Below are positions 1 to 60,587 of a stretch of 60,587 nucleotides of DNA, piece by piece. How positions within the stretch are numbered: position 1 is the first letter of the stretch; every line of letters begins with the position of its first letter. The notes beneath the pieces are model-generated. The model did not search any database and had not been told where the DNA came from. It saw nothing but the letters and a program-made list of their open reading frames with translations. The stretch lies in assembly GCF_000403785.1 (NCBI RefSeq), contig NZ_APHJ01000034.1:1-60587 (forward strand). Reading direction: 5' to 3'. This stretch comes from Gillisia sp. CAL575 (GTDB lineage Bacteria; Bacteroidota; Bacteroidia; Flavobacteriales; Flavobacteriaceae). Both the position numbers and the translations under genes were made by a program.

Positions 1-562
1 TCCATTTGGATGAAAACTTAATTTTTAAACCAGATTTAAATGACTTCCATTTCCATTTTTTAGGAAACCAGATAATAATCCCGGATATAGCGAGAAATAG
101 GAAAATAATGGTCGCTGTTCCTACAATAGGTCTTCCAATCTTAGTATCCAAAAGTAACCATCTATGCATCCTGAACATCACACCAAAAAATCCATCTAGT
201 GATGATTTTTGAGGTTTTAATACTGCTCCTGAATAAGGGTCGACCATAAAGGCACTTCCGCGTCTATCTTTAGGAGATGTTTTAACCCTAAACTCATAAG
301 GATCATTTGTTGTAGATGGGATCGTGATGGCAGTAATTACTCCTTCAGGAGACAAAATTTCATGTAATTCCTCAATGCTTAATTTTTCTGATTGGACTGA
401 GACCTGAAGTTTTTCTATAAATAGACCTTTAATCTCCTCTTCAAAAACCAACATAGTTCCGCTAAAACAAACTAAGAATAAAATAATTCCGCTTGCAAGA
501 CCAAGCCACAGGTGAACATCAGTCATAAACATTCTAAAGGTATAAGCTTTCTTTTTCTTCAT
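1..562 (-). CDS. PepSY-associated TM domain protein (partial, runs off left edge)
   Basis: Reading the minus strand from the ATG at 562-560 gives an open frame of 187 codons that reaches the left edge without a stop. It begins MKKKKAYTFRMFMTDVHLWL, followed at once by a membrane segment (LASGIILFLVCFSGTMLVFEE). A soluble stretch contains FMVDPYSGAVL, typical of a PepSY domain, then FRMHRWLLLD and a second membrane segment (VGTATIIFLFLAISGIIIWF). This layout is that of PepSY-associated membrane proteins (PiuB/DUF3526-like inner-membrane proteins often linked to siderophore or iron uptake and ferric reduction). The C-terminal half is outside the window. No iron-uptake receptor is visible here, so a role in iron uptake is inferred from the family only. 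Confidence 0.8.
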   Translation of the reverse strand, partial: MKKKKAYTFRMFMTDVHLWLGLASGIILFLVCFSGTMLVFEEEIKGLFIEKLQVSVQSEKLSIEELHEILSPEGVITAITIPSTTNDPYEFRVKTSPKDRRGSAFMVDPYSGAVLKPQKSSLDGFFGVMFRMHRWLLLDTKIGRPIVGTATIIFLFLAISGIIIWFPKKWKWKSFKSGLKIKFSSKW

Positions 563-999
563 TTTTCAGAAATAAATTTTAAATATGATTATGTATAAGA
601 TCCCAGATTTCAAAAATAGTTTAATCTTGACAGGGCCAATCCTTGTGTAGTTTTAAACTATGTTAAATTATCCGGATTCTTCTCTATTTTCTCCGATACA
701 GGAATAACTTCTGGAATAATTAAAAAAGAATAAAATATTCTATACTAAAATCAGCAGAAGGAATGCAATAATTCTTACTTTTAATAAACCGCACATTCTT
801 TTCCTATTGTTTAACCCTACATAAACAGATTTTTAAAATAGAAAAAGAATACCTATACTATAAGAATACAAGTAGAGAATGATCAAGATTCTATTGGAAT
901 TTTACTTTCAATTGATATAAATTTTGTTGTTTGTTCTACTAGAAATATTGTGTAAAAAAATTTAGGAGAAGGAACTATATTTTATAGACCCCTAGCAAA
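563..999. other. Intergenic region between divergent genes
   Basis: This 437-base AT-rich stretch lies between the minus-strand PepSY gene and the plus-strand hpt gene, so it must hold both promoters. I see no convincing TTTG-N19-TAnnTTTG pair, no hairpin and no small open frame worth calling. Confidence 0.5.
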
Positions 1000-1320
1000 A
1001 TGATAGAAAAACCAAATATGTCCTACATCCATCAGATTTCTGATGGAGACAAAGAATTTGAAACTAAATTGCTTCGAGTTATAAAAAAGGAACTCCCCGA
1101 GGAGGCTAAAATTTATAGTCAAAATATAAGTAAGAAAAATTATCTAGGAGCTGCATCCAATGTGCATAAAATAAAACACAAAATTATTATTTTAGGTCTC
1201 CCTAAGTCTCATGAATTTGCAGATAATTACGAGAATAAGCTAAGAAGCGGCATTGCTAAAGAAGAAGCTAAGTTTGAAAAAATTCTACAGCAAATGCTAA
1301 TATTTATAGATAAGCATTAA
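1000..1320 (+). CDS. Hpt-domain histidine phosphotransfer protein
   Basis: This 106-residue protein is a single four-helix Hpt-like domain. The motif VHKIKHKIIILG at residues 55-66 matches the Hpt signature H-x-[LI]-K-[GH]; His56 is the likely phosphorylated residue and Lys59 the conserved lysine. The usual Gly after the Lys is His60. There is no kinase or receiver domain in the same chain. It sits 12 bases upstream of a LytTR response regulator on the same strand, so the two are probably co-transcribed and the Hpt protein probably exchanges phosphate with that regulator. No histidine kinase is encoded beside them. The start at 1000 gives a normal Hpt length. Confidence 0.75.
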   Translation: MIEKPNMSYIHQISDGDKEFETKLLRVIKKELPEEAKIYSQNISKKNYLGAASNVHKIKHKIIILGLPKSHEFADNYENKLRSGIAKEEAKFEKILQQMLIFIDKH

Positions 1321-1332
1321 AATAACGACCAA

Positions 1333-2040
1333 ATGAAATGCATTATAATTGATGATGAGGAAATGGCAAGAACCATCATTGAACAATTTATTAAAAAAAA
1401 TCCTCATATAGAATTTGTAGGAGAATTTTCTAATGCTATGCAAGCTTTTAAGTTTCTGCAGCAAGAGACAATTGACCTTATTTTTTTAGACATTCATATG
1501 CCAGATTTTACTGGTTTCGATTTTATTCAGACTTTAAAAAATCCTCCAAACATAATCTTAACCACATCAGACAGAAATTTTGCGATAGAAGCTTTTGAGT
1601 ATGATTGCATTGTAGATTATATTGTAAAACCAGTTTCACAAGAACGATTTGATAAAGCAGTTCAAAAAGCTTTAAACTTTAAAGCACCCGAAAATCCTCA
1701 AGACATCACTACTTCAATCAATAAGGCTGAAAATGATCTATATGTGAATATCGATAGAAGACTTATTAAAATTGATATCCCAACTATTTATTTAATCGAG
1801 GCTAAAGGCGATTATATTCTTATTAAAACTTCTGAAAAGAATTACACAGTGCATTCCACTCTTAAGAAAATTGAAGAAAAATTACCTGAAAATGTATTTT
1901 TTAAAATCCATAGATCTTATATTATCAACACTCAGAAGATTATTGATATTGAAGATAATAGTGTACTTATAGAGAAATTTGTAGTACCTGTTAGCAGGAA
2001 TAATAAGCCGGAACTTCTCAAACGATTAAATCTTCTTTAA
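1333..2040 (+). CDS. LytTR-family response regulator
   Basis: A 235-residue two-domain regulator. The receiver domain (about 1-120) has the acidic pair Asp7-Asp8, the phosphoacceptor Asp53 in LIFLDIHMP, a Thr in LTTSD and the conserved Lys99 in YIVKP. The C-terminal LytTR DNA-binding domain (about 135-235) has the typical IYLIEAKGDYILI and FFKIHRSYIIN segments. Members of this family usually bind paired direct repeats upstream of target genes and are normally partnered with 5TM or 7TM LytS-type kinases. Here the partner in the operon is an Hpt protein and not a kinase. Target genes cannot be told from sequence; the 311-base region downstream has no obvious LytTR repeat. Confidence 0.9.
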   Translation: MKCIIIDDEEMARTIIEQFIKKNPHIEFVGEFSNAMQAFKFLQQETIDLIFLDIHMPDFTGFDFIQTLKNPPNIILTTSDRNFAIEAFEYDCIVDYIVKPVSQERFDKAVQKALNFKAPENPQDITTSINKAENDLYVNIDRRLIKIDIPTIYLIEAKGDYILIKTSEKNYTVHSTLKKIEEKLPENVFFKIHRSYIINTQKIIDIEDNSVLIEKFVVPVSRNNKPELLKRLNLL

Positions 2041-2351
2041 ACACTCATCCATACGTTGCGACCACTGGTCTATTCAAAACTACATCCCATCGAAAATTTC
2101 ATTTGCTTTCCCAGTATCGCTCTATATTTGAATATAGGTTAAGTAAAAGAGTTAGTAAATACCCTACTTTTTAAAAGATTTATTTTTTTAAGAATAGCTG
2201 ACTCTTTTTTAATTTAACATCTTCAGCAAACTTCATTCAGATTTTTTCTTTTGCTACATATTAAGATCATGTTCTTTACAAAAATAGAGGAACCTAGAAA
2301 AGCTAATATGGTTACTACTTATATTGGGTTCCCGTGAAAATTTCAAAGATC
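2041..2351. other. Convergent intergenic region
   Basis: 311 bases lie between the 3' ends of the LytTR gene (plus strand) and ligD (minus strand). I see A/T-rich runs but no clear rho-independent terminator and no plausible small gene. Confidence 0.45.
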
Positions 2352-4784
2352 TTATTTCTCTAGTCTCTGGATAGCATTCATCATATCTAATTCCTGTGAT
2401 AACACCTTAGCAAAAAGATCTCCTTTTTCCTGAATTCTATTCAATATGTTTTTGATATTAAAATCTAAGATTTTAAGACCAGATTTAAGCTCACTCCATT
2501 CCAAAGGGGTTGAAACTGGAGCACCTATTTTTGGTCTTACGCAATAAGGCGAAGCTATTGTTTGTCCTTGTCTATTCTGAAGATAATCTAGGTATATTTT
2601 TCCTTTCCTATCCTTAACCGCTCTAGTCATACTTGTTAGTTCAGGCACTTTTTGTTCTACGAAATAACAAAGAAGTTTAGTGAAATTCCTAGCCTCTTCA
2701 TACGTGTATTTAGCATTTAACGGTATATAAATATGGAGTCCACTGGAACCTGAAGTTTTACAAAACCCATTTATTTTAGCAACATCTAAAACTTCTTTTA
2801 CAGCTTGTGCTACAATTATGACTTCCTCAAAAGTATTTCCCTTGGAAGGATCCAGATCAATTATAGTATAATCTGGATAGTCCAAATTATGTACACGAGA
2901 GTGCCAAGGATTTATCTCTATACAACCCAAATTAGCCATATACAAAAGGCTAGCTTGATTCTGACATAAAAGATAACTGATTTCCTTGTTCGAAGATTTG
3001 GAAAACACATCTTCCGTCTCAATCCAATCTGGTAGGTTTTCATTGTCTTTCTGATAAAATCCAGTTTTATTTATACCATTAGGATGCCGGTGTAAATTTT
3101 GAGGCCGATTTTTTAAGTACGGTAAAATATATTCTGAAACATTAAGATAATAATCAATAAGATCATATTTCGTATACCCATCATCAGTCCATAATACTTT
3201 ATCTAAATTAGAGATAGGAACGTCTAATCCATCAACACTTAAAGTGGTGGAACTAGTCTTAGAAACATTGTTAGTTACTTTTGGCTTGTTTGTAATAGGA
3301 GCTGTAATCTCCTGGACATTTTTATCATTTCGAATTCCTTTAAAAACAGGATGACGCATGATTCCATTTTTAGTCCATTCAGAAAATTTCACTTCACAAA
3401 TTAAAACCGGTTTTACCCAATGAGGATTTCTTCCTTTTAAATTTGGCTTTCTCTTAAAAGGATGATTTTCAACTTCAAGTTTTTTCAGTTGACCAAGTAA
3501 TTTGCTTTGATCCTTTGCTGAAAAGCCAGAACCACAATTTCCAATATATTTCAATTGATCCTCCACATACCTCCCCAATATTAAACTACCAAAAATCCCC
3601 CCACCTCCAATAGAATCTGTATAGCCACAGATTATTGCTTCCTCTGTTTCTACGGCTTTAATCTTTAGCCAACTCTCACTGCGATAGCCTGGCGAGTAAA
3701 TAGAATCAACTTTCTTAGCAATTACGCCCTCCATACCTGCGTCTATAGCTTTTTTATAAAGTGCTGCACCCATTCCTTCAATATGATCACAGTAATGCGT
3801 ATGAGTTAAGTTTTCAATGACTTCAGAAATAAGACTTTTTCTTTCAAGTAGTTTAAGATCCAGCATACTATGCCCATTAAGATAAAGCATATCAAAAACA
3901 TAATACCTCAAGGTTCCGGAAGTGGATTCATCATAATTTTGCAATGCTTGAAACTGCGGAATTCCATCTTCATTTACCACCACTACTTCTCCATCCAGGA
4001 TCGCATCGTGCTCTACTCCTTCCAAGTCCTCAACTAGTTTCTTAAACTTTGTGTTATAAGCGATACCGTTTCGAGAATAAAGGCTCACTTTTCCATCTTT
4101 AATATGCGCCATAACTCTATAGCCATCCCACTTCAATTCATACACCCAAGCTTTATCATTAAAAATATCTTTAGTAGAAGAAGCCAACATTGGTTTTACA
4201 AATTCCTCCAACTTAAGTTTCTTAACAGAAGTTGTTTTATTAGTTGTTGAATTAGAAACATCTGTAAAAACTTCAGCATCATAACCGAGATCTGTAGAAT
4301 ATTTGTCTTTTTTCTTAATTAATAACCATTGGTTGTCTGCATCGCGGCGTTTAGTGTGAACTAAAGCAAAGCTACCCTTGATCTTATTACCAGAGAAATC
4401 AATTTTTAAATCTCCTTTTTCAAACTGCCTAACAAGATCCATATGTTCGTAATCTGGAGCAATTCTATAGGTACCTTCATCCCATATAGTCATAATTCCC
4501 GCTCCATAATTTCCTTTAGGTATGGTTCCCTGAAAACTCAGATATTTCACAGGATGGTCTTCTGTTTGAATGGCCAATCGCTTATCCTCTGGATTCATGG
4601 AAGGACCTTTGGGCACCGCCCAGCTTTTTAGTACTCCCTCCAATTCCAGTCGAAGATCATAATGCAACCTACTAGCTTTATGACGTTGAATCACAAACCG
4701 ACCTGCATTTTCATTGTTCAATTCGGCCGGAGGTTCCGGTGTTTTGTTGAAATCTCGTTTTTTGTTATAATCTTCTAATGCCAT
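2352..4784 (-). CDS. ligD: DNA ligase D (phosphoesterase-ligase-polymerase)
   Basis: An 810-residue multidomain end-joining enzyme. The order is: 3'-phosphoesterase (about 25-165, with RHKASRLHYDLRLE at 34-47), a linker, ATP-dependent ligase (about 195-490; adenylated Lys218 in ELKWDGYR, then DGEVVV and EGVIAKK), and an archaeo-eukaryotic-primase-like polymerase (about 515-800; metal ligands Asp643 and Asp645 in IIDLDPS, and His684 in LHIYIPL). This is the order found in Pseudomonas LigD; Mycobacterium has the polymerase first. All three active sites look intact. With Ku it performs non-homologous end joining: end processing, gap filling and sealing. The gene starts 2 bases after the ku stop codon, so the two are surely co-transcribed and probably translationally coupled. 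Confidence 0.97.
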   Translation of the reverse strand: MALEDYNKKRDFNKTPEPPAELNNENAGRFVIQRHKASRLHYDLRLELEGVLKSWAVPKGPSMNPEDKRLAIQTEDHPVKYLSFQGTIPKGNYGAGIMTIWDEGTYRIAPDYEHMDLVRQFEKGDLKIDFSGNKIKGSFALVHTKRRDADNQWLLIKKKDKYSTDLGYDAEVFTDVSNSTTNKTTSVKKLKLEEFVKPMLASSTKDIFNDKAWVYELKWDGYRVMAHIKDGKVSLYSRNGIAYNTKFKKLVEDLEGVEHDAILDGEVVVVNEDGIPQFQALQNYDESTSGTLRYYVFDMLYLNGHSMLDLKLLERKSLISEVIENLTHTHYCDHIEGMGAALYKKAIDAGMEGVIAKKVDSIYSPGYRSESWLKIKAVETEEAIICGYTDSIGGGGIFGSLILGRYVEDQLKYIGNCGSGFSAKDQSKLLGQLKKLEVENHPFKRKPNLKGRNPHWVKPVLICEVKFSEWTKNGIMRHPVFKGIRNDKNVQEITAPITNKPKVTNNVSKTSSTTLSVDGLDVPISNLDKVLWTDDGYTKYDLIDYYLNVSEYILPYLKNRPQNLHRHPNGINKTGFYQKDNENLPDWIETEDVFSKSSNKEISYLLCQNQASLLYMANLGCIEINPWHSRVHNLDYPDYTIIDLDPSKGNTFEEVIIVAQAVKEVLDVAKINGFCKTSGSSGLHIYIPLNAKYTYEEARNFTKLLCYFVEQKVPELTSMTRAVKDRKGKIYLDYLQNRQGQTIASPYCVRPKIGAPVSTPLEWSELKSGLKILDFNIKNILNRIQEKGDLFAKVLSQELDMMNAIQRLEK

Positions 4785-4786
4785 CC

Positions 4787-5563
4787 TTAGGAAGCTTTAT
4801 TCTTCTTTTTCTTCTCCAAACTAGCTTTAAGTTGCGCCATTAGATCTGTGGCTGGAGTCGGTTTGCTTTCATATTTCTCAGGTTTTTTCACTTTCCCGGT
4901 TGATTTTGCTTTTATTATTTTCATCAACTGTTCATTGTAAACATCTTTATATTTTTCAAGATCAAATTTATCTGTGTACTGCTCAATTAAACTGATGGCC
5001 ATATCAACTTCTTTTTTTGAGATCTTGGTGGTAGGCAATTTGAGTTCTGCTGGATCTCGCATTTCATCATCAAATCTAATTACATGAAGAACTAATGCTT
5101 TTTTATAAATACCAATAAGGCAAAGATTTTCCTTTTGACGCATCACAAAAGTTGCAACTCCAACTTTCTTGGTTTTTTTTAAAGCATCTCTTAAAAGATT
5201 ATAGGATTTCCCTCCCTCCTTCTGAGGTTCTAAAAAATAAGGTTTTTTAAAAAGCACATCTGCCACATCAGACTCATTTATAAATTCCTCAATATCTATG
5301 GTTTTATTTTTTTTCAAATTTGCTTGCTCAAAGTCCTCCTTTTCCAAAACGATATAATTATCATCTTTTTTAAAACCTTTTACAATGTCTTTCCATTCTA
5401 CTTCCTTCCCGGTTTCTTCATTAACTCTTTTATACCTAATTCGGGCATTATCATGTCTATCCAACATATCCAAATCCAGCTTTCTATCTTCAGAACCTGA
5501 ATATAATTTAATGGGGATAGACACTAGACCGAAACTAATAGACCCATTCCAAATTGATCTCAT
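4787..5563 (-). CDS. ku: Ku, DNA end-binding protein
   Basis: A 258-residue bacterial Ku homodimer subunit. It opens with MRSIWNGSISFGLVSIPIKLY, the hallmark of the family, and carries the Ku core (about 1-230) with the EVEWKDIVKGF and ENLCLIGIY segments. The C-terminal tail is lysine-rich (ASLEKKKKNKAS), as is usual for bacterial Ku, and may help recruit LigD and hold DNA. It threads onto broken double-strand ends. The gene is first in the ku-ligD operon; the start is the only ATG that gives the conserved N-terminus. Confidence 0.97.
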   Translation of the reverse strand: MRSIWNGSISFGLVSIPIKLYSGSEDRKLDLDMLDRHDNARIRYKRVNEETGKEVEWKDIVKGFKKDDNYIVLEKEDFEQANLKKNKTIDIEEFINESDVADVLFKKPYFLEPQKEGGKSYNLLRDALKKTKKVGVATFVMRQKENLCLIGIYKKALVLHVIRFDDEMRDPAELKLPTTKISKKEVDMAISLIEQYTDKFDLEKYKDVYNEQLMKIIKAKSTGKVKKPEKYESKPTPATDLMAQLKASLEKKKKNKAS

Positions 5564-5732
5564 ATTTTTATTTTTTTTAGAGGTGGAAATTTAATTAGCG
5601 AATTAATAGCGCTTTTAACCATTCATCCATTTATTTATTGAAAACTTAAATCATTCTATACAAAATTCTTAGTTGAATATTATAATCTCTCTAAGATTCA
5701 GTAATAATATATAGTGAAGCCTATTTAGTATT

Positions 5733-6719
5733 CTAAGAGGTTTGTGCTTTTTCGTATATAAGACCTTCTTCCTTAAGCTCCTTCCAAAAATCTTCTGGTA
5801 TTTTTCTTTTCCAGGCTTCCATATTACCCACCACCTGCTCTGTTTTACTCATTCCAGGAATTATAGCTACAAATTCATCTGAGGCCAATACAAAATGCAT
5901 TGCTGCAGTGATAATATCGGTACCATGATCTTTTGCAATTGCCGCTATGCGATTGCGCTTATCCTCCATCCCTTTTGGAATTTGTTCTTTGTAATTGTAA
6001 CGATTCCTTCCAGCTATAAAACCAGAGTTATATCCAGCTCCAGAAACTAGTTTCACACCATTTTTATTCACTGCAGGCAACAATCGATCTACAGCTTCTT
6101 CATGTTCTAAGATGGAGTACTGAGTTGCAGAAAGGCAGATATCGGGATCTGCAGCCTCCATACAATCAAGAATAGGCTGAATTTTATTTACACCCATTCC
6201 CCAAGCTTTAATTATTCCCTGATCGCGATAATCAGAAAGCACCTTGAAAGCACCTTTTTTAGCAATCTCCATATGATAATCATACCGGTCTCCTACCTGA
6301 TCTTCAGAAAGGTCATGTACATAAACAATATCAATGGAGTCCAAACCTGTTCTTTTAAGACTTTTCTCTATAGAAAATTTGGTAGCGTCTGCAGAATAAT
6401 CGTGTTTATAATCAAAGGATAAAGGGTTTTTCCACATGGTAGGTGGAACTTTACTATCATCAACTTTGTTAAAAAGTCGACCCACTTTAGTAGAAAACAA
6501 AAACTCCGATTTATTCTTGTTCTTTAAAAAATCACCAAAGCGGCGTTCGCTTTTCGTAAGGCCATACCAAGGTGAAGTATCATAATATCTAATGCCCAAT
6601 TCCCATGCTTTTTCCAGTATACTTTGAGCTACTTCATCACTAATATTGTCAAAAGCAGTTCCTATAGCAACACCCCCAAGACCCAATTCATGTTCCTTCT
6701 GTATTTCCAATTTTTTCAT
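5733..6719 (-). CDS. Aldo/keto reductase
   Basis: A 328-residue TIM-barrel NAD(P)H oxidoreductase of the aldo/keto reductase superfamily, closest in appearance to the L-fucose dehydrogenase / D-threo-aldose 1-dehydrogenase subgroup. The catalytic tetrad is visible: Asp47 and Tyr52 in YYDTSPWYG, Lys78 in FSTKVGR, and His in IVYVHDL. The SERRFG segment after the Tyr and the late IIPGMSKTEQV cofactor loop are typical. The substrate is probably a sugar or small aldehyde, but cannot be named. It stands alone, 169 bases upstream (in map order) of ku, with its own short leader, and has no obvious link to the alginate genes. Confidence 0.88.
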   Translation of the reverse strand: MKKLEIQKEHELGLGGVAIGTAFDNISDEVAQSILEKAWELGIRYYDTSPWYGLTKSERRFGDFLKNKNKSEFLFSTKVGRLFNKVDDSKVPPTMWKNPLSFDYKHDYSADATKFSIEKSLKRTGLDSIDIVYVHDLSEDQVGDRYDYHMEIAKKGAFKVLSDYRDQGIIKAWGMGVNKIQPILDCMEAADPDICLSATQYSILEHEEAVDRLLPAVNKNGVKLVSGAGYNSGFIAGRNRYNYKEQIPKGMEDKRNRIAAIAKDHGTDIITAAMHFVLASDEFVAIIPGMSKTEQVVGNMEAWKRKIPEDFWKELKEEGLIYEKAQTS

Positions 6720-7066
6720 TGTATTAATTTTTACGGTAACTCCTAGTAAAACTCACCAGTAATTTTTTCTATTAAATTTAGGAAGTTCTCTTTTTTGGCA
6801 GCGTTAAGGAAAGGTTATTTTTGAGTTGAAGATAAGCGTAGAGGTTAGGATTGGTTTACATGATTAGTTATGACTGCAAAGAATAAGTAAAAATCCCACT
6901 AGATTACTGGTTTCAACAAAGCTCTGTGAAAGCTTTAATGTCAAAAAAATAATTCCAATTGACTCATCCACCTATTATTAAGGTTTTTTTATAAGTTGAT
7001 TAGTAAATATTCTAATTCCATTGTTATAAATTTAATTTGGAAGAAATCCCTCTCACATATAATATT
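6720..7066. other. Divergent intergenic region
   Basis: About 347 bases lie between the divergently transcribed aldo/keto reductase and the fatty-acid-hydroxylase-family gene. It should contain both promoters. I see no clear -33/-7 pair, hairpin or small gene. Confidence 0.4.
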
Positions 7067-7816
7067 ATGGAAAGTTTGGTAAAATTATTCAGTGAATTTC
7101 TCTTGTATATTTTTATTTTTTTCCTCATTCTTGTTTTTAGATATTTTCTAGCTGTAGGTCTATTCTACCATTATTATTACATTAAAAACAAAGAAAAATT
7201 TCGGCCGAAAAGGTTAAGCAAGAGGCCTTATAAAAAGAAACAATTTAGAAATGAAATTAAATGGAGTTTGATTTCCTCGGCAATTTTCGCGATTACCGGG
7301 GCTTTTCTCTATTTACTTTACAATCTTGGATACACTCAGATCTACCTTAAATTCTCTATAAACGACCTATGGTATTTTCCACTAAGCTTGTTAAGTGTGC
7401 TTTTAATTCATGAAACTTACTATTATTGGGCGCACCGTTGGATGCATAAACAAGCGATATATAAAAAAGTTCATAAAGTACATCATGATAGTTTAACCCC
7501 TTCTCCATGGACTGCATTTTCCTTTCACCCTTGGGAAGCAATGTTGGAATCTCTAATTTTGCCTATACTTCTAGTCACTATTCCTTTGCACTTTAGCCTT
7601 GTATTATTTTATCTTCTTATTATGACTATTAGTAGTGTGATAAATCATTTGGATATAGAAATATATCCCGAAAAACTTCAAAAGAGTCTCTTCGGAAGAG
7701 TATTTATTGGCGCCACTCATCATCACTACCATCATTCGGAATTTAATACCAATTTTGGTTTGTATTTTACTTTTTGGGATAAATGGATGAATACTGAAAG
7801 TGATAAAATGTTATAA
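7067..7816 (+). CDS. Sterol desaturase / fatty acid hydroxylase superfamily membrane protein
   Basis: A 249-residue integral membrane di-iron oxygenase. It has membrane segments near 10-33, 66-88, 103-118 and 160-192. The eight-histidine pattern of the superfamily is present: His115, His123 and His127 in HETYYYWAHRWMH, His136, His139 and His140 in HKVHH, His194 in INHLD, and the cluster THHHYHH at 217-223. These bind two irons for hydroxylation or desaturation of a lipid tail. Carotenoid and sphingolipid hydroxylases belong to the same fold, so the substrate is open. An upstream in-frame TTG at 7037 would add 10 residues; I prefer the ATG at 7067 because the added residues are not hydrophobic and this genome favours ATG. 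Confidence 0.88.
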   Translation: MESLVKLFSEFLLYIFIFFLILVFRYFLAVGLFYHYYYIKNKEKFRPKRLSKRPYKKKQFRNEIKWSLISSAIFAITGAFLYLLYNLGYTQIYLKFSINDLWYFPLSLLSVLLIHETYYYWAHRWMHKQAIYKKVHKVHHDSLTPSPWTAFSFHPWEAMLESLILPILLVTIPLHFSLVLFYLLIMTISSVINHLDIEIYPEKLQKSLFGRVFIGATHHHYHHSEFNTNFGLYFTFWDKWMNTESDKML

Positions 7817-8222
7817 AATTATTTATAATTCCATCCAATTCAGCTTAAAAATTACTTATCACTTAAAAGAGCATATCCGCAATTCAGCTAAAAACTAACA
7901 GTAATCATGAATTTATACTAAAATTCTTCAATTTTAAAACAACAAATTTTTTTTATATACTCGTAGTTTTTAAAAAACTTTAGCTAAATATTTTGCAATG
8001 GGAAAAAGACCAATAAATGGATTCTATTAATCTTAGTTTAAAACTTAAATCAGCCTTATTCAACTAATTCATTATTAAATAATCTTATGCTTGTTGATAT
8101 AATGTTATTTTGTAGACAATAAATGAGAAATAATCAATTTTATTACATTTTTCGTCGATAATATTCAATTTGCTAAAAATCAATTAATTATATTTAACCA
8201 TCAAAAATCAAAAAATTCTAAT
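7817..8222. other. Intergenic region upstream of M16 peptidase
   Basis: 406 bases of about 75-80 percent A+T by eye. It must hold the 3' end of the hydroxylase transcript and the promoter of the peptidase gene. A sequence like a weak -7 box (TTATTTTG, near 8104-8112) is present, but its spacing to a -33 box is unclear. No small gene or strong hairpin is seen. Confidence 0.35.
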
Positions 8223-11117
8223 ATGACAAATTTAAAGTTTAAACTGAGGACTGTTATGCTTTCCTTAAGCGTCGTAGCATTTGTGTACTGCGACAAGGCT
8301 TCAGGACAAGAAAAAGCCAATCAAGGTCCTGAGTTATCAATCGAATTCGAAAAATACGAGTTGGATAATGGTCTTAATATAATCCTTCATCAGGACAAGT
8401 CAGATCCAATAGTTTCCTTAGCTATTCAATATGGTGTTGGATCTAACCGTGAGAAAAAGGGCCGTACTGGTTTTGCTCACCTATTTGAGCACATGCTTTT
8501 CCAAGAATCAGAAAATGTTCCACAAGATCAATTTTTTAAGAAGATCCAAGATGCAGGTGGTACTTTGAATGGTGGAACCTGGCAAGATGGAACTGTATAT
8601 TATGAAGTTGTACCAAAGAATGCACTAGAAATGGTAATGTGGCTGGAATCTGACCGGATGGGCTACCTTATTAATACAGTTACCGAAACTGCCTTCGCAA
8701 ACCAACAAGAAGTTGTCCAAAATGAAAAACGTCAGCGAGTAGACAACAATCCTTATGGACATACGGGTTGGGTAATTGACAAAAATCTATATCCAGATGG
8801 ACATCCTTATAGCTGGCAGGTTATTGGAGAACTTGAAGATCTTCAAAATGCAACTGTACCAGATGTAAAAGAATTCTATGATAAATTTTACGGTCCTAAC
8901 AACGCGACTTTAGTAATAGCTGGAGACTTTGACAAAGCAGCATCTAAAAAGCTTATAGAAAAATATTTTGGAGAAATAAAAAAACGACAGGAAGTGGCTC
9001 CTCTGGAAATACAGACGGTTACACTTACAGAATCTAAACGCCTTTACCACGAGGATAATTTCGCAACAGCCCCTCAACTTAACATGGTTTGGCCAGTAGT
9101 AGAGCAATATAACAAAGATGCTTATGCGCTGGATTTCCTTGGCGAAATACTATCTGATGGAAAAAAAGCACCATTATATAAAGTTCTCGTAGAAAAAAAG
9201 GAGCTTACTTCTCAACCATACGCTTACAATAACCCTAGCCAGATTGCCGGAAAATTTCAGATCTCGGTAACTGCGAATGCAGGTGTAGATCTAGATAGTG
9301 TAGAATCAGGTATTAAGGAAGCTTTTGCCTTGTTTGAAAAAGAAGGTATAACTGAAAGAGATATTGAGAGAATTAAAGCAGGACAAGAAACTGACTTTTA
9401 CAATGGTATAAGCAGTGTTCTTGGTAAATCTTTCCAATTAGCCCAATACGATGTTTTTACAGGAGATCCTGGTTACATTAAAAAAGACATTCAAAACATT
9501 CGTGCAGTGACCAAGGAAGATGTAATGCGCGTTTATAATAAATATATTAAAAACAAGCCGTTCATTCTAACAAGCTTTGTTCCTAAAGGAAATTTAGATC
9601 TTATTGCTGAAAATTCTGAAAAAGCAGAAGTAGTTGAAGAAAAAATTACAGAAAATGTAGAATCTGAAGTGGCAGATGCACAACAGGAAATACAAAAAAC
9701 CCCTTCAGAATTCGATCGTTCAGTTCAACCTGAAATGGGTAACACTCCTAAATTGAATATACCAGATTCTTGGAAAGAAACACTCTCTAATCAATTAGAA
9801 GTATATGGAATAGAGCAAAGAGAATTACCATTGGTGAATTTTAGTATTGTTATTGATGGTGGACATTTACTTGATGATTTAAGCAAAAATGGAGTTGCTA
9901 ATTTAATGACAGATATCCTCATGGAAGGAACTGCCAATAAAACTCCTGCAGAACTTGAAGAAGAGATAGATATGCTTGGGGCAAGGATCAATATGTACAC
10001 TACTAACGAATCTATTATTATTCGTGGGAATACACTTAGACGTAACTTTGATAAAACAATAGCTCTAGTTAAGGAGATCTTACTTGAACCTAGATGGGAT
10101 GAGAAGGAATTTGCCCGCATCAAAACCAGTACAATAAATGGAATAAAAAGAAATGAGGCTAATCCTAATGTAATTGCAAACCAGGTTTACAACAAGGTTC
10201 TTTATGGTGAGAATCATCCTTTTGCGTATCCAACTTCTGGAACAGTAGAATCTGTTGAATCTATTAAAATTCAAGACCTAAAAGAATATTATAATAAGTA
10301 TTTTTCTCCTACAGTGAGCCGTATGCATATCGTTGGTGATATTTCTAAGACTGAAGCCTTAAAAGCTGCAAAAAGTTTAGCAGAAAAATGGGTAGCTAAA
10401 GAGGTAAACATCCCGGAATTTGATGTTAGCAATGATCGTGATAAGTCATCCCTATATTTTGTAGATGTTCCAGATGCAAAGCAATCAGTTATCAACATAG
10501 GTTACATCGCTTTACCAAGAACCAGTGAAGATTTCTTCCCTGCCGAGGTGATGAATTATAAACTAGGAGGGTCCTTTTCTGGGAATGTTAACCTAATTTT
10601 ACGTGAGGAAAAAGGATATACTTATGGTGCACGTTCTGGTTTCAGCGGATCTAAAATTCCAGGAACCTTTACTGCTTCCTCGAGTGTACGAACAAATACC
10701 ACCGGAGAATCTGTAGGGATTTTTAAGGATGAAATCGCTAAATATAAAGAAGGTATAACTCCAGAAGATCTTGAATTCACAAAGAATGCATTAATTAAAT
10801 CTAATGCTCTTCGTTTTGAGACTCAGGGTTCATTACTTGGAATGCTACAGGAAATGAGTTCTTATGATCTTGATCCTAAATATATCGAAAAAGAAGAGAA
10901 AATTATTGGAGCCATGACTCTTGAGCAGCATAAAAAGCTGGCACAAAAATATCTTGATGAGTCAAAAATGGCTTACTTGGTTGTTGGTGACGCTGCAACT
11001 CAGTTAGAGCAGTTTAAAGAAATGGGCTTTGATGAGGTAAAAGTCCTTGATAAGCAGGGAAATGAAATCAAACAACCAATAAATCTTAAAACAGAAAGCG
11101 AAAAAGTTAAAGATTAA
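8223..11117 (+). CDS. M16 family zinc peptidase, two fused domains
   Basis: A 964-residue exported insulinase-like peptidase. Residues 1-30 form a signal sequence; Cys23 within it makes a lipoprotein possible but the lipobox (FVYC) is weak. The first M16 half (about 40-450) has the inverted zinc motif HLFEH (His86, Glu89, His90) and a downstream Glu near 163-168 (QQEVVQNEKR). The second half (about 520-940) has the same fold but the matching helix reads LMTDILMEG and lacks the zinc residues, so it is a non-catalytic partner that closes the chamber. An acidic linker (about 475-505) joins the halves. It probably degrades peptides in the periplasm. It stands alone with a strong terminator just downstream. 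Confidence 0.92.
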   Translation: MTNLKFKLRTVMLSLSVVAFVYCDKASGQEKANQGPELSIEFEKYELDNGLNIILHQDKSDPIVSLAIQYGVGSNREKKGRTGFAHLFEHMLFQESENVPQDQFFKKIQDAGGTLNGGTWQDGTVYYEVVPKNALEMVMWLESDRMGYLINTVTETAFANQQEVVQNEKRQRVDNNPYGHTGWVIDKNLYPDGHPYSWQVIGELEDLQNATVPDVKEFYDKFYGPNNATLVIAGDFDKAASKKLIEKYFGEIKKRQEVAPLEIQTVTLTESKRLYHEDNFATAPQLNMVWPVVEQYNKDAYALDFLGEILSDGKKAPLYKVLVEKKELTSQPYAYNNPSQIAGKFQISVTANAGVDLDSVESGIKEAFALFEKEGITERDIERIKAGQETDFYNGISSVLGKSFQLAQYDVFTGDPGYIKKDIQNIRAVTKEDVMRVYNKYIKNKPFILTSFVPKGNLDLIAENSEKAEVVEEKITENVESEVADAQQEIQKTPSEFDRSVQPEMGNTPKLNIPDSWKETLSNQLEVYGIEQRELPLVNFSIVIDGGHLLDDLSKNGVANLMTDILMEGTANKTPAELEEEIDMLGARINMYTTNESIIIRGNTLRRNFDKTIALVKEILLEPRWDEKEFARIKTSTINGIKRNEANPNVIANQVYNKVLYGENHPFAYPTSGTVESVESIKIQDLKEYYNKYFSPTVSRMHIVGDISKTEALKAAKSLAEKWVAKEVNIPEFDVSNDRDKSSLYFVDVPDAKQSVINIGYIALPRTSEDFFPAEVMNYKLGGSFSGNVNLILREEKGYTYGARSGFSGSKIPGTFTASSSVRTNTTGESVGIFKDEIAKYKEGITPEDLEFTKNALIKSNALRFETQGSLLGMLQEMSSYDLDPKYIEKEEKIIGAMTLEQHKKLAQKYLDESKMAYLVVGDAATQLEQFKEMGFDEVKVLDKQGNEIKQPINLKTESEKVKD

Positions 11118-11133
11118 TTTAGAATCTTGTAGT

Positions 11134-11170
11134 AACAAAGAAACCCGCCGGAATGGCGGGTTTCTTTGTT
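11134..11170 (+). terminator. Rho-independent terminator after M16 peptidase
   Basis: A perfect 16-bp stem (arms 11134-11149 and 11155-11170) with a GC-rich core (CCCGCC / GGCGGG) and a 5-base loop, ending in a T-rich tract, begins 17 bases after the peptidase stop codon. Confidence 0.95.
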
Positions 11171-11709
11171 TTATTTTCTAATCAATAGTATCCTAATTTT
11201 TTATAGATGATAAAATCTCAAATATTTATAAAGTGCCTTTTGAAGTGTGCTTGTCACCGCTATTATTAATTATTTTCTTTTAATAAAATTCCCCTTTCTA
11301 TATTTTCTCCGCTTTTAAAAATGAGACATCTTCTTAATTTCATTTAGTAAATAAATTATGAACTCACCCCTCAATTTTTAAGTAAAATTTAAACTTCTAT
11401 TGGCACTTCAATCGAATATTAACTATAAGATATTTCAGAAAAGTGAAAGATTTTTTTACCACCCAATCATCATGGCAAAACTAGTTACTACATTGAAATT
11501 TACTTTGATAGTAGATTTAACAGTTTTAACCACTTTAATAAACAGTTCAAAAAATTTAATGATATTACACCTTCAACCTATATAAATCAGTTGAAATTTC
11601 TTATATATTAAAACCACCAATCAACGGTGTTCTGGCTTAAACACATTTTTGATTTTAAAAAGTATATATTTAAAGAAACACCTAGCTAACTGTTTTTTCT
11701 TTTCGAAAT
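11171..11709. other. Convergent intergenic region
   Basis: About 540 bases lie between the M16 terminator and the 3' end of fbp. An open frame of about 60 codons from a TTG at 11400 exists on the plus strand, but its composition is that of random AT-rich DNA and I do not call it. No clear terminator for the fbp transcript was found. Confidence 0.4.
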
Positions 11710-12717
11710 TTAACGAATCTCTCTAATAAAATTTTCTGCTTTTTCCACCATTTCTTTATTACCACATATAAATGGCACTCTTTCATGCAGTTCTTTAGGC
11801 TGCAATTCCAATATCCTTCTAAAACCATCTGAAGCTTTCCCCCCGGCTTGTTCGGCTAAAAATGCCAAAGGGTTACATTCATACAACAACCGCAATTTAC
11901 CTTTTGGAGCTGTTGTTCCTTGCGGATACAAATAAATTCCTCCAAGTAACATATTTCTATGGAAGTCTGCCACCAAGGAACCGGTATACCTAGAAGTAAA
12001 AGGTCTATTCTCTTCTTCGTTTAGCTCCTGCACCCATTTGATATATTTTTTGATTCCAGCAGGAAAATGCACATAATTCCCTTCATTAACAGAATAAGTG
12101 CTTCCAGTAGAAGGAAATGTAATACTTGGGTGAGATAGAAAAAAAGATCCAATTCCTGGATCAAAAGTGAAGCCGTTTACCCCGTTTCCCGTTGTGTAAA
12201 CTAAAATTGTAGAAGTACCATAAATAAGATATCCCGCTGCTACTTGTTTAGTTCCAGGTTGCAGATAATCTTTTAATTCTACCTTGCCACCTTCAGGTGT
12301 AATTCTACGATAAATACTAAATATAGTTCCTACCGTAATTCCAACATCAATATTACTTGAGCCATCAAGAGGGTCTATGAGGACAACATATTTAGCATTT
12401 TTATGGATACTATCATCAAATACCAGATAATCCTCTAGCTCTTCAGAAGCTAGTCCGCAGATTTCACCACGTTTACGAAGGGTACTAATAAAAATATCAT
12501 TAGCCATTACATCTAACTTCGCCTGGCTCTCTCCTTGTATATTTTCTTTACCAGCTTTTCCTAAAATTTCGGCAAGTCCAGCCTTATTAATCTGCTGATT
12601 GACCATTTTCCCTGCAAGCCGAATAGAACTTAGCAAAGCGCTTAATTCCCCTTTTGCATAGGGGAAATCCTTTTGATTTTCAACAATAAATTCTCCTAAA
12701 GTTATATGTCTTTCCAT
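11710..12717 (-). CDS. fbp: Fructose-1,6-bisphosphatase, class I
   Basis: A 335-residue FBPase that hydrolyses fructose-1,6-bisphosphate to fructose-6-phosphate, the committed step of gluconeogenesis. The signature [11 protein letters not shown] is at residues 115-125, metal-binding Glu92/Glu93 lie in ASEELED, and substrate contacts occur in [14 protein letters not shown] and [10 protein letters not shown]. The length is usual for class I. It is the last gene of the alginate monomer run: its start is 55 bases after the KDPG aldolase stop, with no terminator seen between. Growth on alginate feeds carbon in as pyruvate and triose phosphate, so making hexose needs this enzyme; the position suggests it is induced with the pathway. 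Confidence 0.96.
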
Positions 12718-12772
12718 CCTTTTGATTTGTTTGAATTTATGATTCCAGACACTTTTAGAAATAAGTTAATTT

Positions 12773-13444
12773 TTATTTCACCTTTAGTTCCTTTATGAAC
12801 GAAGTGCATTTTTTTATAAGTTTTTCAATTTCGCTATAATTATAAGACCCAGTAGAATCCTTTATCATAAGCTTAGAACCAATACCCACACAAAAAGCCC
12901 CAGCATTAAACCAATCTTTTAAACTTTCTTCTGTTGGTTCCACTCCACCAGTAGGCATAATACTTGTCCACGGCTGCGGTCCTTTAATAGCTTTTATAAA
13001 TTCCGATCCATATATAGAACCCGGAAATAATTTCACTACTTCACAGCCCATTTCCTCCGCTTTTGCTATCTCAGTTAAAGACCCACAACCTGGAAAAAAC
13101 GGGATCTTTCGTCTATTACATACTATTGCAATATCTTCTCTAAACACAGGGGTTACAATAAAATCTGCCCCTAATTGAATATATAATGATGCTGAAGATC
13201 CGTCTGTAATAGAGCCAATTCCCAAAGCAAGATCTGGATATTTTTCTTGCACATGTTTACTTAGTTGGCCAAACACTTCATGAGAAAAATCACCACGAGC
13301 AGTGAACTCTATCACACTTGCTCCACCAGCGTAACAGGCTTTAATAATATTTTTTGCAACCTCTATATCTTCATGATAAAATAAGGGAACTAAACCTGTA
13401 GATCCCATAATATTTAAAACATCAAGCCTTGATAATTTAGACAT
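12773..13444 (-). CDS. eda: KDPG aldolase
   Basis: A 223-residue class I aldolase that splits 2-keto-3-deoxy-6-phosphogluconate into pyruvate and glyceraldehyde-3-phosphate. The Schiff-base lysine is Lys138 in EVVKLFPGS; Glu46 in IEFTARGD is the general acid/base; the phosphate-binding loop is MPTGGVEPTEES. It is the last catabolic step for alginate monomers. It follows kdgK by 12 bases, so the pair forms an operon. The family also acts on 4-hydroxy-2-oxoglutarate, but the neighbours fix KDPG as the substrate here. Confidence 0.95.
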   Translation of the reverse strand: MSKLSRLDVLNIMGSTGLVPLFYHEDIEVAKNIIKACYAGGASVIEFTARGDFSHEVFGQLSKHVQEKYPDLALGIGSITDGSSASLYIQLGADFIVTPVFREDIAIVCNRRKIPFFPGCGSLTEIAKAEEMGCEVVKLFPGSIYGSEFIKAIKGPQPWTSIMPTGGVEPTEESLKDWFNAGAFCVGIGSKLMIKDSTGSYNYSEIEKLIKKCTSFIKELKVK

Positions 13445-13456
13445 ATCTAATAATTT

Positions 13457-14476
13457 TTATCGTTTTACTAATGCAGATAAATCTCCCTGCATAATTGCAT
13501 TGATCTCTTCTAAAGAGGCTAAATTGATATCTCCTGAAATAGTGTGCTTAAAAGAACTTGAGGCTACTGCAAAATCCAAAACCTTTTGATTCTCCCAATC
13601 TTGACTTAGGCCATAGATAATACCTGCCATAAATGCATCTCCAGTCCCTAAACGATCTACTACTGGAATGATTTCCTTTATGTCTGATGTAACTAATTTT
13701 CCTTTAGAATACATTATTCCACCAATTTTTTGATGAGATGCACTTTGGGAATATCGCAATGTAGATGGTAAGAATTCTAGTTCTGGACAACTTTCTAAAA
13801 CTTCTTTATAATGATCTCCCAAGGTATCTGGCAATTTATAATCAGGATCAATATCTCTTTTCCCAAGCATTTTGAAAAGTGTAGCAAGATCAGCCAATAT
13901 AACATTTGTGAAGGCTAAAATCTCTGGTAAGACCTCATCTGGTCTTTTCCCCCATTTCCAAAGTGTTTGTCGATAATTAAGGTCACATGAGATTTTAATA
14001 TTCATGCTTCTTGCAGTCTTGCAAGCAAGCAAACATTCTTGCGCAGCTGCTTCAGAGATACCTGGTGTTATACCAGACCAATGAAACCATTCGACTCCTT
14101 TTAAAGCCTTTTCCCAGTTTATATCGCCGGTTTTTACGTTAGCAATAGCACTTTCTGCCCTGTCATAAATAACCTTTCCCGATCTAATCGCAGATCCTTT
14201 TTCCAAAAAATAAATTCCGAGTCTATTACCTCCCTTCACAATATGCTTTTGTCCTACACGATATCTACCAATTTCTGAAAGAACCTTATCTCCAAAATCA
14301 TTATCAGGCAATTTCGTTACGAATTGAGTTTTTAAACCCCAGTTTTGTAAAGAAACCAGGGTATTAAATTCTGCTCCACTATAAGAAGTCTCGAAGGTGT
14401 TTGCCTGAAAAAACCGAAGATGATCAGGTGGAGATAATCGCATTAAGATTTCACCAAAAGCAACAATATTTTTCAT
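13457..14476 (-). CDS. kdgK: 2-keto-3-deoxygluconate kinase (PfkB family)
   Basis: A 339-residue sugar kinase of the ribokinase/PfkB family. The N-terminal signature FGEILMRLSPP (7-17), the substrate-side segment SYSGAEFNTLVSL, and the C-terminal motif DRLGTGDAFMAG with catalytic Asp280 are all present. It phosphorylates KDG, made from DEH by the neighbouring reductase, to KDPG. It is followed after 12 bases by the aldolase. A gap of 212 bases separates it from the upstream SDR gene; I see no promoter or operator in that gap, so whether it has its own promoter is open. Confidence 0.94.
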   Translation of the reverse strand: MKNIVAFGEILMRLSPPDHLRFFQANTFETSYSGAEFNTLVSLQNWGLKTQFVTKLPDNDFGDKVLSEIGRYRVGQKHIVKGGNRLGIYFLEKGSAIRSGKVIYDRAESAIANVKTGDINWEKALKGVEWFHWSGITPGISEAAAQECLLACKTARSMNIKISCDLNYRQTLWKWGKRPDEVLPEILAFTNVILADLATLFKMLGKRDIDPDYKLPDTLGDHYKEVLESCPELEFLPSTLRYSQSASHQKIGGIMYSKGKLVTSDIKEIIPVVDRLGTGDAFMAGIIYGLSQDWENQKVLDFAVASSSFKHTISGDINLASLEEINAIMQGDLSALVKR

Positions 14477-14688
14477 GAAGTATTTTAAATTTAAGATTCG
14501 CTAAATGCTAGACTTAAGTTGATATCTATATAAATTTAATTCCATAATGAGCTACTTCTGAAGCTAAATAACTCACTATATCTGCATTTTAATATGCTTC
14601 AGTTTTTCTACATTGAAAAATCCTTATAGCTGCTTCTACCCTAATTTCAATTTTAAATAAGTTATGAAATCAGGATAATTTACAACTT

Positions 14689-15453
14689 CTAGATTCCAAG
14701 TGCTTGTCCACCACCAATTTGAATAGTTTCCGCAGTAATAAAGGCAGCATCATCACTCACTAAAAAGGATATAACAGATGCTACTTCTTCCGGCTGCCCT
14801 AAGCGTCCTAAAAGGATATTGTTTTTCCAAGAAGCAAACACTTCTGGCTTTGTAGATTTAATTTGTGCATGGAAAGGCGTGTCTATGGTACCAGGAGAAA
14901 CTGCATTAACACGAATACCATATTCTGCCAAGTCTTTAGCAAGAGCTCTGGTAAGAGTATTAACAGCGGCTTTTGAAGTTCCATAGATACCTGCACCCGG
15001 ACCACCAGCATTCCATCCAGCATTTGATGTATAATTGATAATTGATGGATTTTTTCCAAGTTTTAAAAATGGTATAGATGCTCGGGAAGCAAAAAATGCT
15101 GAATCAAGATTCAATGCCATTACAGATCTATAAAATTCTGTGGTCATATCTTCAAACCTAGATCTGCCTCCAAGACCACCTGCATTGTTTACAAGTACAT
15201 CTATCTTACCGTATTTCTCTCCTATTTTTTTAATGTTTGCAGAAACAGCTTCCTCGTTGGTAACGTCAAAACCATAGTATTCCGCAGAAATACCATCTTT
15301 TTTAAGCTCCTCAATCCTGTCGGCTCCTTTTTCATCTTCAATCCCGTTTAAAATTACTGTATAACCGTCTTTTCCAAGTCTTTTAGCTACTTCGAATCCA
15401 ATTCCGCCAGTTGCTCCTGTTATAACTGCTACTTTTTTCTTTGAATCACTCAT
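14689..15453 (-). CDS. SDR-family DEH reductase
   Basis: A 254-residue short-chain dehydrogenase/reductase with a full classical motif set: cofactor loop TGATGGIG at 12-19, NNAG at 89-92, catalytic Ser143, Tyr157 and Lys161 (YGTSK), and PG motif in NAVSPGTID. In alginate pathways such an enzyme reduces 4-deoxy-L-erythro-5-hexoseulose uronate (DEH) to 2-keto-3-deoxygluconate. The position between the carrier gene and kdgK supports that. It follows the MFS gene by 19 bases. The specificity for NADH or NADPH is not clear from the loop after beta-2 (LNGIEDEKG). Confidence 0.88.
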   Translation of the reverse strand: MSDSKKKVAVITGATGGIGFEVAKRLGKDGYTVILNGIEDEKGADRIEELKKDGISAEYYGFDVTNEEAVSANIKKIGEKYGKIDVLVNNAGGLGGRSRFEDMTTEFYRSVMALNLDSAFFASRASIPFLKLGKNPSIINYTSNAGWNAGGPGAGIYGTSKAAVNTLTRALAKDLAEYGIRVNAVSPGTIDTPFHAQIKSTKPEVFASWKNNILLGRLGQPEEVASVISFLVSDDAAFITAETIQIGGGQALGI

Positions 15454-15472
15454 TATATTTCAATTTATTTAA

Positions 15473-16750
15473 TTAATTATTTTTCTTATTATCTACTGGA
15501 CCAATATTTCTGCATAATAAATATACTGAAAGCACGCCCAGGGGTACAAATATTGCAATTAGAATAAAAGCTGGAGTATAGGAATCTTTAGTAATTACCG
15601 GAATCAAAAAGTTCATTATAATTACTGAAAAAATACCTACGGAACCTCCAAGTCCAGCTAATGACCCAACCGATTTCCCACTAAATAAGTCACTTGGTAA
15701 GGTTTGAATGTTGGAAATGGCGAATTGGAATCCGAACAACACAATTGCTACAATCCCAACAAATTTTACCGGTGTATCCGCATATAAAATTGTTCCCACT
15801 AGACCTAGGAACATTAAAAGACCACCTATCCAAATCGTTCTTTTTCTGGAAGTATCAACGGAGTTACCACTAGCTATCCAAGTTCCGGTTAAAAGTCCGC
15901 CTATAACACTTCCCGCCGCAGCACCAACAAAAGGTACCCAAGCAAAAAGCCCAATTTCTTTTACATCAAAACCATAAGTGTCTGCAAGATATAAAGGCAT
16001 CCAACCTACGAATAACCACCAAATTGGTTCTAGAAAGAATCGGGATGCTAACACTGCCCAAGATTCTCTGTGAGACAGGATCTGCATAATTGTTAATCCC
16101 TCGTCCTCATCATCTTCATTTCTACCAAGGTGACGTCCCGAAACAATATGAGCTTTTTCTTTTTCTGTGATCCACTTATGATATTTAGGTTTATTCTTAT
16201 TAAATATCAACCAAGGTATAATCCACAACATCCCGCTAGCACCAATAACAATGAAGGTTGTCTCCCAACCGAATGCTAAATATAAATAGGCAATTAATGG
16301 CGGTGCAATTACAGAACCCATAGAGGCACCAGCATTAAAAATTCCTTGTGCAATAGCCCTTTCCTTTACTGGAAACCACTCGGCATTGCTCTTTACAGCT
16401 CCAGGCCAGTTTCCCGCTTCTGAAACTCCTAGTAGCACTCTAAATGCACTTAAGGATAACAATCCTTTTGAGAATGCATGCAGAATTGAAGCTAAAGACC
16501 AGAAGAATATTGAAAGCACATAACCAACACGCGTTCCTACCTTATCATACAATTTTCCTGAGATAGATTGCCCCAAAGCGTAAGCGACCATAAATACATT
16601 TAATATGATGGCATAATCGGAATCTGTCATTCCCAGATCTTTAGAAATCCCGGGCCACATAATAGCCAATGCTGATCTATCAATATAATTAATAACAGTG
16701 GCAAGAGCTATTAAACCTATAATCCACCATCTAAGACCTTTTATTTTCAT
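15473..16750 (-). CDS. MFS transporter, hexuronate/anion:cation symporter family
   Basis: A 425-residue carrier with 12 predicted membrane segments. The start (RWWIIGLIALATVINYIDRSALAIMWPGI) and the segment GVSEAGNWPGAVKSNAEWFP match the ExuT/GudP branch of the anion:cation symporter family. It probably brings unsaturated uronate or DEH over the inner membrane. It is first in the run MFS-SDR-kdgK-eda-fbp, 213 bases downstream of gntR. That gap contains no TTGGTTTACCAA-type site, so it may be read from the gntR promoter or from a promoter I cannot recognise. Confidence 0.9.
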   Translation of the reverse strand: MKIKGLRWWIIGLIALATVINYIDRSALAIMWPGISKDLGMTDSDYAIILNVFMVAYALGQSISGKLYDKVGTRVGYVLSIFFWSLASILHAFSKGLLSLSAFRVLLGVSEAGNWPGAVKSNAEWFPVKERAIAQGIFNAGASMGSVIAPPLIAYLYLAFGWETTFIVIGASGMLWIIPWLIFNKNKPKYHKWITEKEKAHIVSGRHLGRNEDDEDEGLTIMQILSHRESWAVLASRFFLEPIWWLFVGWMPLYLADTYGFDVKEIGLFAWVPFVGAAAGSVIGGLLTGTWIASGNSVDTSRKRTIWIGGLLMFLGLVGTILYADTPVKFVGIVAIVLFGFQFAISNIQTLPSDLFSGKSVGSLAGLGGSVGIFSVIIMNFLIPVITKDSYTPAFILIAIFVPLGVLSVYLLCRNIGPVDNKKNN

Positions 16751-16963
16751 AATTTTTGTTTCTTATAATTAATGAGATACAAGCCTTAAATTAAGACAGA
16801 GTATTCCCATACCCAGTATAGAACCGAGTTTTATAGATAATAAATAATATAATTTACAGGTATAAATTTTAGAGAAGGACGTCCATACCAAAGAACTATA
16901 TATATTTAATTAATTTCTCTCATTACAACTTTTATATATGGAACGTGCATTCCATTTATACTT

Positions 16964-17674
16964 TTATAAATCTACATTATAGCAATACTTGTATAGACTT
17001 CTAAAATGTAATTTCATTTTTACCTTAGCTTCTTGGGGATCCATATTTTCTATTGCTTGATAAATAGCTTTATGTTCTTCGATCCCTAAAATTGCCTGGT
17101 TTTCATCGCAAACATGATATTTTGCGAAATTTGTAATAATTTCAGGAGTAATTATAAGCATGAAAGTATTCATAGTACTGTTACCACTTGCCTTAGCAAT
17201 AGCAAGATGAAAAAGCAGATCTTCTTGTACTGCATCCTCACCTTTTAGAGCCTTTTCAGTATAAGCTTCTAATGCATCTTTCATTTGCTGCAGCTGTTCT
17301 TCTGTGCGTCTCAGTGAAGCTAATCTAACGGTTTTTAACTCCAATAAAATTCTGGTTTCAACCAGAGATTTAAAGTCTGGATCATTTAAACTCAAAATGT
17401 CCGAAATCATTCCGTTTAGAGCAACCACTCCAATATTGGCTAGATACGTACCACTTTGAGGAACACATTTTAAGAGTCCGTAAAATTCAAGAGTCTGTAT
17501 AGCTTCTCTTAAATTATTTCTACTTACTCCAAATCTATCAGACAACATACGCTCTGAAGGTAATTTATCTCCTGGTTCCAGATTTTTGAAATTAATATAG
17601 TCTCTTATTTCAGAAATAATATTATTCTCGGTTTCCTGCTGAATATTCTTTTTGTTAAGTGACTCCACTTTCAT
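16964..17674 (-). CDS. FadR-type GntR regulator of the alginate locus
   Basis: A 236-residue regulator. The N-terminal winged helix-turn-helix (about 15-80) has the GntR signature LPSERMLSDRFGVSRNNLREAI; the C-terminal all-helical FCD domain (about 95-230) binds an effector and often a metal through Asp/His residues (FHLAIAKASGN among them). FadR-type proteins bind palindromes of the form TTGGTnnACCAA. Exactly such sites, in tandem, lie before this gene (17705-17729), before susC, before PL17 and before PL6. The most economical reading is that this protein represses all four and itself, and is released by a pathway intermediate such as DEH or KDG. The effector is inferred. Confidence 0.93.
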   Translation of the reverse strand: MKVESLNKKNIQQETENNIISEIRDYINFKNLEPGDKLPSERMLSDRFGVSRNNLREAIQTLEFYGLLKCVPQSGTYLANIGVVALNGMISDILSLNDPDFKSLVETRILLELKTVRLASLRRTEEQLQQMKDALEAYTEKALKGEDAVQEDLLFHLAIAKASGNSTMNTFMLIITPEIITNFAKYHVCDENQAILGIEEHKAIYQAIENMDPQEAKVKMKLHFRSLYKYCYNVDL

Positions 17675-17704
17675 TTCTTCTTGTTTTAAAAACGAGCTTT
17701 AGAA

Positions 17705-17734
17705 TTGGTTAACCAAACTGGTTTGTCAAATTTA
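17705..17734 (-). promoter_or_regulatory. gntR promoter and operator
   Basis: Two 12-bp palindrome-like units, TTGGTTAACCAA (17705-17716) and CTGGTTTGTCAA (17718-17729), lie 13 bases apart. On the minus strand a TAAATTTG -7 box (17727-17734) shares its TTG with the second unit. The -33 region (17754-17757 reads CCTG on the minus strand) is poor. The second unit is the least perfect of all the sites. The leader would be about 45 bases. This points to negative autoregulation. Confidence 0.75.
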
Positions 17735-17806
17735 GGGATTTTTTTTTAGTTTACAGGATTAACTGAAATCAATAAAAATATTCCTTTGAAATCTTCTGAT
17801 TATTAG

Positions 17807-17834
17807 CTTTCACAAGCTTTTAAACTTGTGAAAG
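17807..17834 (-). terminator. Hairpin at the end of the susC-PL7 operon
   Basis: A perfect 10-bp stem (CTTTCACAAG, 17807-17816, with CTTGTGAAAG, 17825-17834) around an 8-base loop lies about 50 bases after the stop codon of the last PL7 gene and upstream of gntR. The T-tract on the minus strand is weak, so termination is likely but not certain. Confidence 0.5.
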
Positions 17835-17885
17835 TCAATAATACTTATTGAAACTAAACCAATTTTAAGCTAATTCCTAATAGTT

Positions 17886-18806
17886 TCAATGGCTTACCTC
17901 AAGATCAAAATATTTTACTTTAGCAAATGAATTTTCATTTGTACTTGCAAAATAATTTCCGGCCTTAAAGTAGTTTTCAAATACATTCCATTTTTGGATA
18001 TGTATATTATCATAAACAACTTTTTCTTTATCATTTAAAGTTATTTCCATCTTTCCTTTAGATGCAACAACCTCTAGAGTAAATTTTTCATGTCCAACTT
18101 CTTCTGAAAAATTGAAACCTTCATCATCACCCCAAGCATTTGTATATAAGATCTCAGTGTCTGAGGCCTCAATATCCTTTAGAACTTTTGTCTTCACTCG
18201 TATCTTTCCTTTAATCCAATAAATTTTTAAAATAGGTGGTGCATTATTATCGTCTTCTCCTATTAAATCCCTTTGCTCATTGGTTAGTCTGCCATGGATT
18301 TGCATTACTATTGTCCTCTCAAATTCACCGTTTTCATCTTTAGAAATTTCTGGAACAGATAATGTTCCTCTCATCTTCCCACCTTGTTCAAAGGTCCAGT
18401 TTACATTGTTACTTCCTGGCTGCATCTGCTCCCTGAGTTCTGTCCTGGAATAAGAAGAATTGGCAGTTGAAGAAGCTGGAAATGTGTAAAAAACAAGAGA
18501 ACCATCAGTAGAATCATTATACATAAACCTTTTTAAAGTTTCATTCGTGGCATAATCCATAATTTCCGGTGGCTCGACTTCTGTAGGATTTCCTATTGGA
18601 ATAGTAACCTTCCAATGGCTAAGATCTATATTTGGCAACTTATAGTCTTTAGAGATTACCGTTTCTGGTACTACTTCTATAGGATCTACAACAGGTTTAT
18701 CTACCGTTTCCTCTTTTTCACAGCTAATAAAAATACTCAGCAAGCCAAGTGTACAGAAAGAAAAATAGACAGGCTTAAAATATTTCTTATATCTTCTATT
18801 TCTCAT
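17886..18806 (-). CDS. PL7 alginate lyase, lipoprotein (copy A)
   Basis: A 306-residue polysaccharide lyase family 7 enzyme. A signal peptide with lipobox IFISC puts the lipidated cysteine at Cys29, followed by an acidic, proline-rich tether, as in surface-exposed lipoproteins of this phylum. The beta-jelly-roll domain (about 55-306) has the three family motifs: RTELREQ (121-127), QIHG (169-172) and YFKAGNY (279-285), which supply the catalytic Gln, His, Arg and Tyr. The Ile in QIH is often linked with action on poly-guluronate or mixed blocks. It follows copy B by 10 bases and is last in the susC operon. Confidence 0.94.
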   Translation of the reverse strand: MRNRRYKKYFKPVYFSFCTLGLLSIFISCEKEETVDKPVVDPIEVVPETVISKDYKLPNIDLSHWKVTIPIGNPTEVEPPEIMDYATNETLKRFMYNDSTDGSLVFYTFPASSTANSSYSRTELREQMQPGSNNVNWTFEQGGKMRGTLSVPEISKDENGEFERTIVMQIHGRLTNEQRDLIGEDDNNAPPILKIYWIKGKIRVKTKVLKDIEASDTEILYTNAWGDDEGFNFSEEVGHEKFTLEVVASKGKMEITLNDKEKVVYDNIHIQKWNVFENYFKAGNYFASTNENSFAKVKYFDLEVSH

Positions 18807-18816
18807 ATTTAATGTG

Positions 18817-19734
18817 TTAATGTGAAACTTTCAGTTTAAAGAATTTCACTTTAGCATATGCACCTTCATCTGTTGTTTGAAGATAATTTCCTGCTTTGAA
18901 ATAATTTTCAAAAACTCCCCATTTTTCCATATGAATATTATTATAGGTTTTGAATTCATTATTATTCAGCGAAATCACCATCTTCCCATCTGATACTTCA
19001 ATTTCAATATCAAACTTTTTGAATCCAACTTCATTTTCAAAAGTGTAACCATCATCATCTCCCCAGGCATCTTCATATAAGAGACCATCTGCCTTTGTGC
19101 CTAAATATTTCAATTCTTTGGTCTTAACTCTTATTTTTCCATTATGCCAGTAAACTTTCAATATTGGTGGGGCATTGTTATCCTTTTGTCCTATTAATTT
19201 CTTTTGTTCATCTGTTATTCTACCATGAATTTGAAGGATGATCACTTTATGGTATTTCCCTTCTTCATCTCGCGATACATCTTCCATAGAAATGGTAGCT
19301 TTCAAGTTTCCTCCTTCTTTAAAAGTCCAATTAATATCATCATCTCCAGCAACCATTTGTTCCCGTAATTCAGACCTCGAATATTTAGTATTCGCTGTTG
19401 TCGCATTACTTGGGTGCGCGTAAAACACCAATGCACCAGAAGTTGAATCATTATACATATATGGCCTCAACACTTCATTGGTTGCATAATCGAGGATTTT
19501 AGGAGGTTCCACACTTATGGCCCCTCCTTTTCCCTCCCCTTCCGGGATAGTTACTTTCCAATGACTTAAATCTATATCTGGTAATTGATATTTTTTATCT
19601 GAATTAAGATCCTTTTCTGAAGGACCTTTAATTGCAGATCCAGCACTCTGACATTGAATTGAAATGCAACTAAAAGTTAGCACTCCAATTAAAATCACAG
19701 TTTTTTGAATATACTTCATTGGATTCTTAATCAT
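18817..19734 (-). CDS. PL7 alginate lyase, lipoprotein (copy B)
   Basis: A 305-residue PL7 enzyme, a tandem paralogue of the next gene. Motifs are RSELREQ (120-126), QIHG (168-171) and YFKAGNY (278-284). The signal segment has cysteines at 23 and 28; either may carry lipid. The start at 19734 overlaps the stop of the PKD gene by 4 bases (ATGA), so translation is coupled; a second ATG 5 codons later is also possible. The two copies share domain length and all motifs but differ in the N-terminal tether and in charged surface loops, which suggests an old duplication with split roles. Confidence 0.94.
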   Translation of the reverse strand: MIKNPMKYIQKTVILIGVLTFSCISIQCQSAGSAIKGPSEKDLNSDKKYQLPDIDLSHWKVTIPEGEGKGGAISVEPPKILDYATNEVLRPYMYNDSTSGALVFYAHPSNATTANTKYSRSELREQMVAGDDDINWTFKEGGNLKATISMEDVSRDEEGKYHKVIILQIHGRITDEQKKLIGQKDNNAPPILKVYWHNGKIRVKTKELKYLGTKADGLLYEDAWGDDDGYTFENEVGFKKFDIEIEVSDGKMVISLNNNEFKTYNNIHMEKWGVFENYFKAGNYLQTTDEGAYAKVKFFKLKVSH

Positions 19735-20630
19735 TCTCCTTCTGTTTCTTCCTCTTCAATAACTGGAACTATAGACACATCATCTATATATGCATCACTT
19801 ACATTTTCACTATCAAATAGCATGGAAATTTCTCCATTTGCACCAGTTTCAAATTCGATAATTAGCGCATTATAATTCCCTTTGCCATCATTAACTTCAC
19901 CTTTTTCCTGAGCTAATAGCGTAGCAGATTCAAACTCATCAAGATTTGATAACTGACCATCTATGATAGAAACTCTTATATAATCACCATCTTCCCGCAA
20001 TGCGTAATAGGCTGTGAAAATATATTTTGTGTTAGGAGATACTGTTATACCTTGATAGGATTGGCGTGCGTTTGTAGCACTAGTTGGATATTTTGCAGCT
20101 TGCGTATCACCTCGGCCATCCGAACCTGAAATTTGATGAATACTTGCCCCGCTTAATCTCCAGCAGTCCCGGCCATCTTGCCCATCGCCACAAGCTTCGC
20201 TACCATCTTCAAAGTCTGCCTCTCCTATAACTGGCGTAATTGCCGCAGGAACAGGAGGTTCTACTACCGTAACTTCTTTGCTGAAAGAATTTGTTACGCC
20301 TAGATTATCTGATACTGTTAAAGTAACCGTATAGGTACCTTCATCCGGAAAAGTATTAGTGGCATCCAATTCTGTAGAGGTGTTGCCATCTCCAAAATCC
20401 CACATAAAAGTTGTTGCACTATTAGACAGATTAGCAAAATTATATGTTAGAAAATCTGTATCACTTTGTGATGCTGTAAAATTTGCCGAAGGAGGTGTTT
20501 TATCTGCAATAGAACCTGTCTCAGGTAGATCGTATTCATAATCACAAGCAAAAAGGCTTGATATCATTAAGACCACAGACATTAGCTTAAAAGATCTTAA
20601 GATGGAAAGTTTATAGATTATTGTTTTCAT
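19731..20630 (-). CDS. PKD-domain surface lipoprotein, probable alginate-binding protein
   Basis: A 299-residue protein with a lipoprotein signal (MISSLFAC, Cys29). A PKD domain follows (about 45-125; FMWDFGDGNTSTE and GTYTVTLTVSDN). The C-terminal part (about 135-290) is a beta-rich module with EADFEDGSEACGDGQDGRDCW and PNTKYIFTAYYALRED, like carbohydrate-binding jelly rolls of the CBM4/9/22 type; a Cys pair lies in its first part. No lyase motif is present. Its place straight after susD is where surface glycan-binding proteins (SusE/SusF analogues) are found, so it probably captures alginate at the cell surface. Binding is inferred. Confidence 0.75.
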   Translation of the reverse strand: MKTIIYKLSILRSFKLMSVVLMISSLFACDYEYDLPETGSIADKTPPSANFTASQSDTDFLTYNFANLSNSATTFMWDFGDGNTSTELDATNTFPDEGTYTVTLTVSDNLGVTNSFSKEVTVVEPPVPAAITPVIGEADFEDGSEACGDGQDGRDCWRLSGASIHQISGSDGRGDTQAAKYPTSATNARQSYQGITVSPNTKYIFTAYYALREDGDYIRVSIIDGQLSNLDEFESATLLAQEKGEVNDGKGNYNALIIEFETGANGEISMLFDSENVSDAYIDDVSIVPVIEEEETEGE

Positions 20631-20649
20631 TTTAAATTTTTTAAAGATT

Positions 20650-22074
20650 TTAATATCCTGGATTCTGCTGCATTATCCCATTACTCAGGTTAATTTCCCT
20701 TTGCGGGATTGGTAGTAATAAATCTGTAGCACTAAAGCTATAATCATTCATACTTGAGAATGCGGAAAGGACTTCTTGAGCTGCCCCAAAACGAACAAGG
20801 TCAAAGAATCTATGATTTTCAAAGGCTAATTCTACACGTCTTTCATCCAACAGATCTTGTTTGGTAATAGTTGTAACAGTTTCTGTTAAACCTGCTCTAT
20901 CCCTAACTTTCTGAAATGAGTTGATCGCAGCAGTAGCACTTGTTTCTTGGCCTCCAGCTAAAATTGCTTCAGCATGCATTAATAGAACATCTGCATATCT
21001 AATGATTATCCAATCATTCCCCGCCAATTCTGGATTGCTAGATGTAGGTTCTATATCTAAACTTGAATCTCCATTCGGAAGATATTTTACAACTTGATAC
21101 TGTGTAGGTTGCGCCATGTCTTGTCTATAGGAGTATTCTGTTCTATTCCCTCCTTTAGCGTCCAAAGCCAATCTAGCATCTGCGGTCACATAATTCACTC
21201 CACTGGTTCTACCTACGGAATTCAACCATTCGGCGGAAATATTCTGACTTTCTGAAGAAAGATCTGAAGTATAACCTATTGCAAAAATCACTTCATCATT
21301 ATTCTCAGTATAAAATACATCCTTGAAGTTCGATTCGAGAGAAAATTCTCCACTGGTAATTACCGATTCTAAAAGAGTTTGTGCTTCAGAATAATTTGTT
21401 CCTAATGTTAGGTAAACTTTAGCCAAAAGTGATTGAGCCGCAGCTTTAGATGCTCTATTCTTGAAACTGTTATCCAGGTTCTGGATGGAAATTTTAAGAT
21501 CACTAATAATTAGATCGTAAATTTCACTGGATGGAACTCTGGTAAATGCTATTTCCTTTTCAAGTGGACCTATTAAATGGTCTATCAAAGGAATGTCTCC
21601 ATATAATCTCACCAAATTAAAATAAGCATAGGCTCTTACAAATTTCGCTTCTCCTTCAAATTTTGGAGATTTCGCTTCAGACGCTGCATCTAGATTTTCT
21701 AAAACTAGATTAGCACGGTAAATAATCTCATAAAAACTTATGTAATAATTAGAAACTATACCATTACTGGCAGTTACGTTATAACTTTCAAACTGAGCAG
21801 CTTCTCCTTCACTAGATTTAGTTCTAGTGTTATCACTACGCATTTCAGTAAGGTAATATTCTCTTTGAATACTAAAGTTGTCATCCAAATTATTGGAGTT
21901 TACACCTTGTATAGCATCATACATACCTATAACTCCTGTTTCAATTTCTTCATCATTTTGAAAGTAACCCACAGATGAAATGGCAGATTCTGGCAAAGGC
22001 TCTAGAAAATCGGCTCCACAGGAGATCATCATGATGGATAAAAATCCATAAATTAAATATTTTATTTTTTTCAT
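20650..22074 (-). CDS. susD: SusD-family glycan-binding lipoprotein
   Basis: A 474-residue outer-surface lipoprotein with lipobox MMISC (Cys19) followed by GADFLEPLPESAISS, the usual SusD start. The TPR-rich helical core includes KFVRAYAYFNLVRLYGDIPLI, the most typical SusD segment, and the C-terminal DERRVELAFENHRFFDLVRFG is the RagB/SusD domain. It forms the lid over the SusC pore and binds the incoming oligosaccharide. It lies 28 bases after susC in the same operon. Specificity for alginate is given by the flanking lyases. Confidence 0.96.
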   Translation of the reverse strand: MKKIKYLIYGFLSIMMISCGADFLEPLPESAISSVGYFQNDEEIETGVIGMYDAIQGVNSNNLDDNFSIQREYYLTEMRSDNTRTKSSEGEAAQFESYNVTASNGIVSNYYISFYEIIYRANLVLENLDAASEAKSPKFEGEAKFVRAYAYFNLVRLYGDIPLIDHLIGPLEKEIAFTRVPSSEIYDLIISDLKISIQNLDNSFKNRASKAAAQSLLAKVYLTLGTNYSEAQTLLESVITSGEFSLESNFKDVFYTENNDEVIFAIGYTSDLSSESQNISAEWLNSVGRTSGVNYVTADARLALDAKGGNRTEYSYRQDMAQPTQYQVVKYLPNGDSSLDIEPTSSNPELAGNDWIIIRYADVLLMHAEAILAGGQETSATAAINSFQKVRDRAGLTETVTTITKQDLLDERRVELAFENHRFFDLVRFGAAQEVLSAFSSMNDYSFSATDLLLPIPQREINLSNGIMQQNPGY

Positions 22075-22102
22075 AATTGTGTCTTTTATACTTTTCTTAC
22101 AA

Positions 22103-25100
22103 TTAAAAATCTGCGTTTAATCCTATCGAGATTGTTTTATATATAGGAGATCCTCCTCTTTGATACCCGTAAGTTGTTGCCGAAGTATCATCTATAGATT
22201 CTGGATTAAATCCAGTATAGTTATCTGCTGTCCAATACTTAAGGTTTTGCCCTGCTGCATAGATTCTCAAGCCCGTTAATCCTATTTTGGAGGTAAGATT
22301 CTCTGGTAAATCATAGCCAATATTAACATTTCTCAGAGCTACATAAGATGCATCTTGAATCACAGAATTTGTAAAGATTTTTTCTTTAATAAAACCTTGG
22401 TTTGGAGTAGTTGCTGGAACAAAATCCTGCCCACTATTAAAATGATTGAATATGTACTGATCTCCCATATTCCTAACCTCCGCTCCATGGCTTCCCTGAA
22501 ATAAGAAACTCACGTCTACATTTCCAATCTTAAAGTCGTTTGTAAGACTCCATAATAAATCTGGATACGGATTCCCAAGGATAGTTTTATCATCATCATC
22601 TATAACCCCATCGCCATTTAAATCCTTTACATATACATCTTGTGCCTGAGCCCCAATTGGAAAGAAAGGTTGTTGTAGATTTTCTAAAGCAATTTGCTCA
22701 TCTACAACCCAACCGTAAAATGAAGAAATAGGTTGCCCTTGTAAATTTATCCATTCTGCAGCTCTTTTGTCATCCACAATTTGGATCTGTCCATTAGAAT
22801 CTGCAAAATCTGTTAATTCATTGTCATTCATAGACCCCAAAATAGTAGTACTCCATTTAAAATTAGGAGTAGAAATATTTCGTGTTCTTAATTCTAATTC
22901 CAAACCACTGTTTACAACTTCTCCTATGTTTACTAACGCATTTCTAAAACCGGTTGTGGAAGAAACAGGATTAAAAAGTAATAGTTGATCACTAGTACGT
23001 CTATAATAATCTACAGAACCTGTTAATCTATTTTTAAAAAAACCAAAATCTAATCCAGGATTAATTTCTTTTGAACGCTCCCATTTTAAATCTGGATTTG
23101 CAATGTTTAAAGCAATAAATGCCGACTCTAAACCGCCACCAATTGTTGCAGATGCTGGTCCTAAAAGCGGTAATGATGGATAAAGATCTATAATATCGCT
23201 ATTAGTATCTAAGTCTTTATTACCGGTGAATCCATAACTCAATCTAAATTTAAGATTACTTACATAATTGCTTTCTTTTAGAAAATCTTCTTGAGCTATA
23301 TCCCAACCAACAGAAACAGCAGGGAAATCACCGTACTTTGTCTCAGTTCCAAAAATAGAACTACCATCACGACGAAAACTTACAGATGCAAGGTACTTAT
23401 CTGCATAAGCATAATTCACTCTAGCAAAGTAACTTTGAAATCGTTCTGTAAAAATAAAGGATTCAATATCTGTTGCAACAGTTGCTGCGGAAAGTGTCTT
23501 AATTAAATCTGAAGAATAACCAGTTCCTAGAGAACTACTTCCTTCATAATCCCATTTTTCGAAAGAAATACCAACCAAAGCATCAATTTCATGATCACCT
23601 ATTGTAGTATCGTAACTCAAATAAGTTTCAGAAGCTACATGAATTCTATTTTCATTAGAAACTTCATAACTAGCATCTGCGGCACCGTTTCTACTAGATA
23701 AAACTCCCTGCCATCTATCTCTAAATGTGTTTTGATAATCCCCAGACAAATTAGCTCTTATACTTAAATCGTCTAAGATCTTATACTCACCATAAAAATT
23801 ACCGTAGAACTTTAACTTTAAATCATTTCTATCTCTCTCTACAACTTTCGCTACAGGATTCGTGTTTGAGGTATCACTTATATCTATAAGAGTACCATCA
23901 CCAAATAGATCATAATTGTCAAAATGTCGCTGTATGGCATAATCTCCAATTTGAACATCTGGATAAACATTACGGTCTACATATTGGATAGAATTTTCGT
24001 CATGGTAAACTGGAAGCCAAGGAGATTGGCGTAGAATATCATGGGTAGATCCATCAAATCTTCTTGTATTAGTGTAAGAAGGAGCTAAATTTCCACCCAT
24101 CTTAAATTTATCACTAACCTTAGTATCTAATTTTAATCTTAGGTTATATCTTTTGTAATCATCTGTAAGCAAAACACCTTCATCATGAAGATATCCCATT
24201 GATATACTGAATTTAGTTTTTTCAGTTCCTCCACGAGCACTTAAAGAGTGATTTTCAATAATTCCACCATCAAATATAATGTCTTGGTAATCCCGATCTA
24301 TTCCAATTTGCTGAATATACTGAGTTCTGTTTGATAGCTCCCCTGTTGCGGCAAGTTCTGCTGCAGCGGTTTTAGCTACAGAAAAGTAATAAGCATCGCT
24401 TTCTCTAGCTTCCTTAAAACCCATATAAGTTTGGTAACTAAAAACCGTTTTACCTTCTTTCCCTTGTTTAGTGGTAATTAAGATAACTCCATTACTTCCT
24501 CTAGATCCATAAATAGCTGCAGATGCAGCATCTTTAAGCACATCAAAAGATTCAACTTCGCTCATATCTAAACTTCCTAAGAAATCGTTATCTACAACAA
24601 GACCATCTACCACAATTAAAGGATCTGAACTTCCTGTTAAAGAACCTGTTCCCCTAATTCTTATAGTTGGTGCAGATCCAGCTTCACCTTGTGTTGCCTG
24701 AATATTAACCCCAGATATCTGCCCTACAAGAGCATCATCTATTCTTGCCACAGGCAATTGATCAAGATCTTCATTCACTACACTAGACACCGCACCAGTT
24801 AAGTGGCTCTTCTTTCGAGTACCATAACCAATTACCACAGTTTCATCAAGTTGTTGTGCATCCACAGACATGGAAATATCCAATGTTTTTTGTTCATTAA
24901 TAATAATTTCTTCCGTATTGAAACCTAAAAAAGTGAACTGAAGGACATCTCCCTTCACTACATCGATTTCGTAATTACCATCAAAATTAGACACCACTCC
25001 CCTATTTGTACCCTTAACAATTACGTTAACCCCAGGTAAGGTAAGTTGATCTGATTCCGAGGTAATGGTTCCCGAAAGAAGAAAGCTCTCCTGCGCAATA

Positions 25101-25156
25101 AGAGTGAAATGGCAGAAAAACACCATTAAAACAATTGCAAATTTCTTCAAATTCAT
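22103..25156 (-). CDS. susC: SusC-family TonB-dependent oligosaccharide importer
   Basis: A 1017-residue outer-membrane protein. Order: signal peptide (1-22, ending LIAQE), a carboxypeptidase-regulatory-like beta domain (about 25-100, GVNVIVKGTNRGVVSNFDGNY), TonB box (about 104-112, ETVVIGYGT), plug domain (about 115-225, with SLTGSSDPLIVVDG and SAAIYGSRGSNGVILITTK), and a 22-strand barrel ending in an aromatic-phe terminus (SIGLNADF). With SusD it imports alginate oligomers using energy passed by TonB; a TonB-like protein is encoded at 45607. It heads the operon susC-susD-PKD-PL7-PL7 and is preceded by an unusually long leader with a strong hairpin. Confidence 0.97.
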   Translation of the reverse strand: MNLKKFAIVLMVFFCHFTLIAQESFLLSGTITSESDQLTLPGVNVIVKGTNRGVVSNFDGNYEIDVVKGDVLQFTFLGFNTEEIIINEQKTLDISMSVDAQQLDETVVIGYGTRKKSHLTGAVSSVVNEDLDQLPVARIDDALVGQISGVNIQATQGEAGSAPTIRIRGTGSLTGSSDPLIVVDGLVVDNDFLGSLDMSEVESFDVLKDAASAAIYGSRGSNGVILITTKQGKEGKTVFSYQTYMGFKEARESDAYYFSVAKTAAAELAATGELSNRTQYIQQIGIDRDYQDIIFDGGIIENHSLSARGGTEKTKFSISMGYLHDEGVLLTDDYKRYNLRLKLDTKVSDKFKMGGNLAPSYTNTRRFDGSTHDILRQSPWLPVYHDENSIQYVDRNVYPDVQIGDYAIQRHFDNYDLFGDGTLIDISDTSNTNPVAKVVERDRNDLKLKFYGNFYGEYKILDDLSIRANLSGDYQNTFRDRWQGVLSSRNGAADASYEVSNENRIHVASETYLSYDTTIGDHEIDALVGISFEKWDYEGSSSLGTGYSSDLIKTLSAATVATDIESFIFTERFQSYFARVNYAYADKYLASVSFRRDGSSIFGTETKYGDFPAVSVGWDIAQEDFLKESNYVSNLKFRLSYGFTGNKDLDTNSDIIDLYPSLPLLGPASATIGGGLESAFIALNIANPDLKWERSKEINPGLDFGFFKNRLTGSVDYYRRTSDQLLLFNPVSSTTGFRNALVNIGEVVNSGLELELRTRNISTPNFKWSTTILGSMNDNELTDFADSNGQIQIVDDKRAAEWINLQGQPISSFYGWVVDEQIALENLQQPFFPIGAQAQDVYVKDLNGDGVIDDDDKTILGNPYPDLLWSLTNDFKIGNVDVSFLFQGSHGAEVRNMGDQYIFNHFNSGQDFVPATTPNQGFIKEKIFTNSVIQDASYVALRNVNIGYDLPENLTSKIGLTGLRIYAAGQNLKYWTADNYTGFNPESIDDTSATTYGYQRGGSPIYKTISIGLNADF

Positions 25157-25296
25157 AAGTTGATTTTTTAGTTAATTAGACTCATTTAATAAATTAGTTA
25201 CACCAGACTAATTTTTAGATTTAATAATCCCTACTAGTGGAAATTCAGAGGAAAAAAGAGAATTGGATTACTTATGAATTTGTACATTTGTAACAA

Positions 25297-25310
25297 TTGG
25301 TTACTACCAA
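25297..25310 (-). promoter_or_regulatory. Possible extra operator in the susC leader
   Basis: TTGGTTACTACCAA is an inverted repeat with the same TTGGT/ACCAA arms as the GntR sites but with 4 bases between arms where the others have 2. It lies about 140 bases upstream of the susC start, inside the presumed leader. It may be an auxiliary or decayed site. Confidence 0.35.
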
Positions 25311-25354
25311 GTAATCGATATGTATTTAATAACTTCTCTCAATGAAGTTTTTAT

Positions 25355-25382
25355 AAAAGGATAGGCGTGCACCTATCCTTTT
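25355..25382 (-). terminator. Strong hairpin in the susC leader (terminator or leader element)
   Basis: An 11-bp perfect stem (AAAAGGATAGG, 25355-25365, with CCTATCCTTTT, 25372-25382) encloses a 6-base loop. It is flanked by T-tracts in both directions. In the direction of transcription it lies after the operator and -7 box at 25418-25460 and before susC. It could end read-through from PL17-kdgF, but it would then also lie in the path of the susC transcript. Confidence 0.7.
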
Positions 25383-25417
25383 TTCTTTTCTTGAATTAAA
25401 AATTTATAAGAACTTTT

Positions 25418-25460
25418 TTGGTAAACCAATTTGGTTTTCCAATCTGGTTTACCAAATATA
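25418..25460 (-). promoter_or_regulatory. susC promoter with triple GntR operator
   Basis: Three 12-bp units, TTGGTAAACCAA (25418-25429), TTGGTTTTCCAA (25431-25442) and CTGGTTTACCAA (25444-25455), start exactly 13 bases apart. The minus strand has a TATATTTG -7 box (25453-25460) sharing its TTG with the outer unit; the -33 position 19 bases upstream (25480-25483) reads TTTC, one base from TTTG. The leader to the susC ATG would be about 290 bases. Confidence 0.85.
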
Positions 25461-25538
25461 TATTAATTAATTGTTAACTGAAAAATATATTGAGGTAAAT
25501 TTTACCATTTTTTAGTTAAACTTTCACAATAATGTACT

Positions 25539-25883
25539 TTAAAAGAAATCTTCTCTAATTGGACTAAAAACATCTATTAAAATTCCTTTTTCTTTACAAA
25601 TCGCTCCATGCAGTTTATGAGGAGGAATATAAAAAGAGTCTCCCCCTTTTAATGTTTTAGTTTCATCTCCAATGGTTAATTCAAATTCCCCACTAACCAC
25701 ATAGGTTACCTGAGAATGATGGTGCTCATGCATTGGACCTATACTACCCACTTCAAATTTCACTTTTGCCAGTAAAATTTTATCATCGTATCCAAGGATT
25801 TGTCTTTGAACACCTTCTCCAACAGTTTCCCACTTAACTTCTTCAGACTTTAAAAATTCTTTACTTGTGCCTATATCTTTCAT
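25539..25883 (-). CDS. kdgF: KdgF, cupin converting unsaturated monouronate to DEH
   Basis: A 114-residue single-domain cupin. The metal site is HEHHHSQ at 52-58 (His52, His54 and Gln58 are the likely ligands) with His92 in PPHKLHGA as the fourth. KdgF proteins speed the ring opening of 4,5-unsaturated galacturonate or mannuronate/guluronate monomers, the product of exolytic lyases, to the linear keto form. It begins 5 bases after the PL17 stop, so the exolyase that releases the monomer and the enzyme that opens it are made from one message. No signal peptide is seen, which fits a cytoplasmic role. Confidence 0.92.
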   Translation of the reverse strand: MKDIGTSKEFLKSEEVKWETVGEGVQRQILGYDDKILLAKVKFEVGSIGPMHEHHHSQVTYVVSGEFELTIGDETKTLKGGDSFYIPPHKLHGAICKEKGILIDVFSPIREDFF

Positions 25884-25888
25884 AATAT

Positions 25889-28153
25889 TTAGTTTTCAAT
25901 TATTGTATAATATCCCTTCCAGGAAATCTCATTATTATTTAGCCTTAAACTATGCTGGCCTTCTCCATTTTTATTAGCTATTACAAGAATTAGCTTAGCT
26001 TTATTAAAACCAACAAGTTCAACAGCAGTATACTCATCATTATCCACAAGAATTTTAGCCTCTTGGATTTGGCTGAAGGAATTGTTCCCTAATTCGGTTA
26101 TTGGATTATAACTCCCATGTGGTTCTAATACCGAAACAAAAACTGCATCTCTAATATTATTTTTTCTCCAAATATAAACTGGGTCCCTCCTTAGATTGAA
26201 TTGAGGATCTGAAGCTCCAAGCCTTCCCATAATTAAACTATCTCCCTCTTTAGTCACATTTGTTAGCGTATAAAACTTGTTATTATTAGACCAAGTGAAT
26301 TTGGAATTATTAGCAGTGGAGGTCCCTGCTGCTTCTTTCCATAAATGCTGATAACCATTTTCTACGCCTAGCTTTTCAAGTTTTTCTGGTGAATTATATT
26401 CAAAATTTGTTTCTATAATTTGACCGAAATAATAAAATGGTAAGTCATATTGATTCTCTTTTTCTCCGTTCACTCTAAAAATATCGATCATCACAGGTTT
26501 TTGAAAAATGTCACTATTTATTAATGCCATAGTTCTATGCATCTGAGTATCTGGATAGGCATTATTTTCCTTTGCGCTTATAATTTGAATTTCCTGTTTG
26601 GAAAAATCTGAAAAGTATTGTTCAGAATGAAACTTGGTACCCGTATCAAAATCCCCATTAAAATGAGAAGTTTCATTTTGAACAATTGTATTATGCGCTA
26701 TACTTTGTTTTGCCCAACTGCTGTTTTCTTTCAAATATCCTCCACCATTTTTTTGTTCAATATTAACGAACCTCGCAAAACCATAATCTTGGATTACCTC
26801 TTCTCCTTCATTATAAAATGAATAAGAAAGTTTATCGTAATGTCCATGACTATCTCCTTGAGAAGTATATTTCATTACTAACGAATACATACTTTTATCC
26901 TCCTTACTATGTAAAATAGCTACACCTCCTTTATTCCCTTTTGGCCCATCCGTAAGAATAATAGACTCTTTAAGAAATTCTTGCTCTTCATTATTTTTTA
27001 ACCCAAGTGCTACAGCGAGTCCGGCATCATCTAAAGTAACCTCTCCTTGCTTTTTTGCAATGGAAAGCAGCATTGGATTATGTTCTCCATAAAAATATGC
27101 TGCATCTACAGACATGATCACAGACTTATTGAAATAAGACATTCCCTTTTGAGCATCATTAAGTGGAAAGAATTCCCCATCAGCATCAGTTAAATTTATT
27201 AACGCGAAAACCGATTTTACCAAGATGCCATCCTTATATTCAAAAATCTTTAATTCGGGCTTTTTATTCTGTAAAGCTTTCGCAAACAACATAAAAGGAT
27301 ACAATGCATATCTCTGATAGTATGGGCCTTCTGTATAGTAACCTGAAGGAGAAAAAGCTTCTTCCATATTAGCCAAAAACCCAGCTTTTTGTCCTTTTTG
27401 CTTGATTAATCCACCATCATTATCTCTTGCAGCCTCATCTATATTGTCTTCTTTAAGGCCATAAAGCGCACGGTCTACCAACTCTTCATCGTTCATTACT
27501 AAACCTATCATACCTACAGCGGCATTTCCCCAAGTACTGTGATTATGAATTCTATTAAAAAATTGAGGGCTTTCTACTGAAAGAAAATCGGCAAAAGGCC
27601 TGAATAAATTGTTTTCTAAAGTTGCTCTTTCCTCTTTACTTATCCAGTTGTAGATACTGCTATAAGCCTGGCTCATAGAAACCAACCAATTTGAATCATT
27701 TAATGACTGCCAAAATATTTTTCCTCTTGCATAAGAACGCTCTTCAGGATGTAGTGGTAATTTTGGATACATCACTGCATATTCCAAAAGCATTTTTTTA
27801 ATATAATTAGCATATTTTTCATCTCCGAGAATATTAAACAGCACTCCGGCTTTCTGCGCTGTACTATAATTTTTCTTATGTCGTTCGTGTGTATACCCAC
27901 CTGCAAGATCTTTAGGAATAGGCACCTCGATACCATTACTTATTTCTTCATCAACCTCATCCTTAATCTCCTGTAAACTCTTATCGAATAACGGGACTTG
28001 TCCAAGGTTATCTTTAATTTTCTTAAGTCCTTTTTCTGTTAATATCAATCCTGAAGATTTTGATGACACCTGATCTTGTGCCTTCGAAAATTGACTGAAG
28101 ATGAAAAGAAATAAGAAAATTCTTAAAGAGTGACTTTGAAAAGGACTTTTCAT
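25889..28153 (-). CDS. PL17 oligoalginate lyase
   Basis: A 754-residue exported enzyme (signal peptide 1-25, ending SKAQD). The alpha/alpha toroid (about 60-370) holds RIHNHSTWGNAAVG with Asn204-His205 and EGPYYQRYALYPF with Tyr278, the catalytic group of PL17 exolyases. A heparinase II/III-type beta-sandwich follows (about 400-750), with the metal-site segment QGDSHGHYDKLSYSFY. PL17 enzymes remove unsaturated monomers from alginate oligomers, often preferring mannuronate. The gene has its own promoter with GntR sites at 28236-28265 and is followed by kdgF. Confidence 0.93.
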   Translation of the reverse strand: MKSPFQSHSLRIFLFLFIFSQFSKAQDQVSSKSSGLILTEKGLKKIKDNLGQVPLFDKSLQEIKDEVDEEISNGIEVPIPKDLAGGYTHERHKKNYSTAQKAGVLFNILGDEKYANYIKKMLLEYAVMYPKLPLHPEERSYARGKIFWQSLNDSNWLVSMSQAYSSIYNWISKEERATLENNLFRPFADFLSVESPQFFNRIHNHSTWGNAAVGMIGLVMNDEELVDRALYGLKEDNIDEAARDNDGGLIKQKGQKAGFLANMEEAFSPSGYYTEGPYYQRYALYPFMLFAKALQNKKPELKIFEYKDGILVKSVFALINLTDADGEFFPLNDAQKGMSYFNKSVIMSVDAAYFYGEHNPMLLSIAKKQGEVTLDDAGLAVALGLKNNEEQEFLKESIILTDGPKGNKGGVAILHSKEDKSMYSLVMKYTSQGDSHGHYDKLSYSFYNEGEEVIQDYGFARFVNIEQKNGGGYLKENSSWAKQSIAHNTIVQNETSHFNGDFDTGTKFHSEQYFSDFSKQEIQIISAKENNAYPDTQMHRTMALINSDIFQKPVMIDIFRVNGEKENQYDLPFYYFGQIIETNFEYNSPEKLEKLGVENGYQHLWKEAAGTSTANNSKFTWSNNNKFYTLTNVTKEGDSLIMGRLGASDPQFNLRRDPVYIWRKNNIRDAVFVSVLEPHGSYNPITELGNNSFSQIQEAKILVDNDEYTAVELVGFNKAKLILVIANKNGEGQHSLRLNNNEISWKGYYTIIEN

Positions 28154-28235
28154 ACAGGCTTTAGGTTTAATGTATATTCAAAAAAATGAACTAATTATTG
28201 TATTCGATGACTATATCGATATAGTAAATTGATAA

Positions 28236-28288
28236 TTGGTTTACCAGTTTGGTTTACCAAATATAATAAAAATTTTATATGGAGCAAA
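28236..28288 (-). promoter_or_regulatory. PL17-kdgF promoter with double GntR operator
   Basis: Two units, TTGGTTTACCAG (28236-28247) and TTGGTTTACCAA (28249-28260), start 13 bases apart. On the minus strand a perfect Bacteroidota promoter reads TTTG (28285-28288), 19-base spacer, TATATTTG (28258-28265); its TTG is shared with the outer operator unit. The leader to the ATG at 28153 is about 95 bases. Confidence 0.9.
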
Positions 28289-28315
28289 TGATAGTTAAAG
28301 GAATCTTAAAATGAA

Positions 28316-30586
28316 TTATAATTTCAGGAGGTCAATCTCAAATTTTTCTCCCGGTTGAAGTTCTACTTCTTTCTTATTGACCTTTTTTGATTTGGTTATA
28401 GAACTGAAGCTTATTTTAAAAGGCTTAACTGAAAGTGACTGAACTAAGATCTTACTATCCGTTTTCTTAAGATAAATATCTGAGGATGCAGAAATATCAA
28501 TTTGAATGTTCTCTATTTTCAAACTAGATACAGAAAATAAAAATCCCATATTATCTTTTATCAATGATTTTAGATCTTCCCCTTTCAACTCCCACTGTGT
28601 CTCTAAATTTAGTTGCCATCCTTTTAAATCGGGAGTTTTTTCATCTTCATTTATTCTTGCATCAAATACTTCAAATGGATATAGAATAGTGATAAAGTTG
28701 AAGTTGGCCTCAGGCTTGGAAGAGACTATGGACCATTGCTTTCCCCGTTGTCCTGAGCTTACTACAGTATCTGCAGATTCCAACTGGAGAATATCTAGCC
28801 CGGAGCCATCATCAAAAGTAGATCTCAATAAATTTGGAGCATGTTCTGCTGTATAATGTCCTTGCCAGATTTGTTTGTAAATGTGATCTTTTTCAGCATT
28901 AAAATTATCCTTTATAATCCAAAAATCATCTTTTACAAAAATTACTTGTCTGGAATATTCTACTTCAATATTTTCAAAGCCGTTGTGACTTCCTATATAT
29001 AGATCGAGATCAGGATTCGACTTAAATACAATCGTATTTGGCTGTGGTAACTCTCCAAATTTGCCAAAGCCGCTACCTCCTTTATTAGATTTATAATCCT
29101 TTCCCTGAAGTTCGTCATCTACTAGGGCTACATTCTTAACTAAAGAATTTTTAAAAAGTTCAAGATCATCTAGTGAATAGCGCACTTGGTAATTGGGTAA
29201 AATCACTTTGCCATTGGCCATTGCCTGAATTCCCAAAATATCCCCATGTTGATGGTCTGGCTTTTTATCGTCCAAACCAGCAGAAATAACCAACATTTTA
29301 TCCTTTGCCTCCCAGCCATTACGCATTATATAATACCCGGTTTCTGTAAAAGCTAGAGATTTAAAATCTGGCTGTTTTGTTTTAATATTCTCTAACATCC
29401 CTAACTGATTCCCGCTTAAATACCAATACGTGTCAGATTCGACTTTATTAGACGCGAAAAATCCCATTCCCGGATCGTTAAAAAGCAAGTATCCCAAGGT
29501 CATCGCACCAGAAATGTCATTTCTTTCTGCCCAAGGTTTATCGGTATCATCTGAAAACACAGGGGCAGATCCGTCAGGGAAAGCAATTTTCTCTAGCGTG
29601 ATAAATAAAGATTTCAACTTTTCTTCCCATACAGGTCCTACATTAATACCACTGTTTTTTGCTAACTGATATACATAAAAATAATTTTTAATATCACTCA
29701 TGTGGTAATGCACCGTCCTTTCAAACTGAAAACCGTCTTTATTAATTTCCGCAGATAAATGTTGCTCCAACAAATCCATCGAACGTTCATACCATTTATC
29801 GGTTCCCTCAAAATCTCTTAAAAGAATACTTAACATTGCAAGTGCAGACATTCCACGAGTTTGATGATTCCCAGAACTAAATTCTTGGTTATTTTCAAAT
29901 AAATTCGCTCCATGTTGAAGCAAAGTGGCAATTGTTCTTAATTGGTCTTCATCTGAATATTGCTTTTCTCCTAAAAACATATTATGAATTTGAAGCCAGT
30001 TTAATATTCTATATCCAGAACGAAACACTTCATATACCCCGTTTCCATCGTCAATAGTTTCAAATTTATTAGCATCTAAAGCTTGGTTTAACGATTGTAA
30101 TTGGGATGTGAAATAATTTAAGTAGGTTGTATCCTTTTGCTTATAATTATAATAAAATGCTATATCAACCATTTTATGTTGCCGTGCTAAATGTCTAAGC
30201 GCATAGGCATCTACAGCTTCGCCAGTTAAATAATTAAAAGGCAATTTCCATTTAGCGTCACCAGGATATTTAGAAAGGTGATCTAAGGCTCTTTCATTAT
30301 GATGACCTTCAGATGAAGGATAAAGATTATTGTGAGTTTTAAATCTCTCATCAAAATTTTTCCAATCGTAAAAATATCTTTCTGAAAATTTTTCGCGAAA
30401 GTAAGTTGCCAGAGTTGCATTAGAAATAACGCCATTTTCATCTGCTAATGCATTTTTTACCTCAGGCTTAAGATATGTAACGAGTTCGTTATTGGGAATA
30501 ACTCTTTCTGAAGGGAAATCTTGTGCATGAATACCTGTAGTCATCGCCAAAAAGCAAAAAGGAAGAAAAATTTTAATAACTGACAT
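28316..30586 (-). CDS. Heparinase II/III-family lyase, probable alginate-acting, PL family unassigned
   Basis: A 756-residue exported protein (signal 1-21, ending IHAQD). A helical toroid (about 90-380) carries SSGNHQTRGMSALAM with Asn240-His241 and FQFERTVHYHMSDIKNYFYVY with Tyr294; a beta-sandwich (about 400-750) carries KKPDHQHGDILGIQ with His445 and His447. This is the heparinase II/III fold seen in PL12, PL15, PL17, PL21 and PL39. The motifs differ from those of the neighbouring PL17 enzyme, so it is not a simple duplicate. It begins 10 bases after the PL6 stop and shares that promoter. Its place implies alginate or a related uronan as substrate; I cannot name the family from sequence alone. 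Confidence 0.8.
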   Translation of the reverse strand: MSVIKIFLPFCFLAMTTGIHAQDFPSERVIPNNELVTYLKPEVKNALADENGVISNATLATYFREKFSERYFYDWKNFDERFKTHNNLYPSSEGHHNERALDHLSKYPGDAKWKLPFNYLTGEAVDAYALRHLARQHKMVDIAFYYNYKQKDTTYLNYFTSQLQSLNQALDANKFETIDDGNGVYEVFRSGYRILNWLQIHNMFLGEKQYSDEDQLRTIATLLQHGANLFENNQEFSSGNHQTRGMSALAMLSILLRDFEGTDKWYERSMDLLEQHLSAEINKDGFQFERTVHYHMSDIKNYFYVYQLAKNSGINVGPVWEEKLKSLFITLEKIAFPDGSAPVFSDDTDKPWAERNDISGAMTLGYLLFNDPGMGFFASNKVESDTYWYLSGNQLGMLENIKTKQPDFKSLAFTETGYYIMRNGWEAKDKMLVISAGLDDKKPDHQHGDILGIQAMANGKVILPNYQVRYSLDDLELFKNSLVKNVALVDDELQGKDYKSNKGGSGFGKFGELPQPNTIVFKSNPDLDLYIGSHNGFENIEVEYSRQVIFVKDDFWIIKDNFNAEKDHIYKQIWQGHYTAEHAPNLLRSTFDDGSGLDILQLESADTVVSSGQRGKQWSIVSSKPEANFNFITILYPFEVFDARINEDEKTPDLKGWQLNLETQWELKGEDLKSLIKDNMGFLFSVSSLKIENIQIDISASSDIYLKKTDSKILVQSLSVKPFKISFSSITKSKKVNKKEVELQPGEKFEIDLLKL

Positions 30587-30596
30587 TTTTTGAATT

Positions 30597-32906
30597 TTAG
30601 TACATTAATTTTTGCTTCAGATTCTCTTCTATTTTGATCTCACCAGAATTTTTGATGCTATTATTCTCAGGCTTCTGACCTTTTTCTCCCCAAAGGATGG
30701 CAATGTATTTTACCGAATTGTCTATAAAACTATTATCAGAAAACGTGACATTCACTATCCCTCGAGTCTTTAATAGGACCTGTGTGTTTTCTGAAGTCCC
30801 AGAGTTTTTGAAGGTGTTTCCTGTTAAGATTAGATTACCTCCAATAGTAGATTCATCATAACCGCCTCTATAATAATTTAAAACCTCCTCCTTAATATTG
30901 CTGAAATTGGAATTGGTGATGTAAACAAATTCTGCATTGTACTCTCCCTTATCATCGGTTTCTTCAGCCAAATTAATACCGCTTTGAAGATCTTTAATTG
31001 TTGAATTTGATATAGAAATTGTATCGGCAAAAGAGCGTTGAGAAACTTTGAGAAGATTTTTAAATCCGCTAATTTCTGAATTATCAATCCACAAATTATA
31101 AGCGCTGGACATATTTTCTTTTAAGGTTCCAAAAGCATCCCGATTCTTAGTTCCCTTTAATACGATATTTTCCATCTTAAGAATCCCTTCCGGATTCATT
31201 TCGAATGCTGGGGAAGAATCATTTTCTGAGAATTGAAGAATAGCTTTCTTCTTTCCTTTTTCTGACCTAATGCTAATTTTTTTATTAATTGGAATAGAAA
31301 CGTCCAGCTTATAAGTACCAGATTTTAATTCAATAATATCTTCGGAAACTGTTTTTTGGAGCACTTCCAGCAATTCGTCTGTAGTTGAAACATTAAAAAT
31401 CTTAGACTTTTTATTTTCCTTCACCGCAGTATACCAATCTGGCCCATATTCAGATATTTCGAACAAACTTTGATCTTTTTCTACAGGAAGGCTTACAGCA
31501 CCAATACTTTTAACTTCGCTTCGGTCTTTTCCAAAAATATCTTCCTCGATCTTTTCAAAATCAAAACCTGCATAAACATCTGTATGGTTTTCAACCGGGA
31601 CAAATAAATACTCGTTGATCTTTTTAATTTTAAAATCCTTTGTAATAATGCCTTTATCCTGAACTTCACTTTTATTGATACTATTTGAAATATTGTTTTT
31701 AAAACTTACTCCATCTACGATATCGTAAGCTACAATTGGAAAATTCTGTTCCTCATCATTATAAATTAAGTTATTGGCCAGAAGAATACGCTCAGGTCGC
31801 GCAGATCGAATTTCAGTAGCAGGCAACACTTCACTTTTATCTACATTAGATCCTACACTAAAATGCCAAGGAGAGATGCAATTAACATAGGTATTGAATG
31901 CAGCCACCACATCGGTCACTTGGTTGTATCTGTTCAAAGGAGATTTAGGGATTCCATTCATAACCGCTAATGGGCTTCTAAATTCTGAACCTTTTAATTT
32001 ATAAAAATAGTTATTGGTGATCCAGTGCCCAGTATTTATTACCCGAATTCCACCTATAAATTCTGAATTATCATTGCCAATAAAAACATTTCCATCGATC
32101 GTTGCATAATTACCATGTCTCAGAACCAAGGAACCTTCCGACTCGAAAAAGACATTGTGACTAAATTGATTAAAATTGGATTTGCTTGAAATAATCTCTA
32201 CTTCCCCATTACATCTATAAAATAAATTCTCGGCAACATTCACATATGCAGGGGTCATTGAGGTTTCACTAGAACCTATTTGAAGAGTCTCCCCGTGAGG
32301 ACCTCCTTTTCTAGGTCTAGGACCAAAATAATTATTAATGATTTGGTGATGAGTATTAATATTTTCATTTCCTTTTAGAAAAACTCTTAAAGTAGGTCCG
32401 GAATTAGATTTTCCTGCTATATAGCAATGGTCTAGCTGATTATTTCTTCCCCAAAATTCTATCCAGTGATCCTGAACATCACGACTTGGTTGAGTAAAGT
32501 TTTCAATTACACAATTAGTAACCCGGGAATGGTTAGCAATATTGTCATTATCTACTTTAAATTGAATCACAGAATTAGACGGAGTGTAACCGTTTTTGAA
32601 ATATAAACCGTCCACTATTAGATATTCGCCAGCTAGTTTAAGGGAAGATTTTCCTTCAATAGTTACTTTTCCCTTTTCTTCAACACTTAAAGTAATAGGT
32701 TGGTCTTTTGTTCCCTTTCCCTTGAAAATTAATTCCACGTCTTTCCAAACACCTCTAGCCATTATGATATTATCTCCTGGCGTAGCTTTAGATACCGCAG
32801 TGTTAAATTCTGTGATATTTTGAACTAGAATTTCTTTCTTGGAGACTTCTTGTGAAAAGTTTAGGCTGGAAGATAAAAGCGTAAAAAGGAGAAGGAAATA
32901 TTTCAT
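30597..32906 (-). CDS. PL6 alginate lyase, two beta-helix domains
   Basis: A 769-residue exported enzyme when read from the ATG at 32906. That start gives a clean signal peptide (MKYFLLLFTLLSSSLNFSQE); an upstream in-frame start at 32966 would translate straight through the operator and -7 box and is rejected. The N-terminal parallel beta-helix (about 25-440) is the chondroitinase-B-like PL6 catalytic domain, with the Bronsted base Lys242 in IISSKSN and acid Arg263 in LVLRHGN. A second beta-helix (about 470-769) resembles the C-terminal domain of two-domain PL6 exolyases such as AlyGC. It is first in an operon with the heparinase-fold lyase. Confidence 0.93.
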   Translation of the reverse strand: MKYFLLLFTLLSSSLNFSQEVSKKEILVQNITEFNTAVSKATPGDNIIMARGVWKDVELIFKGKGTKDQPITLSVEEKGKVTIEGKSSLKLAGEYLIVDGLYFKNGYTPSNSVIQFKVDNDNIANHSRVTNCVIENFTQPSRDVQDHWIEFWGRNNQLDHCYIAGKSNSGPTLRVFLKGNENINTHHQIINNYFGPRPRKGGPHGETLQIGSSETSMTPAYVNVAENLFYRCNGEVEIISSKSNFNQFSHNVFFESEGSLVLRHGNYATIDGNVFIGNDNSEFIGGIRVINTGHWITNNYFYKLKGSEFRSPLAVMNGIPKSPLNRYNQVTDVVAAFNTYVNCISPWHFSVGSNVDKSEVLPATEIRSARPERILLANNLIYNDEEQNFPIVAYDIVDGVSFKNNISNSINKSEVQDKGIITKDFKIKKINEYLFVPVENHTDVYAGFDFEKIEEDIFGKDRSEVKSIGAVSLPVEKDQSLFEISEYGPDWYTAVKENKKSKIFNVSTTDELLEVLQKTVSEDIIELKSGTYKLDVSIPINKKISIRSEKGKKKAILQFSENDSSPAFEMNPEGILKMENIVLKGTKNRDAFGTLKENMSSAYNLWIDNSEISGFKNLLKVSQRSFADTISISNSTIKDLQSGINLAEETDDKGEYNAEFVYITNSNFSNIKEEVLNYYRGGYDESTIGGNLILTGNTFKNSGTSENTQVLLKTRGIVNVTFSDNSFIDNSVKYIAILWGEKGQKPENNSIKNSGEIKIEENLKQKLMY

Positions 32907-32914
32907 AAGATAAT

Positions 32915-32967
32915 CTGGTTTACCAATTTGGTTTACCAAATATAAAAATATTCCTCTACTAGCCAAA
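32915..32967 (-). promoter_or_regulatory. PL6 promoter with double GntR operator
   Basis: Units CTGGTTTACCAA (32915-32926) and TTGGTTTACCAA (32928-32939) start 13 bases apart. On the minus strand the promoter reads TTTG (32964-32967), exactly 19 bases, TATATTTG (32937-32944), again sharing TTG with the outer unit. The leader to the ATG at 32906 is only about 25 bases, and the inner unit ends 9 bases from the start codon. Confidence 0.9.
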
Positions 32968-33352
32968 AATAATATCCAAAGATTCTCTATTATAAAATAA
33001 TAAAGGATCCATAACTATACCTATCAAATAATGATTTAGCTGCATAACCCAGGCAAATTTCTCTACAAATATTGTCAATAATAGTATTCTAAAAAGAATA
33101 TCGATAATTTCACTTATGACCTAATAAAGTTAGGTCAAAACCTAAAGCAAGCCAGATAACAACTTGAAAAGCTCTAGAATTAAAAGTGAAAATTTCGGTT
33201 TAGAATTAAATATTTTAATCAGTTTATAAACTTTCCTTTAACAGAATACTGTTAAAAAATGTTAGTACATCTAAAAATAATAGTTCTAAAAAGTAACTTT
33301 AAGAAGAAGAAATAAATTCTCCAAATATCTTATTAATTTAAAAATATTAAAG
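32968..33352. other. Divergent intergenic region
   Basis: About 385 bases lie between the PL6 promoter and the first tiny lysine-rich gene. It is very AT-rich. A partly repeated stretch (acttatgacctaataaag / ttaggtcaaaacctaaag, about 33112-33148) is present. No clear promoter box could be fixed. Confidence 0.35.
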
Positions 33353-33487
33353 ATGAAAACACCAAATTATGACGACAAAGTAGGAAAGCATCCAATCCCT
33401 CATGCAGAAGGAATTGCTAAAAACGAGAAAAAAGACGGCGGTGACAAGAAAAAAGATGATAATAACAAAAAGGAAGAAGGCAAATAA
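33353..33487 (+). CDS. Tiny lysine-rich hydrophilic protein (44 aa)
   Basis: An ATG-to-TAA frame of 44 codons beginning MKTPNYDDKVGKHPIPHAEG and ending in a Lys/Asp/Asn/Glu-rich tail (KKDGGDKKKDDNNKKEEGK). It has no hydrophobic segment, no Cys and no aromatic residue but Tyr6. The first half has ordinary codon use with Pro, His and Gly, unlike random AT-rich DNA, which supports a real gene. A similar tiny protein follows 138 bases on. I do not recognise the family; small highly charged proteins of this kind can be disordered stress proteins, but that is a guess. Confidence 0.5.
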   Translation: MKTPNYDDKVGKHPIPHAEGIAKNEKKDGGDKKKDDNNKKEEGK

Positions 33488-33625
33488 AATTTTGGTTAAT
33501 TTGTATGGACTATATATTTACAAGTTGAATTCAATTAGTGTAATTCAATCTTAAATTGGTTCATATTTAAAATTAATCTCAATATTCTAATCAGATATAT
33601 ATTAACCTAATTAAATAAAATAATT

Positions 33626-33775
33626 ATGAGCAAAGATAATCCAAACCCAGAGAAAACTAGTAAAAAGGAACAATCCATCAATCACGAGGCAACGCAAGGA
33701 GCGAAGATTAATCATCAAGTAAAAGATAAAAGAGAACACACAGAACCTAGAGATAATTTATCCTCTAAATCTTAA
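33626..33775 (+). CDS. Tiny hydrophilic protein (49 aa)
   Basis: An ATG-to-TAA frame of 49 codons: MSKDNPNPEKTSKKEQSINH at the start, then EATQGAKINHQVKDKREHTE and a short tail. It is rich in Lys, Glu, Asn, Gln and Ser, has no hydrophobic run, and contains the Glu-Ala-Thr-Gln-Gly and Lys-Asp-Lys-Arg-Glu patterns common in hydrophilins. It follows the 44-residue gene on the same strand and is followed by a terminator at 33838, so a two-gene transcript ends here. Function unknown. Confidence 0.5.
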   Translation: MSKDNPNPEKTSKKEQSINHEATQGAKINHQVKDKREHTEPRDNLSSKS

Positions 33776-33837
33776 TGTGAAGATTTATCTTTTCAGGTTT
33801 ACAACCTTACTAAGTTAAGTTAAGAATAGTTTAAAAT

Positions 33838-33879
33838 AATAAATTCCCATATGGTTTTATACCAATGTGGGAATTTATT
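33838..33879. terminator. Bidirectional terminator between small genes and GH31
   Basis: A 12-bp perfect outer stem (AATAAATTCCCA, 33838-33849, with TGGGAATTTATT, 33868-33879) and an inner GGT/ACC pairing, followed by GTTTTT on the plus strand. It lies between the 3' ends of the tiny gene (plus) and the GH31 gene (minus). Confidence 0.8.
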
Positions 33880-33909
33880 GTTTTTAAAACTCAGTAAATT
33901 AACCTAGAA

Positions 33910-36312
33910 TCATTCCATAATATGTAGCTCTGTAAAATCTTTGTCTATGATCAAGGTATTGTCTCCATTCACTTTTACAGCCTCAAAATCAATTTCTACA
34001 TTATCTATCTGAATTTTAGAGATCTTGAACGGCAATCCAATTAATTTTAATTTGAAGGTTTTATAACTAGTTATAAAAGATCCTGCCTTATGTTGCTGAA
34101 TGATCAATTCATTCGCTTTTCCAGTGAGTTTAAATGTTCTTAAACTAAATCTTCCTTTGGTATAATCATAACCATCATGTGCATCATCGAAGAGAAAAGA
34201 ATTTTCTTTCCCTTTTTTAAAGTAAACATCTAAAGTAACTTCATCTATATCCTTTTCTCCAACATATTGTTGGATCGGGTATTTAGGAATAATCGCTCCT
34301 TCTTTTATAAATAGCGGCATACTATCCAAATCTGCTTCTACCCAGATCTCCCTACCTCCAGAGTTCAATTTATTATCCCAGTAATTATACCATCCACCTT
34401 TTGGAAGATATAATCTTCTGCCTTTGGAATTGGGTTCAATAATTGGGCAAACAAGTATCTGATCTCCAAAGATAAATTCATCTGTTCTATAATGAGTTTG
34501 AATATCTTCTTGATCGTATAATACCAAGGATTTTAAGATTGGTGTTCCTTCATTTAAATAATGCCAAAAAGAAGTATATAAATACGGGAGAAGTTGATAT
34601 CTAAATTCAATGAATTTCTTAACTACCGCAGTGATCTCTTCTCCAAACATCCAAGGCTCTTGTTCGCCATGATCTCCAGAAGAATGTGTTCTACAAAAAG
34701 GATGAAAAACTCCTAATTGTATCCATCGGGCATATAACTCTCCATTGGGTTGTTCTGCAAAACCGCCAATATCACTTCCAATAAATGAAAATCCTGAAAG
34801 TGCCATTCTCTGTGCTTGCACGTTAGCGATCCACAAATGTTCCCAGGTAGCCACATTATCTCCAGTCCAGGAAGAGGTGTAGCGTTGTGTGCCAGCGTAT
34901 GCCGCACGAGTAATCACAAATGGCCTCTTAGGATATCCAAACTTTTTTAAGCCTTGATAAGTGGCTCTAGCCATTTGCATTCCATATACATTATGTGCTT
35001 TTCTATGGCTACAAGGATTTCCATCGTAATCATGTCTTACATCATCTGGAAAAGTTTTATTAGGAACCTCCATTACTGCAGGTTCATTCATATCATTCCA
35101 AACCCCTTTCACTCCTATATCTTCGATAAGCTCTTTAAATAAACCAGCCCACCAATCTCTCACTTTCGGATTTGTGAAATCTGGGAAATAACATTCTCCC
35201 GGCCATACCTTTCCTTTCATATAAGGTCCATCGGCACGTCTACAGAAATAATCGTTCTCTAATCCCTCTTTAAAAACTTCATAATTTTTATCTATTTTTA
35301 TTCCCGGATCTATGATCACGATGGTTTTAAACCCATCTTCCAATAGCTCCTGCACCATTCCTTTTGGATCTGGGAAATATTCTTTATTCCAGGTAAAGCA
35401 TCTAAAACCTTCCATATAATCTATATCCAGATAGATGGCATCACATGGAATTTGTAATTCTCTAAATTTAGATGTTACCTCCTTCACCTTAGATTCTGGA
35501 TAATAACTCCATTTACATTGGTGATAACCAAGTGTCCAAAGTGCAGGCAATTGATGTGGTTTTCCTGTAAGATCTGTATAGTTAGCAACCACATCGGTCA
35601 TTTTGGGACCATAGATAAAATAATAATTCATCTCCCCACCCTGTGCCCAAAAACTTGTAACATTTTTGCGTTCATGAGCAAAATCAAAAAAAGATCTAAA
35701 CGTATTATCAAAAAATATCCCATAAGATTTTCCATGATGCAAACCTGTATAGAATGGAATAGCTTTATAAATTGGGTCTGTTTCTTTACCATAGGCATAA
35801 GAATCTGTTACCCAGTTTTCGAAACGTTTTCCTTTTAGATTTAAATGAGAGGGCTTATCTCCCAACCCATAATAGCTTTCTCCGTCTTGAGAGGTCTTAC
35901 TCATTTTAACGATGCTACCACCAAATTCATAACTTTCTTCCCAGTGAAAACCTAGTTCATCATGACTTATTAAGGTTTTATCCTTGGCATCATAGATATT
36001 TACTTTTAGATCCTGTTTATTTACATGACAAATAAGCTTTTGGGTAGTGATAACATATTCCTCATCGGTTTCCTCAATTTCTAAAAAATTGTATCCGGTG
36101 CTAGCATATTTAGTAATCGCATAAGAAAAGTCCTTATCGAAATTGGAAGTTGTAGAATATCTAAATCTAATTACACTATCCCGAACGATGGTTATTTGTA
36201 GCGTAACATCATTTTCTGTTCTAAAATTCAGAACATCGATGTTCTTACTATAGGAAGCTATTTGGTTTGGAAACTGATTTCCTTTTAATTCTAATTCTGT
36301 ATTAGTGATCAT
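33910..36312 (-). CDS. GH31 family alpha-glucosidase
   Basis: An 800-residue glycoside hydrolase family 31 enzyme. After an N-terminal beta domain (about 20-250), the (beta/alpha)8 barrel carries the nucleophile Asp407 in GVWNDMNEPAV and the acid/base Asp485 in SSWTGDNVATW; DIDYMEG and FSFIGSDIGGF are further family motifs. No signal peptide is present, so it acts in the cytoplasm, probably releasing glucose from maltooligosaccharides or glycogen side products. It is the last gene of the glgA-glgC-glgB run, 130 bases after glgB, which supports a role in glycogen turnover. Confidence 0.94.
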   Translation of the reverse strand: MITNTELELKGNQFPNQIASYSKNIDVLNFRTENDVTLQITIVRDSVIRFRYSTTSNFDKDFSYAITKYASTGYNFLEIEETDEEYVITTQKLICHVNKQDLKVNIYDAKDKTLISHDELGFHWEESYEFGGSIVKMSKTSQDGESYYGLGDKPSHLNLKGKRFENWVTDSYAYGKETDPIYKAIPFYTGLHHGKSYGIFFDNTFRSFFDFAHERKNVTSFWAQGGEMNYYFIYGPKMTDVVANYTDLTGKPHQLPALWTLGYHQCKWSYYPESKVKEVTSKFRELQIPCDAIYLDIDYMEGFRCFTWNKEYFPDPKGMVQELLEDGFKTIVIIDPGIKIDKNYEVFKEGLENDYFCRRADGPYMKGKVWPGECYFPDFTNPKVRDWWAGLFKELIEDIGVKGVWNDMNEPAVMEVPNKTFPDDVRHDYDGNPCSHRKAHNVYGMQMARATYQGLKKFGYPKRPFVITRAAYAGTQRYTSSWTGDNVATWEHLWIANVQAQRMALSGFSFIGSDIGGFAEQPNGELYARWIQLGVFHPFCRTHSSGDHGEQEPWMFGEEITAVVKKFIEFRYQLLPYLYTSFWHYLNEGTPILKSLVLYDQEDIQTHYRTDEFIFGDQILVCPIIEPNSKGRRLYLPKGGWYNYWDNKLNSGGREIWVEADLDSMPLFIKEGAIIPKYPIQQYVGEKDIDEVTLDVYFKKGKENSFLFDDAHDGYDYTKGRFSLRTFKLTGKANELIIQQHKAGSFITSYKTFKLKLIGLPFKISKIQIDNVEIDFEAVKVNGDNTLIIDKDFTELHIME

Positions 36313-36442
36313 AGTTAGGGTGCTAGAAAATAAGTTGTAAACGTACTAAAAAAACCAAAATATGATAGTTGCTATTCCATAATAATAAAGGCAGTTTTTC
36401 AAATTATCTGCAATTAAAACTACTAATATTAAATATTTTGCA

Positions 36443-38356
36443 CTATTCAGATTTGACCTGAAAAACAATCACCGCTAATGGCGGAATTATAATATTTGCT
36501 GAAAATTCCCGTTGATTCCAAGATTCATGGGATATAAGTATGCTTTCTAGATTGCCAATTCCACTACCTCCATAACTCTGCAAATCACTATTGAAGATTT
36601 CCTCGATCTGTCCTGTATTATTAAGTCCTATTTTATAATTTTCTTTTACAGTGGGAGTAAAATTACAAACGACAATTACATCATTTTTAGCATCATGCCC
36701 TTTTCTCAAAAAGGAAATTACCGAGTTTTCGGTATCATCATAAGCGATCCACTCAAATCCTTCAACGCTAAAAGCTTTTTCATAGAGCGCAGGAGTTTCT
36801 TTAAAAAATAAGTTAAGATCTTTTACAAAATTCAGCATTCCTTTATGAGGTAAGAATTCCAATAAATTCCAATCAAGGCTTTTTTCAAAATTCCATTCCT
36901 CGTACTGGGCAAATTCGGCTCCCATAAATAAGAGTTTTGCGCCTGGATGCATAAACATAAATGCATAGAGTGTTCTCAAATTCGAAAATCGCTGCCATTC
37001 ATCTCCCGGTTGTTTGCTTAAAAGCGACTTTTTACCATGAACTACCTCATCATGAGAAAGGGGTAACATAAAGTTTTCTGTAAATGCATAAGCCAGGCTA
37101 AAGGTTATTTCATTCTGATGATATTTTCTATGAATAGGATCATTGCTAAAATAAGCCAATGAATCGTGCATCCAGCCCATCATCCATTTCATTCCAAAAC
37201 CCAAACCTCCTTGGGCTACAGATTTAGTTACTCCAGGAAAGGCGGTAGATTCTTCTGCAATGGTTTGTACTCCTTGAAAATTCTCATACACCGCAGTATT
37301 AAAATCCTTTAAAAAGGAAATGGCTTCCAAATTCTGATTTCCACCATAAATATTTGGTTCCCACTCTCCTTCTTCTCTGGAATAATCCAAATAAATCATA
37401 GAGGCTACAGCATCTACGCGCAATCCATCTATATGATAATAGTCCAGCCAGAAAAGAGCATTGCTAATTAAAAAAGAGCGGACTTCATTTCGTTCATAAT
37501 TAAAGATTAAACTTTTCCAATCTGGATGATATCCTTTTTTGGTATCTGGATGTTCATAAAGGTGAGTTCCATCAAATAATCCAAGTCCGTGTTGGTCTGA
37601 AGGAAAATGTGCAGGTACCCAATCCAGGATCACTCCAATATCATTTTGATGGAATGCATCTATTAAAAACATAAAATCCTGAGGAGAACCGAAGCGTGAA
37701 GTGGGTGCGAAATATCCAATAAGTTGATAACCCCATGAAGGATCATAAGGATACTCCATGATCGGCATCAATTCCACATGTGTGAAATTCATTTCTTTCA
37801 CATAATTAACTAGATCTACTGCGAGTTCTCGATAGCTTAAAAATTCCCCTTCAGCATTTTTTCTCCAGGATCCCAGCTGAACTTCATATACAGAATAAGG
37901 TTTATCAAGGTCATTTTTATCTTTTCTATAACCCATCCAATTTTTGTCTTTCCAAGTATAATCTTTAATATCCCAGATTATAGAAGCAGTCTTTGGAGAT
38001 CTTTCAAAATAGTGAGCATAAGGATCTACTTTCTCTGTTACCAAATTATTTTGAGTAGATGTGATCTTGAATTTATAGCGCATTCCTTTTTTGGCTAGCG
38101 GAATAAATCCTTCCCAAATCCCAGAAGAATCCCAACGCACATTTAGCAAATGCTCGGTTCCATCCCAAAAATTAAAATCGCCAATAACGGCCACAGATTT
38201 TGCAGAGGGAGCCCAAACTGAAAAATACACCCCCTCTTCCTCTTGTAACTGCATGGAGTGCGCACCAAACTTTTCATAAAGTTTAAAATGTTTACCAGCT
38301 TTGAATAATGAGATATCAAAATCTGAAAATAAACTGTGAGCTCGTACTTGAGACAT
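36443..38356 (-). CDS. glgB: 1,4-alpha-glucan branching enzyme
   Basis: A 637-residue GH13 subfamily 9 enzyme. A CBM48 domain (about 25-130, VYFSVWAPSAKSVAVIGDFNFWDG) precedes the catalytic barrel: nucleophile Asp315 in GLRVDAVASM, acid/base Glu368 or Glu369 in TIAEESTAFPG, and the third carboxylate in LSHDEVVHGK. A C-terminal all-beta domain ends the protein. It makes alpha-1,6 branches in glycogen. The length is usual for forms lacking the extra N-terminal domain of the E. coli enzyme. It follows glgC by 169 bases, a gap holding a dispersed repeat. Confidence 0.96.
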   Translation of the reverse strand: MSQVRAHSLFSDFDISLFKAGKHFKLYEKFGAHSMQLQEEEGVYFSVWAPSAKSVAVIGDFNFWDGTEHLLNVRWDSSGIWEGFIPLAKKGMRYKFKITSTQNNLVTEKVDPYAHYFERSPKTASIIWDIKDYTWKDKNWMGYRKDKNDLDKPYSVYEVQLGSWRKNAEGEFLSYRELAVDLVNYVKEMNFTHVELMPIMEYPYDPSWGYQLIGYFAPTSRFGSPQDFMFLIDAFHQNDIGVILDWVPAHFPSDQHGLGLFDGTHLYEHPDTKKGYHPDWKSLIFNYERNEVRSFLISNALFWLDYYHIDGLRVDAVASMIYLDYSREEGEWEPNIYGGNQNLEAISFLKDFNTAVYENFQGVQTIAEESTAFPGVTKSVAQGGLGFGMKWMMGWMHDSLAYFSNDPIHRKYHQNEITFSLAYAFTENFMLPLSHDEVVHGKKSLLSKQPGDEWQRFSNLRTLYAFMFMHPGAKLLFMGAEFAQYEEWNFEKSLDWNLLEFLPHKGMLNFVKDLNLFFKETPALYEKAFSVEGFEWIAYDDTENSVISFLRKGHDAKNDVIVVCNFTPTVKENYKIGLNNTGQIEEIFNSDLQSYGGSGIGNLESILISHESWNQREFSANIIIPPLAVIVFQVKSE

Positions 38357-38415
38357 AATTTAGGCTGCTAATTAAAAGATTGATTTTTCATAAAGTGTCA
38401 TGAACTGATAAATGG

Positions 38416-38499
38416 CGTCATTCTGAACTTGTTTCAGAATCTCATCATAATATAAATTATAACAATTAGTTGAGACCCTCAAATTAATTCAGGGTGACG
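38416..38499. repeat. Imperfect inverted repeat between glgC and glgB
   Basis: An element bounded by CGTCATTCTGAACTTG on the left and TTAATTCAGGGTGACG on the right; the outer ends pair (CGTCA/TGACG), and inner TTCTGAA and TTCAGAA/TTCAGGG stretches can pair in more than one way. Elements of this sequence are scattered between genes in many flavobacterial genomes. In the transcript it would fold between two genes of one operon. Confidence 0.7.
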
Positions 38500-38525
38500 A
38501 AATTACTTTCCATAAAAAAAGAATT

Positions 38526-39791
38526 TTAAATCTCATATCCATCAGGAATAATAGCTCCTTTTTTTATTACGACTATTCCTTCTTTGATATAATAAGTATC
38601 TGTTTCCTTTTCTTCTAACTGTGCACAACCATTTATTTTTACATTATTACCAATACAGCAATTCTTATCTAGAATAGCATTATTTATAGAACAATTTTCA
38701 CCAATTCCCATCGGCATCTTTTTATCTCTTTGTAACATATCATCCAAGGTTTGATAACTGTCACTTCCCATCATATAGGTATTGCTAACAACAGTTCCAC
38801 TTCCTATTCGAGAACGAATTCCAATAACAGATCGTTCTATTTTTGCAGCGGTTATCAGGCATCCATCACCAATTACGGCTTTTGTAAGAACAGTACCAGA
38901 GATCTTCGTAGTAGGTAATAATCGTGCGTGAGTATATATTCGCTTAGAACTATTATAAAGATCAAATTTTGGAATATCATCGGTTAATCCAAGATTAGCT
39001 TCAAAAAAAGATTCAATATTTCCTATATCTGTCCAATAACCTTCAAATTGATAGCTTAGGGTTTTATGTTTATCTATATTCTGCGGAATAATTTCCTTTC
39101 CAAAATCCACGGTGGAGTTATCATTCATAAGTTCTACCAATAGATCTTTATTAAAAATATAAATTCCCATTGATGCCAGATGATTTCTTCCCTCTGCTTC
39201 CATCTCCTCACTTACAGGTGAAGTCCAATCTTTTAATAATTCAGTTTTTGGTTTTTCAATAAAAGAGGTGATCACATTACTATCATCAGTTTTGAGGATT
39301 CCAAACGAAGTTGCATCCTTTACAGAAACCGGTAAAGTGGCAATGGATATTTTAGCCTCACTTTCTATGTGAGCCTTCAGCATATCATTAAAATCCATTT
39401 GGTACAATTGATCGCCAGATAATATGAGTGCATATTCAAAATCATGATTTAAAAAATGATGCATACTCTGTCTTACAGCATCTGCAGTTCCCTGAAACCA
39501 TGTATTATTTTGAAGAGTCTGTTCAGCAGCTAATACATCTACAAAGGCATCACTAAAAAAACTAAAATGATAGGTGTTCTTAATGTGCGTATTTAAAGAT
39601 GCTGAATTAAACTGTGTAAGCACAAACATCCTCTTTATATCTGAATTGATACAGTTGGAAATAGGAATATCTACCAGTCTATATTTTCCTGCTATAGGAA
39701 CTGCCGGTTTAGATCTTGTTGCTGTTAATGGATACAATCTGGAACCTTGGCCACCGCCCATAATAATCGCTAATACCTTGTCGTTGATCAT
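38526..39791 (-). CDS. glgC: Glucose-1-phosphate adenylyltransferase
   Basis: A 421-residue ADP-glucose pyrophosphorylase. The nucleotidyltransferase domain (about 1-260) has GGGQGSRLYPLTATRSKPAVPIAG with the catalytic Arg and Lys, ALILSGDQLYQMDF with the metal-binding Asp, and FIEKP with the sugar-phosphate Lys. A left-handed beta-helix follows (about 290-421). It supplies ADP-glucose for GlgA and is normally the controlled step of glycogen synthesis. Its start overlaps the end of glgA by 4 bases, so the two are translationally coupled. Confidence 0.96.
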   Translation of the reverse strand: MINDKVLAIIMGGGQGSRLYPLTATRSKPAVPIAGKYRLVDIPISNCINSDIKRMFVLTQFNSASLNTHIKNTYHFSFFSDAFVDVLAAEQTLQNNTWFQGTADAVRQSMHHFLNHDFEYALILSGDQLYQMDFNDMLKAHIESEAKISIATLPVSVKDATSFGILKTDDSNVITSFIEKPKTELLKDWTSPVSEEMEAEGRNHLASMGIYIFNKDLLVELMNDNSTVDFGKEIIPQNIDKHKTLSYQFEGYWTDIGNIESFFEANLGLTDDIPKFDLYNSSKRIYTHARLLPTTKISGTVLTKAVIGDGCLITAAKIERSVIGIRSRIGSGTVVSNTYMMGSDSYQTLDDMLQRDKKMPMGIGENCSINNAILDKNCCIGNNVKINGCAQLEEKETDTYYIKEGIVVIKKGAIIPDGYEI

Positions 39792-41200
39792 GAATACTGA
39801 ATTAAAGATTTGTATAAATTAATATATTGCTTGGCAGATGCATCCCAGGAATGATCTATTTGCATGATCACCTTTCTGGTTTCTTTTAACTTTGTAATAT
39901 TGGAATAAAATTGATTTGCTCGTTTTATTGAATTAAAAATTCCTTCTACCGTATTATCCGTATGCGAAAATCCAAAACCACCGTCAGAGATATCCAAAAC
40001 TGTATCTTTTAAACCTCCTATTTCATTTACAATAGGAATGGTTCCATATCTAAGGGAATACATTTGGTTAAGTCCGCAAGGTTCCACCCGAGAAGGCATC
40101 AATAGAAAATCCCCGCCTGCATACATTTTATGTGAGAGCTCCTCATCATAGCCGATATATGCATTATATTTTTTTGGATACTTCTTAGTGAGTGTGCTTA
40201 ATCTTTTCTCAAAGGTTTTATTTCCAGAACCTAATAAAAGTATGGAAATATCTAGATCTTTCAAAGCCATATCAAATACATCATAAAAAAGATCGGCTCC
40301 CTTTTCTTCTACAAGTCTTCCAATAAAAACGAATAATGGCTTCTTTGGATTCAATTCAAATTTTTCACACAGCCAATCCTTGGAAACTTGCTTTCCAGGG
40401 TCACAGTTAGAAATCCCATATTTAGCTGGTATCATACCATCTTTTTCAGGATCCCACACTTCTGTATCAATTCCATTTAAGATCCCACAACATTTCTGAC
40501 TTTCAGAATTTATTAAGTCTTCCAATCCATTTGCTTTAAGTTTTAATTCTTCCATATAACTTGGAGAAACGGTAGTAACCTGCCACGCACATTTTATTGC
40601 TGTAGCAAGCGGATTTATACAATTATCCCAATCTAAAAGTCCTATATGAGAGAGAGGAAATCTTGGAATTAGATCTACTTTATCATGGGAGAACCAACCT
40701 TGATACTGTGCATTATGAATTGTAAATATAGAAGGAGTGTTTTTTAATTTCTTGTATTGTTCTACATGGGACATCATAAAAGGGATTAATCCAGTATGAT
40801 GATCATGACAATGAATAATGTCTGGTAATTGCATATCTTGAATTATCCAGTCTAACGCAGCAATTTGAAAGGCTAAAAATCTATCGGTGTCATTTTCTGA
40901 ATACACATAGTCTTTATATAATAGTTCAGGAATATCTACCAAGAAAAGCTCAAATCCTAAGTGATCATTTTCTGGAATTAAAACCTTAAAATCCAAGGAG
41001 TCATTACCCATTTCTAAATGACCCTCGTATAAAATTTTAAATTTATGATCTTGAGTATATTTATTTTTATAAAATGGCATCACTACTTGACTTGTAGTTT
41101 TTGCAGTATTTTGATATTTAGGTAAAGCTCCTACAACATCTGCCAGTCCCCCAACTTTAGCAATTGGATAACATTCGGCGCTAATATGTATAATTTTCAT
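39788..41200 (-). CDS. glgA: Glycogen synthase (GT5)
   Basis: A 470-residue GT-B glycosyltransferase. The N-terminal domain opens with MKIIHISAECYPIAKVGGLADVVGALP, holding the KVGG ADP-glucose-binding motif; the C-terminal domain has FIGRLVEEKGADLF and the ExxE-like MPSRVEPCGLNQMYSLRYGT. It extends alpha-1,4-glucan chains from ADP-glucose. It is first in the operon glgA-glgC-glgB-GH31. Its 281-base upstream region, shared with the divergent PAS kinase gene, has no GntR-type site, so glycogen synthesis is probably not under the alginate regulator. Confidence 0.96.
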   Translation of the reverse strand: MKIIHISAECYPIAKVGGLADVVGALPKYQNTAKTTSQVVMPFYKNKYTQDHKFKILYEGHLEMGNDSLDFKVLIPENDHLGFELFLVDIPELLYKDYVYSENDTDRFLAFQIAALDWIIQDMQLPDIIHCHDHHTGLIPFMMSHVEQYKKLKNTPSIFTIHNAQYQGWFSHDKVDLIPRFPLSHIGLLDWDNCINPLATAIKCAWQVTTVSPSYMEELKLKANGLEDLINSESQKCCGILNGIDTEVWDPEKDGMIPAKYGISNCDPGKQVSKDWLCEKFELNPKKPLFVFIGRLVEEKGADLFYDVFDMALKDLDISILLLGSGNKTFEKRLSTLTKKYPKKYNAYIGYDEELSHKMYAGGDFLLMPSRVEPCGLNQMYSLRYGTIPIVNEIGGLKDTVLDISDGGFGFSHTDNTVEGIFNSIKRANQFYSNITKLKETRKVIMQIDHSWDASAKQYINLYKSLIQYS

Positions 41201-41481
41201 TAAATTTTGTCTCAGTTATTAAACTTACAAAAAATATTTTAGCTTTAATTTACTCTTTATGAGTTGAAAGGAGTTTAATTTTTGCGAAGTGCATAAGTTT
41301 TATCTGTGCAATAATTATTTGAATTACTTAAAATCAAAAAGCATTAGGTAAATTTCTTCTATAAACTTAAATTAAATATATAAACTTATTTTGCTAAGTA
41401 CTAATTGCTTCAGATTATGGACACAAGAAATTAATAAACTAACTTGCAGTTGTCAAATTAAATTATAATTTTTCGTTTTTT

Positions 41482-42585
41482 ATGCAAAGTGATAGGAACT
41501 CCATCATACCAAATTCAGACACTGAAATTTCTTTTAACTTGGAACAGTTTTTCCAGTTAACGCCAGATATTGTTTGTATTGCAGATCATAAAGGAAATTT
41601 GAAGAAGGTAAATCCTGCTTTTTCAAATATTCTTGGATATAGTATGGAAGAGTTACTTAGTAAACCTGTTAGTAATTTTATTTATTCTGAAGATAAAATT
41701 AAGACCGCCCAGTTTAGAGATAATCTACGTGGGAAAAACCCAGTTTTGAATTTTGAGAACAGATATCTCACTAAAGATGGAAATATTATCTGGCTTTCTT
41801 GGACCTCGATTTCTGAACCAAAAAGTCAATTGATTTACGCTATTGCAAAGAATATCACGCAGGTAAAAAAACTGGAGGAGGAACGGAATTTACTCCTCAT
41901 AGACCTTGCAAAATTAAATGCCGATCTTAAAAAATTCACGTATACTACCTCGCACGATCTAAGGGCTCCTGTAAACAATCTTCTTTCACTTTTTAGCTTA
42001 TTGGATCTTTCTAAAATCGAAGATGAGCAAACTCTGGAGTATATAGAATTACTTAATACTTCTACAATTCAAATGAAAAACACTTTGGATAAGTATGTAG
42101 ATGCTGTAAGTCAAGAGAAAAAAATAAATATTCAGGTTGAAAGTTTGAGTTTAGAGGACACCTTTTTTATGGTTCTAAATTCTATTAATAATTTGATCCA
42201 AAAATCAAAAACCACTTTTAATGTAGATTTCTCTGAAGCACCCGCGGTAGAATTTAGTTCCTTTTACTTACAAAGTATATTGCTTAACCTCATTTCTAAT
42301 TCAATAAAGTATTGTGCTCCAAACATTTCTCCATCAATTATAATAAGATCTGTAAAGGTGAAAAATGGAATCCAATTATTATTTTCTGATAATGGAATTG
42401 GCTTTGATATGGAAAAAGTTAAAGGCTCAATCTTTGGACTTCATCAAAGTTTTCATAATAATTCAGATAGTAAAGGAATAGGACTTTATTTAGTACAAAG
42501 CCATATGGAAAGCCTTGGTGGCAAAATATCGGTGAGCAGTGAAGTGAATGTCGGAACAACTTTTAAACTTTTTTTCAAGGATTAA
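41482..42585 (+). CDS. PAS-domain sensor histidine kinase
   Basis: A 367-residue soluble kinase with no membrane segment. A PAS domain (about 22-128, FFQLTPDIVCIADHKGNLKKVN and a PAC-like tail) is followed by a HisKA helix pair with His158 in TTSHDLRAPVNNL and a HATPase domain (about 255-367; N-box LISNSIKYC, G1 FSDNGIGFD, G2 KGIGLYLV). It probably senses a cytoplasmic cue through the PAS fold. No response regulator lies beside it. It is encoded divergently from glgA and converges with katG. Confidence 0.92.
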   Translation: MQSDRNSIIPNSDTEISFNLEQFFQLTPDIVCIADHKGNLKKVNPAFSNILGYSMEELLSKPVSNFIYSEDKIKTAQFRDNLRGKNPVLNFENRYLTKDGNIIWLSWTSISEPKSQLIYAIAKNITQVKKLEEERNLLLIDLAKLNADLKKFTYTTSHDLRAPVNNLLSLFSLLDLSKIEDEQTLEYIELLNTSTIQMKNTLDKYVDAVSQEKKINIQVESLSLEDTFFMVLNSINNLIQKSKTTFNVDFSEAPAVEFSSFYLQSILLNLISNSIKYCAPNISPSIIIRSVKVKNGIQLLFSDNGIGFDMEKVKGSIFGLHQSFHNNSDSKGIGLYLVQSHMESLGGKISVSSEVNVGTTFKLFFKD

Positions 42586-42663
42586 ACGTTATTGGAATTT
42601 CCAATACTATTTAATACTGCAAATTAATCAACAATTCAATAATTATATAGGAACAAATGAAAA

Positions 42664-42690
42664 ATCCCATAAACACTAAGTTTACGGGAT
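42664..42690. terminator. Bidirectional terminator between kinase and katG
   Basis: An 11-bp stem (ATCCCATAAAC, 42664-42674, with GTTTACGGGAT, 42680-42690). It has one A/C mismatch as plus-strand RNA but only a G-U pair as minus-strand RNA, and T-tracts on both sides. It suits katG best. Confidence 0.75.
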
Positions 42691-42722
42691 CTTTTATTTA
42701 GTCAAAAATGCTGAGGTGTGTA

Positions 42723-44993
<2,271 letters not shown>

Positions 44994-45201
44994 TTAGTGA
45001 ATAAATAAATTTATGATAATTTTTATTTATTTAGTTAGGTTTTCAATCAATAAAAACTATGAGGATTAGTTTAAACTTATAATCATATCAAGCTATGATG
45101 AGTTAGAGTCTATAAGTTCATTATTAGGAAAGCTCTTATTATAAAATATGACTACGAATTTTTAGAGTAGATATTTGGCTTTATTCGCATTAAATTAAAA
45201 C

Positions 45202-45235
45202 TCTGCTCATTCAAATTGTTCTTTGAATGAGCAGA
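45202..45235. terminator. Free-standing terminator-like hairpin
   Basis: A perfect 14-bp stem (TCTGCTCATTCAAA, 45202-45215, with TTTGAATGAGCAGA, 45222-45235) and a 6-base loop. An A-run on its left gives a T-tract on the minus strand. No protein gene ends near it on either strand. Confidence 0.6.
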
Positions 45236-45514
45236 AATATTTCAGCAATAAAACCTGAGAATTAGATTTATATAAGATCTCATCTAGAATAGACTTCCAT
45301 TAAACTTAACAAAGAAATTGCTAAATCATGGCTATTTTATAAACAACCCATTAAATTAGTTTTCTTAAATATTTAACGTGGTATTCAAAATTTAATATTA
45401 CCATTTAAAATCCTTGATTCATTTCTAAATAATTATAAGAAATGACTAAAAATTACATATTTAATAAAATAAATATAGTTTATCAAACAATAAAGACACT
45501 ATTAATATTAATAC

Positions 45515-45554
45515 TTTATCAATTAATCATGTTATAGGCATGTTAATTGATAAA
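45515..45554. promoter_or_regulatory. Interrupted palindrome upstream of the energy transducer
   Basis: TTTATCAATTAA (45515-45526) and CATG (45528-45531) pair with CATG (45539-45542) and TTAATTGATAAA (45543-45554), giving 16 paired bases with one bulged T and a 7-base centre. It ends 52 bases before the ATG of the transducer gene. It may be a protein-binding operator or a leader hairpin. Confidence 0.5.
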
Positions 45555-45606
45555 TATCTTCTGCAACTGAGTTAACCTTTCTATTAATTTTTAAACCTTC
45601 AAAATT

Positions 45607-46323
45607 ATGGAAGTAAAAAAAACTACAAAAGCAGATCTTAACAAGCGGACAGTATTCTTCTTGCAAATTGGTCTAATACTGGTCCTTTTAATGGCTTATT
45701 TCGTGGTGCAATGGCGATCTTACGAGAAATCAGAAATAGTGCATGCCCAGCCCCTAGACAACTCTGTAGATGAATTGGAAATACCAATTACTAACCTGCC
45801 TACACCTCCACCACCAAAAGTACCAATAGCTCCAGATGAAATTAAATTGATCCCCGATGATGAAGATATAATAGAAGATCCTATTAAATCTACAGAAACA
45901 GATAACGAACCCATAGCTGAAGTTGATGCTATAATCGAAATAAAAAAGAATAAAGAGATCGATACGGTTCCGTTCATTTTGATTGAAGATGTACCAATTT
46001 TTCCGGGTTGTGAAAATTTGACTAATAACACCGAACGCAAAGATTGTATGAGTGAGAAGATTACCAAATTCATCAATAGCAAATTCAACGTAAATCTTGG
46101 AAGTCAACTTGGTTTAAAGGGAATCAATAAAATAAATGTGATGTTTAAAATTGATACCAATGGGGATATTATAGACATACAAACTCGCGCCCCGCACCCA
46201 AAATTAGCACTAGAAGCACAGCGGGTAATAGAGGCTTTACCTAAAATGAAACCTGGAAAACAAAGAGGCAATCCTGTTATTGTGCAATATGCATTACCAA
46301 TAATATTTAAGGTTCAAAATTAA
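45607..46323 (+). CDS. TonB-like energy transducer
   Basis: A 238-residue periplasm-spanning protein. A cytoplasmic N-terminus (MEVKKTTKADLNKRT) precedes one membrane helix (about 15-36), a Pro-rich and acidic spacer (about 50-110; LPTPPPPKVPIAPDE), and a TonB C-terminal domain (about 145-238). The domain carries the Bacteroidota features VPIFPGCENLT, a second Cys in RKDCM, FKIDTNGDIIDIQTRAPHP, and EALPKMKPGKQRGNPV. It would pass the proton motive force to outer-membrane receptors such as SusC, but a specific partner cannot be assigned. A decayed copy of its 3' half lies at 48143-48515. Confidence 0.92.
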   Translation: MEVKKTTKADLNKRTVFFLQIGLILVLLMAYFVVQWRSYEKSEIVHAQPLDNSVDELEIPITNLPTPPPPKVPIAPDEIKLIPDDEDIIEDPIKSTETDNEPIAEVDAIIEIKKNKEIDTVPFILIEDVPIFPGCENLTNNTERKDCMSEKITKFINSKFNVNLGSQLGLKGINKINVMFKIDTNGDIIDIQTRAPHPKLALEAQRVIEALPKMKPGKQRGNPVIVQYALPIIFKVQN

Positions 46324-46355
46324 AATTATATACCCCAACAGCTTATAGTTGTAAG

Positions 46356-46388
46356 ATTCCGCTTGTAGCAATACAGCGGAATTTTTTA
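46356..46388 (+). terminator. Terminator of the energy transducer gene
   Basis: ATTCCGCTTGTA (46356-46367) pairs with TACAGCGGAAT (46372-46382) with one bulged T and a GCAA loop, followed by a T-run. It starts 33 bases after the stop. A worn copy of this hairpin lies at 48544-48570. Confidence 0.85.
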
Positions 46389-46430
46389 TTTCACTTATTT
46401 AAGATGTTTAAAAAACTTATAATTAAGTAC

Positions 46431-46453
46431 TTCTTAATAAATATTATTAAGAA
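46431..46453. repeat. Perfect 10-bp inverted repeat
   Basis: TTCTTAATAA (46431-46440) and TTATTAAGAA (46444-46453) are exact inverted copies around ATA. It is all A/T but for the terminal C/G pair, so chance is possible in DNA of this composition. It may be an operator or nothing. Confidence 0.35.
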
Positions 46454-46602
46454 TGAAATTCCCCGCACTACTGTGTAAATAGCTATTCTTATATTCTCAT
46501 GTCATCCAAAAAACATGATGTAAAAACCCTAAGCTTTGAGTCTCAATTGGAGATTATGTAAATAATTTAAGTAGGCAAAGAGCTCTATAATTATAAAGAT
46601 GA

Positions 46603-46734
46603 TCACTTTAACGGTTTACTGCCTATTTCCTCATCCTCAAATTCCTTATCAATTCTAATTTGTCCATATTTCATTATCAAATCCATTGAATTCCTTTCAA
46701 CCAAATTAAATAGATAATCATAGAGAAGGTTCAT
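46603..46734 (-). CDS. Possible small protein (43 aa)
   Basis: A minus-strand frame of 43 codons from the ATG at 46734: MNLLYDYLFNLVERNSMDLI, then MKYGQIRIDKEFEDEEIGSK and PLK. The sequence could form an amphipathic helix followed by an acidic tail, and its composition is more protein-like than most spurious frames here. There is no recognisable family, promoter or terminator. It lies between the transducer gene and the unknown lipoprotein gene, opposite in direction to both. Confidence 0.3.
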   Translation of the reverse strand: MNLLYDYLFNLVERNSMDLIMKYGQIRIDKEFEDEEIGSKPLK

Positions 46735-47003
46735 TTTAAATTTATTTTACTCTTAATAATAAATTATAAAAACATCCTATTAGGTGATCAATTTATTTCC
46801 TATTATATCTTAAGAATGGGTCGTAATATTCCTTTAGACCTTTTTCGTAATAAAAACCAATTTCAAAAAAATTAAATATTAGATTTACATTTGTATTAAC
46901 TACTGATTCACAGTATTATATAAAATTAATTTCTAAATAATCAAGAATTTAAAATAAGGTTTATATAGATTATACACATAAGCTTTTTCAAAAAATTTGA
47001 AAT
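46735..47003. other. Upstream region of the unknown lipoprotein gene
   Basis: About 270 bases of AT-rich DNA. A TACATTTG sequence at 46886-46893 matches the -7 consensus on the plus strand, about 110 bases before the start codon, but no TTTG stands 19 bases upstream. Confidence 0.35.
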
Positions 47004-48080
47004 ATGAAAATAACAACTTTAATTTTAGTTTGCCTATTTCTATATAGCTGTAAAACTTCAAATTTTGATGATAATATTTTTGATGAGGGTAAAACCTATA
47101 AAAATTTCAGAGGATACGAACCGGTAGACCCAGTTGAATTTGAAGATCAAATTCGAATTGCTAGTGAGGAAAATTTAATAGTTTCAAAAGACATGAAGCT
47201 TTTAACCCGCGAAGAAACCCTCGGCTTTCTTAATAATGAAACGGTGCTTGTGTCAATAGGTATGCTAACCAAGGAAGGGTCTATTAATTACTTACCCATT
47301 ACTCTATCCAAAAAAAATTCCAGTTATAAGGTGACAATGGATTATATGAAATATGCAACCCTAGCACAGATATCCAATAATCAATTTATCGGCTCTAAAA
47401 GAGTGGGTGTTGGGCTAAGGCTTATTTCATTGATTACTACAGCTGAAGCAGGGATAAATATTGGAGATTTATACTCAATTGGATTAGCTGCCAAAGACGG
47501 GAAGTTAAGTGGAACGTTGATTATTGAAGTTATTGGTATAAAATCTAAGGAAGTAACCACGTTAATCCCATTCCCTTCTGAAATTAATCAAACTACCATC
47601 CAAAATGCTATGCAAGCCTTGGCAACCATAAAATCTAAAATCTATGACGAAGAAACTAAACTTTACCCTCAGGTTATGGCTATTAAAAAGTACAGAAACG
47701 AGGAAATTCAAATCGTAGAGAATAATGGAGATACTATATTTAATATTGAAAATGACTTTGATGATAGCAGTATCAAGCTCCAATTCGGTAATATTAAATT
47801 CAGTTCCGAAGATAAAAAAGATCAAGCATCGCAATTATTGATTGATGCACTAAAACACATTATTAATAAAGAGGTAGAACCATCTATCAATAAATTAGAG
47901 GAATACCAGCAGGCTTTTCCTCTTTATTCTATAGAACCTATTCTTAAAAAACTAAAAGAAAACCGTTATACACTTCAAAATAAAAACAATCCTGAATGGA
48001 ATACAGTTTATAAACTTATCTTAGATAATTATTCCTCCCGACTTCCTGTTTCAGTTGTAGAAAAACTCAAAAACCCTTAG
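47004..48080 (+). CDS. Lipoprotein of unknown function (358 aa)
   Basis: A signal peptide with lipobox LFLYSC gives a lipidated Cys16. The mature part has no family I recognise. Visible features are a central stretch rich in small hydrophobic residues (SKRVGVGLRLISLITTAEAGINIGDLYSIGLAAKDGKLSG, about 132-171, described here by its position and its Gly/Ile/Leu character), a segment LSGTLIIEVIGIKS, and a C-terminal helical half (about 200-358) rich in Lys, Glu and Asn. It lies between the intact transducer gene and the transducer pseudogene, on the same strand. Confidence 0.75.
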   Translation: MKITTLILVCLFLYSCKTSNFDDNIFDEGKTYKNFRGYEPVDPVEFEDQIRIASEENLIVSKDMKLLTREETLGFLNNETVLVSIGMLTKEGSINYLPITLSKKNSSYKVTMDYMKYATLAQISNNQFIGSKRVGVGLRLISLITTAEAGINIGDLYSIGLAAKDGKLSGTLIIEVIGIKSKEVTTLIPFPSEINQTTIQNAMQALATIKSKIYDEETKLYPQVMAIKKYRNEEIQIVENNGDTIFNIENDFDDSSIKLQFGNIKFSSEDKKDQASQLLIDALKHIINKEVEPSINKLEEYQQAFPLYSIEPILKKLKENRYTLQNKNNPEWNTVYKLILDNYSSRLPVSVVEKLKNP

Positions 48081-48142
48081 ACTTTTTTTGATAAAACGAG
48101 CCTATTTCTTACTTATGTATATCTTTTGAAATTGTATTTTGA

Positions 48143-48515
48143 TGTTCATATTGAAATAATCTCTTTTTTATTAATAGAAGATTTTCCTTTTTTTCAGAAT
48201 ATGAAGCCTTAAAAATAATAAAGACCATAAAAATTTAAGAGAAAGAGATCACAAAATTGATTAATTAAAATTTCAGCACAGAGTTTGGAATCCAACTTGG
48301 TTTTACGGTTAACAATAAAATAAATGTGATGTTTAAAATTGATCCAATAGGGAAGGGATATTATAGACATACAAACTCGCGCCCCCGCACCCAAAATTAG
48401 AACTAGAAGCTCAGCGGGTAATAGAGGCTTTACCTAAATGAAACCTGGAAAATAAAGAGGCAATCCTGTTATTGTGCAATATGCATTACCAATAATATTT
48501 AAGGTTCAAAATTAA
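48143..48515 (+). pseudogene. Decayed duplicate of the energy transducer 3' end
   Basis: This stretch aligns with about 45930-46323 of the transducer gene. The 3' part, from about 48310, is almost identical, while the 5' part is much more diverged and its left border is approximate. It cannot be translated: GATACCAATGGGG has become GATCCAATAGGGAAGG, one C is added in the run near 48384, one A is lost in CCTAAAATG, and a CAA codon has become TAA. The stop and the downstream terminator are also copied. It lies 60 bases after the lipoprotein gene. Confidence 0.85.
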
Positions 48516-48919
48516 AATTATATACCCCAATAGCTTTTGTAAGATTCCGCTTGTAGCAATACAGCAGAATTATTTATGCGCCTATTCTGCAAATTTAGCT
48601 AGCTAATAATAAGAGCTAATCAATATTTACTTGGAACACTTATAATACCTTTAATTCATTATTTTAAACATTAATCGTCTGTTAGAAGAATGTATATTTA
48701 TGGACAACAAACTTTGGGTATTATATATAAGAGCTGAAATCGCTTTAGTATAACAAGTTGAATTTTAGCGTTTTAAACTGATCTATCTCTATACTATGTC
48801 CGATTATTAAACATTCACGGTTATTTAATAACCATCTAACTACGCGAAAATTCCTTTCATCGAATTCTTACTAATCTAATGTCCTAAGCCTTATATCTTT
48901 GAGTAACAAAAGAAACCAA
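48516..48919. other. Intergenic region after the pseudogene
   Basis: It begins with a worn copy of the transducer terminator (48544-48570, with a G-to-A change in the right arm). The remaining 350 bases are AT-rich with no gene or clear promoter. Confidence 0.45.
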
Positions 48920-49216
48920 ATGACCGAATCACTAATAAATAATGATAAGCTAGTTGAGCTAAACGGATATTTAACCTCTATTAATGTAAGTGAGGTTCAG
49001 AAAGATCTTGAAATGGCACTTTCTCAGATTTCGAAGCTTACAATAGATATTACGGGATTAAATAAGCTTGATGTGGTAGGAGTTTTTATGTTATTGATTT
49101 TGAAAAATAAAGCAATAACGAATGGGAAAAATATTGTGATATTAAACAATGGCAATGAGGTTGTTACACAAGCAATTAAGAATTCTGGAATTAAGAATAT
49201 TGTTGACGTGATTTAA
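48920..49216 (+). CDS. STAS-domain protein
   Basis: A 98-residue single STAS domain of the anti-sigma-factor-antagonist type: LVELNGYLTSINVSEVQKDL, LTIDITGLNKLDVVGVFMLL and a C-terminal helix NEVVTQAIKNSGIKNIVDV. In classical antagonists the sequence is D-S-x-G with a phosphorylated Ser; here it is DVVG, so the site is Val and cannot be phosphorylated. The start is set at the ATG at 48920; a TTG 7 codons upstream is less likely. No partner kinase or sigma factor is nearby. A strong terminator follows. Confidence 0.82.
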   Translation: MTESLINNDKLVELNGYLTSINVSEVQKDLEMALSQISKLTIDITGLNKLDVVGVFMLLILKNKAITNGKNIVILNNGNEVVTQAIKNSGIKNIVDVI

Positions 49217-49272
49217 TTCCTTAAAGAAATATATCCCTAATGTATTTTGGAATTAGGTCTCGTTGATTAATG

Positions 49273-49306
49273 AAAAAAGCCTGTTGAAATATCAACAGGC
49301 TTTTTT
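49273..49306. terminator. Bidirectional terminator
   Basis: A perfect 15-bp stem with A-run and T-run on both sides (AAAAAAGCCTGTTGA, 49273-49287, with TCAACAGGCTTTTTT, 49292-49306). It lies between the convergent STAS gene and yajC and serves both. Confidence 0.95.
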
Positions 49307-49332
49307 ATATTATAAAGAAAGACACTAAAAAA

Positions 49333-49641
49333 TTATTTTTTTTCTAGAACCTTTTTTTCTGCAACTGGTTCATTCATTTTCTTACTCAACTCCATAGAAA
49401 TAGATGAGCGGTCAAATGTAATTTTCCCTGCACCGGTTTCAATAATAACTGAATTATTTTTCTCGCTAAAATCAACGATTTTACCATGCATACCGCTTTT
49501 AGTGATTACTCTATCACCTTTCTTAAGCTCAGCTGCAAAAGATTTTTCTTGTTTAGCACGTTTCATTTGTGGACGTATCATAAAAAAATACACAACCACA
49601 AACATTAATATTATTGGTGCAAATTGGGTTAATTGTTCCAT
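49333..49641 (-). CDS. yajC: YajC, preprotein translocase accessory subunit
   Basis: A 102-residue protein with one N-terminal membrane helix (FAPIILMFVVVYFFMIRPQMKRAKQ, about 6-30) bearing the conserved FxxxIRPQ motif, and a small basic cytoplasmic domain (GDRVITKSGMHGKIVDF). YajC joins SecDF in helping SecYEG export. It is last in the run nusB-DUF1573-yajC, 21 bases after the DUF1573 gene. Confidence 0.95.
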   Translation of the reverse strand: MEQLTQFAPIILMFVVVYFFMIRPQMKRAKQEKSFAAELKKGDRVITKSGMHGKIVDFSEKNNSVIIETGAGKITFDRSSISMELSKKMNEPVAEKKVLEKK

Positions 49642-49662
49642 AAATTATTTTAAAAGTTTTGT

Positions 49663-50127
49663 TTAACCGGCAGTTTCTTCTTCACCAGCTTCAACAAAAG
49701 CTTTGATTCTTATTTGTTCTGATCCGTTTTCTGTATTTGCAGTTACGGTTACAGTTTTAGTAACTTGACCTTGTCCAGATCCATTAAATTTCACTAACAT
49801 CTCTCCAGATTCCCCAGGAGCGATAGTTTCATTTTTAGGATAAGTTGGTACTGTACATCCACATGTACTAGTAGCATTGGTAATTACCAATGGTCCTTCC
49901 CCTGTATTCGTGAATTTAAAAACGTGCTCTTGAGCCGCTCCCTTGGCAATGTTTCCGAAGTCGAATTCCTCTTCTTCAAAACTAAGCTCTCCAAAAGCAG
50001 CAACTTGAGCATCACGCTCAGCGGCAGTTTCAACATTTTCTGCTTTCACTTTACTTGAAGCATCATCCTTACATGAAGTAAAGAATAGTGCACCAACGGC
50101 TGCTATCATTAAAATTCCTTTTTTCAT
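49663..50127 (-). CDS. DUF1573 lipoprotein
   Basis: A 154-residue exported protein with lipobox LFFTSC (Cys19). A single DUF1573 immunoglobulin-like beta domain occupies about 50-150, with the typical EEEFDFGNIAKGAAQEHVFKFTNTG and ATSTCGCTVPTYPKNETIAPGE, including the conserved CGC pair. The fold is like ASPM/Hydin and MSP domains, but its job in Bacteroidota is not known. It lies between nusB and yajC, an arrangement common in this phylum. Confidence 0.9.
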   Translation of the reverse strand: MKKGILMIAAVGALFFTSCKDDASSKVKAENVETAAERDAQVAAFGELSFEEEEFDFGNIAKGAAQEHVFKFTNTGEGPLVITNATSTCGCTVPTYPKNETIAPGESGEMLVKFNGSGQGQVTKTVTVTANTENGSEQIRIKAFVEAGEEETAG

Positions 50128-50173
50128 AATATGTTAATTTGAATTAAAAGTTAAAAATAATAAATTTTCCCGA

Positions 50174-51118
50174 CTACATCAGGCCTCTTCCCATTTTATT
50201 TAAACGGTTTTGTTCCTGGTATTCTTTAGATAATTTATCTAAAATCCCATTTATAAAAATACTACTCTTTGGAGTACTATATTCTTTAGCTACTTCTAAG
50301 TATTCATTGATACTTACTTTAACCGGAATAGAAGAAAAATGAAGCATTTCACAAATCCCCATTTTAATAAGAATAGTATCTATTTCTGCAATACGTTCTT
50401 TATCCCAATTGGGTGTTTTATCCACCATTTCTTTTGCCAAATCTTCATCGTTTGCTAGAGCTTTTCTAAATAAATTTGCAGCAAACTCTTCATCATCTGG
50501 GCTCTTAAATAATTTAGGAATCTTCGCATCATCTGGAGTGTTCTCCTTCAATTTATTCAAATACTTCAGGATCGCCGTGTTAACTAAAGGAAGATCATCT
50601 ACCCATGTTAATTTAGTATCCTCTATATAATCATAAAGCTTGTCGTTTGGAGCAATAAATTCTCTCAGCAAAAGAATTATAAAATCTTTATCTTCTTTAA
50701 AGGTAGATTCGCGAGTAGTCATATAATTTTCGAAAGCATCACTATTGCGAATTTCTTCCCATAGGATTGCTACATATTCCCCATCTCTTTTCCAATGAGT
50801 AATACCACGTTCTTCCCAAGCATCTTGTAAATATTGATTGTTTTCGAGTATCTTAATAACTCTGTTGTCTACGAATTTTTTATTAGGATCCATTTCTTCT
50901 TGTGTAGGAAGAAATTTCTTTGAGGATTTTTCCAAATAATTTTCTGAATAGGATTTAATTTCAGTGATTAATTTTAACATCACTAAAAATAGATCATACA
51001 TCTCCAACATACTTTTCTGAAGAAATTTCTCCTCTGTACTGAAGTTTTTATTTTCACTTTGATGGAATGCATATAATGATTGCATTACCTTAACTCGAAT
51101 ATGTCTTCTGGTTAACAT
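50174..51118 (-). CDS. nusB: Transcription antitermination factor NusB
   Basis: A 314-residue NusB. The family in E. coli is about 140 residues; Bacteroidota forms carry a long insertion after the N-terminal MLTRRHIRVKVMQSLYAFHQ. The C-terminal part (about 190-305) has the core NusB helices, with ERIAEIDTILIKMGICEMLHF and VSINEYLEVAKEYSTPKSSIFINGILDKL. It binds boxA RNA with NusE for rRNA antitermination. It heads the run with the DUF1573 gene (46 bases) and yajC. Confidence 0.93.
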   Translation of the reverse strand: MLTRRHIRVKVMQSLYAFHQSENKNFSTEEKFLQKSMLEMYDLFLVMLKLITEIKSYSENYLEKSSKKFLPTQEEMDPNKKFVDNRVIKILENNQYLQDAWEERGITHWKRDGEYVAILWEEIRNSDAFENYMTTRESTFKEDKDFIILLLREFIAPNDKLYDYIEDTKLTWVDDLPLVNTAILKYLNKLKENTPDDAKIPKLFKSPDDEEFAANLFRKALANDEDLAKEMVDKTPNWDKERIAEIDTILIKMGICEMLHFSSIPVKVSINEYLEVAKEYSTPKSSIFINGILDKLSKEYQEQNRLNKMGRGLM

Positions 51119-51200
51119 GGCTGTAAAAGAACGTTATAAAATTAGCAAGGCGAAAAGAATTCTCTTTCGCCTTGCAAAAATAGTATTTATTTCAAACTAC

Positions 51201-52301
51201 TTAGTTCAAATTCTCCCTTTTTCTGTCATCAATTCGCTGTTGCGCGATTTTTAGAGCAGCATGATGGGTAGTTATGGCTTGAGCTTCTGCAGTTTTTAGA
51301 ATTTCTAAAGTTGTATTGTATATATTTTCTGTTTTACGAATGATCTCTTGTTTTCCGTAACCTTCTAATTCTGCATAAACATTGATTATTCCTCCTGCGT
51401 TAATCAAGAAATCTGGAGCATATACGATCCCTCTTTCCTGTAACAATAAGCCATGAGTATTTTCATTTTGCAATTGATTGTTTGCAGCACCGGCAATTAC
51501 TTTAGCCTTGATTCTGTGAATAGTCTCATTATTAATAGTTGCACCTAAAGCACAAGGAGCGTAAATATCCACCTCAGCATCATAAGGATCTTCTGTATAA
51601 ATAGTAACTCCGTATTTAGCACTAACCTCTTCCAATCTACTAGGATTAATATCACTAATAAAAACGATAGCACCTTCATTGGTTAAGTGTTCTACTAAAG
51701 CCTCTCCCACGTGACCAATTCCCTGAACCAATACTTTTTTACCATCAAGATCATCAGACCCAAATTTGTATTTCGCAGCGGCTTTCATACCCATGAACAC
51801 ACCATAAGCTGTTATAGGCGAAGGATTTCCTGCACCACCTTTAGACTCAGATATTCCGGTTACATAAGGTGTAACTTCTCTTACTATATCCATATCTTCA
51901 GTATCCATTCCTACATCCTCTGCAGTGATATATTTACCGCTTAAAGAATGTACAAACTCACCGAATTTTCTCATTAATTCTGGAGTCTTTTGAGTTTTGG
52001 CGTCACCAATAATAACTGCTTTACCTCCACCTAGATTTAATCCTGTAATAGCACTTTTAAAGGTCATCCCTCTAGAAAGTCTTAGTGCGTCATTCAAGGC
52101 GTCCCATTCACTATTATAATTCCACATTCTGGTTCCACCTAAAGCAGGTCCTAAAACAGTATTATGAATTCCAATTATTGCCTTTAAACCTGTATCTTTG
52201 TCATTGCAAAAAACCACTTGTTCATGATTATCAAAAGACAATTGCCCAAAAACAGGAGCAGTTTTTTTAAGGTCATCAGCAGCTAAAACGTCAACTTGCA
52301 T
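51201..52301 (-). CDS. Leucine dehydrogenase (Glu/Leu/Phe/Val dehydrogenase family)
   Basis: A 366-residue NAD-dependent amino acid dehydrogenase, read from the ATG at 52301 (MQVDVLAADDLKKTAPVFGQ); a longer frame from 52346 adds AT-rich junk. Catalytic lysines are Lys82 (MTFKSAITGLNLGGGK) and Lys94, and the glycine-rich NAD loop is VQGIGHVGEALVEHL. It deaminates branched-chain amino acids to 2-keto acids, the first step toward branched fatty acid primers that are abundant in this phylum. Divergently transcribed from the ABC exporter gene. Confidence 0.9.
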   Translation of the reverse strand: MQVDVLAADDLKKTAPVFGQLSFDNHEQVVFCNDKDTGLKAIIGIHNTVLGPALGGTRMWNYNSEWDALNDALRLSRGMTFKSAITGLNLGGGKAVIIGDAKTQKTPELMRKFGEFVHSLSGKYITAEDVGMDTEDMDIVREVTPYVTGISESKGGAGNPSPITAYGVFMGMKAAAKYKFGSDDLDGKKVLVQGIGHVGEALVEHLTNEGAIVFISDINPSRLEEVSAKYGVTIYTEDPYDAEVDIYAPCALGATINNETIHRIKAKVIAGAANNQLQNENTHGLLLQERGIVYAPDFLINAGGIINVYAELEGYGKQEIIRKTENIYNTTLEILKTAEAQAITTHHAALKIAQQRIDDRKRENLN

Positions 52302-52434
52302 AAAATTTAAATTTAAGTTCAGATTTTTCAGTTTTCTGAAAATCAATGTGCAAAATTAACCAATATTTTAATTTTCACAGTCAATTCGATTGTTAAAATG
52401 CGAATACTGTAAGAAACACAGGCTACATCACTAC

Positions 52435-54192
52435 ATGAAAGAATTACGACACCTCAATAAATATTTCCTCAAATATAAATGGCATATGTTACTTGGGCTA
52501 TTAATAACTATAGCGGCAAGAATATTCACTTTATACCCTATTCAATTTATAGGAAATTCCACTACGGCCATAGAAAGCTATATTAAAGGAGAAATTACAG
52601 ATTCGGCACAATTAAGAGAAGAATTGTTCTATAACATCCTTCTAATTATTGGAGCCAATTTAGTAGCGGCAGCATTAACATTTATAATGCGCCAAACCTT
52701 TATTGTTGCTTCCAGACGGATGGAATATGATCTTAAAAATGAGATTTATCAGCAATATCAAAGGCTCTCCTTAAATTTCTATAAAAAGAATCGTACAGGA
52801 GATTTGATGAATAGAATAAGTGAAGACGTTTCCAAGGTTAGAATGTATCTTGGGCCTGCCATAATGTACAGTATAACTACTCTCACACTATTTGTTGTGG
52901 TTATCTGGTATATGGTTAATACAGCTCCTTTATTAACACTTTACACCTTGGCTCCACTTCCATTTTTATCTTTTGCTATTTACAAACTGAGTGTAGCTAT
53001 TCATAATAGAAGTACGATTGTTCAACAATACTTATCTAAACTGAACACTTTTACCCAAGAAACCTTTAGTGGGATCTCGGTTATAAAATCTTATGGACTA
53101 GAACCACGAACCAATCAGGATTTTGAAGTTCTTTCTAACGGAAGCAAAGAAAAGAATCTAAATTTAGTTAAAGTTCAAGCTTTCTTTTTCCCGTTGATGG
53201 TTCTTCTTATTGGAGTGAGCAACACTGTGGTAATTTATATAGGAGGAAAACAGGTAATTAGTGGCGAAATAGAAAATATCGGAATTATTGTAGAATTCTT
53301 GCTATATGTAAATATGCTTACGTGGCCAGTAGCCATTGTAGGATGGGTTACCTCTATTGTACAGCAAGCTGAAGCATCACAAAAAAGAATTAATGAATTC
53401 CTGAAGCAAGAACCACAAATAAAAAATCATCAGGAAAGTTCTGTGGAAATTCAAGGGAATATCGAGTTCAAAAATGTGACTTTTACTTATGAAGACACAA
53501 ATATTACTGCGCTTAAAAACATTTCTTTTAAAGTAGAAAGAGGGGAAACCTTAGCAATAATAGGAAAGACAGGCTCGGGAAAATCTACTATCCTAGAGCT
53601 TATTGGTAGATTATACGATGTGGATCATGGAACTATTCTTATTGATGGTGAAAACATCCAAGATCATAATCTCTATAGTCTACGAGATAGTATTGGGTAT
53701 GTACCACAAGATGCTTTTCTTTTCAGCGATTCAATTCGCAGTAATATAATGTTTGGAAAGACCAATGCTACGGAAGAAGAAGTAATAGAAGCCGCTAAAA
53801 ATGCGTCGGTACATAAAAACATCAAAGGCTTTTCCAAAGGTTATGATACTGTTCTTGGAGAACGAGGGATTACTCTTTCTGGTGGACAAAAGCAACGTGT
53901 TTCTATAGCCAGAGCAATTATACATGATCCTCAGATCTTGCTTTTTGATGATAGTCTTTCAGCAGTAGATACAGAGACCGAAGAAGAAATCCTTCAGAAT
54001 TTATTCAGAATCTCTAAAACGAAGACCACAATTATTGTGAGTCATAGGATCTCTTCAGTAAAAAATGCCGACAGGATAATTATCCTTCAAGATGGCGCTG
54101 TGGTGCAAGAAGGGAAACATCAAAAATTAATTCAGGAGGAAGGATATTATAAAGAACTTTATGCAAAGCAGCTAAGTGAAAAAGAAATGTGA
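52435..54192 (+). CDS. ABC exporter, fused membrane and ATPase domains
   Basis: A 585-residue half-transporter of the MsbA/LmrA/MdlB type. The ATG at 52435 is preferred to a TTG 15 codons upstream. Six membrane helices (about 15-300) precede a nucleotide-binding domain (about 335-575) with Walker A IGKTGSGKST near 377, signature LSGGQKQR at 481-488, and Walker B ILLFDDS. The residue after the Walker B Asp505 is Asp506 where the catalytic Glu normally sits, as in the degenerate site of heterodimeric exporters. The Q-loop (YVPQDAFLF) and H-loop (IIVSHRISS) are intact. Substrate is unknown. Confidence 0.92.
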   Translation: MKELRHLNKYFLKYKWHMLLGLLITIAARIFTLYPIQFIGNSTTAIESYIKGEITDSAQLREELFYNILLIIGANLVAAALTFIMRQTFIVASRRMEYDLKNEIYQQYQRLSLNFYKKNRTGDLMNRISEDVSKVRMYLGPAIMYSITTLTLFVVVIWYMVNTAPLLTLYTLAPLPFLSFAIYKLSVAIHNRSTIVQQYLSKLNTFTQETFSGISVIKSYGLEPRTNQDFEVLSNGSKEKNLNLVKVQAFFFPLMVLLIGVSNTVVIYIGGKQVISGEIENIGIIVEFLLYVNMLTWPVAIVGWVTSIVQQAEASQKRINEFLKQEPQIKNHQESSVEIQGNIEFKNVTFTYEDTNITALKNISFKVERGETLAIIGKTGSGKSTILELIGRLYDVDHGTILIDGENIQDHNLYSLRDSIGYVPQDAFLFSDSIRSNIMFGKTNATEEEVIEAAKNASVHKNIKGFSKGYDTVLGERGITLSGGQKQRVSIARAIIHDPQILLFDDSLSAVDTETEEEILQNLFRISKTKTTIIVSHRISSVKNADRIIILQDGAVVQEGKHQKLIQEEGYYKELYAKQLSEKEM

Positions 54193-54264
54193 AAATTTGT
54201 TGTGAAATGTTAATTTTTTTTAGATTTTTGACATTAGTTAAATAAAACAACAAAGATTTATTTT

Positions 54265-54645
54265 ATGAATGAAAATGGAATGATGGAGAAAGATGAAATA
54301 TTCTCTAAAGTATTAAGAGCAGGAAGGCGTACATACTTTTTTGATGTAAGAGCTACCAAAGCAGACGATTATTATCTTACTATTACTGAGAGTAAAAAAT
54401 TCACTAATGCAGATGGATCTTTTCATTACAAAAAGCACAAAATCTACTTGTACAAAGAAGATTTTGATGGTTTTGCTGAAATCTTAAATGAGATGACTAG
54501 CTATATTGTTGAAGAAAAAGGTCAAGAAGTAATTAGCGATAAGCATCAAAAAGATTTCAAAAAAGAATATCAGGAAGATGAAGTTGTTGCAGATGTCACT
54601 CCTTCGCCAGATAAGTTTACAGATATTAGTTTTGAAGATATTTAA
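54265..54645 (+). CDS. DUF3276 / PUR-alpha-like nucleic acid-binding protein
   Basis: A 126-residue protein. The PUR repeat-like domain (about 8-90) reads EIFSKVLRAGRRTYFFDVRATKADDYYLTITESKK and KHKIYLYKEDFDGFAEILNEM, placed in full only by its position here; it is found throughout Bacteroidota as DUF3276. The C-terminal tail (about 90-126) is acidic and disordered. Members bind single-stranded nucleic acid. It follows the ABC exporter by 72 bases but probably has its own promoter. Confidence 0.9.
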   Translation: MNENGMMEKDEIFSKVLRAGRRTYFFDVRATKADDYYLTITESKKFTNADGSFHYKKHKIYLYKEDFDGFAEILNEMTSYIVEEKGQEVISDKHQKDFKKEYQEDEVVADVTPSPDKFTDISFEDI

Positions 54646-54722
54646 GCTTATAATAAAATAGGAAGCTCGTGCAAGTCCTAGGGCTAGGTATTAAAACATA
54701 GAGTTAAGCTCTGGAAGAATAA

Positions 54723-54745
54723 ATCCTCAATGAGGGATTAAAATG
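54723..54745 (+). repeat. Short motif shared with 58678-58700
   Basis: The sequence ATCCTCAATGAGGGATTAAA is close to ATTCTCGATGAGGGATTAAA at 58678-58697. Both follow a longer non-coding stretch, so they may be ends of one dispersed element. Confidence 0.4.
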
Positions 54746-54775
54746 AAACCGCCTCAAGAAATTGAGGCGGTTTTT
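54746..54775 (+). terminator. Terminator after the DUF3276 gene
   Basis: AAACCGCCTCAA (54746-54757) pairs with TTGAGGCGGTTT (54762-54773) around GAAA, followed by a T-run. It ends 30 bases before the M14 peptidase start and separates the two genes. Confidence 0.95.
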
Positions 54776-54805
54776 ATATATTAGAGCCTCAAACATTTTA
54801 AATTC

Positions 54806-57319
54806 ATGAAATATCTTTATTTAATTCTTATTTTCACTTTTTCTTTAAATATAAATGCACAGGAAAATCTTGATCTCTCCTACTATCTTCCTCAGGATAT
54901 TTCTTATAATCCAGATATAACTAAACCGCAGGAAGTGTTGGGTTATGTCCCAGGAGAATGGCATGTAACACATGATTTGCTCGTTGCTTACATGCGCAAA
55001 TTGGCTTCAGAATCTCCTAGAATAAGCCTAGAAAGCAGAGGAACTACTTTTGAAGGAAGACCCTTATTATTATTAGTTATTACTTCAGAAGAGAATCAAA
55101 AGAATATAGAAACTATACGTAAGAATCATGTTAATCTTACTGAAGCTATTAGTGAAGATTTAAAAACCGAAGAGATGCCAATTGTGGTATATCAAGGATT
55201 TTCTATTCATGGTAACGAGCCAAGTGGATCTAATGCTGCATTGTTAGCTGCATATTATTTAGCAGCAGGACAGGGCGAAAAAATAGATGAGCTTTTAAAA
55301 AATACGGTAATTTTATTTGATCCTTCTTTAAATCCAGACGGGTTACAACGTTTTGCATATTGGGCTAATACAAATAAAAGCAAAAATCTAAATCCAGATC
55401 CTCAAGACAGAGAATTTAGCGAAGTTTGGCCGGGAGGAAGAACAAATCATTATTGGTTTGATATGAATCGAGACTGGTTACCAGTGCAATTACCCGAATC
55501 TAGAGCTAGAATTACCACTTTTCATAAGTGGCAACCCAACATACTTACAGATCATCATGAAATGGGTTCCAATTCCTCATTTTTCTTTCAGCCAGGAATC
55601 CCTTCCAGAACACATCCACTTACACCTCAAATGAATCAAGATCTCACCAGAGAAATTGGAACCTATCATGCAAAAGCACTGGACAAAATTGGGTCCCTAT
55701 ATTATACTGAAGAAGATTATGACGATTTTTACTACGGAAAAGGCTCGACCTTTCCAGATATAAATGGAAGCATCGGGATCCTTTTTGAACAAGCTAGTTC
55801 CAGAGGTCATGTACAGGAAACAGATAACGGCTTATTAACTTTCCCATTTACAATCCGAAACCAGTTCACCGCTGCCTTATCTACTTTAGAAGCCGCTGGA
55901 AGTATGAGAAAGAAAATTTTAGACTATCAGCGATCGTTCTATAAGAATTCCAGAGATAGCATGGGGAAAGATGCCTATGTTTTTGGAAGCGAAAAAGATA
56001 AAAACAAGGCCTATCATTTAGCCGAAATTTTGAAACGTCAGCAAGTTGAAATTTATGAGATTAAGGAAGATTTCGAAATTGATGGAAAGAATTTCAAGAA
56101 AGGTTCCGGATATATTGTTCCGAAGAATCAACGTCAGCATAGAGTAGTTGAAGCAATGTTTGAGAAAAGGACTTCCTTTACAGATAGTTTATTCTACGAT
56201 ATTTCTGCTTGGTCCTTTCCTCTAGCCTTCGATCTTGAATTTAATAATAGTGTTCCGCTTAAATACACGGGACAGAAAATAGACAGTCTCCAAAAGCCCT
56301 CTATTATTCCTACAACCCAAAGTGAATATGCCTACCTCATGGAATGGCATGATTACTATTCTCCAAAAGCTTTAAATCTAATTTTAGAAAAAGGACTTCG
56401 GGCGCAAGTGGGTATGAAAACCTTTGAAGCGGATAGCAAGAAATATGATTATGGAACTATTCTTATTCCTGTTCAAAATCAGGAAATAAGTGCATCAGAA
56501 ATCTTCAATTTTTTAAAAGAAGTTTCCCGAAAATCGAATGTTTCTATTACTGGTGTAAGTACTGGATTAACAAAAGGAATCAATTTAGGAAGCAATTACT
56601 TTAGACCTTTAGAACCCCAGAAAGTTGCAATAATAGTTGGAGATGGGATCACACCTTACGATGCAGGTGAGATCTGGCATTTGTTCGATCAACGGTATAA
56701 CATGAATATCACCAAATTGGATACCCGTAATTTTGGAAGAACAGATCTTAGCAAATACACCGATATTATTTTACCAAACTCTTGGGGCAATGCTCTAGAA
56801 AAAAATGATACTGAAAAAATCAAGGATTGGGTAAAAGCTGGAGGTACTTTAATAGGCTATAAAAATGCTGCAAAATGGTTTAACACCAATGAATTTATGA
56901 AACTGAAATTTTTGGAAAATAAAGTAAAAGCCAAAGATATAAGTTTTGAGGAGCGCAATGACTTTAGAGGAGCACAGGGAATTGGAGGAGCTATTTTTGA
57001 AGCTACTCAAGACCGGTCTCATCCTATAAATTTTGGATATGAAGATAATAAGATCGCATTATTTAGAGACACTACAATTTTCTTAAAAGCTGATTCTACG
57101 AGTTACAACAATCCTATAAAATATACGGAGAAACCTCTTTTAAGCGGGTATATTAGCAAACCTAATTTAGAACTACTGTCTAACACTGTTCCTTTTAAAC
57201 AAGTGGGAATGGGCAGAGGAAATGTGATACTATTTACAGACAATACGAATTTTAGAGGCTTCTGGTATGGAACCAATAAATTATTGATGAACGCTATTTT
57301 CTTTGGAGATGAGATGTAA
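54806..57319 (+). CDS. M14 family zinc carboxypeptidase, exported
   Basis: An 837-residue secreted peptidase (signal 1-18, ending INAQE). The M14 domain (about 45-370) has the zinc ligands His135 and Glu138 in GFSIHGNEPSG, the segment FDMNRDWLP, and the third ligand region LTDHHEMGSNSSFFF; the catalytic Glu is likely in GILFEQASSRG. The C-terminal half (about 560-837) resembles a class I glutamine amidotransferase-like fold (VAIIVGDGITPYDAGEIWHLF; DIILPNSWGNAL) without an obvious catalytic Cys. This two-part layout is common in exported M14 proteins of Bacteroidota. Probably a nutrient or cell-surface peptidase. Confidence 0.92.
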   Translation: MKYLYLILIFTFSLNINAQENLDLSYYLPQDISYNPDITKPQEVLGYVPGEWHVTHDLLVAYMRKLASESPRISLESRGTTFEGRPLLLLVITSEENQKNIETIRKNHVNLTEAISEDLKTEEMPIVVYQGFSIHGNEPSGSNAALLAAYYLAAGQGEKIDELLKNTVILFDPSLNPDGLQRFAYWANTNKSKNLNPDPQDREFSEVWPGGRTNHYWFDMNRDWLPVQLPESRARITTFHKWQPNILTDHHEMGSNSSFFFQPGIPSRTHPLTPQMNQDLTREIGTYHAKALDKIGSLYYTEEDYDDFYYGKGSTFPDINGSIGILFEQASSRGHVQETDNGLLTFPFTIRNQFTAALSTLEAAGSMRKKILDYQRSFYKNSRDSMGKDAYVFGSEKDKNKAYHLAEILKRQQVEIYEIKEDFEIDGKNFKKGSGYIVPKNQRQHRVVEAMFEKRTSFTDSLFYDISAWSFPLAFDLEFNNSVPLKYTGQKIDSLQKPSIIPTTQSEYAYLMEWHDYYSPKALNLILEKGLRAQVGMKTFEADSKKYDYGTILIPVQNQEISASEIFNFLKEVSRKSNVSITGVSTGLTKGINLGSNYFRPLEPQKVAIIVGDGITPYDAGEIWHLFDQRYNMNITKLDTRNFGRTDLSKYTDIILPNSWGNALEKNDTEKIKDWVKAGGTLIGYKNAAKWFNTNEFMKLKFLENKVKAKDISFEERNDFRGAQGIGGAIFEATQDRSHPINFGYEDNKIALFRDTTIFLKADSTSYNNPIKYTEKPLLSGYISKPNLELLSNTVPFKQVGMGRGNVILFTDNTNFRGFWYGTNKLLMNAIFFGDEM

Positions 57320-57362
57320 TTGAATTTTCAACTTTTAAACCTATTATAATGTTACACCTTTA

Positions 57363-57392
57363 ATGTCACATCGAGCGGAGCCGAGATGTTTC
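57363..57392. repeat. Short palindromic intergenic repeat
   Basis: ATGTCACATCGAGCGGAGCC followed by GAGATGT forms a hairpin (ACATC/GATGT). Sequences of the form CATCTCGAGCGNAGNCGAGATG are dispersed between genes in many flavobacterial genomes. It lies after the M14 gene. Confidence 0.6.
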
Positions 57393-57559
57393 AATTATCT
57401 CCACGATTGTGCTAGCATTGATTTAATTCAAAAAAATATGGTAAACACTCATTCTTGAAGGCGTTTAAAACAATGCGATTATAAGACCATAAAATTCCTG
57501 ACGCCTTGGATAAGAAGACAAATCTATTTGAAAAAGGCATCTTGATAAATTCCTATTCT

Positions 57560-57895
57560 TTATCCTATTCTAAGCCCATTTTCAACTTTAAAATCTGGAT
57601 TTAAAAGAACAATATCATTTTTAGCTCCAACGGCTCCTAAGACTAAACATTCACTCATTAAATTAGCAATCTGTTTCTTCGGAAAATTTACAACCGCCAC
57701 AATTTGTTTCTGCAATAAATCTTCCTTAGAATATCGGTTGGTAATTTGTGCAGAGGATTTTTTGATGCCGAGTTCACTTCCAAAATCGATTTCCAAGATA
57801 TAAGCAGGTCTATTAGCTTTTGGGAAATCCTGAACACTCAAAATAGTTCCAACTCTCATTTCTACTTTTTCAAAATCGGTCCAGCTTATTTCCAT
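57560..57895 (-). CDS. csaA: CsaA-like tRNA-binding protein
   Basis: A 111-residue OB-fold protein of the tRNA_bind family (MEISWTDFEKVEMRVGTILS; PAYILEIDFG; SSAQITNRY; VVNFPKKQIANLMSECLVLG). The family includes CsaA, described as an export-related chaperone, and the C-terminal domain of methionyl-tRNA synthetase. It is a free-standing domain here and stands alone between convergent and divergent neighbours. Confidence 0.93.
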   Translation of the reverse strand: MEISWTDFEKVEMRVGTILSVQDFPKANRPAYILEIDFGSELGIKKSSAQITNRYSKEDLLQKQIVAVVNFPKKQIANLMSECLVLGAVGAKNDIVLLNPDFKVENGLRIG

Positions 57896-57996
57896 ATATC
57901 TTATTTAGTTTCTTAAATTGAAGTGCTAATCTAATATACAATTAACAGCAATTAGAATAAAGATATTAAATTTGTTAGCACTCAAAAATTCACACC

Positions 57997-58554
57997 ATGT
58001 CCTTAACACCCTCCAATATGCTTTCTTTAAACACTAAAGCACCAGATTTTAGCCTTCCAGATGTGGTAACTTCTAACATTTGTAGCTTATCTGATCTTAA
58101 AGGAGAAAAAGGAACGGTGATCATGTTCTTAAGTAATCACTGTCCATTTGTAAAGCATGTAAACGAAGAAATTGTGAGAGTTGCTAATGATTATAGAGTA
58201 ACTGGATTTGGTTTTGTAGCTATAATGAGTAATAATATAGAAGCTTATCCAGATGACCATCCAGATCTTATGTGGAAAACCGCTAGAAAAAATCATTATC
58301 CTTTTCCATACTTATATGACCAAACTCAGGAGGTTGCTAAAGCTTATGATGCTGCCTGTACTCCAGATTTCTACTTATTCAATTCAGAATTAAAATTGAT
58401 TTATAGAGGTCAATTGGATAATTCCCGCCCAGGAAATGGCATCCCAGTAAACGGAAGAGATCTAAGGGAAGCTTTAGATTCGGTGCTAAATAATAGGAAT
58501 GTCCCAGAACCACAGAAGCCAAGTGTGGGTTGCAGTATTAAATGGAAAGAATAG
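57997..58554 (+). CDS. Thioredoxin-fold protein (AhpC/TSA-like, resolving Cys absent from CXXC)
   Basis: A 185-residue cytoplasmic protein. The fold is AhpC/TSA-like (APDFSLPDV; GTVIMFLSNHCPFVKHVNEEI). The active-site region has a single Cys49 in SNHCPF where thioredoxins have CxxC, and a second Cys in AACTPDFYLF, the cis-Pro segment. A third lies near the C-terminus (SVGCSIKWK). This is the pattern of a widespread thioredoxin-like subgroup often annotated as redoxin. It probably reduces peroxides or thiols; no assay is implied by the sequence. Confidence 0.85.
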   Translation: MSLTPSNMLSLNTKAPDFSLPDVVTSNICSLSDLKGEKGTVIMFLSNHCPFVKHVNEEIVRVANDYRVTGFGFVAIMSNNIEAYPDDHPDLMWKTARKNHYPFPYLYDQTQEVAKAYDAACTPDFYLFNSELKLIYRGQLDNSRPGNGIPVNGRDLREALDSVLNNRNVPEPQKPSVGCSIKWKE

Positions 58555-58604
58555 ATTTAATTTTTAATCTAATCAAGGACGTAAGGACAGGTCCACGATG
58601 TATG

Positions 58605-58700
58605 TCCCGATAGCTCGGGAGGGAAATACTGTTTAAAATTTCGAAATATCCTTATAGCTATCTTGATTGAGAATTGCATTCTCGATGAGGGATTAAATTG
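58605..58700. repeat. Non-coding element with hairpins
   Basis: A stem TCCCGA/TCGGGA (58605-58620) and a stem GAGAAT/ATTCTC (58669-58683), followed by GATGAGGGATTAAA. The first resembles a repeat common in flavobacterial intergenic DNA; the last part matches a motif at 54723-54742. Confidence 0.5.
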
Positions 58701-58770
58701 ATAAGAACTTAACAGCATCTCCCAGTGTTATTGTGTAACTTTATAATTCATATTTTAAAAATGTAATTCT

Positions 58771-59418
58771 ATGAGCACAATAAAATTAGGAGATAAAGCA
58801 CCAAATTTTGATGCAGAAACTTCAGAAGGAAAAATAAACCTTTACGATTATTTAGGAGATAGTTGGGGAATTCTTTTCTCACATCCAGCAGATTACACCC
58901 CTGTTTGTACTACAGAGCTCGGGACCGCTGCCAGATATAAGCCCGAATTTGACAAACGCAATGTTAAAATGATTGCACTTAGTGTAGACGGTGTTGAATC
59001 TCATAAAGAATGGATCAAAGACATTAATGAAACTCAAAACACTACTGTCAATTTTCCGATCATTGCAGATGAAGACAGAAAAGTATCTGATTTATATGAT
59101 ATGATTCATCCAAATGCGAATGATACTCTTACGGTAAGATCTGTATTTATTATCGGGCCAGATAAGAAAATAAAACTTTTATTAACTTATCCTGCTAGTA
59201 CAGGTAGAAATTTTGATGAATTGCTAAGAGTGATAGATTCTTTACAGTTAACCGCTTATAATAAAGTTGCAACTCCAGCTAACTGGAAGCATGGCGAGGA
59301 TGTTGTTATTAGTCCATCGGTTTCCAATGAAGAAGCTAAAACTATGTTCCCTAAAGGATTTAAAGAAATAAAATCTTATTTGAGACTAACCCCTCAGCCA
59401 GAACTTAAGAATAGTTAA
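58771..59418 (+). CDS. 1-Cys peroxiredoxin (Prx6 type)
   Basis: A 215-residue peroxiredoxin. The peroxidatic Cys46 lies in HPADYTPVCTTELG, with Thr43 and the later Arg (TVRSVFIIGPDKK) completing the site. The C-terminal extension (about 160-215; YNKVATPANWKHGEDVVISP) marks the Prx6/AhpC-like 1-Cys type; no resolving Cys is seen. It reduces hydrogen and organic peroxides with an outside thiol. It has its own terminator. Confidence 0.95.
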   Translation: MSTIKLGDKAPNFDAETSEGKINLYDYLGDSWGILFSHPADYTPVCTTELGTAARYKPEFDKRNVKMIALSVDGVESHKEWIKDINETQNTTVNFPIIADEDRKVSDLYDMIHPNANDTLTVRSVFIIGPDKKIKLLLTYPASTGRNFDELLRVIDSLQLTAYNKVATPANWKHGEDVVISPSVSNEEAKTMFPKGFKEIKSYLRLTPQPELKNS

Positions 59419-59423
59419 AAAAG

Positions 59424-59457
59424 AAACCTCCTGTGTTATCCAAACACAGGAGGTTTT
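59424..59457. terminator. Bidirectional terminator
   Basis: AAACCTCCTGTGTT (59424-59437) pairs perfectly with AACACAGGAGGTTT (59443-59456), with A and T runs outside. It lies between the convergent peroxiredoxin and cyclophilin-FKBP genes. Confidence 0.95.
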
Positions 59458-59475
59458 ATATATTATATCAGTAAA

Positions 59476-60408
59476 TTATTTAACTGCTACCAATTCTACA
59501 TCAAAGATCAATGTTGCGTTAGGAGGAATTGCTCCACCTGCTCCGCGTTCTCCATAAGCTAAATGAGAAGGGATCACAAATCTTGCTTGATCTCCAACAC
59601 TCAACAATTGAATTCCTTCATCCCATCCTTGGATTACTTGACCTTTTCCTAATTTAAAATCTATTGGCTGATTGCGGGTATAAGAAGAGTCAAAAACACT
59701 CCCATCTGGCAACATTCCTTTATAGTGAACAGAAACTGTCTTCCCTTTTTGAGCTTTAACTCCATCACCTTTTTGCTCAATTTTATATTTAAGTCCGCTT
59801 GCAGTTTTTTCAAATCCTTGGGACATCTCCCCCGTCAGTTCTTCTTGTTTCTTTTTTGCTGCAGCTTCTCTTTCTGCTTTAGCTCCATCAAAAGAGCGAA
59901 ATTCTTCTACTCCATTAAATTTTTCAGCTTCAGCACCTTGTCTAATTATTTCAACTTTATCAAGCTTATCACCTTGAGCAATAGCATCTACCACATCTTG
60001 TCCATCCACAACACTTCCAAAAACAGTATGTTTCCCATCTAACCATGGAGTAGCAATATGAGTAATAAAAAACTGACTTCCATTGGTTCCAGGTCCTGCA
60101 TTCGCCATGGAAAGCTTTCCAGGAGCATCATGTGTTAATTCTGGATGAATTTCATCTTCAAAGTTGTAACCAGGGCCACCAGTTCCATTTCCTTTTGGGT
60201 CTCCCCCTTGAATCATAAAGTCTGGTATTACTCTATGAAATTTCAATCCATTATAATAAGGTTTCCCTTGAGGAATTGCTTTATTTTCTAAATTACCCTC
60301 TGCCAATCCTACGAAGTTCCCAACAGTTCCAGGTGTTTTTTCATTTTCTAGTTTCACCAATATCTCACCTTTTGATGTATGAAACTTGGCATATAATCCG
60401 TCTTGCAT
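59476..60408 (-). CDS. Dual peptidyl-prolyl isomerase: cyclophilin-FKBP fusion
   Basis: A 310-residue protein with no signal peptide. Residues 1-165 form a short bacterial-type cyclophilin ([43 protein letters not shown]). A charged helical linker follows (about 168-205, rich in Ala, Lys and Glu). Residues 205-310 form an FKBP domain ([55 protein letters not shown]). Both active sites look intact. Fusions of the two unrelated isomerase folds in one chain are known but uncommon, and most proteins of the window have a single form. Confidence 0.95.
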
Positions 60409-60498
60409 AACGCTAATTTTTAATTAATGCTGTAAAGGTAAGGATTTGAAAAAGTATCGGGGATAGGCTTATGGAGATTTTAAGATTTTATTCTAAAA
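60409..60498. other. Upstream region of the isomerase gene
   Basis: About 90 bases between the isomerase start and the heptamer array. It must contain the promoter unless the array does. No clear -7 box is seen. Confidence 0.35.
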
Positions 60499-60587
60499 GT
60501 TTCGGGTTTCGGGTTTCGGGTTTCGGGTTTCGGGTTTCGGGTTTCGGGTTTCGGGTTTCGGGTTTCGGGTTTCGGGTTTCGGGTTTC
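60499..60587. repeat. GTTTCGG heptamer tandem array
   Basis: Twelve full exact copies of GTTTCGG plus five bases run without any change to the window edge. The array lies about 90 bases upstream of the isomerase gene. The true length is unknown because the window stops inside it. Confidence 0.98.

Follow-up and report, generated by a model that had tools for sequence, protein, structure and literature searches.

The window, the whole stretch of 60,587 nucleotides from Gillisia sp. CAL575 that was analysed, encodes a regulator of the GntR family amid genes for alginate lyases, SusC/D proteins, and proteins whose roles in DEH and KDG metabolism are predicted from family and context. The genes that concern the present analysis are as follows.

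16964..17674, minus strand: GntR/FCD (FadR-subfamily) regulator, probably AusR-type, the presumed owner of the operators (Pfam GntR 2.4e-16, FCD 1.6e-22)
17886..19734, minus strand: two alginate lyases (Pfam Alginate_lyase2), presumably PL7
20650..22074, minus strand: SusD-like protein
22103..25156, minus strand: SusC-like TonB-dependent receptor
25539..25883, minus strand: cupin, KdgF-like, with a function predicted from context
25889..28153, minus strand: oligoalginate lyase (Pfam Alginate_lyase and Hepar_II_III_C; NCBIfam olalg_lyase 1.8e-200, below the model's cut-off), presumably PL17 as the first-pass annotation labelled it
30597..32906, minus strand: PL6-type lyase (Pfam Chondroitinas_B), presumably PL6, with its ATG at 32906

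The promoters of gntR, susC, PL17 and PL6 contain two, three, two and two palindromes resembling TTGGTnnACCAA, respectively. Each unit has the TKGT/ACMA boxes of a FadR-subfamily operator, and the unit starts are exactly 13 bp apart at every step in all four promoters. Promoters read by the primary sigma factor of Bacteroidota have a TTTG -33 element 19 bp upstream of the -7 box. The consensus of the -7 box is TAnnTTTG (PMC9723704), and a box of this form is present at all four promoters; read on the minus strand, its TTG is supplied in every case by the promoter-side unit.

17705..17729, minus strand: predicted gntR operator array, two units at 17705-17716 (TTGGTTAACCAA) and 17718-17729 (CTGGTTTGTCAA)
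17727..17734, minus strand: gntR -7 box TAAATTTG, with the TTG common to the box and the outer unit
25418..25455, minus strand: predicted susC operator array, three units at 25418, 25431 and 25444
25453..25460, minus strand: susC -7 box TATATTTG, fused to the outer unit
28236..28260, minus strand: predicted PL17 operator array, two units at 28236 and 28249
28258..28265, minus strand: PL17 -7 box TATATTTG, with a -33 TTTG at 28285-28288, 19 bp upstream
32915..32939, minus strand: predicted PL6 operator array, two units at 32915 and 32928
32937..32944, minus strand: PL6 -7 box TATATTTG, with a -33 TTTG at 32964-32967, 19 bp upstream

The first-pass annotation had described two or three palindromes per promoter with starts 13 bases apart, an outermost palindrome that shares its TTG with the -7 box, and a TTTG 19 bases upstream at PL17 and PL6, and all of these descriptions hold. 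TTTG at exactly this distance is found in those two of the four promoters; the corresponding place reads TTTC at susC and CCTG at gntR. The outer (promoter-side) unit of gntR is degenerate, with two of its eight core bases changed. The PL6 array lies just before the start codon, as follows from the position of the ATG.

Both domains of the regulator (PF00392 and PF07729) score above cut-off, and the GntR match begins at residue 17 of the 236-residue protein. The GntR of Gillisia mitskevichiae is 97% identical to it. An AlphaFold model of the monomer (pTM 0.60) was matched by Foldseek to NanR, DhdR, PmiR and FadR with TM scores of approximately 0.4-0.55 over the full length. The first of these matches was NanR (6on4, E 1.4e-9), which is also the best NCBIfam match, below that model's cut-off; a sequence-profile search placed 9jpj first among solved relatives and NanR sixth in the list. 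Three arginine residues of the window protein (R42, R52 and R56) occur without exception in all 28 orthologues (alignment A3, from 27 of 79 loci plus the window protein), and their mutual spacing is identical to that of Arg59, Arg69 and Arg73, the residues that contact bases in NanR (PMC8012715), a correspondence by spacing and not by alignment.

Within the 3.64-Mb genome of Gillisia sp. CAL575, loose single units (up to two mismatches) are common, with 46 matches versus 33 expected, and exact single units number eight, four of which lie outside the arrays, all inside open frames. The tandem, by contrast, is not common and exceeds chance: 13-bp-period pairs with up to two mismatches occur six times, five of them in the four alginate promoters and the sixth (C20:606403) within an open frame. 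A spread of the tandem to unrelated genes, which the first-pass annotation had named among the circumstances that would speak against its reading, was not seen in this genome-wide scan at up to two mismatches.

Among 299 genomes of Flavobacteriaceae, the exact 13-bp tandem is present in 69 (none in the reversed control) and an orthologue of the window's GntR in 75; 68 of the 69 tandem-bearing genomes encode the orthologue and 223 genomes have neither (Fisher p 6e-58, which overstates independence because the genomes are related). In G154, the sole tandem-bearing genome without the regulator, the match falls within an open frame of 602 codons. Seven of the 75 orthologue-bearing genomes have no exact tandem: two have weak homologues only (G202, E 5e-21; G242, 46% identity), one (G225) has a 26-bp pair instead, and in the other four (G019, G132, G207 and G213) no array was found within approximately 1.5 kb of gntR or in the genome-wide scan for exact pairs. 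When an even sample of 148 genomes from the phylum was scanned, the tandem was present in none of the 133 outside the family and in six of the 15 inside it, one of the six being G154. The strict 13-bp spacing and the promoter fusion recur in many genera of the family. The ownership of the sites by this GntR, proposed from the window alone, is supported by the co-occurrence, with binding itself predicted.

The arrays very probably serve as operators for the GntR/FCD repressor encoded at the locus itself, a regulator of the AusR type for an alginate utilization system; its identity as AusR-type is suggested by the gene content of the locus and the family-wide linkage. One GntR dimer would bind each 12-bp palindrome. 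If the transcription start is placed as in F. psychrophilum, the promoter-side unit would cover approximately -7 to +5, and a dimer bound to it would shut out RNA polymerase because the unit overlaps both the -7 box and the start point. Further units, one and two 13-bp steps downstream, would strengthen the repression. Because each step of 13 bp advances 1.24 helical turns (approximately 44 Å and 86 degrees past a full turn, by arithmetic on ideal B-DNA), neighbouring dimers are predicted to climb the DNA as a staircase, with no stacking on one face. The weakened first unit at the gntR promoter would fit a milder autorepression, and an intermediate of alginate breakdown, for which KDG and DEH are the candidates, may release the repressor.

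When the distances between exact units within 60 bp of each other were tabulated for the 79 orthologue loci, the pairs were found at 13 bp (87), 26 bp (18) and 56 bp (1), so that 105 of 106 are at 13 or 26 bp and none at 12 or 14. Family-wide, 170 exact pairs have the gap N3 and only 29 more are found over all gaps from N0 to N30, a number that can be considered background because the reversed control gives 31 pairs over these gaps (counted by eye). The period of 13 bases first noticed in the window is therefore a register far beyond chance across the family. That other spacings are nearly absent suggests contact between the dimers or a distortion of the DNA common to them, and the constant spacing could also reflect promoter geometry without contact between dimers. 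The units might be independent sites, each bound by one dimer with no contacts, which owe their register to a first unit tied to the -7 box and to tandem duplication. Slippage could make a 13-bp unit, and at several gntR promoters with a decayed outer unit the inner unit keeps its register to a box resembling TAnnTTTA or TAnnTTTG, which indicates that a site can be kept in place by the geometry of the promoter alone. Such independence is nevertheless rather unlikely, given the uniformity of the spacing, the location of third units past the start point, where the geometry of the promoter would not be expected to hold them in place, and the sequences of the susC triples. In these triples, units of the same index are 0.82 alike across loci versus 0.75 for neighbours within one array, which argues that the spacing was kept and the units were not freshly duplicated; the third units are an exception to this index-specific conservation, at 0.76 between loci. 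Uniform spacing together with index-specific units indicates that the arrays are old and that insertions and deletions were removed. Recent slippage as the sole cause was judged unlikely on the strength of the same index-specific sequences, third units excepted.

The loci yielded 202 arrays or exact single units, from which 23 in open frames (20 single and three multi-unit) were excluded, leaving 131 multi-unit non-coding arrays (four of them the window's own) and 48 single units. The non-coding arrays hold two to four units, and 54 of the 131 hold three. Fusion to a -7 box, first described for the four window promoters, extends to 121 of the 131 arrays (on both sides in one); ten are without a strict fused box, and the box points away from the assigned gene in five of 117. 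Fusion is also found in 27 of 29 arrays that were taken from the family scan regardless of GntR. The -33 place of the 121 fused arrays reads TTTK in 85 and strictly TTTG in 28. Upstream of gntR, a strict box is fused to the outer unit in 20 of 80 regions, and TA occupies that place in 51 of 80. The special roadblock mode that the first-pass annotation had suggested is unnecessary, because a first unit covering approximately -7 to +5 would suffice for plain promoter occlusion. The extra units could still act as a roadblock to elongation and not as a block to initiation, since the predicted positions are +7 to +18 for the second and +20 to +31 for the third, but this is improbable: the promoter-side unit overlaps the -7 box in all but ten arrays, so that the block would already take effect at initiation. 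The sites might belong to another FadR-type protein or a global factor, as the operators of this subfamily look alike, but such ownership is very improbable in view of the genomes that have both tandem and orthologue or neither and of the location of the window arrays at the locus's own promoters, including that of gntR. A 5′ leader hairpin made of successive palindromes is scarcely credible even though the ACCAA and TTGGT halves of adjacent units could pair with each other and the transcript is predicted to include units 2 and 3: fusion ties the first unit to the promoter, arrays of three units are frequent, and of 193 pairs of adjacent units 30 have reverse-complementary centres versus a shuffled mean of 38, with no covariation.

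The susC leader also contains a candidate RNA gene of its own, opposite the 5′ part of the susC operon, for which a separate promoter and terminator are predicted.

25291..25385, plus strand: candidate antisense RNA in the susC leader, predicted and conserved

A -7-like box (TACATTTG) precedes it at 25283-25290, and no conserved -33 element was seen for the candidate promoter. The susC-like cases numbered 69, with leader subsets of 65 (at least 170 nt), 63 (200-370 nt) and 61 (two without an anchor); alignment A2 comprises 34 of 49 listed susC leaders. Model R1 matches the Gillisia sp. CAL575 genome at E 5.5e-13, the window sequence itself being one of the model's 34 members. An Rfam scan of positions 11000-34000 gave no match at the gathering score. 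Antisense RNAs at PULs are known from gut Bacteroides, an idea that the candidate, if true, would extend to marine flavobacteria. A double lock on the alginate loci of flavobacteria may be tentatively put forward, with the balance somewhat against it: a cooperative AusR staircase that lacks the NanR-type N-terminal extension would be built downstream from the -7 box in 13-bp steps of approximately 86 degrees each, and a conserved antisense RNA of approximately 100 nt, encoded just downstream of the array, would act against the susC leader to damp leaky or lingering mRNA.

The AusR regulon of Zobellia galactanivorans, a related marine bacterium, was reportedly characterized by Dudek et al. in 2020. 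In the published accounts, Zobellia AusR is a GntR-family repressor of the alginate locus with single, double or triple operators at promoters (PMC7874173, PMC8286568, PMC8073546). Gillisia resembles it in having a GntR regulator in an alginate locus and predicted promoter operators in two, three, two and two copies; the Zobellia system, as described there, consists of two operons and two isolated genes, whereas the arrays found in the Gillisia genome lie within 16 kb. NanR of E. coli, of which three dimers bind the close repeats of (GGTATA)3 cooperatively (PMC8012715), is likewise a FadR-type GntR protein that acts on close, precisely spaced repeats, multi-dimer binding being predicted for Gillisia. 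According to the same account, the NanR repeats are direct hexamers that place dimers approximately half a turn apart, and the dimers depend on an N-terminal extension of 32 residues for their cooperativity. In Gillisia, by contrast, the units are palindromic with steps of 1.24 turns, and the match to the GntR domain begins at residue 17; direct GGTATA repeats are absent from the Gillisia arrays and an N-terminal extension of approximately 32 residues is absent from the regulator.

In the FadR subfamily as surveyed in PMC4494728, most groups have three nucleotides between GT and AC, and a centre of two is the minority form of the GntR, HpxS, HypR, MdcY, PrpR and UxuR groups. The description of TTGGTnnACCAA in the first-pass annotation as the known FadR-type form is thus correct as to the subfamily but has to be narrowed to this minority version. 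The survey also describes additional half-sites at 7-12 nt from the centre of the palindrome, and by arithmetic the nearer half of a second palindrome, 13 bp further on, lies approximately 9-10 nt from the first centre; those additional boxes are weaker half-sites, whereas the Gillisia arrays consist of full palindromes, in two to four units. The principle is not new, as the repeated operators of AusR and the cooperative dimers of NanR have already been reported, and the repressor and its repeated operators were known in outline; what is added here is the strict 13-bp spacing and the fusion to the promoter. Alginate-controlled promoters of Flavobacteriaceae can be sought by a precise rule, namely 13-bp steps and fusion of the first unit with the -7 box, and the natural series of two to four units is suited to the study of GntR dimers spaced off the helical repeat.

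The alginate locus of Gillisia sp. CAL575 and the genes assigned to it are as follows.

11710-32906, minus strand: alginate locus of the window
30597-32906, minus strand: PL6-type lyase
25889-28153, minus strand: oligoalginate lyase
16964-17674, minus strand: GntR regulator, whose best relative in the named set is from Gillisia mitskevichiae (97%)
Other members, minus strand: heparinase-like lyase, cupin, SusC, SusD, PKD protein, two alginate lyases, MFS transporter, short-chain dehydrogenase, PfkB-type kinase, KDPG aldolase and fructose bisphosphatase

Two tiny, very hydrophilic open frames (window 33353-33487 and 33626-33775, plus strand; 44 and 49 residues) lie between the genes for the PL6-type lyase and a glycoside hydrolase. 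The first-pass annotation had described palindromic units at exact 13-bp steps before gntR, susC and the oligoalginate lyase and PL6-type lyase genes, the outermost having TTG in common with a TAnnTTTG box; both features are present at all four promoters. No palindrome with up to two mismatches occurs in the 213 bp (16751-16963) that separate gntR from the MFS, dehydrogenase, kinase and aldolase genes, and therefore transcription from the gntR promoter may extend into these genes, or they may be otherwise regulated.

The arrays with a 13-bp step are a correct observation and are widely conserved in the family. A scan of the genome for 13-bp-period pairs, as the first-pass annotation had proposed, returned six with up to two mismatches, five at the four promoters and one within an open frame, while exact single units number eight (four at the locus, four within open frames) and the reversed control pattern four. 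Exact pairs occur in 69 of 299 Flavobacteriaceae genomes, the reversed control in none. Allowing any gap from N0 to N30 instead of N3 added only 29 matches to 170, the reversed control giving 31 over all these gaps (counted by eye), and 3 of the 11 added places listed are pairs of period 26 whose middle unit is worn. The 80 best of 525 GntR relatives gave 79 orthologue loci, which hold 292 exact units (reversed pattern, 35). Exact units up to 60 bp apart are separated by 13 bp in 87 cases, by 26 bp in 18 and by 56 bp in one; pairing an exact unit with one of at most one mismatch gives 13 (162), 26 (44), 39 (4) and 56 (1). No exact pair was found in the fetched stretch of 21 of the 79 loci.

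A GntR orthologue (E up to 1e-20) was found in 75 of the 299 genomes; 68 have both protein and exact pair, seven the protein only, one the pattern only and 223 neither, and in the single pattern-only genome the match sits inside a 602-codon open frame. The Fisher value of 6e-58 is too small, the genomes being related, though the sample spans 236 genera.

Non-coding arrays with two to four units number 131, and in 121 of them TAnnTTTG is fused at a constant position to one side (in one of these, to both sides). For 117 arrays both its direction and that of the nearest gene found could be assigned, and the two agree in 112. Family-scan arrays, one per genome, are fused in 27 of 29, with species overlap with the orthologue-locus set possible. 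The -33 place of the 121 fused arrays reads TTTK in 85 and TTTG in 28. Four box-less arrays (loci L085 at 2031, L090 at 438, L108 at 340 and L118 at 1205) show TATATTGG, which is TAnnTTTG with one T missing; this recalls the TAnnTTGY motif of F. psychrophilum but lacks its final pyrimidine. By number of units, fused arrays of susC-like genes comprise 19 doubles, 46 triples and 4 quadruples; those of gntR, 24 doubles; and those of other genes, 21 doubles and 6 triples. In the 150 nt upstream of gntR, an exact unit is present in 60 of 80 regions; one 13-bp step upstream from the best unit lies a unit of at most three mismatches in 40, the strict box is fused to that place in 20, and TA stands there in 51.

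Since the -7 box of F. psychrophilum is placed at -12 to -5 (PMC9723704), unit 1 would be expected to cover -7 to +5, unit 2 +7 to +18 and unit 3 +20 to +31. A dimer on unit 1 would thus cover both the -7 box and the start and block initiation, and downstream units would strengthen repression. On ideal B-DNA, 13 bp is by arithmetic a full turn plus about 86 degrees. That other spacings are almost absent, and that the arrays seem old, suggests that adjacent dimers touch or have a DNA distortion in common; the arrays are taken to be old because units of susC triples are more similar at the same index between loci (0.82) than to their neighbours (0.75), third units being less conserved (0.76 between loci).

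With 262 nt from array to ATG in the window, and segments of 175-443 nt across 65 leaders, the susC leader is long, and many such leaders contain two conserved hairpins. A candidate antisense RNA is predicted there from sequence.

25291-25385, plus strand: candidate antisense RNA of about 95 nt, with two hairpins and a U run
25283-25290, antisense strand: TAnnTTTG box of the candidate

One stem pair is canonical on the antisense strand in 60 of 63 leaders versus 25 on the sense strand, and the apical pair leans to the sense strand (49 versus 14). On the antisense strand, the hairpin has a run of at least six U at its end in 57 of 61 leaders, and in 51 of 61 a TAnnTTTG box stands at a distance of 60-79 nt from it, as compared with 0 of 61 for the same box on the sense strand and 2% after shuffling. 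Such a box also occurs in the last 130 nt before the ATG in 31 of 63 leaders, being partly the identical box in short leaders. No -33 element is conserved for the antisense box in these leaders, and covariation is modest, with changes on both sides in 3 of 17 pairs. With the antisense-RNA model R1, 63 of 80 sources match on the antisense strand (E up to 1.2e-5), a count that includes 34 members of the model itself; sense-strand matches are weaker and reflect the near-palindromic hairpin. The next-best place in the Gillisia genome (E 0.003; G000:C25:137863-137961, L164) could be just a terminator hairpin. One locus (L103, 1646-1807) has a further operator array and, behind it, a further copy of the candidate RNA (E 1.8e-8), which suggests that the two travel together. 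Antisense RNAs opposite PUL operons are described for Bacteroides in a passage of PMC10994844.

NanR, a GntR protein reported to place three dimers on a repeat operator (PMC8012715), heads the Foldseek list for the regulator of the locus, though not the sequence-profile list. Its 32-residue extension is missing here, and its repeats are direct whereas the alginate units are palindromes; therefore the regulator may work like NanR but would not be NanR. For palindromes of the FadR subfamily, extra half-sites 7-12 nt away are on record (PMC4494728). In Zobellia, AusR is reported to repress most alginate genes (PMC8286568), and the passages of an earlier Zobellia expression study (PMC5613140) contain no mention of GntR. 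Neither the 13-bp step nor the -7 fusion is mentioned in the AusR passages, and none of the papers listed in literature searches dealt with them, which does not establish that they are unpublished. The alginate system is most likely, judging from its genes and sites, an AusR-type regulon, known in kind; what is added is a family-wide rule of operator spacing and promoter fusion.
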